Shown: one piece after another, positions 1 to 64,000 of the stretch | Position numbering within the stretch: the stretch's first letter is position 1 | Layout of the letters: each line of letters starts with the position of its first letter | NCBI RefSeq assembly: GCF_002355735.1 | Contig: NZ_AP014879.1 | Span: 1,240,001-1,304,000, forward strand | DNA: 64,000 nt | DNA from: Sulfuricaulis limicola | GTDB taxonomy: Bacteria; Pseudomonadota; Gammaproteobacteria; Acidiferrobacterales; Sulfurifustaceae | Direction: 5' to 3' | Made by a program: the position numbers and the translations under genes | Notes under the pieces: model-generated | The model's input: only the letters and a program-made list of their open reading frames with translations | Databases searched by the model: none | What the model was told of the DNA's origin: nothing

Positions 1-2
1 AT

Positions 3-734
3 GCCGACAGCCACAGTCAACGGCAGTTTTTGATAGACGAAGGAATAATTTCCGAACAGAAAATCCATGTGCTTGGCCATGGATCGCTCGCTGGTGTAGA
101 TACCGTGCGTTTTGACCGTAACCGCTGGTCAGAGCCGGAACGTCAGGATATTCGACGTCAATATTCCATAAGTCCCGAGACAAAAATCATTCTTTTTCTC
201 GGACGCATCGCCCGCGATAAAGGTATCCGGGAATTGCTCATGGCTTTCGAGCAACTGATCGTGGACGGAAAAGATTGTCATTTGCTGCTCGTCGGTCCTT
301 CCGATGAGGAGTGCGGGGGAGAATCGTTTCTGCCGTCCGGGACGCCGCATGCCGCAAAACGCATCCAGTCTGTCGGATATACAGACTGCCCGGAGCGGTT
401 TCTAGCCATCGCTGACATCCTCTGTTTGCCAAGCTACCGCGAAGGATTCGGTACCGTGGTGATTGAAGCGGCCGCAATGGGAGTGCCTGTGGTTGGCACG
501 CGTATCAACGGCCTGAAGGATGCGGTGGTGAATGGCGAGACCGGTATGCTTGTGGAATCGCACGATGCCAGGGCGTTATACGAGGCAATTGCCACGCTTC
601 TCTCCTCCCCTGCGCAACTCGCGCGTCTGGGACATGCCGCGCGTGAACGTGCGAGGCGCTTGTTTGACGCGAAATATGTCAACCGTTTGCTGGCCGAGGA
701 ATATCTGAAATTACTCATGTATTCACGTCGTTGA
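3..734 (+). CDS. Family 4 glycosyltransferase, 5' partial
   Basis: Retaining GT-B glycosyltransferase that probably adds a sugar during O-antigen or capsule assembly on the cytoplasmic face of the membrane. The reading frame is open from base 3, so the N-terminal acceptor domain lies outside the window; the TTG at 30 is an internal codon, not a credible start. The visible part is the C-terminal nucleotide-sugar domain: a FLGRIARDKG strand-loop, then EGFGTVVIE, the E-x7-E motif of GT4 enzymes, followed by a GVPVVGT segment. It runs into the next gene with only a few bases between stop and start, and the downstream wbpV/wbpL/wbpM-like genes point to lipopolysaccharide or exopolysaccharide synthesis. 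Donor and acceptor cannot be told from sequence. Confidence 0.85.
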   Translation, partial: ADSHSQRQFLIDEGIISEQKIHVLGHGSLAGVDTVRFDRNRWSEPERQDIRRQYSISPETKIILFLGRIARDKGIRELLMAFEQLIVDGKDCHLLLVGPSDEECGGESFLPSGTPHAAKRIQSVGYTDCPERFLAIADILCLPSYREGFGTVVIEAAAMGVPVVGTRINGLKDAVVNGETGMLVESHDARALYEAIATLLSSPAQLARLGHAARERARRLFDAKYVNRLLAEEYLKLLMYSRR

Positions 735-736
735 AC

Positions 737-1732
737 ATGAGCGGCATGCAACAAATGCCGCACGCAACAAGCCAGGACGCGCGGGTATTGGTTACTGGCG
801 CGACGGGATTCGTTGGCCGCGCGCTCTGCCAGGCACTGCATCGGTGCGGTTATCAGGTGCGCGCGGGCTTGCGAAGCGCCGCTACTGGCGCAGACGGTTA
901 TTGCCGGGACAGGGTTGTGGTCGGTGATCTGGGACCGGAAACCGACTGGCGTCCGGCGATTGATGGTGTTGACGCGATTGTTCACCTGGCGGCCCGTGTC
1001 CACGTGCTTAAAGAAAGATCGCGTAATCCATTGGCCGAGTTCAGGCTGGTAAATGTCGCGGCTACCGAACGATTGGCGCGGATGGCAGCCGCGTCCGGAG
1101 TGCGCCGACTGGTCTACGTGAGTTCGGTCAAGGTGAATGGTGAGCAAACGCTTGAATCACCCTTTACTGAAACAGATGCCCCGAAACCGCATGACGCTTA
1201 TGGCATGTCGAAATATGAGGCGGAACAGGCGCTGCTGAAAATTGCCGAAGAGAAAAATCTGGAGGTGGTTATCGTGCGCCCGCCACTGGTCTATGGATCG
1301 GGAGTAGGTGGAAATTTTCTGCGCATGATGAACTGGATAAATCGCGGGTTTCCCTTGCCTCTGGGATCGGTGCCTAATTCGCGCAGCCTGATTTATCTCG
1401 GCAACCTGGTGGATGCGCTGCTAACCTGTGTTATGCATCCACGCGCGACAGGAAAGATATATTTGGTCAGTGACGGTGAAGACGTTTCTACACCTGAGCT
1501 GGTCAGACGCCTTGCCCAAGCCATGGGACGACACCCGCGCCTGATTCCCTTCCCGCCGGCCCTGTTGCGTATCGCTGGTTTGATAACCGGCAACTCAGCG
1601 GAGGTCGAACGCCTCGTGGGATCATTACGCGTCGATAGTTCGAGAATTCGTCGTGAACTTCAGTGGACACCCCCATTTTCCGTTACGCAAGGACTGCACG
1701 ATACGGCAGCATGGTATTCAGGACGCGTATGA
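737..1732 (+). CDS. NAD-dependent nucleotide-sugar epimerase/dehydratase (WbpV-like)
   Basis: Extended short-chain dehydrogenase acting on a nucleotide sugar or an undecaprenyl-linked sugar, of the type that sits beside wbpL and wbpM in O-antigen loci. The Rossmann motif VTGATGFVG lies near residue 20, and the catalytic pair is Tyr155 and Lys159 (YGMSK). RPPLVYG and LVSDGED segments further along match this subfamily. I use the ATG at 737; a TTG at 731 overlapping the preceding stop is an alternative, and no clear Shine-Dalgarno decides between them. About 331 residues is normal for the family. Annotation as UDP-glucose 4-epimerase is common for such proteins, but the true substrate is uncertain. 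Confidence 0.85.
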   Translation: MSGMQQMPHATSQDARVLVTGATGFVGRALCQALHRCGYQVRAGLRSAATGADGYCRDRVVVGDLGPETDWRPAIDGVDAIVHLAARVHVLKERSRNPLAEFRLVNVAATERLARMAAASGVRRLVYVSSVKVNGEQTLESPFTETDAPKPHDAYGMSKYEAEQALLKIAEEKNLEVVIVRPPLVYGSGVGGNFLRMMNWINRGFPLPLGSVPNSRSLIYLGNLVDALLTCVMHPRATGKIYLVSDGEDVSTPELVRRLAQAMGRHPRLIPFPPALLRIAGLITGNSAEVERLVGSLRVDSSRIRRELQWTPPFSVTQGLHDTAAWYSGRV

Positions 1733-1781
1733 GCGGGACCGCGCGGTGTACATGCAGAACTCCATGTCCGGGTGAACGGTT

Positions 1782-2810
1782 GTGAATTATTTTATCAGCC
1801 TGATCCTCAGTTTTGGTCTGGCAGCATGGCTGACGCGGAGATTCTGTAATCCGGGCTCACGATTTCATGTTCTGGACCACCCCAATGAGCGTTCGTTGCA
1901 TCTGCGGCCTGTGCCACGGAGTGGCGGCCTTGCGATCCTTGCAGGTATTGTCGCGGGCATGTCTTTCGTCGCATGGCGCTTCAACTGCGAAGATGGTTTT
2001 TACTGGTTATCGCCCAGCATTATCATGGTCGCAATAGTTTCATATATTGATGATCATCGTCATGTATCGGTTATTATCAGGTTGCTGGTGCAGTTGCTCG
2101 CCGCCAGCCTGGTTCTGTGGGGCGGTTATTCCGTTCGACTATTCGAGGTTCCCGGTCTCGGATTTGCCGTGTCCCCTGAGCTGGGAGCGCTGTTGTCGGT
2201 GCTTTTTATCGTCTGGATGATCAATCTTTACAACTTTATGGATGGAATGGATGGTTTCGCAGGAGGGATGGCCGTGATCGGCTTCAGTGCTTTTGCGTTG
2301 CTGGGGTGGTGGAGCGGGAATGCAATATTCACGTTACTGAATCTGGTCGTTGCCGCGGCGGCAGGAGGCTTTTTGCTGTTTAATTTTCCTCCAGCGAGAA
2401 TTTTCATGGGCGATGTCGGTTCATCCACGCTCGGTCTGCTGGCAGCGGTGTTTTCGTTATGGGGCTCCAGAGACGGAGTTTTTCCGTTTTGGATTGCGAT
2501 TTTGATATTCTCTCCATTCGTTTTCGACGCCTCTGCGACCTTGATCCGCAGGCTGTTAAAACGTGAGAATATCCTGCGGGCGCATAAGACACATTACTAC
2601 CAGAAACTGGTGCAAGCAGGCTGGGGACACCGCAAAACAGTTTTCATGGAATATATCATTATGGGTGGTTGTGGATTAACGGCGCTTTTGAGCGTCAAGG
2701 CGTCTGTACATTATCAGGTGCTGACGCTGGCAGCATGGGTGGTTTTTTATTTTTTCTTCTTTATGTGGGTTTCATGGTACACATCCAGGCGCCACTCCGC
2801 TTCAACCTGA
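1782..2810 (+). CDS. wbpL: MraY/WecA-family undecaprenyl-phosphate sugar-phosphate transferase (WbpL-like)
   Basis: Polytopic membrane enzyme that transfers a sugar-1-phosphate from a UDP-sugar to undecaprenyl phosphate, the first committed step of O-antigen unit assembly. The protein is almost wholly hydrophobic helices. Family motifs are all present: an IDDHRH segment near residue 90, NLYNFMDGMDG at 148-158, FMGDVGSS starting at residue 208, and the cytoplasmic HKTHYYQKL loop near 268 that is typical of the WbpL branch rather than MraY. The start is GTG at 1782. It lies between the WbpV-like and WbpM-like genes, the same trio as in Pseudomonas O-antigen loci. Confidence 0.88.
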   Translation: MNYFISLILSFGLAAWLTRRFCNPGSRFHVLDHPNERSLHLRPVPRSGGLAILAGIVAGMSFVAWRFNCEDGFYWLSPSIIMVAIVSYIDDHRHVSVIIRLLVQLLAASLVLWGGYSVRLFEVPGLGFAVSPELGALLSVLFIVWMINLYNFMDGMDGFAGGMAVIGFSAFALLGWWSGNAIFTLLNLVVAAAAGGFLLFNFPPARIFMGDVGSSTLGLLAAVFSLWGSRDGVFPFWIAILIFSPFVFDASATLIRRLLKRENILRAHKTHYYQKLVQAGWGHRKTVFMEYIIMGGCGLTALLSVKASVHYQVLTLAAWVVFYFFFFMWVSWYTSRRHSAST

Positions 2811-2933
2811 TCAGCCATGCCATGCGGCTTTAATCGCGCCCGGATCAATAGATAGTCGACAATTGCATGAGCGATTTGGCTATACTGAATTTGTTGACTG
2901 CAAAGGAACGGAAATACGATAAATGACAAGAAA

Positions 2934-4865
2934 ATGAGTGAAATCTATTTATATCTTCGGTCACGCACGGTGGTGTTTGTGCATGATCTGTTAACCATAC
3001 CGATAGCCTGGTTTGGTGCGTATTGGCTGAGGTTCAATCTCGATTTACTCCCGGAAGGTTATTTCCATCAGGCACTGGTCTTGTTGCCAGTTGTGTGGCT
3101 CGCTCAGGGCGCCATGTTCTGGTATTTTGGCTTGTACCGCGGCATCTGGCGATTTGCCTCCATCCCGGATCTGGTCCGTATCCTCAAGGCCGTAACGGCT
3201 GGCGTTGTTATTGCCGCCGCGGCAAGCTTTATACTCACTCGTTTGCATGGTGTTCCTCGCTCGGTTTTCATACTCGATGGAATCCTGCTGGTATTGCTGC
3301 TGGGGGGGCCGCGATTCATTTATCGCCTGTTCAAGGATCACAGCCTTTATCAGTGGGCCCAGGATCGCAGCCTGACCGGGAGTACGAACAGAAAGAACGC
3401 GTTGATCGTGGGCGCCGGCAAGGCCGGCGAAACCCTGGCCCGGGATCTGCTGCGAGACTCCTCGGGTCTGTACCTGCCCGTGGCATTTGCCGATGACGAT
3501 CGCGGGAAGATCGGAAAGGAAATTCATGGAATTCCTATCGCAGGTTCATGTTTCCAGATACCGCAAATCGTAACAAGGGTAAATGCAGATCTGATTATCA
3601 TCGCGTTGCCGACCGCCACTTCACGCCAGATCCGGCGCATCGTTGAAATCTGCGAAACCACTGGATTGCCGTTCCGCATTCTGCCGCAAATGCAGGATCT
3701 CGTCAGCGGAAGGGCGAGCCTGAAGGATTTGCGTGATGTCAGGATCGAAGACCTGCTCGGACGCGAACCGGTGGAGCTGGACTGGCGGGCGATAACCGAG
3801 GCAACGCATGGCAAGACGGTTCTCGTGACCGGCGGCGGCGGTTCGATTGGCGCCGAGCTTTGTCGGCAGCTCGCGCGGCTTGATCCGGCCCGGCTGATCA
3901 TTCTGGACCGCAGCGAATTCAATCTGTACAGCATCGACATCGAACTGCGGAAAAGCATGCCGGACCTGGCATTGACCAGTTTGCTGGTGGACGTCAGTGA
4001 CGCGATGCAAATGGAAAAGATATTGCGCGCCCATGTGCCCACCGTGATCTATCATGCCGCGGCCTACAAGCATGTGCCGATCCTGGAAGACCAGGCGCGC
4101 GCCGCCGTGGCCAATAACGTGCTGGGTACGCGTGTGGTGGCGAGCCTGGCGGAGAAATCCGGTTGTGAGTCCTTCGTCATGGTCTCGACGGACAAGGCGG
4201 TGAACCCCGCCAATGTCATGGGCGCCAGCAAACGCGTGGCGGAGATGTATTGTCAGGGCCTGAACACCCGATCGAAAACCCGCTACATTACCGTGCGGTT
4301 CGGCAATGTCCTCGGCTCCTCGGGCAGCGTTATCCCCTTGTTTCAGCAGCAAATTGCGCAGGGTGGCCCGGTGACGGTGACGCATCCGGATATTCAGCGT
4401 TATTTCATGACCATTCCCGAGGCATGTCAGCTCATCCTGCAGGCAGGCGTGATCGGCCGCGGTGGGGAGATTTTCGTGCTGGACATGGGGGAACCGGTTA
4501 AAATTTCCTATCTGGCCGAACAGCTGATACGTCTGTCCGGCAAAACCCCGGGGGAGGACATCGATATCGTCTATACCGGCCTGCGTCCGGGTGAGAAGCT
4601 TTATGAAGAGCTCTTCCATGACGCGGAAAAACTGGCAGAAACCAGTCATCCGAAAATTCTGCTGGCGCAGTGCCGCATGATGGACAAGGATGCGCTCGAA
4701 AGGTCCCTTGACGCCATGCAACAGGCCTGCGATGAAGGTAATGAAGCCGTGTTGAGAAACATGCTGGCGGAACTGGTTCCCGAGCATACCGGGCTGATCG
4801 CCTCGACGCCCGCGACGGAAAAAGGCGCCGTGGTCGTGCCCTTGAAGCAGACAAAATCTCCCTGA
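2934..4865 (+). CDS. wbpM: Membrane-anchored UDP-sugar 4,6-dehydratase (WbpM/FlaA1/CapD family)
   Basis: Converts UDP-GlcNAc-type sugars to 4-keto-6-deoxy intermediates for O-antigen synthesis. The 643 residues comprise four N-terminal membrane helices (about 1-120), a first Rossmann-like domain with a GAGKAGETLA motif (about 160-290), and the catalytic SDR domain beginning with VLVTGGGGSIG at 296. The usual Tyr-x3-Lys is replaced by Met429-x3-Lys433 within MGASK, with STDK at 418-421; this Met substitution is characteristic of WbpM/FlaA1 enzymes. Full-length by comparison with the family. Position after wbpL and before ugd and galU supports a polysaccharide operon. Confidence 0.93.
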   Translation: MSEIYLYLRSRTVVFVHDLLTIPIAWFGAYWLRFNLDLLPEGYFHQALVLLPVVWLAQGAMFWYFGLYRGIWRFASIPDLVRILKAVTAGVVIAAAASFILTRLHGVPRSVFILDGILLVLLLGGPRFIYRLFKDHSLYQWAQDRSLTGSTNRKNALIVGAGKAGETLARDLLRDSSGLYLPVAFADDDRGKIGKEIHGIPIAGSCFQIPQIVTRVNADLIIIALPTATSRQIRRIVEICETTGLPFRILPQMQDLVSGRASLKDLRDVRIEDLLGREPVELDWRAITEATHGKTVLVTGGGGSIGAELCRQLARLDPARLIILDRSEFNLYSIDIELRKSMPDLALTSLLVDVSDAMQMEKILRAHVPTVIYHAAAYKHVPILEDQARAAVANNVLGTRVVASLAEKSGCESFVMVSTDKAVNPANVMGASKRVAEMYCQGLNTRSKTRYITVRFGNVLGSSGSVIPLFQQQIAQGGPVTVTHPDIQRYFMTIPEACQLILQAGVIGRGGEIFVLDMGEPVKISYLAEQLIRLSGKTPGEDIDIVYTGLRPGEKLYEELFHDAEKLAETSHPKILLAQCRMMDKDALERSLDAMQQACDEGNEAVLRNMLAELVPEHTGLIASTPATEKGAVVVPLKQTKSP

Positions 4866-4905
4866 AACAGATTACAACAACAGAAATTTCGCAGGTATAT
4901 CATCC

Positions 4906-6237
4906 ATGAAGTTGACAATTATCGGAACGGGCTATGTCGGCCTGGTGACGGGAGCCTGTTTTGCGGAGATGGGCAACACCGTCGCCTGTGTCGACATCGA
5001 CAAAAAAAAGGTCGACGGTCTCAAGCAGGGTATTTTGCCGATATATGAACCGGGCCTGGAATCCATTGTCATCAACAATCACAAGAATGGTCGCCTGCAA
5101 TTCTGCACGTCATTATCGGATCCTATTGCCGAATCCAGCGTTTATTTTATTGCCGTGGGTACGCCGCCCGGCGAAGACGGCTCGGCCGATCTGCGTTACG
5201 TCCTGGCGGTCGCCCGCGACATTGGCCGGCACATCAACAGCTATGCCATCATCGTCGACAAATCCACCGTTCCGGTCGGCACGGCCGACAAGGTCAGGAC
5301 CGCGATTCTCCATGAGTTGCACCTGCGCGGCGTGGATGTCCCGTTTGACGTTGTCAGCAATCCAGAATTCCTCAAGGAGGGTGCGGCGGTCGAGGATTTC
5401 ATGCGCCCGGACCGCGTCATCATCGGCACCGACAGCGAACAGGTGCGCAAGGCCATGCGCGATCTTTATCTTCCCTTCATGCGCACCCATGAGCGCCTGC
5501 AGTTCATGGGTGTGCGCGATGCCGAGATGACCAAGTACGCCGGCAACGCCATGCTCGCCACCAAGATCTCGTTCATGAACGAGATCGCCAATCTTTGCGA
5601 GCGCATGGGTGTCGATGTCGAAAACGTGCGTCAGGGCATTGGCTCCGACTCCCGGATCGGCTATTCATTCATATACCCTGGCGCCGGTTATGGCGGCTCC
5701 TGTTTTCCGAAGGACGTCAAGGCGCTGATCCGGATGGCCAAGGATCACGATTTTGAACCCAGGCTGCTCGATGCCGTTGAGGCCAGAAACGAGGCCCAGA
5801 AACATGTGCTGTTTGAGAAGATCACCAGGCGTTTCGGTGCCAGGCTCAAGGGCCTGACGTTCGGTCTCTGGGGCCTGTCATTCAAGCCCGGCACGGACGA
5901 TATGCGTGAGGCCTCTTCCGTGGTGTTGTTGCATGAACTTATAGGCGCTGGCGCCCGGGTCAAGGCCTATGACCCGGTGGCCATGGCCGCCGCCAAACAT
6001 GAACTCCCGGACGGGTGGTTCAAATCCGGGCAATTGAAACTGGTGGACGAGCAATACAGCGCGCTCGAGGACGCCGATGCCATGATCCTCATGACGGAAT
6101 GGAAACCCTTTCGCCACCCCGATTTCGATCGCATCAGGAAGATCATGAAGATTCCGGTGATATTCGATGGCCGCAATCAGTACGATCCGGCGTTATTGCG
6201 GAAAACCGGCTTCGAGTACAGCGGCATTGGACGCTAG
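4906..6237 (+). CDS. ugd: UDP-glucose 6-dehydrogenase
   Basis: Oxidises UDP-glucose to UDP-glucuronate with two NAD+, supplying an acidic sugar for capsule, exopolysaccharide or lipopolysaccharide. The 443-residue protein has the N-terminal NAD-binding motif GTGYVGLVTG, the STVPVGTA segment, a NPEFLKEG motif, the central helix with KYAGNAMLATK, and the catalytic cysteine in GGSCFPKD (Cys266). The C-terminal UDP-binding domain has LWGLSFKPGTDD. It starts 40 bases after wbpM and is followed 31 bases later by galU, which makes its substrate precursor UDP-glucose, so the two probably act in sequence. Confidence 0.95.
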   Translation: MKLTIIGTGYVGLVTGACFAEMGNTVACVDIDKKKVDGLKQGILPIYEPGLESIVINNHKNGRLQFCTSLSDPIAESSVYFIAVGTPPGEDGSADLRYVLAVARDIGRHINSYAIIVDKSTVPVGTADKVRTAILHELHLRGVDVPFDVVSNPEFLKEGAAVEDFMRPDRVIIGTDSEQVRKAMRDLYLPFMRTHERLQFMGVRDAEMTKYAGNAMLATKISFMNEIANLCERMGVDVENVRQGIGSDSRIGYSFIYPGAGYGGSCFPKDVKALIRMAKDHDFEPRLLDAVEARNEAQKHVLFEKITRRFGARLKGLTFGLWGLSFKPGTDDMREASSVVLLHELIGAGARVKAYDPVAMAAAKHELPDGWFKSGQLKLVDEQYSALEDADAMILMTEWKPFRHPDFDRIRKIMKIPVIFDGRNQYDPALLRKTGFEYSGIGR

Positions 6238-6268
6238 ACATTAAAAAAATACATTCACGGGCGGAAGA

Positions 6269-7138
6269 ATGAAAAAAGTCACCAAGGCGGTATTTCCCGT
6301 CGCCGGTCTGGGCACGCGCTTTCTGCCGGCCACCAAGGCCAGCCCCAAGGAAATGCTTCCCATCGTCGACAAGCCGCTGATCCAATACGCCGCGGAAGAG
6401 GCGATCGCTGCCGGCATTGACGAGCTGATTTTCGTCACCGGCCGCAACAAACGCTCGATCGAGGATCATTTTGACAAGGCCTATGAGCTGGAGGCCGAGT
6501 TGCAGGCGCACGACAAGCATGAATTGCTGGCCGCCGTGCAAAACGTTCTCCCCAACCGGGCTTCCTGCGTGTACATACGCCAGACCGAGGCCCTTGGTCT
6601 GGGCCACGCGGTGCTGCGCGCCAAGCAGGTGGTGGGGAACGATCCGTTTGCCGTCATACTCGCCGATGATCTTATCAGCGGCGAACCGAGCGTCCTCAGA
6701 CAAATGGTGGATCTGTACGAGTCTTCCCAGTGTTCCGTGATCGGGGTGCAGAACATAACTCGCGAGGAGACAGGCAGCTACGGCATCGTCAAGGCCAAAC
6801 CCCTGGGACCGCGGATCCACCTCATGGAAGGTATCGTGGAAAAACCGTCTCCCGAGAAGGCCCCATCCACGCTGGCGGTCGTCGGCCGCTATATCCTGAC
6901 ATCGCGAATTTTCGAGATGTTGGAGAACGTCGTTCCCGGTGCGGGCGGCGAAATCCAGCTAACCGATGGCATTGCCGCCTTGTTGTCCGACGAGAAAGTG
7001 CTGGCTTACGAGTTCATCGGGAAACGCTACGATTGCGGCAGCAAATTCGGCTACCTGCAGGCGACGGTCGAATACGCCCTGGAACACCCCGAACTCAAGG
7101 AAAAATTTCGTGCCTATCTCAAGGACCTCAAACTCTGA
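6269..7138 (+). CDS. galU: UTP-glucose-1-phosphate uridylyltransferase
   Basis: Makes UDP-glucose from UTP and glucose-1-phosphate in the cytoplasm. The N-terminal nucleotidyltransferase signature [18 protein letters not shown] is intact, the magnesium-binding aspartate pair is seen in VILADDLI, and the EKP and [10 protein letters not shown] segments place it clearly in the GalU rather than RmlA family. Length of 289 residues is normal. A GGAAG-like ribosome site precedes the ATG. Directly downstream of ugd, so UDP-glucose made here can be oxidised there or used by glycosyltransferases, including the cellulose-synthase-like protein further along the window. Confidence 0.95.
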
Positions 7139-7223
7139 TCAAGACCGTTTCCTTGTCTTGGCGCCGGCTTTGCCCGCTATCAGGCTTCAGGTGTTTAAGT
7201 GGCTCTGGAAGGCAGGCGGCAGA

Positions 7224-7229
7224 TATAAT
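7224..7229 (+). promoter_or_regulatory. Candidate -10 box before the orphan dsrE-like gene
   Basis: A perfect TATAAT lies 47 bases before the start codon in the 138-base gap after galU. No good -35 hexamer is seen at the right distance, so this is a partial prediction. It suggests that the DsrE-like gene is transcribed separately from the polysaccharide operon. Confidence 0.35.
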
Positions 7230-7276
7230 CCGCCCGCAGCAGGTTACCGGCATTTCGCAGCACTCAGGAGAATCCC

Positions 7277-7645
7277 ATGGCTGACAAACTGATGATCGTA
7301 ATGGTGAACACGGACCCTTCAGACCCGTCCGAGCTGGGGGCGCCGTTTTTTCAGGCAACGGTGGCCGCGGCGATGGAATACGAGGTGGAGGTGATCCTGA
7401 CCGGGCGCGCCGGTGAGCTGGCCATCAAGGGTGTGGCCGAGAAACTGCGGGTGCAGGAAGGCAGCCCGAAATCCGTTTATGACTTCATCAGGGACGCCCA
7501 CGAAGCCGGCGTGAAATTCAAGGTCTGCACGCCGACTCTCGAGCTGTGGGGCAACGAACTGATTCCCGAAATCGAGGAGACCGTGGGCGGCGCCTACGTC
7601 ATCAGCCAGGCGATGGATGAAGACGTCGTTACTTTTACGTATTAG
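7277..7645 (+). CDS. DsrE-family small protein
   Basis: A 122-residue cytoplasmic protein with the DsrE/DsrF-like fold pattern: an N-terminal strand KLMIVMVNTD, a helix, a VEVILTGRAG strand, and a KVCTPTLELWG segment carrying the only cysteine, in the place where sulfur-relay members of the superfamily hold a persulfide-forming Cys. Good ribosome site (AGGAGA) before the ATG. It is not part of the dsrEFH set 38 kb downstream and sits alone between galU and the purine salvage pair. A role in sulfur transfer or storage is inferred only from the family and the sulfur-oxidiser context; a peroxiredoxin-like or regulatory role cannot be excluded. Confidence 0.8.
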   Translation: MADKLMIVMVNTDPSDPSELGAPFFQATVAAAMEYEVEVILTGRAGELAIKGVAEKLRVQEGSPKSVYDFIRDAHEAGVKFKVCTPTLELWGNELIPEIEETVGGAYVISQAMDEDVVTFTY

Positions 7646-7672
7646 TTGAATTATTCTGAATAAAACCCGTCG

Positions 7673-8230
7673 ATGAGCATGATCAGCGCGCAGCAGGCGT
7701 GGGAAGTTTTGCAGCGGGCGGACTGCCTGCACTCACCCGGGAGAGTGGAAGCGGCGCTGGCGGACATGGCTGCGCGCATCAACCAGACTCTTGCCGGGAC
7801 CGATCCCTTGGTGGTCTGCGTCATGACCGGCGGCGTGGTGCCATTTGGCCAGCTTTTGCCCCGGTTTCAGTTTCCGTTGCAGATCGATTATGTTCATGCG
7901 ACGCGTTACGGGAAAAAACTGCATGGCGGCCAGTTGCAATGGATATCCGGCCCGCATCAGGACCCGCGCGGCCGGACCATCCTGCTGATTGACGATATCC
8001 TGGATGAGGGCACGACACTGGCCGGTATCGAGGCACGCTACCGGGCCGAGGGTGCGCGCGAGCTGTACAAGGCGGTGCTGGTGGTGAAGAACCGTCCGCG
8101 CCAGTTTGACGTGAAAGTGGAATTTGCCGGCCTCGAAGTGCCGGACCGTTATGTGTTTGGTTGTGGCATGGATTACAAGGGTTACCTCCGCAACATCGCG
8201 GGAATTTACGCCGAGGCAGAATCGAAATGA
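7673..8230 (+). CDS. hpt: Hypoxanthine-guanine phosphoribosyltransferase
   Basis: Transfers phosphoribosyl from PRPP to hypoxanthine or guanine, giving IMP or GMP. The PRPP loop ILLIDDILDEGTTL is clear near residue 105, and the MTGGVVPFGQLLPR segment and VHATRYG match the 185-residue gammaproteobacterial form. Its TGA overlaps the ATG of the next gene (ATGA), so the two are translationally coupled. The neighbour, a methylthioinosine phosphorylase, releases hypoxanthine that this enzyme can recapture, which explains the pairing. Confidence 0.9.
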   Translation: MSMISAQQAWEVLQRADCLHSPGRVEAALADMAARINQTLAGTDPLVVCVMTGGVVPFGQLLPRFQFPLQIDYVHATRYGKKLHGGQLQWISGPHQDPRGRTILLIDDILDEGTTLAGIEARYRAEGARELYKAVLVVKNRPRQFDVKVEFAGLEVPDRYVFGCGMDYKGYLRNIAGIYAEAESK

Positions 8231-8979
8231 CAACTGTGGCGATTATTGGCGGCAGCGGCCTGACCAATCTCAAGAACCTGCGTATCACGCGCCGCGAGGT
8301 CATCCGCACGCCTTACGGCGAGCCGTCGGCGCCCATGGTTTTCGGGCAACTGGGCGGGCAGGAGGCCGTGTTCCTGCCGCGCCACGGGGCCGGGCACACG
8401 ATCCCGCCGCATGAGGTCAATTACCGCGCCAACATCTGGGCCATGAAACAGACCGGCGTCACCAAGGTGCTCGCCGTCAACGCGGTTGGCGGCATCTCGC
8501 CCGATTATCTGGTTTCCGGCACTCTGGTGATTCCCGACCAGGTCATCGATTACACCTACGGACGCGCACATACCTTCTTCGGCAGCGAGCAGAAAAAGGT
8601 GACCCACGTCGATTTTACCCATCCCTACTGTGAGGCGATGCGTCAGACCGTGATCCAGGCGGCGGCGAGCGCCAAGATGAAAGTCGTGGGACGCGGGACC
8701 TATGGAGCCACCCAGGGTCCGCGCTTCGAAAGCGCCGCGGAAATACGGCGCATGGAGCGTGACGGGGCGGATATCGTCGGCATGACCGGAATGCCCGAGG
8801 CTGGCCTCGCACGCGAACTGGAGCTGTGTTACGCCTCGATTTCGCTGGTGGTAAACCCGGCGGCCGGCAAAGCCAGGGAAGCTATCAGTATCCGGGAAAT
8901 CGAGAAAAACCTGGAGTCCGGCATGGCGTCGGTGCGCGCGCTCCTGGAACAGGTGATTCCCCTGATCGTTCAGGGCTGA
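8227..8979 (+). CDS. S-methyl-5'-thioinosine phosphorylase (MTAP/PNP family)
   Basis: Phosphorolysis of methylthioinosine or methylthioadenosine to a purine base and methylthioribose-1-phosphate, part of methionine and polyamine by-product salvage. I place the start at the ATG overlapping the hpt stop; the frame extends further upstream but only inside hpt. The 250-residue protein opens with VAIIGGSGL, has the phosphate-binding LPRHGAGHTIPPH, the GPRFESAAEIRRM segment, and the TGMPEAGLARELEL signature of MTAP/MTIP enzymes. Coupling to hpt favours methylthioinosine phosphorylase (hypoxanthine product), but MTA phosphorylase activity cannot be excluded. Its 3' end overlaps the convergent csiV-like gene by 10 bases. 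Confidence 0.85.
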   Translation: MTTVAIIGGSGLTNLKNLRITRREVIRTPYGEPSAPMVFGQLGGQEAVFLPRHGAGHTIPPHEVNYRANIWAMKQTGVTKVLAVNAVGGISPDYLVSGTLVIPDQVIDYTYGRAHTFFGSEQKKVTHVDFTHPYCEAMRQTVIQAAASAKMKVVGRGTYGATQGPRFESAAEIRRMERDGADIVGMTGMPEAGLARELELCYASISLVVNPAAGKAREAISIREIEKNLESGMASVRALLEQVIPLIVQG

Positions 8980-9557
8980 GCGCCGGCCCTGGCGGGCGAG
9001 ACCCGAACCAGCGCGCCGAATTTCGGGTGGTCGAAGTAATGGGTCTCCGATACCTTGATGCGCCGCGGCTCGTTCAGACGATACACCACCGCGGTGTTTT
9101 CCGTTGCCCCGCTGAGCACTCCTCCGCCCTGCATTTCGCGCAAGGCCAGATTCATCTCCACGATCAGAAAGCGGCTCAGATAGAACCGCAGCGAGCCATC
9201 CAGCCCTCCCGTGGCATTGCCGATGTTCACCGGTTTGGACACGGACTTGGCCTCGGCGGTTTGCCGCCAGCGCAGATGCGACAGCACATGATGCCGCCCG
9301 GATTTTTCCAGTGCCGCCGCCGCGGCCGACAAGGCTGAATCCGCGGGAGGAGTTTCGCCGGTGCCGGCCGGTGCATCCTTGACCGGGTTCGCGGGTTTTT
9401 CCGGCTGGCGCGCCCACAGCTCACCACCTTCCAGGCCGGAAAGCCGGTTTTCGAACACGACCACCTCGATCTCGTACAAATTGGTCGCCGCGGGCGCCGC
9501 GTGAAGCGTTGCGGCCGGTGCCATGACCAGAAATATCGACAGGAGCAATCCTTTCAC
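8970..9557 (-). CDS. CsiV-like periplasmic protein
   Basis: An exported protein of 195 residues with a signal peptide (about residues 1-21, ending in LHA). After it comes LYEIEVVVFEN, the opening of the CsiV family, a peptidoglycan-binding division factor in Vibrio that is often found beside mfd in gammaproteobacteria. A middle Ala/Pro-rich stretch (about 55-85) looks like a disordered linker, and the C-terminal half has LRFYLSRFLIVEMNL and a HYFDHPKFGALVRV ending. Convergent with the MTIP gene and divergent from def. Function is assigned by family resemblance only. Confidence 0.7.
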   Translation of the reverse strand: MKGLLLSIFLVMAPAATLHAAPAATNLYEIEVVVFENRLSGLEGGELWARQPEKPANPVKDAPAGTGETPPADSALSAAAAALEKSGRHHVLSHLRWRQTAEAKSVSKPVNIGNATGGLDGSLRFYLSRFLIVEMNLALREMQGGGVLSGATENTAVVYRLNEPRRIKVSETHYFDHPKFGALVRVSPARAGAQP

Positions 9558-9623
9558 GGTGTTTTCCTTGCGGTGAATTATTTATAGTATCCCTTATTCC
9601 CCGCACGATTTCGAGCGTGAGAA

Positions 9624-10142
9624 ATGGCCGTCAGACGCGTACTCAAGATGGGTGATCCGTTGCTGTACCGGAAGGCCGAACCGGTGCAACAGTTCGACAC
9701 GCCGGAACTCGATAAGCTGATTGCCGACATGTTCGATACCATGGCGGAGCTGAGCGGCGCCGGCTTGGCGGCGCCACAGATCGGCGTATCGCAACGCGTG
9801 GTGATTTTCGGCGTTGAGGCCAATCCGCGCTATCCGCATGTGGAGCCGGTGCCGACGACGGTGCTGGTCAATCCGGTGCTGACGCCGATCGGCGCCGACA
9901 TGGAAGACGGATGGGAGGGTTGTCTCAGCGTCCCGGGTCTGCGCGGTCTGGTCAGCCGGCATCTCAATCTGCGCTACACCGGCTTTGATCAGCACGGGAA
10001 ACCGATCGATCGGACGGTTTCCGGTTTCCACGCGCGTGTGGTGCAGCATGAGTGTGATCACCTCGACGGCATCTTGTATCCCATGCGGCTGCGCGACATC
10101 CGCCTGCTGGGCTTTGAAGATGCCCTGTTTCCGGATTTGTGA
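9624..10142 (+). CDS. def: Peptide deformylase
   Basis: Removes the N-formyl group from nascent proteins at the ribosome. All three deformylase motifs are present: [10 protein letters not shown] near residue 47, EGCLSVPG near 102 with the metal-binding Cys, and QHECDHLDG near 143 with the two metal-binding His and the catalytic Glu. The 172 residues are usual for a type 1 enzyme. It stands alone here rather than beside fmt; a palindromic repeat follows and the convergent mfd gene ends 100 bases later. Confidence 0.95.
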
Positions 10143-10156
10143 ATCATATTTTTTTG

Positions 10157-10238
10157 TGTAGGTTGGGCTGAGCGTCAGCGAAGCCCAACGAACGACCGAT
10201 GACGCTGTTGGGGTTCGCTGCGCTCACCCCAACCTACA
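10157..10238. repeat. Palindromic repeat, family A copy 1
   Basis: Left arm TGTAGGTTGGGCTGAGCG is answered by an imperfect right arm ending ACCCCAACCTACA, giving a long hairpin that fills the gap between the convergent def and mfd genes. A second copy lies at 18124-18207. Such elements may act as a two-way terminator by position; they carry no coding capacity. Confidence 0.85.
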
Positions 10239-10241
10239 TTG

Positions 10242-13727
<3,486 letters not shown>

Positions 13728-13835
13728 ACGGTTTTATCGAGAATGGGCCAAGGATGTTTCGCGGACAGGCCGCAAGGGCGGCAATTCTACCTCAAGAAGC
13801 CGTCGGCAGGGCCTCGGGCAGAATTCTCAAAAGTC

Positions 13836-13864
13836 TTGTCAGGTTGAGGGGTTACGGGCATAAT
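13836..13864 (+). promoter_or_regulatory. Sigma-70 type promoter for carD
   Basis: TTGTCA (13836-13841), a 17-base spacer, and CATAAT (13859-13864) form a near-consensus promoter 66 bases before the carD start. A strong AGGAGG ribosome site (13917-13922) lies just upstream of the ATG. Confidence 0.55.
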
Positions 13865-13929
13865 TTAATCCAGCTTGATAATAGATACCCCTAAGTATCG
13901 ATAGCAGTTCAACCCAGGAGGATGGCTGA

Positions 13930-14439
13930 ATGGCGACAAAACGCCCGCGCTTCAAGGTCGGTGAAACGGTTTTTTATCCCTCCGCAGGTGTAGGTGTTAT
14001 TTTGGCCGTTGAGGACATTTATCTGTCAGGCCAGGTCGAGTCCTGTTTCGTCATTCGTATTCAGGACACCCAGATGACCGTCAAGGTGCCGAAATCCAAT
14101 CTCGAGAAAAGCGGCATCCGCCCGTTGCTGGACGGCAAAAAACTCAAGGAACTGTTCAAGATTCTCTCGGCCAAGGGCAAGCGCCGCGTTACCGGCGGCA
14201 ACTGGGCCGAACGCTGCAAGGACATCGAGCGCCGCATCAACTCCGGTTCCTGCCTCGAACTGGGCGAAGTGGTGCGCGACCTGACGCGCTGGAAGAAACA
14301 GTCCGGCCTGTCGTTCGAAGAATCCATGCTGCTGGAAACCGCCAACAGCTATCTCGCGCGCGAAGTCGCCGCGGTGCAGGGCATCGCGCCGGACGACGCC
14401 AGGGTTCGTATCCTGAGTTACATTGAAGAGCGTGCCTGA
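13930..14439 (+). CDS. carD: CarD/CdnL-family RNA polymerase-binding regulator
   Basis: Binds the RNA polymerase beta subunit and stabilises open complexes, often at rRNA and stress promoters. Residues 1-65 form the CarD/Mfd-RID Tudor-like domain (FKVGETVFYPSAGVGVIL, then a stretch ending in VKVPKSNLEKSGIRPLL); residues 75-169 are the helical C-terminal DNA-contacting domain with RWKKQSGLSFEE and a conserved Trp. The length of 169 is typical. It has its own promoter and ribosome site and faces away from mfd. CarD proteins are best known from actinobacteria and myxobacteria, but occur in several gammaproteobacteria. Confidence 0.92.
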   Translation: MATKRPRFKVGETVFYPSAGVGVILAVEDIYLSGQVESCFVIRIQDTQMTVKVPKSNLEKSGIRPLLDGKKLKELFKILSAKGKRRVTGGNWAERCKDIERRINSGSCLELGEVVRDLTRWKKQSGLSFEESMLLETANSYLAREVAAVQGIAPDDARVRILSYIEERA

Positions 14440-14481
14440 TTTTTTGTGTCTTGTCGGTAAATAATAAATACTTGACTGTCG

Positions 14482-14563
14482 GTAGCCCGGATGGAGCGCA
14501 GCGGAATCCGGGATTTTTGACCGCTTCCCGGATTCCGGCCCTGCGGGCCTGCATCCGGGCTAC
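14482..14563. repeat. Palindromic repeat, family C
   Basis: Left arm GTAGCCCGGATGGAGCGCAG and right arm ending GCATCCGGGCTAC form an imperfect hairpin with an internal CCGGATTCCGG-type stem. It lies between carD and ispD. This type of repeat is widespread in proteobacterial intergenic DNA. Confidence 0.85.
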
Positions 14564-14594
14564 AACCGTGACATCGAGGCATAGATAATCTCGC

Positions 14595-15368
14595 TTGAAC
14601 GCCGCTGACGGAATCTGGGCCCTCATCCCCGCGGGCGGTCAGGGGCGGCGGATGCAATCCGCGGTCCCCAAGCAGTATCTCCCGCTCCTCGGACGTCCCG
14701 TTATCCTGCACACCATCGAACGCCTGTGCGCGCATCCGCGCATTCAGGGTATTGTGATCGGCGTGGCGCCGGACGATCCGCACTGGCCGTCACTGGTGGG
14801 TGAGCTCAAGCACCTGTCGAAATTTCTCGGCACCGCTCCCGGCGGCGAGACCCGCGCGCAGACAGTCCTCAACAGCCTGAAAGAATTGACGAAACACGCT
14901 AGGCCCGACGACTGGGTTCTGGTGCACGATGCCGTGCGGCCGTGCGTGCGGCAGGGCGACATCGACAAGCTGATTTCAGTTGTGACGCGCGGCCATTCAA
15001 AAAAATCTCCTCTCCCCCTGAAAGGGGGAGAGGGCGAGGGTGAGGGGGTCGATGGTGGACTGCTCGCGTTCCCGGTTTCCGACACGGTCAAGCGGGTGGA
15101 TAATACCGGGCGCGTGACGGAAACCGTCAGCCGCGAGGGGCTCTGGCGTGCCGCCACGCCGCAGATGTTCCGAATAAAAGCTCTGACACATGCTCTTGAG
15201 CAGGCCATGAAAACCGGAAAAGAAATCACCGACGAAGCCTCCGCGATGGAAGCCGCGGGTGGACATCCGCATGTGGTCGCCTGTCACACCGATAATATTA
15301 AAATCACACTTCTGGAAGACTTGGCTTTGGCGGAACTTTACATGCAGCAGCAACGGGGGAAGGCCTGA
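14595..15368 (+). CDS. ispD: 2-C-methyl-D-erythritol 4-phosphate cytidylyltransferase with repeat-derived insertion
   Basis: Third step of the MEP isoprenoid pathway, forming CDP-methylerythritol. Family motifs: [12 protein letters not shown] near residue 10 (CTP loop), [20 protein letters not shown] near 113, and [10 protein letters not shown] near 156 with the catalytic Lys. The start is TTG at 14595; no better ATG exists in frame. At 257 residues it is about 20 longer than usual, and the surplus is a Gly/Glu/Lys-rich stretch (about residues 135-153) encoded by an in-frame palindromic repeat. Function is probably kept because the insert falls in a surface loop before the strand carrying the catalytic Lys. 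The stop overlaps the ispF start. Confidence 0.92.
15009..15050 (+). repeat. In-frame palindromic repeat inside ispD
   Basis: A perfect 11-base inverted repeat, CCTCTCCCCCT (15009-15019) and AGGGGGAGAGG (15023-15033), with a 3-base loop, followed by a G-rich tail GCGAGGGTGAGGGGG. The same kind of CCTCTCCC element occurs within dsrN. It adds about 19 codons without breaking the frame. Confidence 0.85.
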
Positions 15369-15841
15369 TGCGTATCGGTCATGGTTATGACGTGCATCCG
15401 CTGGTCGCCGGGCGCGATCTCATTCTCGGCGGCGTGAAAATCCCGCACGGCAAGGGCCTGCATGGCCATTCTGACGCGGATGTTTTGATCCACGCCATTT
15501 GCGATGCCTGCCTCGGCGCCGCCGGGCTCGGCGACATCGGTCGGCATTTCCCCGACACCGATCCGCAATACAAGAATATCGACAGCCGAAAATTGCTGCG
15601 CAAAGTCAAAGAAGCCATTGCCGGACGCGGCTGGAAAATCGCGAATATCGACAGCACCATCGTGGCCCAGGCCCCGCGTCTCGCGACGCATCTACCACAA
15701 ATGGCTCAGAACATCGCCGCTGATCTGGGCATCTCACTGGATAGCGTGAACGTCAAGGCCACCACTACGGAAAAGTTGGGTTTTGCCGGACGGGAAGAGG
15801 GCATTGCTGCCCATGCTGTGGTGCTGTTGGAGAATCGATAG
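15368..15841 (+). CDS. ispF: 2-C-methyl-D-erythritol 2,4-cyclodiphosphate synthase
   Basis: Fifth step of the MEP pathway, releasing CMP and closing the cyclic diphosphate. The 157-residue protein starts [10 protein letters not shown], containing the zinc-binding Asp-x-His, then a GHSDADVL motif, the [12 protein letters not shown] segment, and the C-terminal [19 protein letters not shown] signature. The ATG overlaps the ispD TGA, as in other IspD-IspF pairs. A diverged second copy of its 3' end lies at 16622-16825, so this gene probably has a history of recombination at its 3' part. Confidence 0.95.
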
Positions 15842-15852
15842 GTCAGAAATCC

Positions 15853-16344
15853 ATGTTTTATCTTGAATTATTTAAAGCGCTGGAAAAGCATAAGGTCCGG
15901 TACATGCTGGTTGGCGGCCTGGCCATGAATCTGCATGGCGTTCCGCGTGCGACCATGGACGTGGATATCGTGCTGGCTCTGGACCCGGCGAATCTGAAGG
16001 CCTTTTTGGGCATGGCCGAGGCCTTGAAACTCAAGCCGGTGGCCCCGCTAAAACTGGAGGGATTGCTCGAACCGACTCAGCGCCAGCAATGGCTCAAGGA
16101 AAAGAACATGCTGGTCCTGGCCCTGAGACCGCCAGACATTAAGGGCCCGACGGTAGATGTTCTCATTGACCCGCCGCTGGACATAGAAGCTGCTCTGAAA
16201 CGTGCCGTAACGCGCGAGGTCAGTACTGTGAATATCTCGTTGATTTCAATAGAGGACCTGATCAGCCTTAAGGAACAAGCCGGACGTTCTCAGGACCAGT
16301 CCGACGTCGAGCATTTGCGCCGCCTCCTGAAGTCACCTTTATAA
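15853..16344 (+). CDS. Nucleotidyltransferase-fold protein, AbiEii-toxin-like
   Basis: A 163-residue protein with the minimal nucleotidyltransferase pattern: YMLVGGLAMNLHGVPRATMDVDIVLA holds the GG...(T)MDVDIV motif near residues 20-40, with the two metal-binding Asp. A further acidic position may be VDVLIDPP near 104. The C-terminal part resembles the helices of AbiEii/DUF6036-type proteins that act as toxins or RNA-modifying enzymes. It is followed after 7 bases by a small gene, a layout usual for toxin-antitoxin pairs. The pair lies between ispF and a second ispF fragment, a sign of acquisition. Toxin function is inference. Confidence 0.7.
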   Translation: MFYLELFKALEKHKVRYMLVGGLAMNLHGVPRATMDVDIVLALDPANLKAFLGMAEALKLKPVAPLKLEGLLEPTQRQQWLKEKNMLVLALRPPDIKGPTVDVLIDPPLDIEAALKRAVTREVSTVNISLISIEDLISLKEQAGRSQDQSDVEHLRRLLKSPL

Positions 16345-16351
16345 TCTGCTT

Positions 16352-16555
16352 ATGCAAGGGAAATTCAGCAAGCCGTCAGGGGGTTTTTCTTACCAAGTCA
16401 GCGATGAGCAGCTTGAGGCGTTTGCGCGGCTCTCACTGTACGAGCGTCTGATATGGGTGGACGAGATGCGCCTGTTTACCCTGATGGCCCGCACACCGGA
16501 GACAACCGAGCGCCAGGAGCGGTTGCGACGCGGTGAATCCATAGTACCCGAGTAA
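16352..16555 (+). CDS. Small protein partnered with the nucleotidyltransferase
   Basis: A 67-residue soluble protein, Ser/Gln/Arg/Glu-rich, with a likely helix over residues 17-50 (SDEQLEAFARLSLYERLIWV). I do not recognise a named family. Short proteins of this kind, ending in a charged tail, are often encoded with a nucleotidyltransferase-fold protein; here it follows after 7 bases. It could be an antitoxin or accessory subunit, but nothing in the sequence proves it. Confidence 0.55.
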   Translation: MQGKFSKPSGGFSYQVSDEQLEAFARLSLYERLIWVDEMRLFTLMARTPETTERQERLRRGESIVPE

Positions 16556-16621
16556 TTCGTCTTGAAATGTTGCAATGCAAGACCTGACCCCATGTTTGCC
16601 ACCATGTTTGCCATGTTTGTG

Positions 16622-16825
16622 ATCGCGAATATCGGCAGCACCATCGTCGCCCAGGCTCCGCGTGTGGCGCCCTATCTGGCGCAGATGATCGCCAACATCT
16701 CGACCGATCTTGGCCTCTCTGCCGAAAACGTCAACATCAAGGCCACCACCACGGAGAAGCTGGGTTTTGCAGGGCGGGAAGAGGGCATCGCCGCCCATGC
16801 CGTGGCACTGCTGGAACGCCGCTAG
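16622..16825 (+). pseudogene. Diverged ispF 3' fragment
   Basis: Encodes a 67-residue segment matching the C-terminal part of the intact IspF at 15368-15841; by my alignment 51 of 67 residues are identical, including the whole [16 protein letters not shown] segment and the stop position. It lacks the N-terminal half with the Asp-x-His metal site, so it cannot be an active synthase alone. The open frame extends back to 16562 with no good ribosome site. It marks the far edge of an inserted patch of about 0.75 kb and is probably either the displaced original end of ispF or an end carried in from a relative. Confidence 0.85.
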
Positions 16826-16833
16826 GGCGCGCG

Positions 16834-17463
16834 ATGGATAACCGTGGTCTGTCCCCTGTTTTCCTGTTTTCGCTGTTTTCCGTCCTCGCCCCAATATTGT
16901 TGGCTGCCTGTGTAATACCGCTTAAAAAAACAGTGTATGAACCTGTTTGCCCTATGGGCACTGCACTTACTTGCACGCAACAAGATGACAGGCTGATTAT
17001 CGAACTGCCGGGAGGCACAAAAATATTCGCTTATGCTTATCTTATTGACGTTCGACAAAGCGTCAATAAGACAATTACTATGTGCCTCGACCTCCAGCTT
17101 GAACCTGAATCAACGTTTCGACTTGTATCTACGAAGATAATATTGGAAAGCAATTCCTGGAGTACACCCAGGACGGAAAATATAAAAGAACTTACAGAAC
17201 CAGGACCGAAATATTACTCTGCGAAAGATACGATCACTAATCGCATAGAAATAGACCAACGGGAATCGGTAGCTCAAACCAAACGTTATCTCTCGCTATG
17301 GCTTGAGATCGAAAAGGGGGCCAGTTGTGAGACCAACATCCCCGTTGTTACAGAGTTTACGCTCCGGATGCCTGATGTTCTTGTGAACAACCAGAAAATA
17401 CAAATACCGCCTGTAATATTTACGATGAAGAAGAAATGGGTTGCTGAAGGACTATGCTGTTGA
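16834..17463 (+). CDS. Putative lipoprotein, AT-rich gene
   Basis: A 209-residue protein with a type II signal peptide: a hydrophobic stretch at residues 8-25 ending in the lipobox LLAAC (Cys26). The mature part has paired-cysteine candidates, is rich in Thr, Ile and Lys, and shows a likely beta-sandwich alternation; no named family is recognised. Codon use is distinctly AT-rich compared with all neighbours (many ATA, AAT and TAT codons), so it was probably acquired, like the patch just before it. No clear ribosome site is seen, so the exact start is uncertain. Confidence 0.6.
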   Translation: MDNRGLSPVFLFSLFSVLAPILLAACVIPLKKTVYEPVCPMGTALTCTQQDDRLIIELPGGTKIFAYAYLIDVRQSVNKTITMCLDLQLEPESTFRLVSTKIILESNSWSTPRTENIKELTEPGPKYYSAKDTITNRIEIDQRESVAQTKRYLSLWLEIEKGASCETNIPVVTEFTLRMPDVLVNNQKIQIPPVIFTMKKKWVAEGLCC

Positions 17464-17540
17464 TGACTTACGACTTATAGGGACGAGCCTAATATATAAT
17501 CGATTTTTTGACTTTTAACATCTTCTGTATCGTTCTTTAA

Positions 17541-18083
17541 TCAAATCCGCTTCAACAACACATACACTGCCCCCGTGCCGCCGTCGTTGGGACGGGCGGA
17601 GCAGAAGGCGAGCACCTCGTCCTTCTGGCGCAGCCACGAATTGACCTTGCCTTTCAGCACCGGCATTTTGCCAAGCGACGTGTTTCCCTTGCCGTGAATG
17701 ATGCGCACCACGCGTTTGTCGCGGTCGCGGGCGTTCTTGAGGAATGAATCCACCGCTTCGCGCGCCTGAATCGAGGTAGCACCGTGCAAGTCGAGTTCGG
17801 CCTCGATGGCGTATTGCCCGCGGCGCAGTTTGCGGATGACGGTATGTTGCAGGCCGGGGCGGACGAAGAGCGTCTCGTCGCCGGTTTCGATATCTTCCGC
17901 CGGCTCGAATCCGTCCGACAGCAAACTTTGCATTACTTCGCGCTGATCGCGCAGGGTCTGGTCGGGAACCGGCTTGCGGCGTTTGCGATGGGGATGAACC
18001 TTGTCCTGCTTTACCGGACGGATCTTGCCGACGGCCTTGCGGAACAGGTCGCGCTCGTCGTCATCCTCATGATCGGTGGACAT
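17541..18083 (-). CDS. Smr-domain protein
   Basis: A 180-residue protein with a charged N-terminal half (about 1-90) and a C-terminal Smr domain with the LDLHG motif near residue 97 and RIIHGKG near 126, the two signatures of Smr nucleases. Stand-alone gammaproteobacterial Smr proteins act on nucleic acid; SmrB cleaves mRNA at collided ribosomes. This one may be the SmrA or SmrB equivalent; the sequence alone does not decide. Transcribed on the - strand towards the lipoprotein gene, with two repeats between it and trxB. Confidence 0.85.
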   Translation of the reverse strand: MSTDHEDDDERDLFRKAVGKIRPVKQDKVHPHRKRRKPVPDQTLRDQREVMQSLLSDGFEPAEDIETGDETLFVRPGLQHTVIRKLRRGQYAIEAELDLHGATSIQAREAVDSFLKNARDRDKRVVRIIHGKGNTSLGKMPVLKGKVNSWLRQKDEVLAFCSARPNDGGTGAVYVLLKRI

Positions 18084-18123
18084 GATGCTGACTCCACGAA
18101 ATGGAACTCACCGCGACGGCAAC

Positions 18124-18207
18124 ATGTAGGTTGGGCTGAGCGATAGCGAAGCCCAACGGCTGATTAACGAATTTGTTGGGGTTCGCTGCGCTTACCCCAA
18201 CCTACAT
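18124..18207. repeat. Palindromic repeat, family A copy 2
   Basis: Same arms as the element at 10157-10238: TGTAGGTTGGGCTGAGCG on the left and ACCCCAACCTACA on the right, with a different loop. It lies between smr and trxB, immediately next to a family B repeat. Confidence 0.85.
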
Positions 18208-18212
18208 TACTT

Positions 18213-18302
18213 TAATGTAGGGCGGGTTAGCGGGCATCGCGCGCGTAACCCGCCGGATGTTCGGCGCGTTACGGCAAAAACCGCCTAACGCGCCCTACAT
18301 TA
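18213..18302. repeat. Palindromic repeat, family B copy 1
   Basis: Left arm TAATGTAGGGCGGGTTAGCG and right arm ending TAACGCGCCCTACATTA pair to a long imperfect hairpin downstream of trxB. A related copy is at 55911-55983. Lying directly after the trxB stop codon it may serve as its terminator. Confidence 0.85.
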
Positions 18303-18305
18303 ATA

Positions 18306-19316
<1,011 letters not shown>

Positions 19317-19398
19317 TTATCGTGCAGCGCCGGCAGCGGCGATAACGATTTCCACCCGTATGTTACGTCATGCCGGTAAAGGCGGTAAAGGAGACAGA

Positions 19399-20466
19399 AT
19401 GCGCATCGGTATCCCGAAAGAAGTGAAGGTGCATGAAGGGCGCGTGGCCCTGATCCCGCCTGCCGTGAACGAGCTGGTGCGCAACGGCCATGAGGTCTTC
19501 ATTCAGTCCACGGCAGGTGTGGCGAGCGGTTATTCGGACGAGGATTACCGCCAGGCAGGCGCGCAGATCGTGCCGGATGCGGCGGCGCTGTATGGCAGCG
19601 CGCAGATGGTGGTCAAGGTCAAGGAACCCGTCGCTTCGGAGTACGGCCTGCTGCGCCAGGACCATGTCCTGTTTTCCTATCTGCACCTGGCGGCCACACC
19701 CAGACTGGCGCAGGTGTTGATGGAAAAGGGCCTGACGGCGGTGGCGTTTGAAACCGTCGAGGTCAACGGAAAATTGCCGTTGCTCGCACCCATGAGCGAC
19801 ATCGCCGGACGACTTTCGGTGCATATCGGAACCACCTTGCTGCACGGTCCCGCGGGTGGGCGGGGCGTCATGCTGGGCGGCTTGCCGTCCACGGAGCGCG
19901 GACATGTCGTGATCCTCGGCGCCGGCGTGGCCGGCGGCAATGCGGCCGCGGTGGCGGCGGCGCTCGGCGCGCAGGTGACCGTGTTCGCGCCGCACCGCGA
20001 GGAAATGGAACGCATGCACGCGCTCGGTCCGAACGTGACAGCTTTGCCGTCCTATGCGCCCTTGATCGCAGAAGCGGTTTGCAGCGCCGATCTGCTGATC
20101 GGGGCGGTGCTGATCCCGGGCGCCAAAGCGCCCAAGCTGGTGACCGCCGAGATGGTGCGCCGGATGCAACCGGGCAGCGTGATCATTGATATCTCGGTCG
20201 ACCAGGGCGGCTGCATCGAAACCACCCGGCCCACGGATTACGACCATCCCACTTATGTGCAGGATGGCGTGGTGCATTTTGGCGTGACCAACATGCCGGG
20301 CGCGGTGCCGCGCACGGCGTCGCAGGCGCTGTCAACGGCGCTCACACCCTGCGTGCTGCATCTGGCGACGGAAGGCGGCTTGCAGGATCCGGTCCTCGCC
20401 AAAGGCGTCAACGTTGCCGGCGGCAAAATCGTCCACCCGGCGGTCGCGACGGCGCTCGCCGGCTGA
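19399..20466 (+). CDS. ald: Alanine dehydrogenase
   Basis: NAD-dependent interconversion of alanine with pyruvate and ammonium. The protein begins MRIGIPKEVKVHEGRVALIP, the family signature with the substrate-binding Arg and Lys; VVKVKEP near residue 73, a GRLSVHIG segment, the NAD motif VVILGAGVAGGNAA near 170, and DISVDQGGCIETTRPT near 266 are all present. I start at the ATG at 19399 behind an AAAGGAGA ribosome site, not at the frame's earlier start at 19291. About 355 residues. An NAD(P) transhydrogenase alpha subunit is related but lacks this C-terminal part. Confidence 0.92.
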   Translation: MRIGIPKEVKVHEGRVALIPPAVNELVRNGHEVFIQSTAGVASGYSDEDYRQAGAQIVPDAAALYGSAQMVVKVKEPVASEYGLLRQDHVLFSYLHLAATPRLAQVLMEKGLTAVAFETVEVNGKLPLLAPMSDIAGRLSVHIGTTLLHGPAGGRGVMLGGLPSTERGHVVILGAGVAGGNAAAVAAALGAQVTVFAPHREEMERMHALGPNVTALPSYAPLIAEAVCSADLLIGAVLIPGAKAPKLVTAEMVRRMQPGSVIIDISVDQGGCIETTRPTDYDHPTYVQDGVVHFGVTNMPGAVPRTASQALSTALTPCVLHLATEGGLQDPVLAKGVNVAGGKIVHPAVATALAG

Positions 20467-20496
20467 AGCTCAAATATTGGCGCGAAACCCTGAAAA

Positions 20497-22851
20497 ATGG
20501 GAAAATCCGCCATTCTCGACGGCACTCTAAGGAAGGTTGTGACGCAGGCCACCCGTAACAAGAACAGTCCACCGCTGACACCGCGTATTCTCCGCCTGTT
20601 GCGTGAAGCGGCCCTCTACATCCTCGGGGCTGTTGCCATCTACTTGCTGATATCGCTGTGGACCTATTCCGCTTCGGACCCATCCTGGTCGCACCGGGGC
20701 ACGAATACGGTCATCTTCAACACCGGTGGCCGGGTTGGTGCCTGGCTGTCCGACGTGCTGTTCAATCTGTTCGGTTACGTCGCCTATCTCCTGCCGTTCA
20801 TGATCGGCTTTGCCGGCTGGCGTATTTACCTGCATCGCAAGGATCCCGCGCCCACGGGCCTGAAACACCGTCTGCTCATGAACGGCAGCTTCCTGGCCGC
20901 GGTGATCGGCGCCTGCGGACTGGCCGGCCTGCACTTCGCGCAGAGCAAGACCGGCATGCCGTTCGCGAGCGGCGGCTGGCTCGGCAATGCCGTCGGGCTC
21001 GGCCTGGCATCGGTCTTCAGCTTCACCGGCGCGACGCTGTTTTTGCTGGCGCTGTTCCTCTCCGGCGTCACGGTTTTCACCGGCCTGTCCTGGCTCTGGC
21101 TGATGGACAATGTCGGCCGCGGGAGCTTCGCGCTGGCCGGGTGGCTGTATCAATTCAGCGCCGCCCAGATGGATCGGCTTATCGGCATGCGCGCGCGCCG
21201 GGAACGACGCGTGGTGGTCGAGGAAGACAAAAAAGTGCTGGAACGGCACACCCCGCCGCGCATCGAGCCGGTGATCGCCAAGCCCGTGCCCAGCAAGCGT
21301 GCCGAGAAGGAAAAGCAGGTGCCGCTGTTCGACCTGCCGGCGCCGGGCGAACTGCCGCCGCTGTCGCTGCTCGATCCCGCTGACAAGGACAAGGCCCCGC
21401 AATTCTCCAAGCAATCACTGGAAAGCATGGCGCGCCTGCTGGAGAAAAAACTGCTCGATTTCGACATCGAGGCGCAGGTGGTCGCAGTGCACCCGGGACC
21501 CGTGATCACGCTGTTTGAAATCGAACCGGCGCCCGGCATCAAGGCGTCACAGATCACCAATCTCCAGCGCGACCTGGCGCGCTCGCTGTCCGTCGTCAGC
21601 CTGCGCGTGGTGGAAAACATCCCGGGCAAGACCTCGGTCGGCATCGAAATACCGAACGAGTCGCGCGAAACCATCCGGCTCTCCGAGGTGCTGGCTTCGC
21701 ATGTCTACGAAGAATCGGTCTCGCCACTGTCGCTGGCGCTGGGCAAGGACATCAGCGGCAATCCGGTGGTGGCGGACCTGACCAAGATGCCGCATCTGCT
21801 GATCGCCGGCACCACCGGTTCGGGAAAATCGGTGTGCATCAACTCGCTGATCCTGAGCCTGGTGTACAAGTCCACGCCGGAAAACGTGCGCATGATCATG
21901 ATCGACCCGAAGATGCTGGAGCTCGCGGTGTATCAGGGCATCCCGCATCTGCTGGCGCCGGTGGTGACCGACATGAAACAGGCTGCCAACGCCTTCAAGT
22001 GGTGCATCGCCGAGATGGAGCGGCGTTACCGCCTGATGGCGGCGCTCGGTGTGCGCAATCTGGCCGGTTACAACCGCAAGATCAAGGACGCCGAAGAGGC
22101 CGGCAAGCCGATCGTCGATCCGCTTTTTACCCCAATGAACCCCGAAGACGAAGCGCCCGTGCTCAAATCGCTGCCGCTGATCGTCATCCTGGTGGACGAG
22201 TTGGCGGACCTCATGATGGTGGTCGGCAAGAAGGTCGAAGAACTGATCACGCGCCTGGCGCAGAAGGCGCGCGCCGCCGGCCTGCACCTGGTGCTGGCGA
22301 CGCAGCGCCCGTCGGTGGACGTCATCACCGGGCTCATCAAGGCCAACATCCCCACGCGCATCGCCTTCCAGATGTCGGCGCGCGTGGATTCGCGCACCGT
22401 GCTCGACATGATGGGCGCGGAACAGCTGCTCGGCAGCGGCGACATGCTGTACCTGAGCACGGGCCACCCGCTGCAACGCGTGCACGGGGCCTTTGTGGCC
22501 GATCATGAAGTGCACAAGGTCACCAGTTTCCTGAAGAAAAGCGGCGAGCCGGTTTACGAAGAGCAGATTCTCACCGGCGATACCGGCGTGAACGATCAGG
22601 GCTTCCTGCAAGAGGGCGGCAACGGTGAGGGTGGCGGCAATGGCGAGTCCGATCCCCTGTACGACGAAGCGCTCAAGATCGTGACCGAGACGCGACGCGC
22701 CTCCATCTCCGGCGTTCAACGCCGGCTGCGCATCGGCTACAACCGCGCCGCGCGCCTGATCGAGGACATGGAACGCGCCGGGGTCGTCGGGCCGCTGCAA
22801 CCCAATGGCAGCCGCGAGGTGATCGCGCCGCCTCCGCCGCGCGTCGGCTGA
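20497..22851 (+). CDS. ftsK: DNA translocase FtsK
   Basis: Septal DNA pump that clears chromosomes and activates XerCD recombination at dif. Domains in order: four membrane helices (about residues 35-210), a short linker (about 230-310), the alpha-beta motor with Walker A GTTGSGKS at 438-445 and Walker [14 protein letters not shown] near 560, and the C-terminal gamma winged helix (about 720-775) that reads the KOPS sequence. At 784 residues it is the compact form without the long linker of E. coli. The ATG at 20497 lacks a strong ribosome site; a GTG at 20539 is possible but too close to the purine-rich run before it. Heads an ftsK-lolA-rarA order. Confidence 0.95.
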
Positions 22852-22871
22852 TCCACGCTATTCGCCCACGC

Positions 22872-23498
22872 ATGAAGCGCTTTCTGATTTTATTGCCTCT
22901 CCTGTTTCTGACGGGCCTGACCCAGGCCGCGGAGGCCCCCAGGTCCGGGATTGACAGCCTGCGCCGGTTTTTCAGCGAGGTTAACAGTTACAGCGCCCGT
23001 TTCACTCAAGTGGTGCTGGACGAGCGCCTGAGCCCGATCCAGGAATCCTCCGGCACGCTCTGGATCGAACGGCCCAACAAATTCCGCTGGGATTACGAGA
23101 AACCCTACAAGCAACGCATCGTCGCCGATGGCGAGCGCCTCTGGGTTTACGATGTTGGCCTGCAACAGGTGAGTGTGCGGCCCTTGTCGGGCGGTCTGAA
23201 TGATACTCCGGCCATGCTGCTTGCCGGCCGCGGCCGGCTGGAAGACAATTTCACCATCAAGCCGCTCAGCATGCAGAACGACAGCGAATGGGTGCAACTT
23301 TCACCCCGGCGCAAGGACAGCGGCTACGAGGATATTCGCATCGGATTTGCGCAAGGCAAGCTGCGCGTGCTGGAGATGGTCGACGGTTTCGGGCAAGTGA
23401 CGCGCGTGACGTTCCAGTCTTCCCGGGAAAATCCGCGGATCGAGCCCAACCGCTTCAGTTTCACCCCGCCAGAGGGCGTGGACGTGGTGGGTGAGTAA
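22872..23498 (+). CDS. lolA: Outer-membrane lipoprotein carrier LolA
   Basis: Periplasmic chaperone that carries lipoproteins from LolCDE to LolB. A signal peptide of about 19 residues ends at TQAAEA. The mature protein has the LolA opening with YSARFTQVVLDE, then a GTLWIERPNKFRWDYEKPYKQ stretch, the IVADGERLWVYD strand pair, and a C-terminal NRFSFTPPEGVDVV. The length of 208 is typical. It starts 20 bases after ftsK and is followed by a family F repeat before rarA. Confidence 0.92.
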   Translation: MKRFLILLPLLFLTGLTQAAEAPRSGIDSLRRFFSEVNSYSARFTQVVLDERLSPIQESSGTLWIERPNKFRWDYEKPYKQRIVADGERLWVYDVGLQQVSVRPLSGGLNDTPAMLLAGRGRLEDNFTIKPLSMQNDSEWVQLSPRRKDSGYEDIRIGFAQGKLRVLEMVDGFGQVTRVTFQSSRENPRIEPNRFSFTPPEGVDVVGE

Positions 23499-23540
23499 AA
23501 CCGCGCCTCTCTCTCAGCTTTAAGGGTTTCTAACAAAATA

Positions 23541-23624
23541 GATAGACAGGATTAACAGGATTTACAGGATTAAAAACTTTGCGAAATTAATGATCTTGTT
23601 AATCCTGTGAATCCTGTCCATTTT
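23541..23624. repeat. Palindromic repeat, family F copy 1
   Basis: Direct 9-mer-like units (GACAGGATTAACAGGATTTA) on the left arm are mirrored by AATCCTGTGAATCCTGTCC on the right. The whole can fold as a long hairpin between lolA and rarA. A second copy is at 50188-50284. Confidence 0.85.
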
Positions 23625-23674
23625 TTTATTTGTTCTGGGTTCCAAGTTTGTTACGCGCCTGAAAGAGGTTAATC

Positions 23675-25054
23675 GTGGCGACACAGGACCTGTTTCCGGA
23701 AAGCCAATCCATGCCGTGGCAGCCGCTGGCGGATCGCATGCGGCCGCAACGGCTGGAGGATTTTTTCGGTCAGTCGCATTTGCTCGCGCCGGGCAAGCCG
23801 CTGCGGCAGGCGATCGAGGCCGGCATCCTGCATTCCATGATTTTCTGGGGCCCGCCCGGCACCGGCAAGACTACGCTGGCGCGCCTCATCGCGCGGCGCA
23901 CCCAGGCCCATTTCATCGCCATCTCCGCGGTCTTCGCCGGCGTCAAGGAAATCCGCGCGGCCGTGGAGGAGGCGAAGCAGGCGCGCGCCGGGGGCCATGC
24001 CACGGTTTTGTTCGTGGACGAGGTGCACCGCTTCAACAAGGCGCAGCAGGACGGATTTCTGCCTTACGTGGAAGACGGCACGCTGACCTTCATCGGCGCC
24101 ACCACGGAAAATCCCTCGTTTGAGCTGAACAACGCCTTGCTGTCGCGCGCCCGCGTCTACGTGCTCAAGGCGCTGACGGCGGAGGAAATCCGTCAGGCCA
24201 TCGACCGTGCACTACTGGACGAAACCGCCGGCCTGGGGACGCAGCATCTGGAGATGCCGCCGGAGGCGCGCGAACTGCTGGCGCAGGCGGCCGATGGCGA
24301 CGCGCGCCGGGCGCTGAACCTGCTCGAGATGGCTTCCGACCTGGCGCCAAAGCAGGATGGCCGGCAGACCGTTACGGCTGATCTCATCAAGGAAGTCGTC
24401 ACCGGCGGCGTGCGTCGCTTCGACAAACAGGGCGAGGCGTTCTACGACCAGATATCCGCGCTGCACAAGTCGGTGCGTGGCTCCGATCCGGATGCCTCGC
24501 TGTACTGGTTCGCGCGCATGCTCGACGGCGGTTGCGACCCGCTGTATATCGCGCGACGCGTGGTGCGCATGGCTTCGGAAGACGTCGGCAACGCCGACCC
24601 GCGCGCCCTGCAGCTGGCCTTGAGCGCCTGGGATGTGCAGGAGCGTCTGGGCAGCCCGGAAGGGGAACTTGCCGTCGCCCAGGCTGTCGTTTACATGGCC
24701 TGTGCACCGAAAAGCAATGCCGTGTATACGGCCATGGGCGCCGCCATGGACGACGCGAAAAAACAGGGCTCGCTCGAGGTACCGCTGCATCTGCGCAACG
24801 CCCCGACGCGCCTGATGAAGGAGCTGGGTTATGCCAAAGGCTATCGTTATGCCCACGACGAGGCCGAGGCCTATGCCGCCGGCGAGAATTATTTTCCGGA
24901 TCAGCTCGGGAAGCGCCAGTATTATTTTCCCACCGAACAGGGATTAGAGGGTAAAATCGCCGAGCGTTTGGCGCATTTTCACGAGCTCGACAAAATGGCG
25001 CGGGAATCCGGCGTCGGACAGGAAAAAAGCAAGCCCGGCAAGAATACCAAGTAA
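23675..25054 (+). CDS. rarA: Replication-associated recombination protein A (RarA/MgsA)
   Basis: AAA+ ATPase related to clamp loaders and eukaryotic WRNIP1 that acts at stalled forks. Walker A GPPGTGKT is at 59-66, Walker B is in [12 protein letters not shown] near 112, sensor 1 in [14 protein letters not shown] near 137, and the C-terminal domain with [18 protein letters not shown] and the [14 protein letters not shown]-like region (here [14 protein letters not shown]) is complete. The start is GTG behind GAAAGAGG. The length of 459 is normal. lolA-rarA-crcB-serS order is conserved in pseudomonads. Confidence 0.95.
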
Positions 25055-25060
25055 CCTTTT

Positions 25061-25582
25061 ATGACGAACATGAATCGCACAAAGCTGATCATCGCGGGTC
25101 TCGCCCTGGTTCTGTTCACGCTGCCGTCGGCGGCGGACAAGCCGGCACCTCCTGCCCCCGCAGTTGATAATTTCCAGAGTGGCACCTCCGCGTTCAACGC
25201 CGGCCAATATTCAAAGGCGCGCGAATTATGGCTGCCCCTGGCGGAGCATGGCGATCCACGGGCGCAGCATGCGCTTGCCCGCCTGTACGAGAAAGGAAAT
25301 GGCGTGGACCGTGATTTCAAGGTGGCGGCAGGATGGTTTCTGAAAGCGGCAGAACAGGGACATGCCGACAGCCAGTACCGTCTCGCCGTGGGTTACACCT
25401 TTGGATTGGGCGTGAAGCGAGATGAAGCCATGGCGCTTTCCTGGTTGCGCAAGGCGGCGAATAACGGCCATAAACGCGCGCAGAAAACACTGGCGCGGGC
25501 CTATGAAGACGGCCGCTTGGGCCTCGTGGCCGACCCGGAGCAGGCGAAGTACTGGTACGATAAGGCCAATTCCGGCTCGTGA
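25061..25582 (+). CDS. Sel1-repeat periplasmic protein
   Basis: A 173-residue protein with a signal peptide (about 1-24) followed by Sel1-type TPR-like repeats: ARELWLPLAEHGDPRAQHALARLYEKG is the first, then AAGWFLKAAEQGHADSQYRLAVGYTFG, then ALSWLRKAANNGHKRAQKTLARAYEDG, each ending in a helix-turn pattern. Such proteins act as protein-interaction scaffolds. It follows rarA after 6 bases, so is probably co-transcribed. Partners are unknown. Confidence 0.82.
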   Translation: MTNMNRTKLIIAGLALVLFTLPSAADKPAPPAPAVDNFQSGTSAFNAGQYSKARELWLPLAEHGDPRAQHALARLYEKGNGVDRDFKVAAGWFLKAAEQGHADSQYRLAVGYTFGLGVKRDEAMALSWLRKAANNGHKRAQKTLARAYEDGRLGLVADPEQAKYWYDKANSGS

Positions 25583-25622
25583 AATAAACATAAATCCTTC
25601 CATCCGTGAGACGCGTATTCCC

Positions 25623-25993
25623 ATGAGACAGGTGCTGGCGATAGCAGCGGGCGGGGCTGTCGGCAGCCTGTTGCGTTTCTGGATGTCCACCTGGGTGCAT
25701 ACGTTCACCGACCGGTCGTTTCCCTACGGCACGCTGGTGGTGAACGTGCTGGGATGCCTTGCCATGGGCTTTTTGTTCGTGCTTTTCATCGACCGGCTGA
25801 GCGACAACCCGGTGTTGCGCGCCGGCATCCTCATCGGCGTGTTGGGCGGCTTCACCACCTTTTCGTCGTTCTCCATCGAAACCTTCAACCTGATCGAGCA
25901 GGGCGCCTGGGTCAGGGCAGTGGCCAACATGAGCGGAAGCCTGGTGCTGTGCATCGGCGCCACCTGGATCGGCGTGATACTGGGGAGACAGGT

Positions 25994-25997
<4 letters not shown>
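25623..25997 (+). CDS. crcB: Fluoride channel CrcB/Fluc
   Basis: Small four-helix membrane protein that forms antiparallel dimers and expels fluoride. I start at the ATG at 25623 giving MRQVLAIAAGGAVGSLLRFW; the longer frame upstream is in sel1 gene territory. The family motifs GTLVVNVLGCLAMGF and GGFTTFSSFSIET are intact, including the Asn and Phe-box residues that line the fluoride pathway. 124 residues. No crcB riboswitch is seen in the 40-base gap upstream. Overlaps the next gene by 4 bases. Confidence 0.93.
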
Positions 25998-27615
<1,618 letters not shown>

Positions 27616-27640
27616 CGGCGTCCGTTTGTCCTGCCCCTTT

Positions 27641-27649
27641 TGCTATAAT
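27641..27649 (+). promoter_or_regulatory. Extended -10 promoter before the cellulose-synthase-like gene
   Basis: TGCTATAAT is a perfect TGnTATAAT extended -10 element, 53 bases before the GTG start. No good -35 is needed for this class. The transcript would begin near 27656 and include a small hairpin with GTCTCT (27671-27676) and AGAGAC (27682-27687) stems. Confidence 0.5.
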
Positions 27650-27701
27650 CGGCGGCAAATTCGGGGGAGAGTCTCTGTCCAAGAGACCTAGAATTAATAA
27701 A

Positions 27702-29936
27702 GTGGTACCGGCTTCCAATCGGGCAGTAACCCGGCTTCGCGCGCTGATCGTCCTGGCGTTCGTTGTCTATGCGCCTTATTACCTGATCTGGCGTCTGGGC
27801 ACCTTCAATCCGGACGCCCCGTTTTTTTCATGGCTGATCTGGGGCGCCGAGGTGTTCGGTTACCTGACGGCAGTCCTGCATATTTTCATGGTCAGCCGCC
27901 TGACGTCGCCGCAGGCCGACTCCCCGCCGCAAGGCCTGACGGTCGATGTGTTCATTCCCACCTATAACGAGAGCGTCAGTCTGTTGCGGCATACGCTGCT
28001 GGCCGCTACGCGCATGGAGTATCCGCATCAGACCTGGCTGCTGGACGACGGCAACCGTCCCGAAATGGCGGCCCTGGCCAAAGAGCTGGGTTGCCGCTAT
28101 CTGGCGCGAACTGAAAATACCGATGCCAAGGCCGGCAACTTGAATAACGCACTGTCACACAGTCAGGCGGATTTCGTCGCCGTCTTCGATGCCGATCACG
28201 TGCCACACAAGGATTTTCTCAACCGGACACTGGGTTTTTTCCAGGATGAAAAAGTGGCGTTTGTGCAGACGCCGCAGGATTTCTACAACCTCGATTCCTA
28301 CCAGCACCGGCGCCATCGGCGCCTGAGTTACATCTGGACCGAACAGTCCCTGTTCTTCCGCGTGATACAGCGCGGCAAGGACCGCTGGAACGCGGCCTAT
28401 TTCTGTGGCAGTTGCGCCGTCCTGCGACGCAGCGCCCTGGACAGCATCGGCGGCTTTGCCACCGGTACGGTCACGGAGGATTTGCACACCTCCATACGCC
28501 TGCACAAGAAAGGACATAAGGCGGTCTATTATCCGGTGAGTATGGCGTTCGGCCTGGCTCCGAATTCCGTGCGCGCGTTCCTGCTGCAGCGGCAACGCTG
28601 GGGGCAGGGCGCCATGCAGGTCTGGCGCAAGGAAGGCATTTTGTTCACGCGCGGGCTCACTCTGCCGCAGCGTTTGAATTATCTGGCGTCGGTGTTGACC
28701 TACTTCGACGGTTGGCAGAAGACCATTTTTTACCTGGCGCCGGCCGTGGTGCTGCTGACGGGCGTCATGCCGATCAGCGTGCTCGGAAAGGATTTCCTGC
28801 TGCACTTCATTCCCTTCTACATCCTGTGTTTCTGGGCCTATGAAGAGGCGGGCCGCGGTTATGGCGGCACCGTGCTGACCGAGCAATACAACATGGCCCG
28901 CTTTGCCACGTTCGCGTTGGCGACCATCGGCGGTTTCGGGCGGCACCTGAAGTTCACCGTCACGCAAAAGATCAGCCTGGAGCGGGACCGGGCGCGGACC
29001 GTGATTCCGCAGTTGTTCGTGCTGTTGCTCAGTATAAGCGCCATTATCATCGGGGCGATCCTGTGGCAGTCGCAGCAGCATCTGAGCCCCGGCGCCTTCT
29101 GGGCCAACATCCTCTGGGCCAGCATCAATCTCGGGCTGGCCGGCGCCGTGGTGCGCTTCACGTTGCGGCGCAATCACCGCCGGCGCGAGTATCGCTTTCC
29201 GATCCCGCTGCCTGCCTTCATCGGCAAACCGGAAACCGGCAGGGTGCTCGGTCTGGTGGAGGACATCTCGGCGGACGGCTGCCGTTTCATATCCGAGAAG
29301 CCGGTGGCCACCGCAGCCAATGTGAATGGTGAAATATTTCTTCCCAGTGGACGCATGCCATTTGCCGCCAGTATCAGCCGACATTATGAAGCAGTGACAC
29401 CATCCCGGAGCAGCCGCGCCAGATCGCATGAATCCGGAGAGCGCGCATCGCGTAAAAAGCTTGAGTATGGGCTGGCGTTCAAGTGGAAATCCGCCAACGA
29501 CGCCGCTCAATTGGAGAATTTTCTGTATGGATCGGATGTGCAATGGCAGATTCTGGATTTGCATGAGGGTGTGACGACTCCTGTGGCTTGGGCTGTCGAC
29601 CTCTTCACCTCCGGAAAAAGTGAAAGGGTTTCCGAAATCTCGCCGGGAGAATGGCTCCCGGTGATTTATCATCCGTCCGGCAAGGATGGCCAGCAGGACA
29701 GGTTCGCCGTGTTGTCCCGGACCGACTGGGCCCGGAAACCCGCCAGGCTGATCATGTTCGAGCCGGTGCCGCCGGATACACACCTCAAGCTGTATATTTT
29801 CGGACACATGCCGCGCGACCGGGTGCTGGGGACAGTAACGGACGTGCAGAAATTGCCGACAACCATCGCGGACATCTATCTGTCTCGCGTGACGCTGGAA
29901 CCCATACACACGGATGAAATCACCCGCCAGTCATAA
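27702..29936 (+). CDS. Cellulose-synthase-like family 2 glycosyltransferase with PilZ domain
   Basis: Processive inner-membrane beta-glycan synthase of the BcsA type, likely using UDP-glucose. Two N-terminal helices (about 15-65) precede the GT-A domain with the metal-binding DAD at 163-165, the catalytic TED with Asp260, and the acceptor-site motif QRQRW at 296-300. Further helices follow to about residue 480, then a C-terminal PilZ domain with RRREYR near 492 and DISADGC near 518, which binds cyclic di-GMP. The length of 744 matches BcsA. The GTG start has no clear ribosome site. No bcsB, bcsC or bcsZ is adjacent, only a BcsS-like gene, so the polymer may be cellulose or another beta-glucan. 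Confidence 0.88.
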   Translation: MVPASNRAVTRLRALIVLAFVVYAPYYLIWRLGTFNPDAPFFSWLIWGAEVFGYLTAVLHIFMVSRLTSPQADSPPQGLTVDVFIPTYNESVSLLRHTLLAATRMEYPHQTWLLDDGNRPEMAALAKELGCRYLARTENTDAKAGNLNNALSHSQADFVAVFDADHVPHKDFLNRTLGFFQDEKVAFVQTPQDFYNLDSYQHRRHRRLSYIWTEQSLFFRVIQRGKDRWNAAYFCGSCAVLRRSALDSIGGFATGTVTEDLHTSIRLHKKGHKAVYYPVSMAFGLAPNSVRAFLLQRQRWGQGAMQVWRKEGILFTRGLTLPQRLNYLASVLTYFDGWQKTIFYLAPAVVLLTGVMPISVLGKDFLLHFIPFYILCFWAYEEAGRGYGGTVLTEQYNMARFATFALATIGGFGRHLKFTVTQKISLERDRARTVIPQLFVLLLSISAIIIGAILWQSQQHLSPGAFWANILWASINLGLAGAVVRFTLRRNHRRREYRFPIPLPAFIGKPETGRVLGLVEDISADGCRFISEKPVATAANVNGEIFLPSGRMPFAASISRHYEAVTPSRSSRARSHESGERASRKKLEYGLAFKWKSANDAAQLENFLYGSDVQWQILDLHEGVTTPVAWAVDLFTSGKSERVSEISPGEWLPVIYHPSGKDGQQDRFAVLSRTDWARKPARLIMFEPVPPDTHLKLYIFGHMPRDRVLGTVTDVQKLPTTIADIYLSRVTLEPIHTDEITRQS

Positions 29937-30672
29937 TTCCTCCATGCCGACGCCGGCCTTCCGGTTATTGGCGGTGTTGCTCTGGACGTCAGCCAGCCTG
30001 GCATGGCCGGGGCAGTCCCATGCTCGGGAATGGCTCGGCCTGACCGGGGTGGAAATGGCGGAGCAAGGCAGTGCCTATGCCTTCGCCGGCGCCATCGTGC
30101 CGTTCGGTACGGATGCCGCGCTCGGTCAGGGTTGGGTGCAGCGTTACTGGCTGGATTGGGTGAAATATCGTTTCGAATCGGAAGCGGAACAGGTACAGGC
30201 CCGGGCGCCGGGATTTTCCGCATCACTCGGCTACCAGAACAGCGACGGCACCGGTTCCTGGGCGATATATGCCGGGGCCGGATACCGGGATACCGGTCTC
30301 ACGCCCGATCGGCTGAACGCGCGGGTGCGTGACACCCAGAGCGCGCTTTTATTGCTGGCGGAAACGGACCGCCGTTTTGCCGAAACATGGCGTTTTACCG
30401 GCGCGGTCCAGTATTCGGCCGGCCCTGACAGCTACTGGTCGCGCGTCAAGTTTTTGCACAAATCGCCCAGCGCCACTTTCTGGTCTGGCGTGGAGATCGT
30501 GTTTCAGGGCGACCCCGATTACAAGGCCTACAAGCTCGGATTTGTCCTCGACGAGATACCCGTGACCAGCCGGGCGAGCCTCAATTTCAAGCTCGGGGCG
30601 GTCAAGACAAAGGGTCTCGAAACCGACGCCTATGCCGGCATTGAGCTGGTGGGCGTTTTCGGCAACAAATAA
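29914..30672 (+). CDS. BcsS-like outer-membrane protein
   Basis: A 252-residue exported protein with a signal peptide ending near HAREW (about residue 38 from this start; an ATG at 29944 gives a shorter, more usual leader). The mature part alternates hydrophobic residues with many Tyr, Trp and Gly, typical of a small beta-barrel, and segments such as GYQNSDGTGSWAIYAGAGYRDTG resemble the BcsS family that accompanies cellulose synthases. It overlaps the upstream gene by 23 bases, so the two are coupled. Function in glucan export or surface retention is inference. Confidence 0.6.
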   Translation: MKSPASHNSSMPTPAFRLLAVLLWTSASLAWPGQSHAREWLGLTGVEMAEQGSAYAFAGAIVPFGTDAALGQGWVQRYWLDWVKYRFESEAEQVQARAPGFSASLGYQNSDGTGSWAIYAGAGYRDTGLTPDRLNARVRDTQSALLLLAETDRRFAETWRFTGAVQYSAGPDSYWSRVKFLHKSPSATFWSGVEIVFQGDPDYKAYKLGFVLDEIPVTSRASLNFKLGAVKTKGLETDAYAGIELVGVFGNK

Positions 30673-30720
30673 AATCCTGTCTAGCCTGTGTGTCTGGTTC
30701 TGGGCTATTCTCGTTTCCTT

Positions 30721-30810
30721 GGAGGGATGGCCGAGCGGTTGAAGGCACCGGTCTTGAAAACCGGCAGGGGCTTACGCTCCTCGTGAGTTCGAATCTCACT
30801 CCCTCCGCCA
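30721..30810 (+). tRNA. tRNA-Ser (UGA)
   Basis: A complete type II tRNA. The acceptor stem GGAGGGA pairs with TCCCTCC at 30800-30806, the D arm contains GCCGAGCGGTTGAAGG, the anticodon loop CTTGAAA gives anticodon UGA between the CCGGT/ACCGG stems, a long variable arm follows, and the T arm contains GTTCGAATC. The discriminator G and an encoded CCA end the gene. The long variable arm confirms serine identity. Confidence 0.97.
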
Positions 30811-30903
30811 CTTCCTGTGCGCGTATTTTCCTCCGCCGCCACATCACTTCCTGAATATCACCGAAGAAATAGGCTCCGGGACGATCGAGCCGGCATTCCG
30901 GGT

Positions 30904-30909
30904 TATAAT
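30904..30909 (+). promoter_or_regulatory. -10 box abutting the cysG start
   Basis: A perfect TATAAT ends 6 bases before the ATG at 30916, so transcription would begin at about the A of the start codon. No ribosome site is seen. This suggests a leaderless cysG mRNA; a longer transcript from upstream of the tRNA is also possible. Confidence 0.45.
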
Positions 30910-30915
30910 TCGCCC

Positions 30916-32313
30916 ATGGATTTTCTCCCTATTTTCCTCAACCTCAGGCAACGTCCCTGCGCCGTCATCGGCGGCGGCGAGGTCGCGTCGCGCAAGATAT
31001 CCCTGCTGCTGGATGCCGGCGCCCAGGTCACCGTGTACGCCCCGGAGTTGGCCGACACGATACGGCGCTGGGCCAGCGACGGCAAAATCAGGCATGTGGC
31101 CCGGGAGTTCCGTCCGGAAATGCTGGAAGGCTGTGTGCTGGTGATCGCAGCGACGGATGATCGCGCCGTCAATCAGCAGGTATCAGAAACCGCCAGGGCG
31201 CGCGGTATCCCGGTCAATGTCGTGGACCAGCCGGATCTGTGCACCTTCATCATGCCATCCATTGTCGACCGCTCGCCGGTCATCGTCGCGGTGTCCACCG
31301 GTGGCCGTTCGCCGGTGCTGGCGCGACTGATCCGCGCGCGCCTCGAAACGCTGATTCCCGCAGGGTATGGAAGACTGGCCAGACTGGTGGCGTCATTTCG
31401 CGACAAGGTCAAGAAGCGCTTTGCTCACTCATCCCGGCGCCGTCAATTCTGGGAGGAAGTGCTGCAAAGTCGTGTCGCCGAGCTTGTCTATTCGGGACAG
31501 GAGGAGGCCGCGGAAAAGGCATTGCAGCAGCGCCTCGACGCCATCGACGGCAGCCAGCCGCCGGTCGGGGAAGTGTATCTGGTCGGCGGCGGTCCGGGTG
31601 ACCCGGATCTGCTGACCTTCCGTGCCTTGCACCTGATGCAGCAGGCTGACGTTGTCGTTTACGACCGTCTGGTGTCGCCGGCGGTGCTCAATCTCATACG
31701 TCGCGACGCGGAGCGCATTTATGCCGGCAAGGAACGCGATAATCATGCGATCCCGCAGGAAGACATCAATCACCTGCTGGTGCGGCTCGCGAAAGAGGGC
31801 AAGCGCGTGGTGCGTCTCAAGGGCGGCGATCCCTTCATCTTCGGACGCGGTGGCGAGGAGATCGACACGCTCGCGGCCGAGGGCGTCCCGTTCCAGGTGG
31901 TGCCCGGCATCACCGCCGCCGCCGGCTGCGCCGCCTATGCCGGTATTCCGCTTACGCATCGTGATTACGCCCAGTCAGTCGTGTTCGTGACCGGGCATTT
32001 GCAGGACGGGACCGTCAACCTGAACTGGAAGGCACTGGTGCAGCCGGATCAGACCGTGGTTTTCTACATGGGATTGCACGGCATCGAGACCATCTGCCGC
32101 GAGCTGATGCGTCACGGCATGCCGCCGACGACCCTGGCGGCGCTGGTGCAGCAGGGCACGACGCGCAACCAGCGTGTCCTTACCGCGGACCTCGCGACTT
32201 TGCCCGGCATCGTGGAGAAGGCGCAGGTGAAGGCGCCAACACTGATCATCGTGGGAGACGTGGTGCAGCTGCACGAGCGGCTGCGCTGGTTCGAGCCGAC
32301 CGCCGCGAATTAA
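30916..32313 (+). CDS. cysG: Siroheme synthase
   Basis: Trifunctional enzyme making siroheme from uroporphyrinogen III. Residues 1-150 are the precorrin-2 dehydrogenase/ferrochelatase (CysG-B) part with [20 protein letters not shown] and the helical dimerisation domain to about 210. Residues 215-460 are the SAM-dependent methyltransferase (CysG-A) with [31 protein letters not shown] and [25 protein letters not shown] (quoted as two overlapping parts of the usual motif: [13 protein letters not shown] and [10 protein letters not shown]). The length of 465 is typical. I start at the ATG giving [10 protein letters not shown]. Siroheme is the cofactor of DsrAB, whose operon lies just downstream on the other strand. 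Confidence 0.95.
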
Positions 32314-32330
32314 TTTTTTAATAAGAATTT

Positions 32331-32405
32331 AACCGCCAAGAACGCCAAATTTTTATTGCTTTTTGAGTAATAGCCTTTCTTGGCGACCTTGGCGTCTTGG
32401 CGGTT
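32331..32405. repeat. Palindromic repeat, family D copy 1
   Basis: Left arm AACCGCCAAGAACGCCAA and right arm TTGGCGTCTTGGCGGTT make a hairpin between the convergent cysG and narL-like genes. Three other copies or half-copies lie at 33142, 49436 and 52365. Confidence 0.9.
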
Positions 32406-32431
32406 CAAGATCATTTTTCAAAGATTCTTAC

Positions 32432-33100
32432 TTAACTTTCGTTGTTCTGTGCTTTCTTTCTGCCGAGACCCTGTTCGACAGCGATGACCGCGGCCTCGAC
32501 GCGCGAGTGCACGCCCAGTTTGCGCAGAATGGCCTTGACGTGCAGCTTGACGGTGCCATCCGTGATGTTGAGATCGCGCGCGATCATCTTGTTGCTCTGA
32601 CCTTCCGCGACGTGGCTCAGGATTTCCATCTCGCGCGGCGTGAGGTCTGAAAGCGGGGCCGCGGAGCGTTTCGGCGGTTCTTGCGCCTGCCCTTGCACGA
32701 TGCGCGCCAGCGTTCCCACCATTTCCTTGGCTACCACGTTGTCGCCGCGCAGGGCGGCTTCCAGCGCCGGCACCAGATCCTCGGGTTCCATGTCCTTGAG
32801 CAGGTAACCCGCGGCACCGCCGCGCAGGGCGGCGCGCAGGTCGGCATCATCGCGGCTCATGGTGAGCATGAGTATCGGCACCGTGACGTTGCCGGCACGC
32901 AGTTTTTCCAGGGTCTCAATGCCGTTCATTCCCGGCATTTTGATGTCCAGCAGGACGACGTCCGGCGCGAGCGCCAGGGCCTGCTGAATGCCTTCCTCGC
33001 CGCTGCCCACGGACGCCACCACCTCCACGCCCCGACTGCGCAACAGTTCCTCGAGGCCCTTGCGGACCAGGGCATGGTCATCGATCAGCAGGACGCGCAA
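32432..33100 (-). CDS. NarL/FixJ-family response regulator
   Basis: Two-component regulator of 222 residues. The receiver domain (1-120) has the acidic pair in LLIDDHALVRKG, the phospho-acceptor Asp near residue 55 in VVLLDIKMPGMNG, and a conserved Thr and Lys (MLTMSRDD, GYLLKDM). The LuxR-type helix-turn-helix is near 150-210 (LTPREMEILSHVAEGQSNK). It lies 140 bases downstream of the NarX-like kinase gene on the same strand, with a family D repeat between, and so is presumably its partner. Its nearness to the dsr operon suggests, without proof, control of sulfur or nitrogen oxidation genes. Confidence 0.9.
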   Translation of the reverse strand: MRVLLIDDHALVRKGLEELLRSRGVEVVASVGSGEEGIQQALALAPDVVLLDIKMPGMNGIETLEKLRAGNVTVPILMLTMSRDDADLRAALRGGAAGYLLKDMEPEDLVPALEAALRGDNVVAKEMVGTLARIVQGQAQEPPKRSAAPLSDLTPREMEILSHVAEGQSNKMIARDLNITDGTVKLHVKAILRKLGVHSRVEAAVIAVEQGLGRKKAQNNES

Positions 33101-33141
33101 TTCTTGACCCCTTTGGAGGAGATGATTTCAAAAACAGGTTT

Positions 33142-33220
33142 AACCGCCAAGACGCCAAGATCGCCAAGTTTTTGGATATACATGTCCGGTTTTCTTGGTG
33201 GCCTTGGCGTCTTGGCGGTT
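33142..33220. repeat. Palindromic repeat, family D copy 2
   Basis: AACCGCCAAGACGCCAAG on the left mirrors CTTGGCGTCTTGGCGGTT on the right, between the kinase and regulator genes of the NarXL-like pair. It may weaken or tune read-through between them. Confidence 0.9.
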
Positions 33221-33240
33221 CAAAATCTTTTTTGTCGGCG

Positions 33241-34869
33241 TTATTTGGCGGCCGTCGTTTTTGCCGGCACGACCGGGAACGATAACACAATACGCGTGCC
33301 TTCGCCGGGTTCGCTCTCAATGGTGAGTTCGCCCGGGAGACGTTCCGCGCGCTCGCGCATCACGGAGAGCCCGATGTGCTCGCCGGGCCGCGATTCAGAA
33401 ACCGGCGCGATGCCCTCGCCGTCATCCTCGATCAGCAGGGTATAGCCGCCATGACTGTCGTTATTAAGCAGGATGCGGGCGTTGCAGGCGTGGCTGTGCT
33501 TGCGGATGTTCGACAGGGCTTCCTTGACGATGTGGAATATCTGGCTTTCCTGCAGCGGTGTCAGGCTGAGCCGGCGGCACTCGTTATGGAAATAGACGTT
33601 GATGCCGGTCTCCTGGCTGAAACGTTCCACCATGCCGGCCACCGCCGGCACCAGGCCGCGCTCGTCGATTTTCAGGCGGTAGTTGGCCAGCAGTTCGCGC
33701 AGGCTGTCGTGCGCCTCGTCGATGGCGCTGCGCAGATGACGCACCTCGCTTTGCGAGGCGCGCAGGTCTTTCTTGTGCAGGGACTCGCCGAGCATCTTGA
33801 CCTGCAGGCGCATGCTGACCAGGCCCTGGGCCAGCGAGTCGTGCAATTCGTTGCCGATGATATTGCGCTCCTCCATGATGGCGATCTGCCGCGCGTGATT
33901 GTCGAGCCGGGATTTTTCCAGCGCCAGCCCCAGGTGCTTGCCGACGCTGTTCAGCAGATCCTGGATATCCTCGCCCAACGCCGACATCGGCCGGTCGAGA
34001 AACAGGTTGTATACGCCCAGGATACGGTCCTGGTAAGTGACCGGGACGACAACGAATTCCTGGCAGTCGCGTTTCAGCATCGGCATGCCCAGCAACCTGG
34101 CGCAGGGTTGGGTACCGTGCTGGATGCGGATGCCGCCTTCTTTCGCGGCCCAGCCGCACTGGCACAGGCTGGTATCCATGGTGCGGTCCTTCTCGACAAC
34201 TTCCGCCGACAGACCGCGGCTGGCGACCAAGCGTGTCTGGCCGTCACCGGTAAGCAGGCGTACTGTCGCGGCGCGGGCATCCACCAGCTCGATGAAAGTA
34301 TCGAGAAAGCTTTCCAGCAACTTGTCGAGATCGCCCGGCTGGCTGAGGCTCGAAGCCACGTCGTAAAGAATGTCCAGCGACTGGGTCTTGCGTGCCAGGC
34401 GCACGGTCTGGGCGCGCACGTGCGAGTCCATTTCCATGGTCAGCGACTTCAGCTCGTCGCTCAGACGGTTGATGTCCTGCGCCAGTTCACGGAACTCGCC
34501 GCCGCCCGGAACCGGGATGCGCGCGGACAGATTGCCGCCGCGCATGCGCAGCGACCAGTTGCGCAGGTGCGACAGAGGCTCCACCAGATCGCGGCGCACG
34601 CGCGCGATGATCAGCCAGACCAGTGCCAGGCCCGCCAGCAGCAGTGCGCCCAGCAGCGGATAAAACGTATTGGCATGTTGCGGATTGGCCATGATGAGGA
34701 ACGCCATGGCGCCAACGCCGGCAAACACCAGCGACAGTCCGAGCAGCGGCAGTGTCAGGCGATTCAGGAAAAGCCAGTATGTTTTTTGTTGCCAGCCCGC
34801 GGCCGGCGGCATCGTCAGCGTGGCTGGCAGGGTGGAATCCGATTCAGACCGTTGCGGGGAAGCGTTCAT
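33241..34869 (-). CDS. NarX-family sensor histidine kinase with GAF domain
   Basis: Membrane histidine kinase of about 542 residues. Two helices near residues 35-60 and 70-90 enclose only a dozen or so periplasmic residues (NPQHANTFYP), so the nitrate-binding P-box domain of true NarX is absent. HAMP follows (about 90-145), then a GAF domain (about 165-310) with four Cys in the spacing CQC then C and C within about 35 residues, the HisKA_3 box with HDSLAQGL near 330, and an HATPase domain with DDGEGI near 495. I start at the ATG giving MNASPQR rather than at an upstream TTG. It precedes its regulator and follows dsrR. The signal may be cytoplasmic and redox-related, by inference. Confidence 0.85.
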   Translation of the reverse strand: MNASPQRSESDSTLPATLTMPPAAGWQQKTYWLFLNRLTLPLLGLSLVFAGVGAMAFLIMANPQHANTFYPLLGALLLAGLALVWLIIARVRRDLVEPLSHLRNWSLRMRGGNLSARIPVPGGGEFRELAQDINRLSDELKSLTMEMDSHVRAQTVRLARKTQSLDILYDVASSLSQPGDLDKLLESFLDTFIELVDARAATVRLLTGDGQTRLVASRGLSAEVVEKDRTMDTSLCQCGWAAKEGGIRIQHGTQPCARLLGMPMLKRDCQEFVVVPVTYQDRILGVYNLFLDRPMSALGEDIQDLLNSVGKHLGLALEKSRLDNHARQIAIMEERNIIGNELHDSLAQGLVSMRLQVKMLGESLHKKDLRASQSEVRHLRSAIDEAHDSLRELLANYRLKIDERGLVPAVAGMVERFSQETGINVYFHNECRRLSLTPLQESQIFHIVKEALSNIRKHSHACNARILLNNDSHGGYTLLIEDDGEGIAPVSESRPGEHIGLSVMRERAERLPGELTIESEPGEGTRIVLSFPVVPAKTTAAK

Positions 34870-35063
34870 ATATACGCCGCATCCGTGAGCGGCGGAAATC
34901 CGTGGAACATTAACAAGATAGATTACTGAGCCGGCATGTATCAAGCAATCTGATAATCAGCTGCCCGAGGACACACCGGCAATCCAGGCGTAAACCCGCA
35001 CATTCCGTGGGTGTCGAAGACCGCGCGGCGGTGTGACGGCTGCCACCGGCGTGGATATGGCCG

Positions 35064-35390
35064 TTATGCCTGATCCCCGGGAGGAGGTGTGGAGGTATGC
35101 GCCGGGTCGTTGGGATTGATGAAAATGAACTGGTGCTCGCCCGGGCTGATTTCGACGAAGTCCAGCGTGGCGCCTTTGAGCAGGTCCTTGCTGGAATTGG
35201 AAACGAGCACGTCGATGCCCTCGGACATGAAGCGCGTATCATCGGCGCCCTCGTCGTCAAAGCCCATGCCGTAGACGAAGGAACCATCCGCCTCCCGGCG
35301 CGCGGCGATGCGCAGCGGCATGGTTTGCGCGCTGCTGGTTTCGGCCGACCGGCGCACCTGCGCGGCGGCCTCCGGGGTGATCTTGATCAT
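35064..35390 (-). CDS. dsrR: DsrR, cysteine-free A-type scaffold homologue
   Basis: A 108-residue protein of the IscA/HesB fold (MIKITPEAAAQVRRS opening, GMGFDDEGADDTRF middle) in which all the Fe-S binding cysteines of IscA are missing; I see no Cys at all. DsrR of Allochromatium has the same trait and is needed for efficient post-transcriptional expression of dsr genes. It is the last gene of the dsr operon here, 48 bases after dsrN. The Pro-rich tail (PAHTSTPPPGDQA) is longer than the core. dsrS is not found beside it. Confidence 0.88.
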   Translation of the reverse strand: MIKITPEAAAQVRRSAETSSAQTMPLRIAARREADGSFVYGMGFDDEGADDTRFMSEGIDVLVSNSSKDLLKGATLDFVEISPGEHQFIFINPNDPAHTSTPPPGDQA

Positions 35391-35438
35391 GAATGAATCC
35401 TCGGGCTGATATTTATTAATGATGCGGTGTCAGGGCCA

Positions 35439-36956
35439 TCAATGCACGTGTTGCTGGCGGGCGCCGGTATGGCGCCGCCGGCGCACGAAATCCACGAAGC
35501 GGGCGGCCCAGTGATTGTTTTCCAGGTCGCGCAGGTGCGCGTAGCAGGCAAACAGGTTCTTGTGGACGATACCGTCGTGCCTGCCGTCGATGCCGGTTCC
35601 GCGCAGCACCTCGTAGGCATAGACCGTATCCGGGGGCAGATTCTCCAGGGTGGAGTAGTGAAACTCGTGGGCGCGGATTTCGGCCGGCGCCGGTCCCGTT
35701 GCCGGGGCCGGCCACGGGACCTGTCCGGTTTCACGCAGGATGACATAGCCGCGTCCCATGGGACGCTCGTGCATCACCACGTCGCCCGGGATCACGCCCG
35801 CCATTTCGCAGCGCCTGCCTTTCCAGGAAAGGCTGCGCGCCAGGTACATCAGCCCGCCGCATTCCGCATACGTCGGCAGGCCGGTCTCGATGGCCAGGCG
35901 GATCTGGTGACGCAATGAGGCGTTGGCTTCCAGCTGCTCCATGAAAACCTCGGGAAAGCCGCCGCCGATGAGCAGGGCATCGACATCCGGCAACTTCTTG
36001 TCCTGCAGCATGTTGATCGGCACCAGCTCGGCACCCGCGGCGCGCAGCGCCTCGAGGTCGCCTGGGTAATAGAAGGCGAAGGCGGCGTCGCGCGCGATGC
36101 CGATCTTAATGGGGTTCTCTTCCGAATCCCCTCTCCCGCCTGGGGGGTGAGACGGAGCAGTCGCGGATGTCCGGTGGACATCCGCGCCGTCGAACGGGCG
36201 CACATGATTTTCGTGCGCCCCGGCGAGAACATGGGAGAGGGTGGGTACGGGAGAGGCAGGAACTGTCAACGCAGGCACATCGGAGGCAATTGCCAGCAGG
36301 CGATCAAGGTCGACCGAATCCGCGATCAGAGACCCGATGGCATCGATCCTGGCCCTGGCTTCTGTGGCTTCGTTGCTGGGCATCAGGCCGAGATGACGTT
36401 CGACGATGGTGAGACGGTCGTCACGGTGTACCGCCCCCAGCACCGGAATGTCGGTGTAATGTTCGATGACGGCGCGCAGCTTGGCCTCGTGCCGTGTGCC
36501 GCCGAGCTGGTTGAGTATGACGCCGGCGAGGCGGATATCCTTGTCGAACGCCTGATAGCCGAGAATGAGCGGGGCGATGCCGCGGGTCATGCCACGTGCG
36601 TCGATGACCAGCACCACGGGCGTCTGCAGCAGGGTGGCCAGGGCCGCATTGCTGTTGCTGCCGTCGAGACTCAGCCCGTCGTACAACCCCTTGTTGCCTT
36701 CGATCAGGGAAATGTTGGCGCCCTGCGATCTTGTGGTGAATGTACGCAGGATTTCCTCGCGGCCCATCAGAAAAAAATCGAGATTGTGGCAATCGCGGCC
36801 GGTAGCCAGCGACAGCCACATGGGGTCGATGAAATCCGGGCCTTTCTTGAACGGCTGTACCGCCAGACCGCGTTGGCGCAGGGCGGCGCACAGACCGATG
36901 CTCAGCGTGGTCTTGCCGGAGGATTTGTGCGCAGCGGAGATGAGCAGCCGGTTCAT
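35439..36956 (-). CDS. dsrN: DsrN, siroheme amidase of the CobB/CbiA family, with repeat-derived insertion
   Basis: Glutamine-dependent amidase homologous to cobyrinic acid a,c-diamide synthase, believed to convert siroheme to sirohaem amide for DsrAB. The N-terminal P-loop is SSGKTTLSIGL near residue 12; the second half is a class I glutamine amidotransferase with the nucleophile Cys near 365 in YAECGGLMYLARSL. At 505 residues it is longer than relatives because the linker (about residues 233-277) carries in-frame repeat DNA that codes for a His/Arg/Ser-rich stretch. Lies between dsrP and dsrR. Confidence 0.93.
   Translation of the reverse strand: MNRLLISAAHKSSGKTTLSIGLCAALRQRGLAVQPFKKGPDFIDPMWLSLATGRDCHNLDFFLMGREEILRTFTTRSQGANISLIEGNKGLYDGLSLDGSNSNAALATLLQTPVVLVIDARGMTRGIAPLILGYQAFDKDIRLAGVILNQLGGTRHEAKLRAVIEHYTDIPVLGAVHRDDRLTIVERHLGLMPSNEATEARARIDAIGSLIADSVDLDRLLAIASDVPALTVPASPVPTLSHVLAGAHENHVRPFDGADVHRTSATAPSHPPGGRGDSEENPIKIGIARDAAFAFYYPGDLEALRAAGAELVPINMLQDKKLPDVDALLIGGGFPEVFMEQLEANASLRHQIRLAIETGLPTYAECGGLMYLARSLSWKGRRCEMAGVIPGDVVMHERPMGRGYVILRETGQVPWPAPATGPAPAEIRAHEFHYSTLENLPPDTVYAYEVLRGTGIDGRHDGIVHKNLFACYAHLRDLENNHWAARFVDFVRRRRHTGARQQHVH
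36128..36256 (-). repeat. In-frame composite repeat inside dsrN
   Basis: The outer parts are CCTCTCCC-type arms (CCCCTCTCCCGCCTGGGG at 36128-36145, GGGAGAGGGTGGG and GGGAGAGG near 36233-36256). Between them sits a double-hairpin element listed separately. The whole adds about 43 codons to the linker between the two DsrN domains without a stop. Confidence 0.8.
36146..36220. repeat. Nested double-hairpin element, copy 1
   Basis: Order on the + strand: box GGTGAGACGGAG..., hairpin 1 (GCGGATGTCC at 36163-36172 with GGACATCCGC at 36176-36185), core GCCGTCGAACGGG at 36186-36198, hairpin 2 (GGGCGCAC at 36196-36203 with GTGCGCCC at 36213-36220). The same order, core and box occur at 52374-52449 with entirely different stem sequences. 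Confidence 0.8.
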
Positions 36957-36978
36957 GCACTCACCTTATGATGGATGG

Positions 36979-37078
36979 AACCGCGGATGAACGTAGATGA
37001 ACGCGGATCAAAAACCCCGAACAGTTGATATGGGGCTCTTGTTTTTAAATCTGCGTTTATCTGCGTTTATCTGCGGTT
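36979..37078. repeat. Palindromic repeat, family E
   Basis: AACCGCGGATGAACGTAGAT on the left and repeated CTGCGTTTAT units ending ATCTGCGGTT on the right, with an ACCCCGAAC/GGGGCT inner stem and T-rich stretch. It lies between dsrP and dsrN, inside the dsr operon, and might cause partial termination before dsrN. Confidence 0.85.
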
Positions 37079-37094
37079 TCAAAAATATTAAAAA

Positions 37095-38333
37095 TCAGGC
37101 CGTGGCGGCTTGCGGCTTGGCAGCATCGGCCTTGTAGTGAGGATCGGCCGCGGCGTCCGACAGGCTCTGCGGGAGGAACGGCAGCACCCGCATGGCGAAG
37201 GCCGCCATGAACAGCGCCAGCCCGATACCGCCGATGCCGAGAACCACCTCGGGCAGGGTCGGCTTGTAGACTGTCACCACGCCGTCGAAGAAACTGCTGC
37301 TGACGATCTCTTTACCGGGATAGAGCGGCATCGGGTAGGCCTGGCCGCCGATAATGATGACGTAGATCTGGGCCAGCCCGCCGAGGACGACCAGAATGGC
37401 GGCCAGCGTGACCAGCGCCCGCGACTTGCCGAGTCCGGAGAACAGAATCACCAGCGGGATAACGCCGCCGACGAGGACCTGGCCGAGCCAGAACATCTGC
37501 GTGTATACGCCGCCGTGCAGCAGGATAAAGCCCTCGACCCCGTGGCGCTGGGTGATGTACAGGTTGGTCAGGTGATAGACGGTGACGAAATAGAGCACCG
37601 CGGCGACGAACACGCCCAGCAGGTTGCGCAGGCGGCCAAACACGACGTCGCCCAGTTCGCGCCCGGTCCAGCGCATGCCGGCCATTAGCACCATCAGGAA
37701 TATCGCCAGCCCGAACTCGAAGGACATGATGATGAACATGGGCGCGATGATTGCCGAGTTATAGGCCTCGCGCGCCACCAGGAAACCGAAGATGGAGCCG
37801 GTACCGGTAGTGAGGGTCAGGCGCCAGACGAACGCCAGCATGCCGACCGGTTTGCTGTAATCGTTCATGCGCCGCTCCATCATCATCCACAGATAAACGA
37901 TGACGATGCCGAAGAAACCCATATACAGGTAGATGTTCCAGGCAAAGATGGACTTGAAGTTGTAATAGGTCATGGCCTCGATCAGGCGGTCGGGCCGCCC
38001 AAGGTCCAGCACCAGGATCGCCAGACCGCCGGCGAGCAGGGTGATCGCCAGCAGGCCTGAAAGGCGCGCCAGCGGCTTGTACATCTGGCGACCGAAAACC
38101 GAGGCAATCGAAGCGACGTTGAGCGCGCCTGAAGCCGCCACGATCAGGAACACCGCGAAGACATGCGGCAGGCCCCACATGACCTGGTTGGACATGCCGG
38201 TGATCCAGTGGCCGTGGTGCTCCATGTACAGGGCGGCACCGAGTCCGGCGAGGGTGATGCTGCCGAGTATGCCCAGCACGGCATAGAAGCCGACGCTGCG
38301 GGGCCCGATGGTTCCGTATTGCATATGTGCCAT
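37095..38333 (-). CDS. dsrP: DsrP, NrfD-like membrane subunit
   Basis: Integral membrane quinone-interacting subunit of the DsrMKJOP complex. The 412 residues hold about ten hydrophobic helices and the NrfD/PsrC pattern, including ILDLGRPDRLIEAMTYYNFKS and the WMMMERRMNDYSK loop. It follows dsrO by 3 bases. Within the complex DsrJOP is thought to exchange electrons between the periplasm and the quinone pool. C-terminal tail (SDAAADPHYKADAAKPQ) is polar and probably cytoplasmic. Confidence 0.93.
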   Translation of the reverse strand: MAHMQYGTIGPRSVGFYAVLGILGSITLAGLGAALYMEHHGHWITGMSNQVMWGLPHVFAVFLIVAASGALNVASIASVFGRQMYKPLARLSGLLAITLLAGGLAILVLDLGRPDRLIEAMTYYNFKSIFAWNIYLYMGFFGIVIVYLWMMMERRMNDYSKPVGMLAFVWRLTLTTGTGSIFGFLVAREAYNSAIIAPMFIIMSFEFGLAIFLMVLMAGMRWTGRELGDVVFGRLRNLLGVFVAAVLYFVTVYHLTNLYITQRHGVEGFILLHGGVYTQMFWLGQVLVGGVIPLVILFSGLGKSRALVTLAAILVVLGGLAQIYVIIIGGQAYPMPLYPGKEIVSSSFFDGVVTVYKPTLPEVVLGIGGIGLALFMAAFAMRVLPFLPQSLSDAAADPHYKADAAKPQAATA

Positions 38334-38336
38334 GCG

Positions 38337-39062
38337 TCAAATCCCCCGATAACGCACGCCGGTGTTGAGATTCAGGTCCGGGCGCAGTTGAGTGCTGGGT
38401 GCGGACGCGAGCTGTTTGGTGATCGCGCTGTTCGGATCCTTGAGGTCGCCGAAGACCATGGCCTGGTTGCCATCCTTGTTGCAGGCCTCGACGCAGGCAG
38501 GGATCTTTCCGGCGTCCACGCGGTGCACGCACAGCGTGCAGGACTCGACCGTGCCCATGCCGCGCGGGGCGTGGGGTTTCTGCTCGGTGGTTTTCTCGTG
38601 CACGAAAGAGCGCGCCTTGTACGGACAGGCCATCATGCAGTAACGGCAGCCGATGCAGATGTGCTTGTCCACCAGCACGATACCGTCGGCGCGCTTGAAC
38701 GAGGCGCCGGTGGGGCAGACATCCACGCACGGCGGATGTTCACAGTGCTGGCACATGACCGGCAAGGTTTGCACGTAGCCGGTCTGCTTGTCCTTGAGGG
38801 TGACCTTGCGGATCCACTGCGCGTCGGTAGCCGGGCGCCCGTGCGACTGGATGCCGTTTTCCTCGTGACACGCGGTCACGCAGGCGTCGCAGTCGTGGCA
38901 TTTGCCGATATCGACGAGCAGGCCCCAGCGTTGCAGGCTGGTCACTGCCTCGTCGGGCGAGCGCGCCTGCGCCAGCTCGACCAGGCGCAGCCCGGGCGCG
39001 AGCGCCGTGGCGGCGGCCGCGGCGCCGCCGATGGCGATGAATTCGCGACGATTGAGACTCAT
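38337..39062 (-). CDS. dsrO: DsrO, periplasmic iron-sulfur protein
   Basis: Ferredoxin-like subunit of DsrMKJOP carrying several [4Fe-4S] clusters. A Tat signal (MSLNRREFIAIGG) directs folded export. Cys motifs follow in order: CHDCDACVTACHEEN, CQHCEHPPCVDVCPTGA, CIGCRYCMMACPYKA and CTLCVHRVDAGKIPACVEAC, the usual four-cluster arrangement of the PsrB/HmeA type. 241 residues. Its ATG overlaps the dsrJ stop by four bases and dsrP follows at once. Confidence 0.95.
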   Translation of the reverse strand: MSLNRREFIAIGGAAAAATALAPGLRLVELAQARSPDEAVTSLQRWGLLVDIGKCHDCDACVTACHEENGIQSHGRPATDAQWIRKVTLKDKQTGYVQTLPVMCQHCEHPPCVDVCPTGASFKRADGIVLVDKHICIGCRYCMMACPYKARSFVHEKTTEQKPHAPRGMGTVESCTLCVHRVDAGKIPACVEACNKDGNQAMVFGDLKDPNSAITKQLASAPSTQLRPDLNLNTGVRYRGI

Positions 39063-39496
39063 GGTTTCACCCCTGTGGCCGGTTTCGGCGGCGGCAGCGT
39101 GGCGAGGGCGGCCTTGTCTGCCTTGTCGGTATGGCAGCTGAAGCAGTCGATCTTGACCGAGGCGTACTCATGGCAGGAGGCACAGAAGCCGTCCTGGCCG
39201 AGCACGCTGCCGGTGACCGGATCGGCATGACAGTCGACGCAGTTCTTGAGGCTGTGTTTCGCGGTGCGGATGCCCTGGTGCATGGTCTTGTCGCGCTGGT
39301 GCAAGATGACCTTCATGTGGTTGCGCCGCATGTACCCGGTGTCTTCCACGCACTGCTCGCCGCGGTGGATTTTCACCACCGGACCGGGGCCGCCGGATTT
39401 GGCTGCTGAATCCGTGGCCCGCACCATGCCGACCGCGAACAGACCCGCGGCCAGCGCCGCGATTACACCGGCAATGATTGTCGTTTTGCGTCTCAC
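39059..39496 (-). CDS. dsrJ: DsrJ, triheme cytochrome c
   Basis: Periplasmic or membrane-anchored c-type cytochrome of the DsrMKJOP complex. An uncleaved signal-like helix (about residues 5-25) is followed by three CxxCH sites: CVDCH, CASCH and CFSCH. In Allochromatium one heme has unusual His/Cys ligation; a lone Cys in the region QCVEDTGYMRRNHM here fits that. 145 residues. Placed between dsrL and dsrO as in other sulfur oxidisers. Confidence 0.94.
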   Translation of the reverse strand: MRRKTTIIAGVIAALAAGLFAVGMVRATDSAAKSGGPGPVVKIHRGEQCVEDTGYMRRNHMKVILHQRDKTMHQGIRTAKHSLKNCVDCHADPVTGSVLGQDGFCASCHEYASVKIDCFSCHTDKADKAALATLPPPKPATGVKP

Positions 39497-39524
39497 GCCT
39501 TCAGCCCTCGCGCGTACCGGATAT

Positions 39525-41531
39525 TTAGTGATCGCCGCCCATGCCCATCTTGATGTAGCCGGTGGGACAGACGTCGGCGCAGATGTGGCAACCGATGCAC
39601 AGATCGTAATCGGTGTACACGTAACGGCCCATGGTCGACTCCGTCTTGGGCGTGCGCTTGACCGCCGTCTGCGGGCAGTAGATCACGCAGTTGTCGCACT
39701 CGAAGCACATGCCGCAGCTCATGCAGCGCTTGGCTTCGTCCACGGCCTGTTTCTCGTCCAGGCCGAGCATGCGTTCCTTGAAGTGACCCAGCACCTCGTT
39801 GGCGTCCGGCACCATCTCGGTGCGCTTCAGGCGCGCCGTGTACTGGAAATGTCCAAGGAACAGCTCGTTCGACTGGCACACCTCGGCGTCGGAGCGGTCC
39901 TCGAAGTTGTGGATCGCGTAGCCGCCGACGGCCTTGCCCTGTTCCGAGGTGCCGCGCAGGCCGCGATCGATTCCACGCTCGGTTTCAGGACCATCCGGCT
40001 TGAATTCCTTCGGCGTCAGGCCGACCTCGTTCAGCTTGGCGAGCAGGTTGAAGTGGTGCACGTCCACCTTCGGGCGCTTGCTCATTTCCTCTTTCTTCAG
40101 GTAATGATCAATGCTCTCGGCGGCGATCGAGCCCTGACCGATCACGGTGGTGAGCAGGTGCGGGCGAATGATATCGCCGCACACGAAGTAGCCGGGCTTG
40201 CCGGGCACCTGGTAGAACTTGTCGGAGTTGATCAAGCCCTTGCCGTTGTTGAAGTCTTCCATGCCGCGGAAATCGCCCATCTGGCCGATGGCGGAAACGA
40301 TGAGATCAGCCTCGATATTCTTTTCTGTGCCCGGTTTTTCCACTGGCGGGTTGGCCGAGAAGTCGAGCTCGACGACGCGCAGCGCCTTGGCGCGGCCGTT
40401 GCCGTCGAGAATGACTTCCTTCGGTTGCAGCGAGCCCTGGATGACCACGCCTTCGCGCTGGGCATCATCGATTTCATGCTTGGCGGCGTTCATCTTTTCC
40501 ACCGGCTGGCGCGAGATCAGCATGACGTCGGCGCCTTCCTTCCGCGCCGTGACCGCCACATCGTGGGCGGTCTGGCCCATGACGACGTATTCCGGACGCT
40601 CGGTTTCGGCCATTTCCTTGATGTAACCGAGGCGGCGCGCCACCGAGACCACGTCGATGGAGGTGTCGCCGCCGCCGATCACGACCACGCGGCCGGACAC
40701 GGCTTGCAGGCGGCCCTGGTTGAAGGCCTCGAGGAAGGCCACACCGGTGATGCAGTTCGGCGCGTCCGCGCCGGGAACGGGCAGGGCGCGGCCGGACTTG
40801 CAGCCGATGGCGAACAGCACGGCGTCGTGCTGTTTTTCCACGTCCTTCATCGGCACGTCCACACCGACGCGGGTTTTGAGCTTGACCTCGACGCCCATGC
40901 TGGTGATGCGATTGATTTCGCCGTTCAGCGTTTCGCGCGGGAGACGATAGCCGGGCACGCCATACTTGGCCATGCCGCCGAGCTCGGCGTGATCGTCGAA
41001 CAGCGTGACCGCATGACCCTTGAGACGCAGATGATAGGCTGCCGCGAGGCCGGCCGGACCGCCGCCGATGACGGCGACTTTCTTGCCGGTGGACTTTTCG
41101 GCCGGCTTGAAGCTGTACTTGTTCTGGAGCGCGGTGTCGCCGATGTATTGTTCGACGGCATTGATGCCGACATAGTCCTCGACCACGTTGCGGTTGCAAC
41201 CCGTCTGGCACGGCGCCGGGCAGACGCGACCCATCATGGATGGGAAGGGATTGGCCTGGGTCAGGCGGCGGAAGGCGTATTCCTGCATGGCCATGTCTTT
41301 CTGCGGCTTTTCGATGCCGCGCACGATGTTCAGCCAGCCGCGGATGTCCTCGCCAGAGGGGCAGCTCGCCTGGCAGGGCGGGGTCTTGTGCACGTAGGTC
41401 GGGCACTTGTCGGTCTCGTCGGCCGTGAAAATGCGCGATTGCAAGGAGGGCCATTCCTGGTCACCGTCCTTGTACTTGCGGAAGGTGAAACCGGCCTTGA
41501 CCTCTTTTGCCTTGTCTGCGGGAGTTGCCAT
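39525..41531 (-). CDS. dsrL: DsrL, NAD(P)H-linked iron-sulfur flavoprotein
   Basis: Glutamate-synthase-beta-like oxidoreductase that links DsrAB to NAD(P)(H). The 668 residues show an N-terminal Cys-rich domain (CQASCPSGEDIRGWL, CPAPCQTGCNRNVVED) for clusters, a FAD motif VAVIGGGPAGLAAAYHLR near 150, an NAD(P) motif VVVIGGGDTSIDVVSVARR near 290, and a C-terminal ferredoxin with CMSCGMCFECDNCVIYCP and CIGCHICADVCP. Strong family match; its place between dsrK and dsrJ is the classical order. The ATG has a purine-rich leader (AGGAGA). Confidence 0.95.
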   Translation of the reverse strand: MATPADKAKEVKAGFTFRKYKDGDQEWPSLQSRIFTADETDKCPTYVHKTPPCQASCPSGEDIRGWLNIVRGIEKPQKDMAMQEYAFRRLTQANPFPSMMGRVCPAPCQTGCNRNVVEDYVGINAVEQYIGDTALQNKYSFKPAEKSTGKKVAVIGGGPAGLAAAYHLRLKGHAVTLFDDHAELGGMAKYGVPGYRLPRETLNGEINRITSMGVEVKLKTRVGVDVPMKDVEKQHDAVLFAIGCKSGRALPVPGADAPNCITGVAFLEAFNQGRLQAVSGRVVVIGGGDTSIDVVSVARRLGYIKEMAETERPEYVVMGQTAHDVAVTARKEGADVMLISRQPVEKMNAAKHEIDDAQREGVVIQGSLQPKEVILDGNGRAKALRVVELDFSANPPVEKPGTEKNIEADLIVSAIGQMGDFRGMEDFNNGKGLINSDKFYQVPGKPGYFVCGDIIRPHLLTTVIGQGSIAAESIDHYLKKEEMSKRPKVDVHHFNLLAKLNEVGLTPKEFKPDGPETERGIDRGLRGTSEQGKAVGGYAIHNFEDRSDAEVCQSNELFLGHFQYTARLKRTEMVPDANEVLGHFKERMLGLDEKQAVDEAKRCMSCGMCFECDNCVIYCPQTAVKRTPKTESTMGRYVYTDYDLCIGCHICADVCPTGYIKMGMGGDH

Positions 41532-41580
41532 GGTGAATCTCCTGTCTTGATTCAGTTACTCAAAAATGTCGTTTGGGTAA

Positions 41581-43074
41581 TCACTGTTTCGCGTTCAGCA
41601 CGATGGCATTGCTGACCAGTCCGTGAACGCTTTGAATCATGTCCATCGGAAGCTTGTAGTAGGGCACGATCTTGGTGAACTGGGCCTTGCAGATGGCGCA
41701 AATCGCAGCCATGTGCGTGACGCCGTGTTCTTCGATGACGTCCTTGAGCGCCTGCATGCGCGGCATCGCGCCCTTGATGCGCAGGTCGATCAGCTCGTCC
41801 GTGAGAATGCCGCCACCGCCGCCGCAGCAGAAGGTGCCTTCGCCGATGGTTTCGGGCGCCATGTCGTGGAAGTGGTTGCAGGTGGCCTTGATGATCTCGC
41901 GCGGAATGACGAACTGTCCGCCCGGCATGTTGCCCATGCGCGAGGCGCGCGCGACGTTGCACGAGTCATGGAAGGTGACGACCTTGTCGTCGTTGGCGCT
42001 CTTGTCGAACTTGAGCGCGCCTTTCTGGATCAGGTCGTAGGTGAACTCGCAGATATGCTGCGGCACCGGGTAGCGCGGATCCAGAAAATCGAACGGACCG
42101 ATCAGCGTGTTCCAGAACGAGTAGGCGACGCGCCAGGCATGTCCGCACTCACCCACTACAATACGCTTGACGCCCAAGTCGAGCGCAGCTTCGCGGATGC
42201 GCATGGCGATCTTGTGCAGATTCGCGGACGAACCCACGAACATGCCGAAATTGCCGGCCTCGGAGGCGTGCGTGGACAGCGTCCAGCTGACGCCGGCGGC
42301 ATGGAAAACCTTGCCGTAGCCGATCAGGCCGTCAACGTGCGGTTCGGCGAAGAAGTCCGCCGACGGCGTTACCAGCAGCACCTCGGCGCCTTTCACATCC
42401 AGCGGGTATTTCACGTCCACGCCGGTATCTTCTTTGACGTCTTCCTCGAGACCCTCCAGCGTGTTGGCCAGCGCCGGTCCCGGCAGACCGAGGTTGTTGC
42501 CGATCTTGTGGACCTTGACCAGGATTTCGTTGGTGTATTTCTGGCCCTGACCGATCGAGTCCATGACTTCGCGCGCGGCCATGGAGATCTCGGCGGTGTC
42601 GATGCCGTAGGGGCAGTACACCGAGCAGCGACGGCACTGCGAGCACTGGTGGAAGTAGCTGTACCACTCGTCCAGCACTTCCTTGGTCATGTCGCGCGCG
42701 CCGACCAGCTTGGGGAAAAATTTGCCGGCGAAGGTGAAATGGCGGCGGTAGACGCTGCGCAGCAGGTCCTGGCGCGCCACCGGCATGTTTTTCGGGTCCG
42801 AAGTGCCGAGATAATAGTGGCACTTGTCGGTGCAGGCGCCGCACTTCACGCAGGAATCGAGGAACACCTGCAGGGCGCGTGACTGGGAGACCAGCTCGCC
42901 CAGCTTGGTGACGGCCTTCTGTTCCCAGCCCTCGACCAGCTCGCCGGGGAAACCCAGCGGTGTGTTGTGTTCGGGTTTTGAGACATAGGGTTTCGAGCCC
43001 ACCATCGAGTCGGGCTCGAGGTGCGGCACCTTCATGTATTCGCCGAGGACGGGTGCTTTGACTTCCGTGGCCAT
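41581..43074 (-). CDS. dsrK: DsrK, HdrD-like iron-sulfur subunit
   Basis: Cytoplasmic catalytic subunit of DsrMKJOP, thought to act on the DsrC trisulfide or disulfide. Two ferredoxin motifs, CVKCGACTDKCHYY near residue 73 and CSQCRRCSVYCPYGID near 145, are followed by CCG-type domains with DSCNVAR near 370 and FCCGGGGG near 415 that build the special [4Fe-4S] site of heterodisulfide reductases. 497 residues, with dsrM 5 bases upstream. Confidence 0.95.
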   Translation of the reverse strand: MATEVKAPVLGEYMKVPHLEPDSMVGSKPYVSKPEHNTPLGFPGELVEGWEQKAVTKLGELVSQSRALQVFLDSCVKCGACTDKCHYYLGTSDPKNMPVARQDLLRSVYRRHFTFAGKFFPKLVGARDMTKEVLDEWYSYFHQCSQCRRCSVYCPYGIDTAEISMAAREVMDSIGQGQKYTNEILVKVHKIGNNLGLPGPALANTLEGLEEDVKEDTGVDVKYPLDVKGAEVLLVTPSADFFAEPHVDGLIGYGKVFHAAGVSWTLSTHASEAGNFGMFVGSSANLHKIAMRIREAALDLGVKRIVVGECGHAWRVAYSFWNTLIGPFDFLDPRYPVPQHICEFTYDLIQKGALKFDKSANDDKVVTFHDSCNVARASRMGNMPGGQFVIPREIIKATCNHFHDMAPETIGEGTFCCGGGGGILTDELIDLRIKGAMPRMQALKDVIEEHGVTHMAAICAICKAQFTKIVPYYKLPMDMIQSVHGLVSNAIVLNAKQ

Positions 43075-43079
43075 GTCGC

Positions 43080-43826
43080 TTACCCCGCTGCCTTTTTGGT
43101 GTTATCGATGGCTGCGCTCCAGCCGGCAACCCAGCGTTTCTCGCGCGAGTTGTCCACCTGGTTGCGGGTGGGGCTGAAGAACACGCCCGGGGCGTGCAGC
43201 AGCTTGCTGACCGGGAAAATAATCATAAGTGTCGCGACCAGGGTCAGGTGCACCAGCAGGGCCGGATCGGCCGGCAGCGGCTGCAGGCTGAACGACATCA
43301 GGCCCAGGAAAAAGGCTTTGAGGCTGACGATATCCGTGTGAAACAGGAACTTCATGGAGAGGCCGCTGGCCCCGATGCCGACCAGCAGTGCCAGCATCAG
43401 ATGATCGGACAGGTTGCTGATATAGCGCACGCGATCCACCAGGAAGCGACGCCCCCACAGTCCGAGCAGGCCGAGCACCATGCCATAGCCGGTGAAGTTG
43501 ATGAACCACTGGAGCCAGGACAGGAAAAACGGAGATGGTTCGATGAAGTAACGCAGGTGCCACGTCAATTCCACGAACAGACAGAGGTGGAATATCCAGC
43601 CGAACAGCCAGGTCCACTTGTTCGACTTGAACAGGCTTTCGAACACGGTGACTTCGCGCACCATGCGCGCCGCCACCCCCAGACGTGTGGTCGGTGCCGG
43701 TGTGGTAGGGATTTTCAACGGCTGCGGTGTGCGCGCGTAGATGAAAATCTTGCGCGCCACGCCGATGACGAGGATAGCCGTCGCTATGTAAAAAAGCAGC
43801 GCATAAATCACTGTCACAGCCGACAT
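43080..43826 (-). CDS. dsrM: DsrM, NarI-like cytochrome b subunit
   Basis: Membrane diheme b-type subunit that connects DsrK with the quinone pool. The 248 residues have five or six hydrophobic helices with His residues in helices 3 to 5 (CLFVELTWHLRYF, LSDHLMLALLVG, LVHLTLVATLM) for heme ligation. Length and helix plan match NarI-like DsrM. dsrC precedes it by 62 bases, dsrK follows closely. Confidence 0.93.
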   Translation of the reverse strand: MSAVTVIYALLFYIATAILVIGVARKIFIYARTPQPLKIPTTPAPTTRLGVAARMVREVTVFESLFKSNKWTWLFGWIFHLCLFVELTWHLRYFIEPSPFFLSWLQWFINFTGYGMVLGLLGLWGRRFLVDRVRYISNLSDHLMLALLVGIGASGLSMKFLFHTDIVSLKAFFLGLMSFSLQPLPADPALLVHLTLVATLMIIFPVSKLLHAPGVFFSPTRNQVDNSREKRWVAGWSAAIDNTKKAAG

Positions 43827-43888
43827 CGATGACCCCGCTGTTGCTTGCCAGGCGGTATGTTAACCCCGCCCGGCAGGCCGGTAATTGA

Positions 43889-44221
43889 TTAAACGCAACC
43901 GGTCGGTTTCGGCAGGCCGGCGTATTTGCACGCCTGCTTGGCCGGGCCGTACGGGAACAGCTCGTACAGGTACTTGCTGTTGCCTTTGTCCGGGCCGAGC
44001 TTCTTGCCGATGGCCTTGGTCAGCACGCGCACAGCCGGTGCGATTTGGTATTCCTCGTAATATTCACGCAGGAAGTTGATGACTTCCCAGTGATTCTGCG
44101 ACAGTTCGCAGTTGTCGACCTTGGCCATTTCCTTGGCAACTTCCTCGCTCCAGTCGGTACGGCTGGCGAGATATCCTTCCTCGTCGGTTTCGATGGATTT
44201 ACCCGCTACAGTGATAGGCAT
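43889..44221 (-). CDS. dsrC: DsrC, sulfur-carrier protein with two redox cysteines
   Basis: Small carrier that receives sulfur from DsrEFH and presents it to DsrAB as a trisulfide. 110 residues. The flexible C-terminal arm ends ACKYAGLPKPTGCV: the penultimate Cys and a second Cys 11 positions before it are both present, which makes this a true DsrC and not a TusE (one Cys). A paralogue without either Cys is encoded at 51085-51423. Preceded by dsrH and followed by dsrMK. Confidence 0.96.
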   Translation of the reverse strand: MPITVAGKSIETDEEGYLASRTDWSEEVAKEMAKVDNCELSQNHWEVINFLREYYEEYQIAPAVRVLTKAIGKKLGPDKGNSKYLYELFPYGPAKQACKYAGLPKPTGCV

Positions 44222-44259
44222 ATGAGTACTCCTCGTCAGTTAAAGAAATAAAATTGATA

Positions 44260-44565
44260 TTAAAGCCAGGATTGCACGCTGGGGTATTCTACCGCCAGAT
44301 CCACAAACCCGCTGTAGTCGACGAGCTTGATGCCGTCGATAACCCGGTCCTGCATCCCGCGTGCTTCGAGATCGGGATAAAGCGCATAGATCGGATGATG
44401 CTTGAGCGCCTGCTCGACCAGCTTGGTGCTCACGGTGCCCTTCAGGGCGCCATAGACGCCGTCCTCGATCAGCAGCACGGCGCAGCCCTTCTTGAGGTGC
44501 TTGAGGCAGCTCTCCAGGGTGTTACGTTCGGTGGGCGACTTGTTTACGGTATGCAGCATCGTCAT
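44260..44565 (-). CDS. dsrH: DsrH, TusB homologue
   Basis: Third subunit of the DsrE2F2H2 sulfur transferase. 101 residues with Cys20 in NTLESCLKHLKKG, the position of the conserved Cys in the family, and LLIEDGVYGAL. It lies 5 bases after dsrF and 38 before dsrC, so is translated with its partners. Confidence 0.93.
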   Translation of the reverse strand: MTMLHTVNKSPTERNTLESCLKHLKKGCAVLLIEDGVYGALKGTVSTKLVEQALKHHPIYALYPDLEARGMQDRVIDGIKLVDYSGFVDLAVEYPSVQSWL

Positions 44566-44570
44566 TTCCC

Positions 44571-44978
44571 CTAAAAGCTCAGAACCACGTCTTGCGACTC
44601 CATAAGGTCCGCCATCTCCTGCGTGCTGATAACCTTCACCGGAACAATGAAGTCTTCCTCTTTCAGGCCGCGGACCTCCATGGATTCCTTCTCCACGTAC
44701 AGCTTTTCGATGTCGTAGCCTTCCAGCGCGCGATAAGTCGGCGAAAAATTCTTGACGTCGATCGTCCTGGTATGCTGGCCCTTGATGATCTGGTACACGC
44801 CGTCATCCAGGAACGCCAGGCTCACGTCCTGGTCGAACGCCGCCGCGATCAACACCACTTCCAGGGACTCCAGGGCATAAATCGTCCCGTAAGGCGCCTT
44901 GCGGTTGATATACAGGAACTTCTTTATCTTGCCGCTGGTGTCTTCTTCCATCTCGATGCCGCCAGTTACTTCGGTCAT
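44571..44978 (-). CDS. dsrF: DsrF, TusC homologue
   Basis: Structural subunit of DsrEFH. The 135 residues contain the RKAPYGTIYALESLEVVLIAA segment typical of TusC/DsrF and LAFLDDGVYQI. No conserved sulfur-binding Cys is seen, as expected for DsrF. Located between dsrE and dsrH. Confidence 0.93.
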   Translation of the reverse strand: MTEVTGGIEMEEDTSGKIKKFLYINRKAPYGTIYALESLEVVLIAAAFDQDVSLAFLDDGVYQIIKGQHTRTIDVKNFSPTYRALEGYDIEKLYVEKESMEVRGLKEEDFIVPVKVISTQEMADLMESQDVVLSF

Positions 44979-45002
44979 TCCACTTACCTCGATAGTTCCG
45001 GG

Positions 45003-45365
45003 TTAATCGCCAAATGTCACCAGCCGGTCCGACTGGATTCCCGATTCGATCAGCTGCCCCAGGCCGGAGATGCGGAAACCTTCCTGGAGATTTTCATCCT
45101 TGATGCCGCGACGCAACGCCGCTGCCACGCATACCACCAGATCGATGCCATGGTCCTTGGCCAGCTTCTGCCAGCGATTGACGATATGACGATCGTCCGT
45201 CGGCGGCTCGGTGAGCCGGCTCGAGTTGTAGACGCCGTCGTGGTAGAAAAACACGCGGCTGACTTTGTGTCCCTTCTCGATGGCGGCCTTGGCGAACAGG
45301 TAGGCCGTGTCTGAGGCTTCGTGCGTGTACGGCCCCTCATTGATCAAAATACCGAACTTCATCAT
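45003..45365 (-). CDS. dsrE: DsrE, TusD homologue with persulfide cysteine
   Basis: Active subunit of DsrEFH. Two ATG codons stand at the start; from the second, the conserved Cys in LVVCVAAALRRGI is residue 78, the position known to carry sulfur in Allochromatium DsrE. Other family segments: FGILINEGPYTHEASDTAY and VFFYHDGVY. 120 residues. It follows dsrB by 93 bases. Confidence 0.94.
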   Translation of the reverse strand: MMKFGILINEGPYTHEASDTAYLFAKAAIEKGHKVSRVFFYHDGVYNSSRLTEPPTDDRHIVNRWQKLAKDHGIDLVVCVAAALRRGIKDENLQEGFRISGLGQLIESGIQSDRLVTFGD

Positions 45366-45458
45366 CGTTCCCCTTGATATTTATCAACAACCCCCGACGA
45401 TTTACGGGCCGACGCCGGGAAAAACCCGGCGTCGGATACGGCTATACGTGCTGGCGTG

Positions 45459-46538
45459 CTAGAAACGGATATGCGCCGACTGGTTCAGCATGTGACGCGA
45501 GCCGCGCCAGTTGTCGATGTGGAACTTGGTGAACGGCAGTTCCGTCAACTCGAAGAAGCGCGGCCAGCCGATGCGCTCCACCCAGTCTCCGATGCGTTCC
45601 CAGTCCTTGGCGTCTTTTTTGTAGACCTTGAGGATCTTCTTGACGATGGTGCCGGCTTCCGGCCAGCGCGGCGGATTGTTCGGTACGCCCGCGGCCACCA
45701 GCTTGTGGAACATCGGCTTCGAACGGGCGTTCGAATTCTTGCCACCGACCCAGATGGCAAGCTTGGAATGCTCCGGGTCGTTGATCTGCATCGGCGGGCA
45801 GGGCGGGAAGCACGCGCCGCAGCAGATGCATTTCTTCTCGTCGACTTCGAGTGACGGCTTGCCGTTGACCATCGCGGGACGAATCGCCGCCACCGGGCAG
45901 CGCGCCACGACCGAGGGACGCTCGCAGATGTTGGCCACGAGATCGTGATTGATCTTCGGCGGCTTGGTGTGCTGCACGTTGATCGCGATGTCGCCCTGAC
46001 CGCCGCAGTTGATCTGGCAGCAGGAGGTGGTGATGTGCACGCGGTTCGGCATGTCTTCCTTCACGAATTCCTCGTGCAGGTCGTCCATCAGCGCCTTCAC
46101 CACGCCCGAGGCGTCGGTGCCGGGGATGTCGCAATGCAGCCAGCCCTGGGTGTGGGAGATCATGGTCACCGAGTTGCCGGTGCCGCCGACCGGGTAACCG
46201 GCCTCTTCAAAGGCCTTGATCAGAGGATCGACCTTGTCCTTGCTGGAAACCATGATTTCCATGTTGGAGCGAATGGTGAAGCGAACATAACCTTCGCCGA
46301 GCTTGTCGATGATGTCGCACAGCAGGTTGATTTCGTACGGACCGAGCTGACGCTGGGTGCCGACGCGCACGGTCCAGATCTCGTCACCGCTCTTGGCGAC
46401 GTGATGCAGCACGCCCGGACGCGGACGGTCGTGATAGGCCCAGTTGCCGTAGTTCTTGATCATCAGGGGATGCATGTACTGGAATGCATCCGGACACCCG
46501 CTTTCAATCGGGGGGCGCATTTTCGGTGCTTCTGCCAT
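45459..46538 (-). CDS. dsrB: Dissimilatory sulfite reductase beta subunit
   Basis: Beta subunit of reverse-type sulfite reductase (DsrAB), which oxidises DsrC-bound sulfur to sulfite. 359 residues. The siroheme/[4Fe-4S] site shows TSCCQINCGGQGD near residue 190, and the inserted ferredoxin domain shows CICCGACFPPCP near 245. The order CERPSVVARCP links the two. It follows dsrA by 57 bases. Assignment to the oxidative branch rests on the DsrEFH and DsrL genes in the same operon. Confidence 0.97.
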   Translation of the reverse strand: MAEAPKMRPPIESGCPDAFQYMHPLMIKNYGNWAYHDRPRPGVLHHVAKSGDEIWTVRVGTQRQLGPYEINLLCDIIDKLGEGYVRFTIRSNMEIMVSSKDKVDPLIKAFEEAGYPVGGTGNSVTMISHTQGWLHCDIPGTDASGVVKALMDDLHEEFVKEDMPNRVHITTSCCQINCGGQGDIAINVQHTKPPKINHDLVANICERPSVVARCPVAAIRPAMVNGKPSLEVDEKKCICCGACFPPCPPMQINDPEHSKLAIWVGGKNSNARSKPMFHKLVAAGVPNNPPRWPEAGTIVKKILKVYKKDAKDWERIGDWVERIGWPRFFELTELPFTKFHIDNWRGSRHMLNQSAHIRF

Positions 46539-46595
46539 GGGTCAATTCTCCAAAACGTTCGTTCGACGTGTATTCGATATCTTGCCGGAAACGGA

Positions 46596-47909
46596 TCAGC
46601 CCGCCGCCTGCTGCTTGCGGTTCTTCCACTTCTCCGCTTCCTGGTCCCACTCGTCCAGGCGGACGTAGGAGCTGGTGCGCGGGTGGTTGATCATGTTCGG
46701 ATCGACTTCGAGGCCGATGCCTTCGAGGAAGTTCGCCAGACCGATGCGTTCGATCATCTCGCCGCAACGCTCGTGCTCCAGGCCGTTCTCGGCCCAGAAG
46801 TCGATGGTGCTGGCGGCAATCTCGCGGATGCGGTCGTAGTCTTCGTCGGTTTCCAGCTTCATGAACGGGATGATCACGGTACCGAAGGTGTCGCCGATCT
46901 TCAGCGTGCGCTTGCCGCCGATGAGCAGGGTGATGCCCTTGTCGTCGCCTGGCTTGAGCGCCTTGGTCATGACGTTGATGCAGTGCATGCAGCGCACGCA
47001 GTTGCGGTTGTCCACGTCCAGGGTGTCGTCATCGTTCAGCGACAGCGCCTTGGTCGGGCAGCGCGCGACGACGTTGTCGACCACGTACTTGCGGCCCTTG
47101 GCCTTGACGAACGCCTTCACTTCCTTCTGGTCGACCTTCATGTTGTCGCGCCAGGTGCCGATGACGGAGAAGTCGGCGCGCTGGATCGAGTTCATGCAGT
47201 CGTTCGGGCAGCCCGAGACCTTGAACTTGAACTTGTAGGGGAGCGCCGGGCGGTGCATGTCGTCGATGAAGTTGTTGACGAGGGTGCGGTGAATCTTCTG
47301 CTCGTTGGCGCAGGACTGTTCGCAACGCGCCGCGCCGACGCAGGACATGCCGGTGCGCACGCAGGGACCGGCGCCGCCGAGATCCCAGCCGTACTCGTTG
47401 ATCTCGTCGAAGAAGTGCTGCGTGTTCTCGCTGGTCGTGCCGATGAACATGATGTTGCCGGTCTGGCCGTGGAACGCGATCAGGCCCGAGCCCCATTTGT
47501 TCCAGGAGTCGGACAACTGACGCAGCATCTTGGTGGTGTAGTGGTTGCCGGGAGCCGGCTGCACGCGCAAAGTATGGAATTCTTTCGCTTCGGGGAACAT
47601 GGGCTTGCCGTCGCTGCCCATGAGCTCGGTGAAACGGGGGATGATGCCGCCGCCGTAACCGAACACGGAGACCGTGCCGCCTTTCCAGTAGCCCTTGCGG
47701 GTGGTGTAGGAGTGTTCCAGCTGACCCAGCAGGTCGACCATCATGTTGTTGTTATGGGCCAGACGTTTCAGTCCGGTCACGAAGCTGGGCCAAGGCCCGC
47801 TCTCCAGTTGATCCAGCAAAGGCGTCTTGTGGAACGGCTTGGTGGATTTCTTTTCTTTCGGAATAAACGTGGAATGTTTTTCCGGGTTCTTCGGTTGATT
47901 CTGGGCCAT
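46596..47909 (-). CDS. dsrA: Dissimilatory sulfite reductase alpha subunit
   Basis: Alpha subunit of DsrAB; heads the operon. 437 residues. The siroheme-[4Fe-4S] motif is C-x5-C in CVGAARC near 204 and C-x3-C in SGCPNDC near 232; the ferredoxin domain has NCVRCMHCINVM near 310 preceded by ARCPTKAL. A strong ribosome site, TAGGAGGT, lies 8 bases before the ATG. The 376-base region upstream is shared with the divergent TauD-like gene and probably holds the main dsr promoter. Confidence 0.97.
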   Translation of the reverse strand: MAQNQPKNPEKHSTFIPKEKKSTKPFHKTPLLDQLESGPWPSFVTGLKRLAHNNNMMVDLLGQLEHSYTTRKGYWKGGTVSVFGYGGGIIPRFTELMGSDGKPMFPEAKEFHTLRVQPAPGNHYTTKMLRQLSDSWNKWGSGLIAFHGQTGNIMFIGTTSENTQHFFDEINEYGWDLGGAGPCVRTGMSCVGAARCEQSCANEQKIHRTLVNNFIDDMHRPALPYKFKFKVSGCPNDCMNSIQRADFSVIGTWRDNMKVDQKEVKAFVKAKGRKYVVDNVVARCPTKALSLNDDDTLDVDNRNCVRCMHCINVMTKALKPGDDKGITLLIGGKRTLKIGDTFGTVIIPFMKLETDEDYDRIREIAASTIDFWAENGLEHERCGEMIERIGLANFLEGIGLEVDPNMINHPRTSSYVRLDEWDQEAEKWKNRKQQAAG

Positions 47910-48003
47910 TTAAACTACCTCCTACGCGTCGAAGGATGTGTGTACATTCCGCCTTCCAGCCGTTTTTCTGCGCCGAAAGGTCCAAATTTCTGCCGCTTGA
48001 AAC

Positions 48004-48015
48004 CAGTAGCTACTG
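48004..48015. promoter_or_regulatory. Perfect 12-bp palindrome in the dsrA leader
   Basis: CAGTAGCTACTG is fully self-complementary and lies about 95 bases upstream of the dsrA start, between the candidate promoter and the gene. Its size suits a dimeric regulator. No regulator is identified. Confidence 0.4.
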
Positions 48016-48075
48016 AATGCTTGCGGAGGGGCAGTCTAAACCCGCCCCTTAATAAAAAAATCACACGTTAGAGAG

Positions 48076-48107
48076 AGCCCGTCCGGGCTTACCCCTCCCG
48101 AAAGGGA
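48076..48107. promoter_or_regulatory. Paired small hairpins between dsrA and the TauD-like gene
   Basis: AGCCCG-TC-CGGGCT (48076-48089) is followed by TCCC-GAAA-GGGA (48096-48107). On the + strand the second would form a GNRA tetraloop. They may be operators or RNA structures; their role is unknown. Confidence 0.3.
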
Positions 48108-48145
48108 TATAAATAGAAGCGTGCGACCACTGCGGGAAACCGTTT

Positions 48146-48151
48146 ATTATA
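48146..48151 (-). promoter_or_regulatory. Candidate -10 box for the dsr operon
   Basis: A perfect TATAAT on the - strand, about 237 bases before the dsrA start in an AT-rich stretch. The -35 region (GTATTT at 17-base spacing) is poor, which would fit an activated promoter. The remaining part of the 376-base intergenic region contains no gene. Confidence 0.4.
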
Positions 48152-48285
48152 CATCTATCTGATTTGCAAAATACTATTGTCTTGTTAAAAACCGCGCCAT
48201 TGCTGGTATTTCAAACGCGGTTGCCACTTGTAAATCCCGTTCGAATATCCATTAACAGCATCAGTATTCCAGGGCGTTGTGAACA

Positions 48286-49224
48286 TTGAATAATCCGGCA
48301 AAGGCGGCACAGGCCAGTCACAGCATGAGTCCGTTTTACGTCGAGAACGAAGCGGCTTACCGGCGCTGGCGCACCGCCAAACTGGAGCGTTATCCCGCGA
48401 CGGCGGAGGAACTGGTGGTGCCGGTGGATAATCCGCTGGCGCTCACGGAGGCCGAGGCCGAGACGATGCTGAACATCTGTCGCAAAACCAACATGGTTAT
48501 CTACGCCAGCCGGGTGAAACGGGAAGACAAGGAAATCCCGCGCGCCGTGGGCGGGCGTTTCGGGCTGCATCGCCTCGACAGCAACATGCTCGCGGACGAT
48601 GACGGCATCAGCTTGCTGCAGGTGGTGCCGGGAAAATCGCAACGCGGTTACATTCCGTATTCCGACAAGCGCCTGTTGTGGCACACGGACGGCTATTACA
48701 ACAGCGCCGACAACCGCATCCGCGCGTTCGTGCTGCATTGTGTGTCGCCGGCGGCGCAAGGTGGCGAGAACAGCCTGCTGGATCACGAGATCGCCTACAT
48801 CCTGATGCGCGACGCCAATCCGGATTACGTCAGGGCGCTGATGGCGCCGGACGCCATGACCATTCCGGCCAACACCGAGGGAGGCAGCGAAACGCGCCCG
48901 GCGGTGACCGGCCCGGTGTTTTCCGTGGATCCGGCCGGCGGTAACCTGCACATGCGCTATACCGCGCGCACGCGTTCCATCGAATGGAAGCAGGATGCGG
49001 CCACGCGCGCGGCAGTGCAGTTCCTGGAAAACCTGCTGGCCGGTGCATCGCCTTACGTGTTCCGGCACACCATGGCGGCGGGGCAGGGCCTGATGTGCAA
49101 CAATGTGCTGCACAACCGCACCGCCTTCACGGATGACGCGGGCCGGGGGATCGCCCGGCTGGTATACCGGGCGCGTTATTACGATCGCGTTCGCGGGACA
49201 AACTTTAACGAGACGGGACACTGA
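48286..49224 (+). CDS. TauD/TfdA-type 2-oxoglutarate dioxygenase
   Basis: Fe(II)/2-oxoglutarate oxygenase of 312 residues from a TTG at 48286, or 299 from an ATG at 48325; no ribosome site decides. The iron-binding HTD is in LLWHTDGYY near residue 128, the distal His is probably in VLHNRTAF near 280, and the 2OG-binding Arg near 293 (ARLVYRARYY). Segment FGLHRLDSNMLADDDGIS is well conserved in look. It faces away from dsrA and starts a + strand cluster with a Cas6-like and a DsrC-like gene. Substrate is unknown; taurine is only the family name. Confidence 0.8.
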   Translation: MNNPAKAAQASHSMSPFYVENEAAYRRWRTAKLERYPATAEELVVPVDNPLALTEAEAETMLNICRKTNMVIYASRVKREDKEIPRAVGGRFGLHRLDSNMLADDDGISLLQVVPGKSQRGYIPYSDKRLLWHTDGYYNSADNRIRAFVLHCVSPAAQGGENSLLDHEIAYILMRDANPDYVRALMAPDAMTIPANTEGGSETRPAVTGPVFSVDPAGGNLHMRYTARTRSIEWKQDAATRAAVQFLENLLAGASPYVFRHTMAAGQGLMCNNVLHNRTAFTDDAGRGIARLVYRARYYDRVRGTNFNETGH

Positions 49225-49229
49225 GCATC

Positions 49230-49427
49230 ATGTTGCATCTGAGCGAAATACTTCTGCAACATCACGACATCGCGACCTTCGAACAATTGCTCGAAGTGGT
49301 GCGGAGCCGCGCGGAGTCGGAAATGTTTTTCCGCATTGACATCAAGCCGCCGTATCCGGACACGCCGGCGAACTGGGAAGACCAGCTCGAAGGCGCCTTC
49401 GTCGGCATTCATTCAGTGACCAAGTAA
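49230..49427 (+). CDS. Small conserved-looking protein
   Basis: A 65-residue protein that starts 6 bases after the dioxygenase stop. It is acidic, with a likely helix at residues 3-30 (LSEILLQHHDIATFEQLLEV) and a PPYPDTPANWEDQLEGAFVG tail. No family is recognised. Tight spacing with the dioxygenase and the following gene suggests a shared operon. Confidence 0.6.
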   Translation: MLHLSEILLQHHDIATFEQLLEVVRSRAESEMFFRIDIKPPYPDTPANWEDQLEGAFVGIHSVTK

Positions 49428-49435
49428 TATTTTTG

Positions 49436-49453
49436 AACCGCCAAGACGCCAAG
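49436..49453 (+). repeat. Family D half-repeat
   Basis: AACCGCCAAGACGCCAAG matches the left arm of the family D repeats, without the mirrored right arm. It lies between the 65-residue gene and the following gene and would be read as coding if a later start were not chosen. Confidence 0.8.
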
Positions 49454-49471
49454 ATTTTTAAGAGTCAACTC

Positions 49472-50179
49472 ATGAAATACCTCAAAGACGAAAGTTTCAG
49501 GATGGACATGGACAGCGCGGAAGACGTCCAGGAATCCGCCGTGCTGCTCGAAGCCCAGCTGGCGGAGTTCCGGCGCCAGATGCTGGAGCTGCCGCCCAAC
49601 TACGATCCGCTGGCGCGCGCCGACCTGCTGCTGCAAATCGGACGCACCCTGATACGGCTGGAAAAAAACCAGGACGCCTGGGACGCCGGCCGCGAGGCCT
49701 TCGATATTTTCACGGCGCGCGAGGCCTGGGAAGGCGCGGTGCAGGCCTGCGACATCATGTTCCTGGCGGACCAGCCGGAATCGCTCCCGGCGCTCGGGCA
49801 GGGCATCTGGCTCACCGTCACCTTTCCCATGGACCCGGAGCTGTCGGTGGCGATGTTGCAGCACGTGGTGGACGAGACCCCACCCGATTCCGACGGCGCC
49901 GCGGTGGCGGCGACGGTGGCGCACTATATAGTCGACCTGCGCGCCGAGGGGCGCCAGCGCGAAGACCTGATGTTTTACACCAACCAGTTGCTGGCGACGG
50001 TGGCGCGGCGCCACAGCGATGCGCAGAACCAGGAGGCCTTCAGCCGCTGGTTCAAGAAGCTCGAACTCGACGACCCGGCAAAGTTCCTGCCGCGCCTGCG
50101 CAATGTGGTGGACGTACTGGTGCAGGATGAGTGGTGGATCGACCGCGACGCGATCCACGCGAAGCTCCCGGTAAATTGA
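49472..50179 (+). CDS. Helical protein of unknown function in the dsr-flanking cluster
   Basis: A 235-residue, acidic, largely alpha-helical cytoplasmic protein. Helix pairs such as ARADLLLQIGRTLIRLEKNQ and AWDAGREAFDIFTAREAWEG (residues about 48-90) look like tetratricopeptide units, which would make it a scaffold. Trp-rich spots (FSRWFKKLELDD, DEWWIDRDAIH) are near the end. I start at the ATG at 49472 because the upstream 13 codons are family D repeat. I recognise no named family; its neighbours are a TauD-like oxygenase and a Cas6-like protein. Confidence 0.65.
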   Translation: MKYLKDESFRMDMDSAEDVQESAVLLEAQLAEFRRQMLELPPNYDPLARADLLLQIGRTLIRLEKNQDAWDAGREAFDIFTAREAWEGAVQACDIMFLADQPESLPALGQGIWLTVTFPMDPELSVAMLQHVVDETPPDSDGAAVAATVAHYIVDLRAEGRQREDLMFYTNQLLATVARRHSDAQNQEAFSRWFKKLELDDPAKFLPRLRNVVDVLVQDEWWIDRDAIHAKLPVN

Positions 50180-50187
50180 AAATTTGA

Positions 50188-50284
50188 ATAGACAGGATTA
50201 ACAGGATTTACAGGATTTAAGACATGAAAATTTATGTACCGTGCGCCTTTTTATATCCTGTTAATCCTGTAAATCCTGTCCATT
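50188..50284. repeat. Palindromic repeat, family F copy 2
   Basis: GACAGGATTAACAGGATTTA on the left and TTAATCCTGTAAATCCTGTC on the right, as at 23541. It fills the gap before the Cas6-like gene. Confidence 0.85.
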
Positions 50285-50310
50285 TATTTTATTTTTTATA
50301 GGTTTCCGGC

Positions 50311-50994
50311 ATGTTCTGGCAAGAAGCCAAAGAGAATGAGCACTACATCGTCCCGGACGATGTCGTGGATCTGGTGTTCAGCATCCAATGCCGTTGCCTG
50401 CCGGTGGATCATTCCTATGCGTTGTCGCAGGCCATTGCCGCGGCGCTTCCCTGGTTCGCCGACGAAGCGCATGCCGGCCTGCACACCATTCACGTGGCGG
50501 AGTCCGGCAACGGCTGGATGCGCCCGGACGATCCCAAGGCCCTGTTGCACCTGTCGCGCCGCACCAGGCTCATGCTGCGCCTGCCCCGGCAGCGTCTCGC
50601 GGACGCCGGCAAGCTGACCGGCCAGACGCTGGATGTCGGCGGCCACGCCATGCGGGTGGAAAAAGCCGTGGTCAAGCCGCTAAGCGCGATTACCACGCTG
50701 TTCTCGCGTTACATCGTTGCCGGTGAAGGCCTGGACGAAATGGCTTTCCTGCGCGAGGTGCAGGCATTGCTGGCCGACATGGGGATCAAGCCGAAAAAGA
50801 TGCTCTGCGGCATCGAGCACGTCATCGCCACGCCCGAGCGGAAAATCCATACGCGCAGCCTGATGCTGGCGGACCTGGACGTGGCGGAATCGGTACGGCT
50901 CCAGCAGCGGGGACTCGGCCCGTGGCGAACGCTGGGATGCGGGTTGTTCCTGCCGCACAAGGATATCAATGAAGTCCGGCCGGTGCTGGATTAA
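50311..50994 (+). CDS. Stand-alone Cas6-family protein (Cmx6-like)
   Basis: A 227-residue protein resembling the Cas6 family called subtype MYXAN or Cmx6. It has the ferredoxin-like (RAMP) opening VVDLVFSIQCRCLPVDHSYAL near residues 18-40, a His-rich stretch (AGLHTIHVAES) near 55, KPLSAITTLFSRYIV near 122, and near the end the Gly-rich loop GLGPWRTLGCGLFLPHKDI, a hallmark of Cas6 RNA endonucleases. No CRISPR array, cas1, cas3 or Cascade gene is in the window. Neighbours are a DsrC-like protein 90 bases downstream and a helical protein upstream. It may process or bind another RNA; that is inference. Confidence 0.75.
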   Translation: MFWQEAKENEHYIVPDDVVDLVFSIQCRCLPVDHSYALSQAIAAALPWFADEAHAGLHTIHVAESGNGWMRPDDPKALLHLSRRTRLMLRLPRQRLADAGKLTGQTLDVGGHAMRVEKAVVKPLSAITTLFSRYIVAGEGLDEMAFLREVQALLADMGIKPKKMLCGIEHVIATPERKIHTRSLMLADLDVAESVRLQQRGLGPWRTLGCGLFLPHKDINEVRPVLD

Positions 50995-51084
50995 GTCACG
51001 GGGCTTTTTGTATTATTCGCGTTTTTCCTGCGCCACCAATCAATAACATCCGTAACATTTGCCTGATATTCGAGGGGAACTTAA

Positions 51085-51423
51085 ATGAGCTATGAGCTTA
51101 ACGGTAAAACCATCGATACCGACGCCAACGGTTTTCTGAAAAACACCGAAGACTGGAGCAAGGACCTGGCCGAGCATATCGCCAAGCTGGAGGGCATTGC
51201 GCTGACCCAGAAACACTGGGACATCATCGAATACCTGCGCGACGCCTATTTCAACAACAACGGCGAACAGCCCAACACCCGTCACATCGTGAAGGCGATG
51301 GCGGACAAGTGGGGCACCAATGTCATCCAGAAGGACGTGTACGATCTGTTTCCGAAGGACCCGAGCAAGCAGGGCGGACGCATCTCCGGCCTGCCCGAAT
51401 CGCGCCGCAAGGGCGGCTATTAA
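51085..51423 (+). CDS. DsrC/TusE-family protein lacking both redox cysteines (RspA-like)
   Basis: A 112-residue DsrC homologue: SYELNGKTIDTDANGFLKNTEDW matches the DsrC opening (shown as SYELNGKTIDTDANGF and LKNTEDW), and LTQKHWDIIEYLRDAYFNNNGEQP the middle. The C-terminal arm is GGRISGLPESRRKGGY with no Cys; indeed I find no Cys in the protein. Family members of this kind have been grouped as RspA, with proposed regulatory roles. A good GGGGAA purine run precedes the ATG. Located after the Cas6-like gene and before a rhodanese. Confidence 0.88.
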   Translation: MSYELNGKTIDTDANGFLKNTEDWSKDLAEHIAKLEGIALTQKHWDIIEYLRDAYFNNNGEQPNTRHIVKAMADKWGTNVIQKDVYDLFPKDPSKQGGRISGLPESRRKGGY

Positions 51424-51492
51424 GCATACGCACGCTCCGGCTGTCAGCTTTCGGCACGCCACCCGCCTCCCGGTGGGCCGGCTGATGGCTGG

Positions 51493-52350
51493 ATGCTGAC
51501 AGTCATGCTCACCACCCTCGTCGATACCGAAACGCTGTCGCGGCATCTGGATGACCCGCGCTGGGTGGTCGTGGATTGCCGCTTCATTCTGACCGATCCG
51601 GAAGCGGGGCGGCGCGCCTATGCCGCCGGGCATATCCCCGGAGCGCGCTACGCCCATCTCAACGAAGACCTGTCGTCTCCCGTTACGCCTGTCAGCGGCC
51701 GGCATCCGTTGCCGTCTCCCGGCACGCTGGCGGAAAAACTCGGCCGCTGGGGTATCGACAAGCACAGCCAGGTCGTCGTCTACGACGATTCGTTCGGCGC
51801 CATGGCGGCGCGCCTGTGGTGGCTGCTGCGCTGGCTCGGGCACGAGGCGGTGGCGCTGCTCGATCTGGGCTATCCGAAGTGGGTGCGCGAGAAGCGGCCG
51901 ATCACACCCGACCTGCCGAAAATCCAGCCCACCCAGTTTCACCCGACCATCAACCATGCGATGTGCGTGGACGCCGATTACGTGATGCAAATGACGCGCG
52001 CGAAGGAAAGGTTTTTGATCGACGCGCGCGCGGAAGAACGTTTTCGCGGCGAGGTCGAGTTGCTGGACAAGGTGGCCGGCCACATCCCGGGCGCGATCAA
52101 CATGCCGTACGAGGACAATCTCGACTTCACCGGCGAATTCATGTCTGATGAAGCCTTGCGCGAGCACTACCAGTCGGTGCTGGGCCAGGCCCCGCCGGAA
52201 AAGGTCGTGCACATGTGCGGATCGGGCGTGACCGCCTGTCACAGCGTCCTGGCCATGGAACACGCCGGGCTTTCAGGCGCAAAATTGTATGCCGGCAGCT
52301 GGAGCGAGTGGATCACCGACCCGAACCGCCCGGTGGCCAAGGGCGAATAG
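51493..52350 (+). CDS. sseA: Two-domain rhodanese sulfurtransferase
   Basis: Thiosulfate or 3-mercaptopyruvate sulfurtransferase of 285 residues. The N-terminal inactive rhodanese domain has WVVVDCRFILTDPEAGRRAY and GIDKHSQVVVYDD; the C-terminal domain has the active loop MCGSGVTACH near residue 242, whose Cys carries persulfide. The loop CGSGVT fits mercaptopyruvate sulfurtransferases more than CRKGVT thiosulfate types. It may supply sulfane sulfur to the dsr relay. Two ATGs (51493, 51505) are possible starts. Confidence 0.9.
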   Translation: MLTVMLTTLVDTETLSRHLDDPRWVVVDCRFILTDPEAGRRAYAAGHIPGARYAHLNEDLSSPVTPVSGRHPLPSPGTLAEKLGRWGIDKHSQVVVYDDSFGAMAARLWWLLRWLGHEAVALLDLGYPKWVREKRPITPDLPKIQPTQFHPTINHAMCVDADYVMQMTRAKERFLIDARAEERFRGEVELLDKVAGHIPGAINMPYEDNLDFTGEFMSDEALREHYQSVLGQAPPEKVVHMCGSGVTACHSVLAMEHAGLSGAKLYAGSWSEWITDPNRPVAKGE

Positions 52351-52364
52351 TGAATATGATTTTG

Positions 52365-52526
52365 AACCGCCAAGGTGAGGCGGGGTCTTCGTGAACACAC
52401 TTAACGTGTGTTCACGCCGCCGAACGGGTGCAACGCGTTTTGTTGCACCTTGGGCCGCAACAAGGCCGCCAAGAAAAGCGGTTTTTTTTGAAACATAAAC
52501 TTGGCGTTCTTGGCGTCTTGGCGGTT
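52365..52526. repeat. Family D repeat interrupted by a nested element (copy 3)
   Basis: Left arm AACCGCCAAG at 52365-52374 and right arm TTGGCGTTCTTGGCGTCTTG followed by GCGGTT up to 52526 belong to family D, but the loop is expanded by about 90 bases of other palindromic DNA. It fills the gap between the rhodanese and the flavoprotein genes. Confidence 0.85.
52374..52449. repeat. Nested double-hairpin element, copy 2
   Basis: Box GGTGAGGCGGGGTCTTC (52374-52390), hairpin 1 (GTGAACACAC 52391-52400, loop TTAAC, GTGTGTTCAC 52406-52415), core GCCGCCGAACGGG (52416-52428), hairpin 2 (GGTGCAAC 52427-52434 with GTTGCACC 52442-52449). Same order and core as the copy in dsrN, with 12 of 13 core bases identical. 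Confidence 0.85.
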
Positions 52527-52556
52527 AATTTCTTTTTTTAGGATTTTATCGCTGTA

Positions 52557-53804
52557 ATGAAAAAAGTTGACGACTTCCGACTGAGGCTCGGCAAGAAAGA
52601 GCTGGTGCCGATCATGACCGGCGGCATGGGCGTCGATATTTCGACCGCGGAGCTTTCGCTGGTCGCGGCGCGCCTCGGCGGCATCGGACACATCTCGGAC
52701 GCCATGGTGCCGACGGTTTCTGACCGGCGCTTCAAGACCGGTTTCGTGAAGGAGAAGCAGAAGAAGTACAAGTACAACGTCGCCAACCGCGACAAGTCGG
52801 TGGTGCAGTTTGATCTCGTGCGGCTGGCCGAGGCGACCAAGCTGCACGTGGGGCGGACCATGGAGGCGAAGCAGGGCGACGGCCTGATCTTCATCAACAC
52901 CATGGAAAAGCTCACCATGGGCAGCCCACGCGATACCTTGCGCGTGCGCCTGACCTCCGCGATGGACGGCGGCATCGACGGCATCACGCTGAGCGCGGGT
53001 CTGCATCTCGGGTCGCTCGCGCTGGTCGAGGACCATCCGCGCTTTCGCGACGTGAAATTCGGCATCATCGTGTCGTCATTGCGCGCCCTGACGCTGTTTT
53101 TGCGCAAGAGCGCGCGGCTCAACCGCCTGCCGGACTACATCATCGTCGAGGGCCCGCTGGCTGGCGGCCATCTCGGTTTCGGCATGGACTGGGCGCAATA
53201 TGACCTCAAGACCATCGTCAACGAGATCCATCAGTTCCTCAAACAGGAGAATCTGAATATTCCGTTGATTCCTGCTGGCGGCATTTTCACCGGCAGCGAC
53301 GCGGTGGAATTCCTGGAAGCCGGCGCGGCAGCGGTGCAGGTGGCGACGCGTTTCACGGTGACGAAGGAATGCGGCCTGCCGACCAAGGTCAAGCAGGAAT
53401 ATTTCAAGGCCAACGAGAAAGACATCGAGGTCAACCTGATCTCGCCCACCGGCTATCCGATGCGCATGCTGAAGAACAGTCCGGCGATCGGCGCCGGCAT
53501 CCGCCCCAACTGCGAGGCCTACGGCTATCTGCTCGACAGTACCGGCAACTGCGCCTACATCGAGGCTTACAACCGCGAGCTGGACAAACACCCGGACGAG
53601 GAAAATATTTCGGTCATGGACAAGACCTGCCTGTGCACGCATATGCGCAACTTCGACTGCTGGACCTGCGGGCACTACACCTACCGGCTCAAGGACACAT
53701 CACGCAAGTTGCCGGACGGGAGTTACCGGATCCTGAATGCGGAGGACGTGTTCAAGGATTATCTCTACAGCACGGAGCATCGCATCGCCTTGCCGGCCGC
53801 ATAA
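52557..53804 (+). CDS. Nitronate-monooxygenase-like flavoprotein with Cys-rich C-terminus
   Basis: A 415-residue TIM-barrel flavoprotein of the 2-nitropropane dioxygenase family. Barrel segments: MTGGMGVDISTAELSLVAARLG near residue 21 (first FMN loop), IIVEGPLAGGHLGFGMDW near 197, IPAGGIFTGSDAVEFLEAGA near 238, and VQVATRFTVTKEC near 262. The final 90 residues are unusual, with Cys in NCEAYGY, NCAYIEAYN and the cluster KTCLCTHMRNFDCWTCGHYTY, which could bind iron-sulfur or zinc. Context with rhodanese and dsr genes suggests a sulfur-linked redox role, by inference. No strong ribosome site. Confidence 0.82.
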   Translation: MKKVDDFRLRLGKKELVPIMTGGMGVDISTAELSLVAARLGGIGHISDAMVPTVSDRRFKTGFVKEKQKKYKYNVANRDKSVVQFDLVRLAEATKLHVGRTMEAKQGDGLIFINTMEKLTMGSPRDTLRVRLTSAMDGGIDGITLSAGLHLGSLALVEDHPRFRDVKFGIIVSSLRALTLFLRKSARLNRLPDYIIVEGPLAGGHLGFGMDWAQYDLKTIVNEIHQFLKQENLNIPLIPAGGIFTGSDAVEFLEAGAAAVQVATRFTVTKECGLPTKVKQEYFKANEKDIEVNLISPTGYPMRMLKNSPAIGAGIRPNCEAYGYLLDSTGNCAYIEAYNRELDKHPDEENISVMDKTCLCTHMRNFDCWTCGHYTYRLKDTSRKLPDGSYRILNAEDVFKDYLYSTEHRIALPAA

Positions 53805-54419
53805 TCAGCGCTTCCGGCAGTAGCAGTAAATAAATTCCTGGTGTTTCCCCGACGGCGTCACGTGATTTTCCGTGATGCTGCGCTGGAGCGCATAGTTACC
53901 GCCGAATTCGCCGTACAGTTGTTCCGGCGTGTAGCGCGCGATGTCCAGCCCGCTGCACTGGAGCGGCCCGTGCGGACCGAAGGTCGCCACGATGACATGC
54001 CCGCCCGGTTTGACCGCGCGATCGACGGCGCTGACATAACGGCGCCGGTCCTCCGCGTCGGTCAGAAAATGAAACACCGCGCGGTCGTGCCAGACGTCGT
54101 AACCCTGTTCCGGCAGCCGGACCCTGGTAACGTCCGCTTCCAGCCACGTCACTTCGTTGGCGCGCGCGCCCAGCCGGGCCCGCGCGGTCTTGATAGCAGC
54201 GGGAGCAATATCCAGCACAGTGAGATTCGTGTAGCCCGCTGCCAGCAGATCATCCACCAGCGTGGAAGCGCCACCGCCGAGATCGATGATGCCGGCGTTT
54301 TTGTCGACGCCGGTGGCGTGAATCAGCTCCAGGGATTTTTCCAGACGCGTCTGATACCAGCTCACCTCGTTGGGTTTCTTGCTGGCGTAGACACCGTCCC
54401 AGTGATTTTTCCGGTCCAT
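53805..54419 (-). CDS. Class I SAM-dependent methyltransferase
   Basis: A 204-residue methyltransferase: KNHWDGVYASKKPNEVSWYQ opening, SAM motif I IIDLGGGASTLVDDLLAAGY near 44, LTVLDIAPAAI near 70, and DVWHDRAVFHFLTD near 105. The end CYCRKR has two Cys. Related proteins are annotated as thiol or tellurite methyltransferases, but the substrate is not evident. It abuts the flavoprotein gene tail to tail with no gap. Confidence 0.85.
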   Translation of the reverse strand: MDRKNHWDGVYASKKPNEVSWYQTRLEKSLELIHATGVDKNAGIIDLGGGASTLVDDLLAAGYTNLTVLDIAPAAIKTARARLGARANEVTWLEADVTRVRLPEQGYDVWHDRAVFHFLTDAEDRRRYVSAVDRAVKPGGHVIVATFGPHGPLQCSGLDIARYTPEQLYGEFGGNYALQRSITENHVTPSGKHQEFIYCYCRKR

Positions 54420-54522
54420 GCCGTCCTCGAACAGGCGTTGCAGGCAGCCTATCCTGGGCGCGGAAGCGCTGGCGCTACATGACCTGGATCAAGTGCGGCC
54501 GCGTCCCGCGGTGGCCACAGTT

Positions 54523-55140
54523 TCAGCGGTCAATAATCTCGCGTGATTTGTCATGCGCCGGATCGTCGGCCGGCAGGGCATCAGCGACCCATTCGCCTTT
54601 TTTCCAGCCCGGCACGGGGGTGGGACAATCCTGCTGCGGCACGAAGCGCGAGCGCTGCACCAGCTTCATCTTGTGGATGTAACGCGGGCAGTTGGCGAAC
54701 ACCTCGCGCGCCCGCACGCGCACGATGAACTGCGCTTCGGGATATTCCGCCATCAGCGGGTCGTCGCGGTGCAGCGTCGCCTCGCCGTTCAGCCGCATGC
54801 GCTTCTGGTTCTCGAAGTCGATGAACAGCATGCCCACCTGGCGCGTCCTGAGGATGTTCCCCATGCTGAGATACATGCCGTTGCCGTCGTAGCTGGGAAA
54901 CGCGAGGGTGTGTTCGTCCAGCACGCGCACAAAGCCGGGTTCACCGGCCTTGTAGGAACAATTCACCTGGCCGCGCTCGTCCACGGTGGCGATGAAGAAC
55001 ATGTCCAGGCGCTCGATGAATTCCCTGTCGCTGGGCAGGATGCTGTCCTGCACGATGGCCTCGTCGAGGCGATCGGCCAGACGGCGGGTGTCGAACTCGT
55101 CCTGAAGCTGCCGGCTGCCGTCATGATAGATGTCGGACAT
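54523..55140 (-). CDS. Pyridoxamine 5'-phosphate oxidase-like flavoprotein
   Basis: A 205-residue split-barrel protein, likely FMN-binding: FIERLDMFFIATVDERGQVNCSYKAG near residue 42, AFPSYDGNGMYLSMGNI near 80, and RQVGMLFIDFENQKRMRLNGEA near 100. I start at the ATG giving MSDIYHDGSRQ, after GGAGAC; the frame extends 24 codons further. Family members reduce small molecules or act on heme or nitro compounds. Role here unknown. Confidence 0.85.
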   Translation of the reverse strand: MSDIYHDGSRQLQDEFDTRRLADRLDEAIVQDSILPSDREFIERLDMFFIATVDERGQVNCSYKAGEPGFVRVLDEHTLAFPSYDGNGMYLSMGNILRTRQVGMLFIDFENQKRMRLNGEATLHRDDPLMAEYPEAQFIVRVRAREVFANCPRYIHKMKLVQRSRFVPQQDCPTPVPGWKKGEWVADALPADDPAHDKSREIIDR

Positions 55141-55227
55141 AGCGTCTCCTTTCCCGGGCGGGATCAGGCCCGCGGGGCCTGAGCGGTTTCTCCCTGATGC
55201 CGCGCCGTCCATGCCGGCGCGTTTTTA

Positions 55228-55788
55228 TTATTTGTGCTTGTCGGTGTGGTGGGTCTTGGTGCCCTCGGCGATGCGGTCCATGAGCGCGAACAACACCCCT
55301 GATATGATCAGCACGAAATGGATGCCGACCTTCCACGCCAGTTGCTTGTCGGCCACCGTCCAGGTCGCCAGATCGCCGGCCACGCCGATATTGGAAACGT
55401 TCACGAACGCCTTCAGCAGTTCGATGGCGGAGATCGCCACGATCGAGGCGATGAGTTTTACCTTGAGTCCGGAGAAATCCACCTTGCCCATCCAGCTCGG
55501 GCGGTCCTCGTGGCCGGCGGTGTCGATCTTGGAGACGAAATTCTCATAGCCGCTGAAAATGATGATGAGCAGCAGATTCGCGACCAGCGACATGTCCACC
55601 AGCGTCAGGATGGCGAGGATGACCCCGCTTTCGCTCATGGTGAAAATGGTCGGCAGCATGTGAAAGAAGTCCTGGCCGAATTTGACCAGCAGCAGGGCGA
55701 TGGAAATCACCAGGCCCAGATAAAACGGTGCCAGCAGCCAGCGGCTGTTGAAGATGATGACTTCCAGGGCGTGTTCGGTTCTTTTCAT
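55228..55788 (-). CDS. yqhA: YqhA/UPF0114 family membrane protein
   Basis: About 186 residues with four hydrophobic helices. The start MKRTEHALEVIIFNSRWLLAPFYLGL matches the family opening (shown as two parts: MKRTEHALEVIIF and NSRWLLAPFYLGL), followed by SLVANLLLIIIFSGYENFVSK and IEGLK-like IELLKAFVNV. Function is unknown in the family. I start at the ATG at 55788, not six codons earlier. Confidence 0.85.
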   Translation of the reverse strand: MKRTEHALEVIIFNSRWLLAPFYLGLVISIALLLVKFGQDFFHMLPTIFTMSESGVILAILTLVDMSLVANLLLIIIFSGYENFVSKIDTAGHEDRPSWMGKVDFSGLKVKLIASIVAISAIELLKAFVNVSNIGVAGDLATWTVADKQLAWKVGIHFVLIISGVLFALMDRIAEGTKTHHTDKHK

Positions 55789-55910
55789 GTCGGCGATGAC
55801 GTGCAATTTCAGGGGTTTGACTGGGCGGCATTATGTCGGGATTGCGCGAACAATCAAGCCCCGCCACGGTCTCGCTGTCCTGGTTATTTCTATTCCAGTC
55901 CGTAGGGCGC

Positions 55911-55983
55911 ATTAGGCGATAGCCGTAATGCGCCGGATGCAAGCTCCAGGCGACGCAATGCGTTGCGCTTATTGCGCCCCACG
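55911..55983. repeat. Palindromic repeat, family B copy 2
   Basis: CGTAGGGCGCATTAGGCG on the left and CGCTTATTGCGCCCCACG on the right, related to the copy at 18213. It lies in the 218-base gap between yqhA and msrB, which otherwise shows nothing clear. Confidence 0.75.
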
Positions 55984-56006
55984 GTCCCGTAATTTTGCGG
56001 CGGGTT

Positions 56007-56402
56007 CTACTTCTTCTCCAGCTTCAGCGAGGCCGAGTTGATGCAATAGCGCAGGCCGGTCGGCTGCGGTCCGTCGGGAAAGACATGCCCCAGGTGCGCG
56101 CCGCAGTGGCTGCAATGCACTTCGATGCGACGCATGAAGAAACTGCTGTCATCCTCTTCGGCGACGTTTTCGGATTTCATCGGGGCATAGAAGCTCGGCC
56201 AGCCGGTGCCGGAGTCGAATTTGGTATCGGAACTGAACAGCTCGGCGCCGCAGCAGCTGCATTTGTAAACGCCCTTGTCCTTGCAGTCGTGGTATTCGCC
56301 GGTGAAGGCGCGCTCGGTGCCTTTCTGGCGCGTGACCTTGTATTGCTCCGGGGTGAGGAGCTTTTTCCATTCCTCGTCGTTCTTCCAGACCTTGTATTTC
56401 AT
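56007..56402 (-). CDS. msrB: Peptide methionine-R-sulfoxide reductase
   Basis: Repairs methionine-R-sulfoxide in proteins. 131 residues: opening with [20 protein letters not shown], zinc Cys pairs CSCCG near 49 and [12 protein letters not shown] near 96, and the catalytic Cys in [10 protein letters not shown] near 119. GTGWPSFY is intact. Together with the neighbouring oxygenases it may serve oxidative defence. Confidence 0.95.
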
Positions 56403-56447
56403 GATTTGGTCCTCCTCGTATGAAGAACCGCTAAATAAGAAAGATTT

Positions 56448-56523
56448 GCCACAGAGAGCACAGAGGTCACAGAGGGAAAGGCGGATATTTTTGAATCTCT
56501 GTGTGCGCTGTGGTCTCTGTGGC
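56448..56523. repeat. Palindromic repeat, family G
   Basis: GCCACAGAGAGCACAGAGGT on the left and CGCTGTGGTCTCTGTGGC on the right, between msrB and piuC. The units themselves repeat the sequence CACAGAG. Confidence 0.85.
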
Positions 56524-56529
56524 TGAAAA

Positions 56530-57204
56530 TCAAATATCTCCCCACATGCGGATCAGGTTCATGTAGGCGGTGTTGACCTGCGCGGTTTCCTCCGCCTCCG
56601 GTGAAATCTTCAGCAGCTTTTCCCGCGCCTGATGCAACTCGTACAACAGCTCGCGCCGCGCCGGGTCGCGCACCAGGCTCTGCACCCAGGTCACGGCCAC
56701 CAGGCGCTCACCGCGCGTGACCTGGCTCACGTGATGCAGACTGGAGGAGGGGTACATCACGGCATCGCCCGCCGGAAGCTTCACGCTGTTCTCGCCGAAG
56801 GCAGTGCGGATCACCAGCTCGCCGCCGTCATATTTATCCGGATCGTTCAGGAAAATCGTGATGGCAATGTCGGAGCGGTACAACATCCCGTCGGTGCCCA
56901 TGATGGGGTCGTCCAGATGATCGCCGTAAGCCATGCCGGGTGTGTAGCGCGCGTAGTAGGGCGCGGCCACGCGCAAGGGCAGGGCGCCGGCGCGGTAAAT
57001 CGGATGCTGCACCAGGCCGTTCATGACGATGTTGTTGAGAATGTCCATCTGACGCGCGCTTTTGTCCAGCTCCTGGTTGTGCTTGACGCGTTGGGCCGCC
57101 GCTCCGGCGGAAAGTTTCCCGTCGACGAATTTCGCGTCGGCCAGCAGCTTGCGCACGGTGTCGAGCTGGTTCGGGTCGAGGACGGAGGGAATACGAAGCA
57201 TCAT
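56530..57204 (-). CDS. piuC: PKHD-type Fe(II)/2OG hydroxylase (PiuC/YbiX)
   Basis: A 224-residue oxygenase associated elsewhere with siderophore-receptor genes. Start [14 protein letters not shown] is the family opening. The iron site is HLDD near residue 97 with the distal His in [15 protein letters not shown] near 155, and the 2OG Arg in the same segment. No TonB receptor lies next to it here. The open frame continues 62 codons upstream but without likeness to the family. Confidence 0.9.
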
Positions 57205-57245
57205 GGTGATTTTGTGGGCGTGTCGAGGTTTTCTATGATGCAGGC

Positions 57246-57959
57246 TCAGCGGTAAAAAAGCGAGAGCCCGCCGACCAGGATCATCCACGATACGACCTTT
57301 CTGAACATCTGCTCGTTGATATGCAGATGCAGCTGGTTGCTGAACCACAAGGTGATGGCGAGAAAGGGCGCGCTGACCGCCATCATCCACAGGATTTCCT
57401 CGGTATAGGTGCCATGGATGGTGTATTCGACCGCGCGCAGGCCGTTCATCGCGAGAAAAAACGCGAAGGCGTAATGGCGCACGGTGTTCTTGTCGCGGTA
57501 CGTCGCGAGCAACCGCGTCATGGCGATTGGTCCGCTGATGCCGAACAGCGCCTGCGATGTGCCGGCCAGTGTGTCCATGACGCGCATGCCGGCCGGGTTA
57601 AATTTCGCCCGGTGCGGTGCGATCACCAGGAACAGGCCCGCGGCCGTGATCGCCGAGGCCAACAACACCTGGAACACCGACGCCGAGAAATAATAGAACA
57701 GCGCAAACCCCACGATCGCGCCGAGTCCGGCGAAGAACAGCATCCCGGCCATGAATTGACGGTCCACTTTCTTCGGTGAGCGCACCAAGCCGATGACCGC
57801 CACCAGTATCTGCGGTAACACTGAATAGATCACCAGAGTTTTAGCGTCATAGAGAAAGCTCAACAGCGGCAGCATCAGAATCGTCCCGGCCAGGCCGAAG
57901 ACGATTTCAAAGGTATAAGTGAGAGCGCAGACGATAGTTAGGATTATTAGAGCTGACAT
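57246..57959 (-). CDS. TauE/SafE-family exporter
   Basis: A 237-residue membrane protein with about seven hydrophobic helices and the duplicated TauE/SafE pattern (FGLAGTILMLPLLSFLYDAK in the first half, FGISGPIAMTRLLATYRDKN in the second). The family exports sulfite, sulfoacetate or other organosulfur anions. In a Dsr-type sulfur oxidiser a sulfite exporter would be sensible, but the substrate is not shown by sequence. Confidence 0.85.
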   Translation of the reverse strand: MSALIILTIVCALTYTFEIVFGLAGTILMLPLLSFLYDAKTLVIYSVLPQILVAVIGLVRSPKKVDRQFMAGMLFFAGLGAIVGFALFYYFSASVFQVLLASAITAAGLFLVIAPHRAKFNPAGMRVMDTLAGTSQALFGISGPIAMTRLLATYRDKNTVRHYAFAFFLAMNGLRAVEYTIHGTYTEEILWMMAVSAPFLAITLWFSNQLHLHINEQMFRKVVSWMILVGGLSLFYR

Positions 57960-58016
57960 TTTTATAGTATCGCCTGCGGCGATGGATAACTTGTTACTGC
58001 CGGAGCGCTATCCGTA

Positions 58017-58589
58017 TCACGTAAAGCAAATCCAGGTCGTCGCAATATATTTCACGCCCTTTTCCATCGTCACCGCGCGATGCACGTGCGTCCAGAACGG
58101 CGGGAACAACACCAGCTTGCTTTCCTCGGGCTTGACCAGCACCTCCTGCAACGGAAATTCGGTCTCGCCGCCGGGGCCTTCGACGTCGTTGAGGTACCAG
58201 ATGGCGACCAGCTGGCGCTGGCTGAATTCGCCCGGGCCGCCGTCCACGTGCCAGTGGTAATACTCGCCCGGCCGGTAGCGCTGCATGTTGTAGCCGATGT
58301 CCTTGAAGGAGTTGGCGGCGAAGAACGGGAAGTTCTGTCCGAATTCGTTGAAGCTCTTGGCGAGCGATTGCATCAGGGCCCGGTCCACGTCCTTCCAGTC
58401 GGCGCGCCCGCTGATGCGCAGGTCGGTGGTCTTCTTGATGCTGCTTTCCTCGGTCTGGCCCTGGCCGATGCGGCCGGCGTATTGCTGTTCGGTATTGGCC
58501 TCGAAGCGCCGGATCATGTCGCGGCACAGCTCGCCCGGCAGGGCGTTCCTGATCTCATATATAAAGGAAAGCGGCTTGACCTCGTGCAT
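58017..58589 (-). CDS. 2OG-Fe(II) oxygenase, prolyl-4-hydroxylase type
   Basis: A 190-residue oxygenase: YRPGEYYHWHVDGGPGE near residue 105-121 holds the iron-binding His-x-Asp, HVHRAVTMEKGVKYIATTW near 167 the distal His and 2OG-binding Lys, and LVAIWYLNDVEGPGGETEF lies between. Together with piuC and the TauD-like gene it makes three such oxygenases in 10 kb. Substrate unknown. Confidence 0.85.
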   Translation of the reverse strand: MHEVKPLSFIYEIRNALPGELCRDMIRRFEANTEQQYAGRIGQGQTEESSIKKTTDLRISGRADWKDVDRALMQSLAKSFNEFGQNFPFFAANSFKDIGYNMQRYRPGEYYHWHVDGGPGEFSQRQLVAIWYLNDVEGPGGETEFPLQEVLVKPEESKLVLFPPFWTHVHRAVTMEKGVKYIATTWICFT

Positions 58590-58674
58590 GGGAATTCCGG
58601 CGGGGCAGTGTGCAATGTTGGGCGTTTTTGATTATCTTATGCGCCCTTTGCGCAGGTCAAACCAGACATAACGT

Positions 58675-59841
58675 ATGCCGTATAAACAGATCATTGCCTC
58701 CTTGTTCCACGCCTCCGCGCCGGTGGGCCACAAGGAAAAGATCGTCTCCGCGATATCGGCCTTCGTCGCCATTCTGCTGACCGGCATCCTGAGCGCGAGC
58801 CTGGGCAAGAGCGCGCTGCCGCTCATGATCGCGTCCATGGGCGCGTCGTCGGTGCTGCTGTTCGCCGCGCCGCACAGCCCGATGGCGCAGCCGTGGTCGT
58901 TCATCGGCGGGCACATGGTCTCGGCGTTCATCGGCATCAGCTGTTACATGCTCGTCCCCAACCCCTTCGTGGCCGCCGCGCTGGCGGTGGCGCTGGCGAT
59001 CTTCGCCATGCACTGGCTGCGTTGCCTGCATCCCCCTGGCGGGGCGACCTCGCTGGCGATGGTGATCAGCGGGCAGGAAATGCACGCGCTCGGCTACGGT
59101 GCGCTGCTGTCACCGGTCGGGCTTGACGTCCTGATCCTGATGATCATCGCGCTGGCGGTCAACAATCTGTTTCCCGGCCGGCGCTACCCGATGCTGGCGC
59201 CGGCCGCCGGCGCGGCCAAACCGGCGGCGCCGGCGGCGCTGACCTTCGGGCGCATGGCGCTCAACAAGGAAGACCTCGAAAGCGCGCTCAAGGACATGAA
59301 CGCCTACATCGACGTGGCGGAAGGGGACTTGGAGGAGATTTACAACCGCGCCTCGTTGCACCACATGCGCCGGCACATGGGCGAGGTCATCTGCCGCGAC
59401 ATTATGACGCGCGACGTGGGCACGGCTGAATACGGCGACGAACTGTCGACGGTGTGGGAGATGATGCGTCAGCGCAAGCTCAAGGGCGTGCCGGTGGTGG
59501 ACCGCGCGCGGCGCGTGATCGGTATCGTCACGATTGTTGATTTTCTGAAGCGGGTGGACGAGACGCAGCATGCGCATCCGCGGGTTCTTGACCGCATGCG
59601 GGCCTTCATCCGCCGCACCACCGGGCTGACCACCGACAAGCCCGAGGTGGTGGGGCAAATCATGTCAGCGCCGGTCATGACCGCGCGCGAGGACACGCAT
59701 ATCGTGTCGCTGATCCCGCTGTTTTCCGAGCACAACATCCATCACGTCCCGATCGTGGACAAGGAAGGGCGCGTGACGGGAATGGTGACACAGACGGATC
59801 TGTCGGTGGCGCTGTACCGCTACTGGGCGGCGATGCCTTAG
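58675..59841 (+). CDS. HPP-family membrane protein fused to CBS domains
   Basis: A 388-residue protein. Residues 20-170 form the HPP transmembrane domain with four helices and the motif LHPPGGATSLA near 119. Two CBS domains follow (about 240-305 and 325-385), each with an IMxxxV start (DIMTRDVGTAEYGDELST, IMSAPVMTAREDTHIVSLI). HPP proteins have been tied to nitrite transport; CBS domains bind adenine nucleotides and may gate it. Divergent from the 2OG gene. Confidence 0.88.
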   Translation: MPYKQIIASLFHASAPVGHKEKIVSAISAFVAILLTGILSASLGKSALPLMIASMGASSVLLFAAPHSPMAQPWSFIGGHMVSAFIGISCYMLVPNPFVAAALAVALAIFAMHWLRCLHPPGGATSLAMVISGQEMHALGYGALLSPVGLDVLILMIIALAVNNLFPGRRYPMLAPAAGAAKPAAPAALTFGRMALNKEDLESALKDMNAYIDVAEGDLEEIYNRASLHHMRRHMGEVICRDIMTRDVGTAEYGDELSTVWEMMRQRKLKGVPVVDRARRVIGIVTIVDFLKRVDETQHAHPRVLDRMRAFIRRTTGLTTDKPEVVGQIMSAPVMTAREDTHIVSLIPLFSEHNIHHVPIVDKEGRVTGMVTQTDLSVALYRYWAAMP

Positions 59842-59843
59842 GT

Positions 59844-59909
59844 CGTCATGCCCGCGGAGGCGGGCATCCAGAAATTATTTCCTGGATTCCCGCTTTCGCG
59901 GGAATGACG
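59844..59909. repeat. Palindromic repeat, family H
   Basis: GTCATGCCCGCGGAGGCGGG on the left and CCCGCTTTCGCGGGAATGAC on the right, with inner stems on each side. It lies between the convergent HPP-CBS gene and the 195-residue gene and may end both transcripts. Confidence 0.85.
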
Positions 59910-59915
59910 GCAAAA

Positions 59916-60503
59916 TCAGCTTTGTTGCCCGGTCAGTTCGTCGAGGCGGCGTTTGTACGCCCGCATTCTTTTTTCGTAGGCTTCTTGCTCGGTATCCATC
60001 GGTCCGGATTCGAGCCATTCACCGGTTTTCAGGTCGCGCACGGCGAAGCGCCAGGTCTTGCCTACCTGGTACACCTTGGTGACGTCCTTCCCGGCCTGTT
60101 CCATGGCTTCGAGCTTGCCGAGTTTTTGCGCCCGCGCCGCGGCGGGAGCCGGCGCAGGCGCCGGTGGCGGGCTCGCGGGTTTGTCGTAGAGCAATTCGGT
60201 GTGGAGCATTTCTCCGCCGGTGTCGATGCGCACGCCGGTGACGCCCGGCAACCGCTTGAGGATGTAGCCGGCCATCAAGGTGATCATGGTTTCGTTGGCG
60301 GCGCTGAGCGAGGTGAGCAGTTTGTTTGCCGCGATCTGGCAGCGCTGCAGCTTGTCCGGGTTTTCGATGAACTCGGGACCCATCTGCCAGCCGCGATCCA
60401 TGTCGTGGTCCATGGTGCGGTAGAAATCCTCCGCCTCGTGCAACATGTGCGGCGGCACGTCCACCGTCAGCGCGCGCTCATCAACGATGACGTTGAGTTT
60501 CAT
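59916..60503 (-). CDS. Conserved-looking protein of unknown function, coupled to the upstream gene
   Basis: A 195-residue protein starting MKLNVIVDERALTVDVPPHM. The N-terminal 105 residues look like a folded alpha/beta domain (FYRTMDHDMDRGWQMGPEF), followed by a Pro/Ala linker (about 112-127) and a C-terminal helix with YQVGKTWRFAVRDLKTGEW. Its ATG overlaps the stop of the 361-residue gene (ATGA), so they are coupled. I do not recognise a named family. The open frame extends back into the other gene but is not used there. Confidence 0.7.
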   Translation of the reverse strand: MKLNVIVDERALTVDVPPHMLHEAEDFYRTMDHDMDRGWQMGPEFIENPDKLQRCQIAANKLLTSLSAANETMITLMAGYILKRLPGVTGVRIDTGGEMLHTELLYDKPASPPPAPAPAPAAARAQKLGKLEAMEQAGKDVTKVYQVGKTWRFAVRDLKTGEWLESGPMDTEQEAYEKRMRAYKRRLDELTGQQS

Positions 60504-61585
60504 GAGTTCGATGCGGTTTTCGGCGGGCAGCAGGCGGGCGAGTCCGTCGATGCCGCTGGCTCCAGCAGGTGTTCGATCGCCGCCGCGGCATCCTGGCCTT
60601 TTTCCCGGTACAGGGCCAGCAGGGTGCGTGCCGTGTCGAGCCAGCGGTGCTGGCTTTCGTCCACGAGTTTGCGCAGCACGCCGATGTCGTTTTCCCTGGC
60701 CCATTGCTGATAGGCCGCGATCGCCTCGGGAAAGAGATATTTGCGCATGCCGGTGAAGTTGGCGAAATAGAAATGCAAGGAGGCGGTGTTGTTCGCCGCC
60801 AGCAGGGCGGGCAGGGTGGACAGGCAGTCGGCGAGCATGTCGCGCACGGCGCGGATCATGATCTCGGCCTTCGAGCGCGAGAAGGCGGAGATCATCCGGT
60901 GCCATTCGTCGCCGAGCATTTCACCGGCGAGACCTTCACCGAGTTCGTGCAGGATCATGGCTTCGGTTTCATTTTCGGTCATGCGTTCGAGCGCCGAGTT
61001 CACGTCAAGATCGAAAGAATAGCAATCCAGCGCCCGTTCCATGGCCTCGTTCTTGCGGTTCCAGCGCCATTCCTCGATCTTCTCCCACAGGAAACGGCGC
61101 ACCGATTCCTGCCGGACGTAAATTGTCTTGCCCTGCAACATCGCGGGCGGCGCCTCGAGGTCGCGCGCGTACTCGCAGGCGGAAATGTAGATGGTGTAGC
61201 CGGCGCGCTTTTCTTTTTTGAGCAGCGAGCCCAGGAAGAAATGCGGCTTGGAGAAACGCCCGTAACCGCCGCTGTACACGTAGCCCTGCGGAATCAATTC
61301 GCGATTGACGCTGTCGGCATCGAAAGGGTCGAGCTGTTGGCCTTCGAGCTGGAGCGATTCAAACGGACTTTCCTCGAGATCGGACCACAGGCCCTCGCGT
61401 TCCTGCAGCCAGGCGCCGACCTCTTCCTTGGGCAGGTCGCGCGCGAACGGGATGTCGTTTTCCCAGCGGAAGAACTCGCGCATCTTCAGGAGAAAAATGC
61501 ACAGCGTGAAATCGCCGGCGTGCCGCGCATCCGAGATATGGCAGTTTTTCTGAACCGTGTTGACCAGTTGACCCAGATTCAGCAT
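60500..61585 (-). CDS. Conserved protein of unknown function (Sfum_1244-like)
   Basis: A 361-residue soluble protein beginning MLNLGQLVNTVQKNCHISDARHA. Notable segments are YTLCIFLL-like FTLCIFLLKMREFFRWE near 25, FSKPHFFLGSLL near 110, YISACEYARDLEAPPAML near 133, and LWEKIEEWRWNRKNEAMERA near 170; a HELGEG segment near 210 recalls a metal site but lacks the full HExxH. It resembles proteins annotated as Sfum_1244 family, seen in sulfur bacteria; this is from memory. Coupled to the 195-residue gene. Confidence 0.7.
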   Translation of the reverse strand: MLNLGQLVNTVQKNCHISDARHAGDFTLCIFLLKMREFFRWENDIPFARDLPKEEVGAWLQEREGLWSDLEESPFESLQLEGQQLDPFDADSVNRELIPQGYVYSGGYGRFSKPHFFLGSLLKKEKRAGYTIYISACEYARDLEAPPAMLQGKTIYVRQESVRRFLWEKIEEWRWNRKNEAMERALDCYSFDLDVNSALERMTENETEAMILHELGEGLAGEMLGDEWHRMISAFSRSKAEIMIRAVRDMLADCLSTLPALLAANNTASLHFYFANFTGMRKYLFPEAIAAYQQWARENDIGVLRKLVDESQHRWLDTARTLLALYREKGQDAAAAIEHLLEPAASTDSPACCPPKTASNS

Positions 61586-61828
61586 GGCGTGAAGCCCCGA
61601 GAGATATTCATAAAGTATAGGTCCATGGCGGTCCCGGAAACCAGCACGGCCGCCCAGCCCGGCTGCCTGCATCATCCGGAAAAACCCCGGGCTGTTTGCG
61701 CCTTATCCGCGTCGCCGCGCGGCAGGTTATGATCGCCTCCGGCGCCCTGACGTTATCGATTCCATCGTTGCCGGTTGCCTGTCTCCGCGCCATTATCGGA
61801 ATGTATGCCGGTATTTTGATATCGGTCC

Positions 61829-61856
61829 TTGAAAAGACGATTTCAATGGGTAATAT
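61829..61856 (+). promoter_or_regulatory. Sigma-70 type promoter before the 65-residue gene
   Basis: TTGAAA (61829-61834), a 16-base spacer and TAATAT (61851-61856), 54 bases before the ATG at 61911. The rest of the 325-base gap from 61586 holds no other feature that I can support. Confidence 0.5.
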
Positions 61857-61910
61857 ATGCGCCGCTTCAACGCAGTCCGAATGTCTGATTTCTCTGAGGA
61901 GCAGCGTTTC

Positions 61911-62108
61911 ATGAACAAGACCTATTACGACACCATCAGCGCGATGGAAAAGAAGGGCGTGGACAAGGAATACATCAACGGCTGGGCGTGCGGTTTTCTG
62001 CACAACCCCAAGCGCGAAGAGCAGCGCCTGAACGACGCCTACAACGCCGGCTACGATGACGGCCACGCGGGCAAGACCGACGGCTATTCATCCTGGTCCA
62101 AGAAGTAA
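61911..62108 (+). CDS. Small protein with Gly-Tyr/Gly-Tyr repeats
   Basis: A 65-residue protein, MNKTYYDTISAMEKKGVDKE at the start and NAGYDDGHAGKTDGYSSW near the end. The pattern GYxxGxxGxxxGY is reminiscent of small ribosome- or nucleic-acid-associated proteins, but I recognise no family. Start chosen for the TGAGGAG ribosome site before the ATG at 61911. Divergent from the Sfum_1244-like gene; own promoter seen. Confidence 0.65.
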   Translation: MNKTYYDTISAMEKKGVDKEYINGWACGFLHNPKREEQRLNDAYNAGYDDGHAGKTDGYSSWSKK

Positions 62109-62151
62109 CGTATCCGTCGCGACAGGCTGTGCCGTGCACAGCCTGTTCGCT

Positions 62152-62580
62152 TCAGGAATTCTGCTGCGCCTTTTCGTACCACTTTTTGGCTTCGGCTTCG
62201 TTCTTCTCCACGCCGATACCCTGCTCGTAGAGCATCCCGAGCGTCATCTGTGATCCGGCCAGCCCCTGTTCGGCGGCGCGGCGGAACCATTCGGCCGCCT
62301 GCTTTTCATCCTTCGGCGTGCATTCGCCCTGCAGGTACATGAAGCCCAGGCCGTGCTGCGCCAGCGAATTGCCCTGCTCGGCGGCGGCGCGCATCCATTT
62401 GAGCGCCATCATGTCGTTGCGCACGTGTCCGAGGCCGTTCTGGTACATGACGGCAAGGCGGTACTGCGCCTGATCGTTGCCGGTTTCCGCCAGCGGCGAG
62501 AGGAACTTGAACGCCTTGGCGAATTCCTTGGCCTCAAAGGCGGAAATCCCGCTGACAAGATTCATATCCGTTTCCGGCAT
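62152..62580 (-). CDS. Sel1-repeat protein
   Basis: A 142-residue protein without a signal peptide. Sel1 units in order: AFKFLSPLAETGNDQAQYRL, ALKWMRAAAEQGNSLAQHGL, and AEWFRRAAEQGLAGSQMTLG, then AKKWYEKAQ. I start at MPETDMNL; the frame continues 28 codons further upstream without likeness. Compare the exported Sel1 protein at 25061. Partners unknown. Confidence 0.85.
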   Translation of the reverse strand: MPETDMNLVSGISAFEAKEFAKAFKFLSPLAETGNDQAQYRLAVMYQNGLGHVRNDMMALKWMRAAAEQGNSLAQHGLGFMYLQGECTPKDEKQAAEWFRRAAEQGLAGSQMTLGMLYEQGIGVEKNEAEAKKWYEKAQQNS

Positions 62581-62695
62581 GGTGCGACTCCGCGTCTGAT
62601 GACCCGCTATTTTGCCAGAGACGCGCGCCACGCGCGAAGCAATAACGGACAATCCGTGCGGCATCTCCGCGATTCCGCGTCGCGGTGAATCTCCC

Positions 62696-62701
62696 TATAA
62701 T
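62696..62701 (+). promoter_or_regulatory. -10 box abutting the next start codon
   Basis: TATAAT ends 7 bases before the ATG at 62709 and no ribosome site is present, so the mRNA would be leaderless or nearly so. The -35 region is poor. Confidence 0.45.
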
Positions 62702-62708
62702 GCGCGCC

Positions 62709-63269
62709 ATGTCGATCCGCCTGAAAACCAAATTTCGCAAGAAAGGCCCGAAGACCATCGAGGACCGCGCCAGCGTGGTGGCCTCGAACATCTGGCGCAT
62801 CGCGCAGGAGTCCGCGCGCCACATGGAAAAGGAGGGCTATGCGCTGGGCGGTGACCGCCAGGTGGCCGCGGTGATCACCGAGTTCATCGCGTTCCTGATC
62901 CAGATCGCGGATCGCATCGTGTACGGGCAATTGAGCGAGGAGGAGCGCGTCCGTTTCGTCAACGCGCTCGGCAAGCACACGGCCCGCATCACCTCCACCA
63001 ACCTCGCGGAGTTCGTCGGCGAGGGGCGTTATGCCCGGGACTTTGTGGACACGGTGAACGCCCGTTTGGCCGACTACTCGGAGCTGGAATTCAACGGCCG
63101 CGACCCCAGCTATTCGGTGCTGCGCTACCTGGGCGAGAAGGTGTCCGATGCCATGCAGGCGACCGACAGCAAGTGGGTGCTGGAGCAGGTGGTGGACATC
63201 GAGGCACCCGAGGCGGTGAAGCTGATCAAGAAAGCAGTGGGTGAAATACTCGGAGTAAAGATCGCCTAG
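62709..63269 (+). CDS. Protein of unknown function upstream of prfB
   Basis: A 186-residue basic-to-neutral protein, mostly helical. The opening MSIRLKTKFRKKGPKTIEDR is highly basic. A helix with VAAVITEFIAFLIQIADRIV lies near residues 54-73 and a VLRYLGEKVSDAMQ helix near 137. No named family recognised. Start chosen for the abutting TATAAT; the frame runs 8 codons further upstream. Confidence 0.7.
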   Translation: MSIRLKTKFRKKGPKTIEDRASVVASNIWRIAQESARHMEKEGYALGGDRQVAAVITEFIAFLIQIADRIVYGQLSEEERVRFVNALGKHTARITSTNLAEFVGEGRYARDFVDTVNARLADYSELEFNGRDPSYSVLRYLGEKVSDAMQATDSKWVLEQVVDIEAPEAVKLIKKAVGEILGVKIA

Positions 63270-63362
63270 ACATTTCTGTATTTAAAAAGTATCTTAGAAA
63301 AAATACATAAAAGACTGATTTCAAAAAGTAAAGTTTTGATATTTATTCGGGCACCAAAACCA

Positions 63363-64000
63363 ATGGAAGACCTCAATCCCCTGTTCAACAAGCTGCGCGA
63401 TCTGCACGACCGGTCCCAGGTCTTACGGGGGTATCTTTGACTTCGATACCAAGCAGCAGCGCCTGACCGAAGTCCAGCGCGAACTCGAACAGCCCGAACT
63501 CTGGAACAAGCCCCAGCGCGCGCAGGAACTTGGCCGCGAGCGCGCCAAACTTGAATCCGAGGTCGGCACGCTCACGCGCCTGCACACCGAACTCACCCAT
63601 TCACGCGAACTGCTGGAGCTCGCGCGCGAGGAAGACGACGCCGAAGTCGCCGTCTCCGTGGCCGGTGACCTCGAGAAGCTGGAAAAAGAGCTGGCGGCGC
63701 TTGAGTTCCGGCGCATGTTCTCGGGTGAGATGGACGCCAGTAACGCCTTCCTGGACATTCAGTCCGGTTCCGGCGGCACCGAGGCCCAGGACTGGGCCAA
63801 CATGCTGCTGCGCATGTACCTGATGTGGGGCGACCGGCGCGGGTTCAAGACCGAGATTCTGGAAATTTCCGAGGCCGAGGTGGCCGGCATCAAGAGCGCC
63901 ACGGTCAAGTTCACCGGACCCTATGCCTATGGCTACCTGCGCACCGAAACCGGCGTGCACCGCTTGGTGCGAAAATCCCCGTTCGATTCCGGCAACCGCC
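63363..64000 (+). CDS. prfB: Peptide chain release factor 2, 3' partial, with programmed frameshift
   Basis: Recognises UGA and UAA stop codons and triggers peptide release. The ATG at 63363 is followed by 25 codons and an in-frame TGA; a +1 shift at 63435-63441 continues into [13 protein letters not shown]. Downstream are the [11 protein letters not shown] segment near residue 140 and the stop-codon-reading SPF in VRKSPFDSG near 206. The GGQ motif lies beyond the window end, so the gene is cut. The upstream gap of 93 bases is AT-rich. Confidence 0.95.
63422..63441 (+). promoter_or_regulatory. prfB autoregulatory +1 frameshift site
   Basis: The internal Shine-Dalgarno-like CGGGGG (63426-63431), then TAT, then the slippery CTT TGA C (63435-63441) reproduce the classic RF2 site with the TGA as codon 26. 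Low RF2 favours shifting and synthesis of more RF2. Confidence 0.95.

Follow-up and report, generated by a model that had tools for sequence, protein, structure and literature searches.

Cas6 enzymes are known as makers of CRISPR guide RNAs, and the question raised by this locus of Sulfuricaulis limicola is what a protein of this family does beside the genes of Dsr sulfur oxidation. In the window (the whole stretch of DNA that was analysed, 64,000 nucleotides), the open reading frame of 227 amino acids described in the sequence-only reading was found to be present (Table 1). The protein was matched by Pfam PF09559 (Cas6) at 214.2 bits against a curated cut-off of 26.7 (E 2.1e-63) and by NCBIfam TIGR02807 (cas6_cmx6) at 129 bits against a cut-off of 98.85, and the Cas6 models of PADLOC concurred (best E 2.6e-61). 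One PF09559 match was found in the source genome. A sequence search of solved chains with E up to 10 found 8fcj_B alone (E 1.5e-11). The AlphaFold2 model (57 homologues, pLDDT 88.4, pTM 0.84) was found to contain the RAMP fold of Cas6 (tandem ferredoxin-like), and its top solved structure was 8fcj_B, the Cas6 of a type I-B CAST (Foldseek E 5.9e-17), which VIA aligned at Z 24.7 and rmsd 2.0 over 196 residues with 24% identity. The first seven VIA rows bore the titles of Cas6, Cas6-related, RAMP or CAST Cascade proteins (Z 24.7 to 14.6). The family assignment, made originally from recognition, was borne out by the Pfam, NCBIfam and PADLOC profiles and by the fold match, the Cas6 model match and the RAMP fold both being present.

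The dsr-linked protein is a variant of the known Cas6 family and not a new fold. It resembles the Cas6/Cmx6 of type I-MYXAN (TIGR02807, PF09559) in model scores over the cut-off, length and predicted RAMP fold as well as in His34 and the QxxGxG...GCGxF loop, but differs from it in its linkage to dsr within a genome in which no CRISPR-Cas was found. The Cas6 of type I-B CAST (8fcj chain B) is its closest solved fold, but belongs to a Cascade-transposon complex.

The dsr operon was found to occupy 35439-47909 of the minus strand, and the plus strand, divergent from dsrA, was found to contain tauD followed by the gene of a 248-amino-acid protein, cas6 and dsrC2. The sulfur-gene neighbours noticed from the sequence alone, including a DsrC-like protein without cysteines (DsrC2), were both found as operon and as paralogue. 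The dsrA profile matched the source genome at two places. For strain HA5, the cluster dsrABEFHCMKLJOPNR, a second dsrAB elsewhere and several dsrC homologues are reported in the available part of the text of PMC5024460; the operon beside the cassette is this same oxidative cluster, and the published dsr gene list includes the dsrC homologue SCL_1279, with Cas6 occurring 0 times in that part of the text. No Pfam match was found for the 248-amino-acid protein. Its AlphaFold2 model (pLDDT 88) contained helices only, and its best VIA rows were TPR proteins at Z 13.4, which lies at the edge of the range in which a match between helical proteins may reflect no more than a common arrangement. Downstream of a rhodanese gene, an NMO-like flavoprotein (PF03060) was observed at 52557-53804, with a homologue in just 6 of the 80 named loci (the best 80 of 551 relatives). 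Rfam at gathering scores gave one tRNA and nothing else in the window.

Table 1. Features of the cas6-dsrC2 cassette and the adjoining dsr operon, in positions of the window
Feature	Position	Strand	Basis
dsrM, dsrK, dsrL, dsrO, dsrP region	37095..43826	-	Pfam domains; names by family and published order (PMC5024460, available part)
Canonical dsrC, two C-terminal cysteines	43889..44221	-	PF04358 157 bits; sequence
dsrH	44260..44565	-	domain match
dsrF	44571..44978	-	domain match
dsrE	45003..45365	-	domain match
dsrB	45459..46538	-	domain match
dsrA-dsrB intercistronic gap, 57 nt	46539..46595	-	no stable hairpin here, z +1.4
dsrA	46596..47909	-	TIGR02064 590.7 bits; NIR_SIR
Divergent intergenic region, dsrA / tauD	47910..48285	.	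ORF coordinates
TauD-family Fe(II)/2-oxoglutarate dioxygenase	48286..49224	+	PF02668 E 1.4e-20
248-aa all-helical, TPR-like protein	49433..50179	+	AlphaFold2 model, VIA; homologue in 41/80 named loci
Cas6-family protein, dsr-linked type, 227 aa	50311..50994	+	PF09559, TIGR02807 and Cas6 fold
Codon of His34, presumed canonical Cas6 catalytic position after beta1	50410..50412	+	H in 125/125 dsr-type, 6/6 CRISPR-linked MYXAN
Q198 to K217, Gly-rich loop and dsr-type PHK motif	50902..50961	+	alignment
DsrC2, cysteine-less DsrC-family protein, RKGGY tail	51085..51423	+	PF04358 113 bits

The reported lack of a CRISPR array and of other cas genes held for the window, in which no direct repeats of at least 20 bases spaced within 100 bases were found, and also for the source genome, a single contig of 2,864,672 bases, which gave no match to Cas1, no match to DevR/Cas7 and only sub-cut-off matches to cas3_core. 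No CRISPR-Cas locus was found elsewhere in this genome, and 0 CRISPR repeats are published for HA5 in the available part of PMC5024460. The array and cas genes that accompany a CRISPR-encoded Cas6 were accordingly not found in the source genome. For the relative Sulfurifustis variabilis, CRISPR repeats (6) are reported in the same part of that text, and the genome presumed to be of this species (G049) was found to contain a dsr-type cas6 beside dsrA and no match to Cas1.

The class survey was made on an even draw of 369 Gammaproteobacteria, with dsrA matched at E up to 1e-100 and Cas1 at E up to 1e-6. PF09559 was found in 118 genomes and dsrA in 115; both were present in 109, PF09559 alone in 9, dsrA alone in 6 and neither in 245. 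PF09559 was strongly associated with dsrA (odds ratio 495, Fisher p 2.5e-74) and not with Cas1, which was found in 132 of the 369 (odds ratio 1.36, p 0.20). Because the genomes are related, these p values imply more independence than there is, but Cas1 is subject to the same relatedness. The 119 cas6 rows of the 118 genomes were found to comprise 82 on one contig with dsrA, 28 (27 genomes) with dsrA solely on another contig and 9 with no dsrA. The two genes lay 662 to 4,511 bases apart in 80 of the 82 same-contig pairs, and all 80 were divergent with dsrA 5' of cas6. Among the named loci with enough flank to be counted, dsrA was found upstream of cas6 in 49 of 57 and a tauD-like gene upstream in 60 of 72. 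Within 1.6 kb downstream of cas6, 62 of 67 loci contained dsrC2, in 59 cases on the strand of cas6. This survey is not independent of the class survey because some named loci share genomes with the class draw. The usual cassette is dsrA, divergent from tauD, followed by the gene of the TPR-like protein, cas6 and dsrC2. The genome survey suggested in the earlier reading thus found cas6 beside dsr genes, tracking dsrA and not Cas1, a link much stronger than could have been seen from a single window. In a 'phylum' draw a match was found in 4 of 299 genomes, the source genome included and the other three in the same class; at the loci L182-L184 of this draw, which encode long-branch proteins, cas6 adjoins dsrA, tauD and a DsrC relative. 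Phage carriage of dsr-type cas6 was considered and rejected: viral contigs gave 42 pattern matches, none of them a relative, no dsr-type cas6 was confirmed in phage records, and comparison with the viral structure library returned a single weak match under E 0.001, with TM about 0.3.

The same surveys bear on the reading of the protein as a CRISPR remnant, or as a trans-acting Cas6 that serves arrays elsewhere. It passes the TIGR02807 cut-off for the CRISPR Cas6 equivalog, Cas1 was also found in 48 of the 118 class carriers, and the carrier Sulfurifustis variabilis has reported repeats; the absence of any association with Cas1, the source genome without Cas1 and its published count of 0 all argue the other way. 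Only one genome among the matches listed (G293) was found by eye to contain Cas1 within about 25 kb of cas6, and its cas6 is also 1.6 kb from dsrA. The order survey gave PF09559 in 33 of 57 genomes and Cas1 in 7 of 57, both being present only in G029, G046 and G054. Five genomes of about 1.0-1.1 Mb were found to keep cas6 and dsrA with no Cas1 match, which speaks against a remnant, as does the quick tree, in which one branch (SH-aLRT 99; some rows have long branches) parts all dsr-type rows from the CRISPR rows and a Gloeobacter protein. Service to CRISPR, past or present, is accordingly considered extremely unlikely.

Exceptions to the linkage were found in both directions. In each of the nine class genomes that contained cas6 and no dsrA match, one or more further cassette genes were found near cas6; a cut-off dsrA stood at a contig end in two, and in one (L210) the dsrC2 gene was oriented the opposite way. 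Among the genomes with dsrA and no cas6, the contig ends less than 0.6 kb upstream of dsrA in G165, G126 and G008, and inside the homologue of the 248-amino-acid protein, at the expected place of cas6, in G178; the absence in G408 and G265 has no contig-end explanation. G001, a complete genome of 3.4 Mb from the genus of G008 and an order relative, was found to contain dsrA with neither cas6 nor the cassette in the 10.8 kb upstream, which is a true absence of cas6 despite dsr. The cas6 gene was found at least 41 kb from dsrA in G164 and G378 and on a contig other than that of dsrA in G280 and G359, with no cassette homologue nearby in any of the four. In G164 (L213:5680-9103; 1.45 Mb genome) it is divergent from rnc (RNase III) and era and lies by the gene of a thioredoxin-like protein. 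No dsr or cassette homologue was found within 8 kb of cas6 in three Beggiatoa relatives (L105, L131, L136), and at L096:5571-9132 cas6 and dsrC2 were found to adjoin dsrEFHC, the stretch between them giving no match to dsrA or dsrB. At L209:3009-5494, genes for a GAF histidine kinase, a LuxR-type response regulator and a rhodanese were observed directly after dsrC2, a possible sulfur-sensing unit in one genome.

The conserved residues were compared in an alignment of 122 non-identical proteins of the main dsr group, 3 long-branch dsr-type proteins and 6 CRISPR-linked MYXAN Cas6 from cyanobacterial plasmids with annotated cas genes alongside. Of eight plasmid matches, L066 was set apart, with no annotated cas gene nearby, and H8 was left out. 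The L066 gene (L066:3974-4765), a Gloeobacter plasmid gene annotated Cas6/Cmx6, clusters with a PAPS-reductase family protein and a cupin, and is perhaps another CRISPR-free Cas6. His34, which we take to be the canonical catalytic place of Cas6, was found to be conserved in 122/122 of the main dsr group, 3/3 long-branch proteins and 6/6 CRISPR Cas6. The Gly-rich loop GLGPWRTLGCGLFLPHKDI picked out from the sequence is real and conserved, its GCGxF part being common to the dsr-type protein and CRISPR Cas6, with H216 and K217 typical of the dsr type. R84 and E143 were found to be invariant in all 125 dsr-type proteins; R84 is present in 1/6 CRISPR Cas6 and E143 and H216 in 0/6. Position 217 contained K or R in all 125 dsr-type proteins and R in 1/6 CRISPR Cas6, and position 216 contained H in 110/122 of the main dsr group (Q in 12) and in 3/3 long-branch proteins. 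The main dsr group alone is marked by W69 with its surrounding loop and by K163 (119 K and 3 R of 122), and contained W3 in 122/122, a position aligned in 1/3 of the long-branch proteins. Compared with I-MYXAN Cas6, the dsr type thus has the extra conserved R84, E143 and PHK, to which the main dsr group adds the GNGWxRP loop and K163. From the residue and tree comparison, the dsr-type Cas6 has retained the ribonuclease signature and gained one of its own.

A regulator that binds RNA and does not cleave it would also fit much of this pattern. The Cas6 fold would occupy an RNA hairpin and act on translation or anti-termination, with DsrC2 as an adaptor to Dsr proteins and the histidine kept for binding. 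The conserved basic residues and Gly-rich loop are consistent with this, as is the Asn that the solved type I-B CAST Cas6 (8fcj_B) has at the position of His34 in the phmmer alignment, and therefore members of the family can do without the histidine. The invariance of His34 in 125/125 is, however, stronger than binding alone would seem to need, and we regard regulation by binding as a doubtful but appreciable possibility.

The cysteines point to another use of the RAMP fold, off RNA, in which C27, C166 and C210 would do redox or persulfide-related work. C27 was found in 110/122 of the main dsr group and is replaced by Gly in 6/6 CRISPR Cas6, C210 was found in 121/122, and C166 in 84/122 and in 3/3 long-branch dsr-type proteins and 0/6 CRISPR Cas6. 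Against it, C210 is also present in 5/6 CRISPR Cas6, C27 is absent from the three long-branch proteins, and the catalytic His and the Gly-rich loop are better kept than C27 or C166, so that a redox protein appears quite unlikely.

The neighbouring DsrC2 was found to belong to the DsrC family by PF04358 (113.2 bits against a cut-off of 24.9) and scored 100.9 bits with TIGR03342 (TusE/DsrC superfamily), but its 96.5 bits with the TusE equivalog lie below the cut-off of 191. DsrC and TusE relay sulfur via their cysteines. DsrC2 of the window contains zero cysteines; in its C-terminal arm both redox cysteine positions of DsrC are replaced (ACKYAGLPKPTGCV vs GGRISGLPESRRKGGY), the tail being RKGGY where DsrC has GCV. 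DsrC2 thus resembles DsrC/TusE (PF04358, TIGR03342) in its score over the family cut-off and differs in its lack of the redox cysteines and its KGGY tail. The RKGGY end was found in 69/69 DsrC2 homologues, 61 of them with no cysteine, 7 with one and 1 with two, and in 9/9 further DsrC2 loci, with GKGGY in 3/3 long-branch ones. The last C-terminal cysteine position is replaced in every DsrC2 relative aligned or tail-checked, and one of the three long-branch proteins (L184) still has a cysteine at the first position. RspA is a name for cysteine-less DsrC relatives, on which a literature search found no paper. Because the cysteines are gone, DsrC2 cannot relay sulfur like DsrC or TusE, and its role would be that of a docking protein or adaptor.

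The link to tRNA thiolation suggested earlier, from the TusBCDE relay, is left unsupported by these cysteines, since the DsrC paralogue of the window and its aligned relatives lack both sulfur-relay positions. TusE acts with MnmA in the relay of sulfur to tRNA, and a comparable relay branch made of the Cas6-like protein and DsrC2 would agree with the superfamily score of DsrC2 and with the position of cas6 near dusA in G359 and beside rnc and era in G164. Set against the replaced cysteines, the first of which is kept in L184, and the low TusE equivalog score, tRNA modification is considered very improbable.

The gap between dsrA and dsrB was the candidate RNA substrate. In cas6-linked operons it measures 44-132 nt, and a GC-rich stem of at least 8 pairs was found in 29 of 57 of them, the window being counted and without a stem, against 1 of 8 second, unlinked dsrAB copies and 0 of 10 cas6-less genomes. 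In the cas6-less order genomes (L185-L195, 11 regions), dsrA and dsrB were found to overlap by 4 nt in 10/10 readable regions. The counts of 29/57 vs 1/18 gave a Fisher p of 0.0006, and those vs the eight second copies alone a p of 0.06, in a comparison that is confounded by kinship and carries no correction. L191, in which a contig end cuts the region, is out of the Fisher count and included in the comparison of folding z-scores, in which the 57 linked gaps did not differ from the nine others (Mann-Whitney p 0.43). The dsrA-dsrB hairpin was rejected as an obligate target, both for this lack of a difference and because it is missing from the window and L070, but remains a lead. The other gaps (cas6-dsrC2, dsrH-dsrC) folded no better than shuffles (mean z about 0). 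For A. vinosum on sulfide, the available part of PMC3397948, citing Grimm et al., gives dsrEFH and dsrC transcripts well above dsrA, as mRNA processing or internal promoters would give.

Just upstream of cas6, an imperfect 34-nt inverted repeat of ACAGGATT(T/A) units was found at 50187-50284. The element is dispersed: with up to 2 mismatches allowed, 51 matches to its half-site were counted in the genome. With 1 mismatch at most, it was present in 12/33 cas6-bearing order genomes vs 1/24 others (p 0.004), 8 of the 12 being one genus. Because it is absent from 21/33 cas6-bearing genomes and present in one genome with no cas6 match (G037), it was rejected as a general RNA target of cas6.

The protein is most likely a Cas6-family ribonuclease, or an RNA-binding protein, that would act in oxidative Dsr metabolism independently of CRISPR. 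It would bind and probably cleave a specific RNA, with the cysteine-less DsrC2 encoded next door as its putative partner. The target RNA would probably belong to the dsr locus, and the pair would therefore tune the level or stoichiometry of Dsr transcripts, the polycistronic dsr mRNA perhaps being cut between cistrons. Cutting of dsr mRNA is the leading idea and is unproven. A neighbourhood common to cas6 and dsr is not proof of a common function; that sulfur oxidation would be tied to the control of RNA is plausible. Our confidence is evenly balanced between yes and no that the protein represents a CRISPR-independent branch of Cas6 endoribonucleases, recruited as an accessory of oxidative (reverse) Dsr sulfur oxidation by the mechanism proposed. 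A bolder form, which is speculative and rather improbable, is that a Cas6 lineage left CRISPR and became, with DsrC2, a dedicated RNA-processing switch of lithotrophic sulfur oxidation, in which DsrC2 would sense the Dsr state via its KGGY arm, direct hairpin cleavage in dsr mRNA and set the ratio of DsrAB to DsrEFH/DsrC.

No paper discussing a link between cas6 and dsr was found by searches with Cas6 and dsr terms in the literature open without subscription. In a figure legend of PMC10989796, cas6 is named among the coloured genes of dsr clusters of mangrove MAGs, the single mention of cas6 in the part of the text available. The available parts of PMC5728499, PMC5944118, PMC8226683, PMC5109826, PMC10952691, PMC4046663, PMC7540712 and PMC8889020 do not place cas6 with dsr genes, and a term search of the available text of PMC11406059, on the evolution of Dsr sulfur oxidation, gave no occurrence of Cas6 or CRISPR.

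In the class surveyed, dsrA is almost constantly accompanied by a Cas6 family, which reduced genomes of about 1 Mb have retained; this suggests the recruitment of a Cas6-like protein to an RNA job in sulfur metabolism. An automatic annotation as 'CRISPR-associated protein' can conceal a sulfur gene. If the protein is an RNase, a component of CRISPR would have become a regulator of metabolism at the RNA level, and reverse Dsr, a major pathway of sulfur oxidation, could be tested directly for post-transcriptional control.
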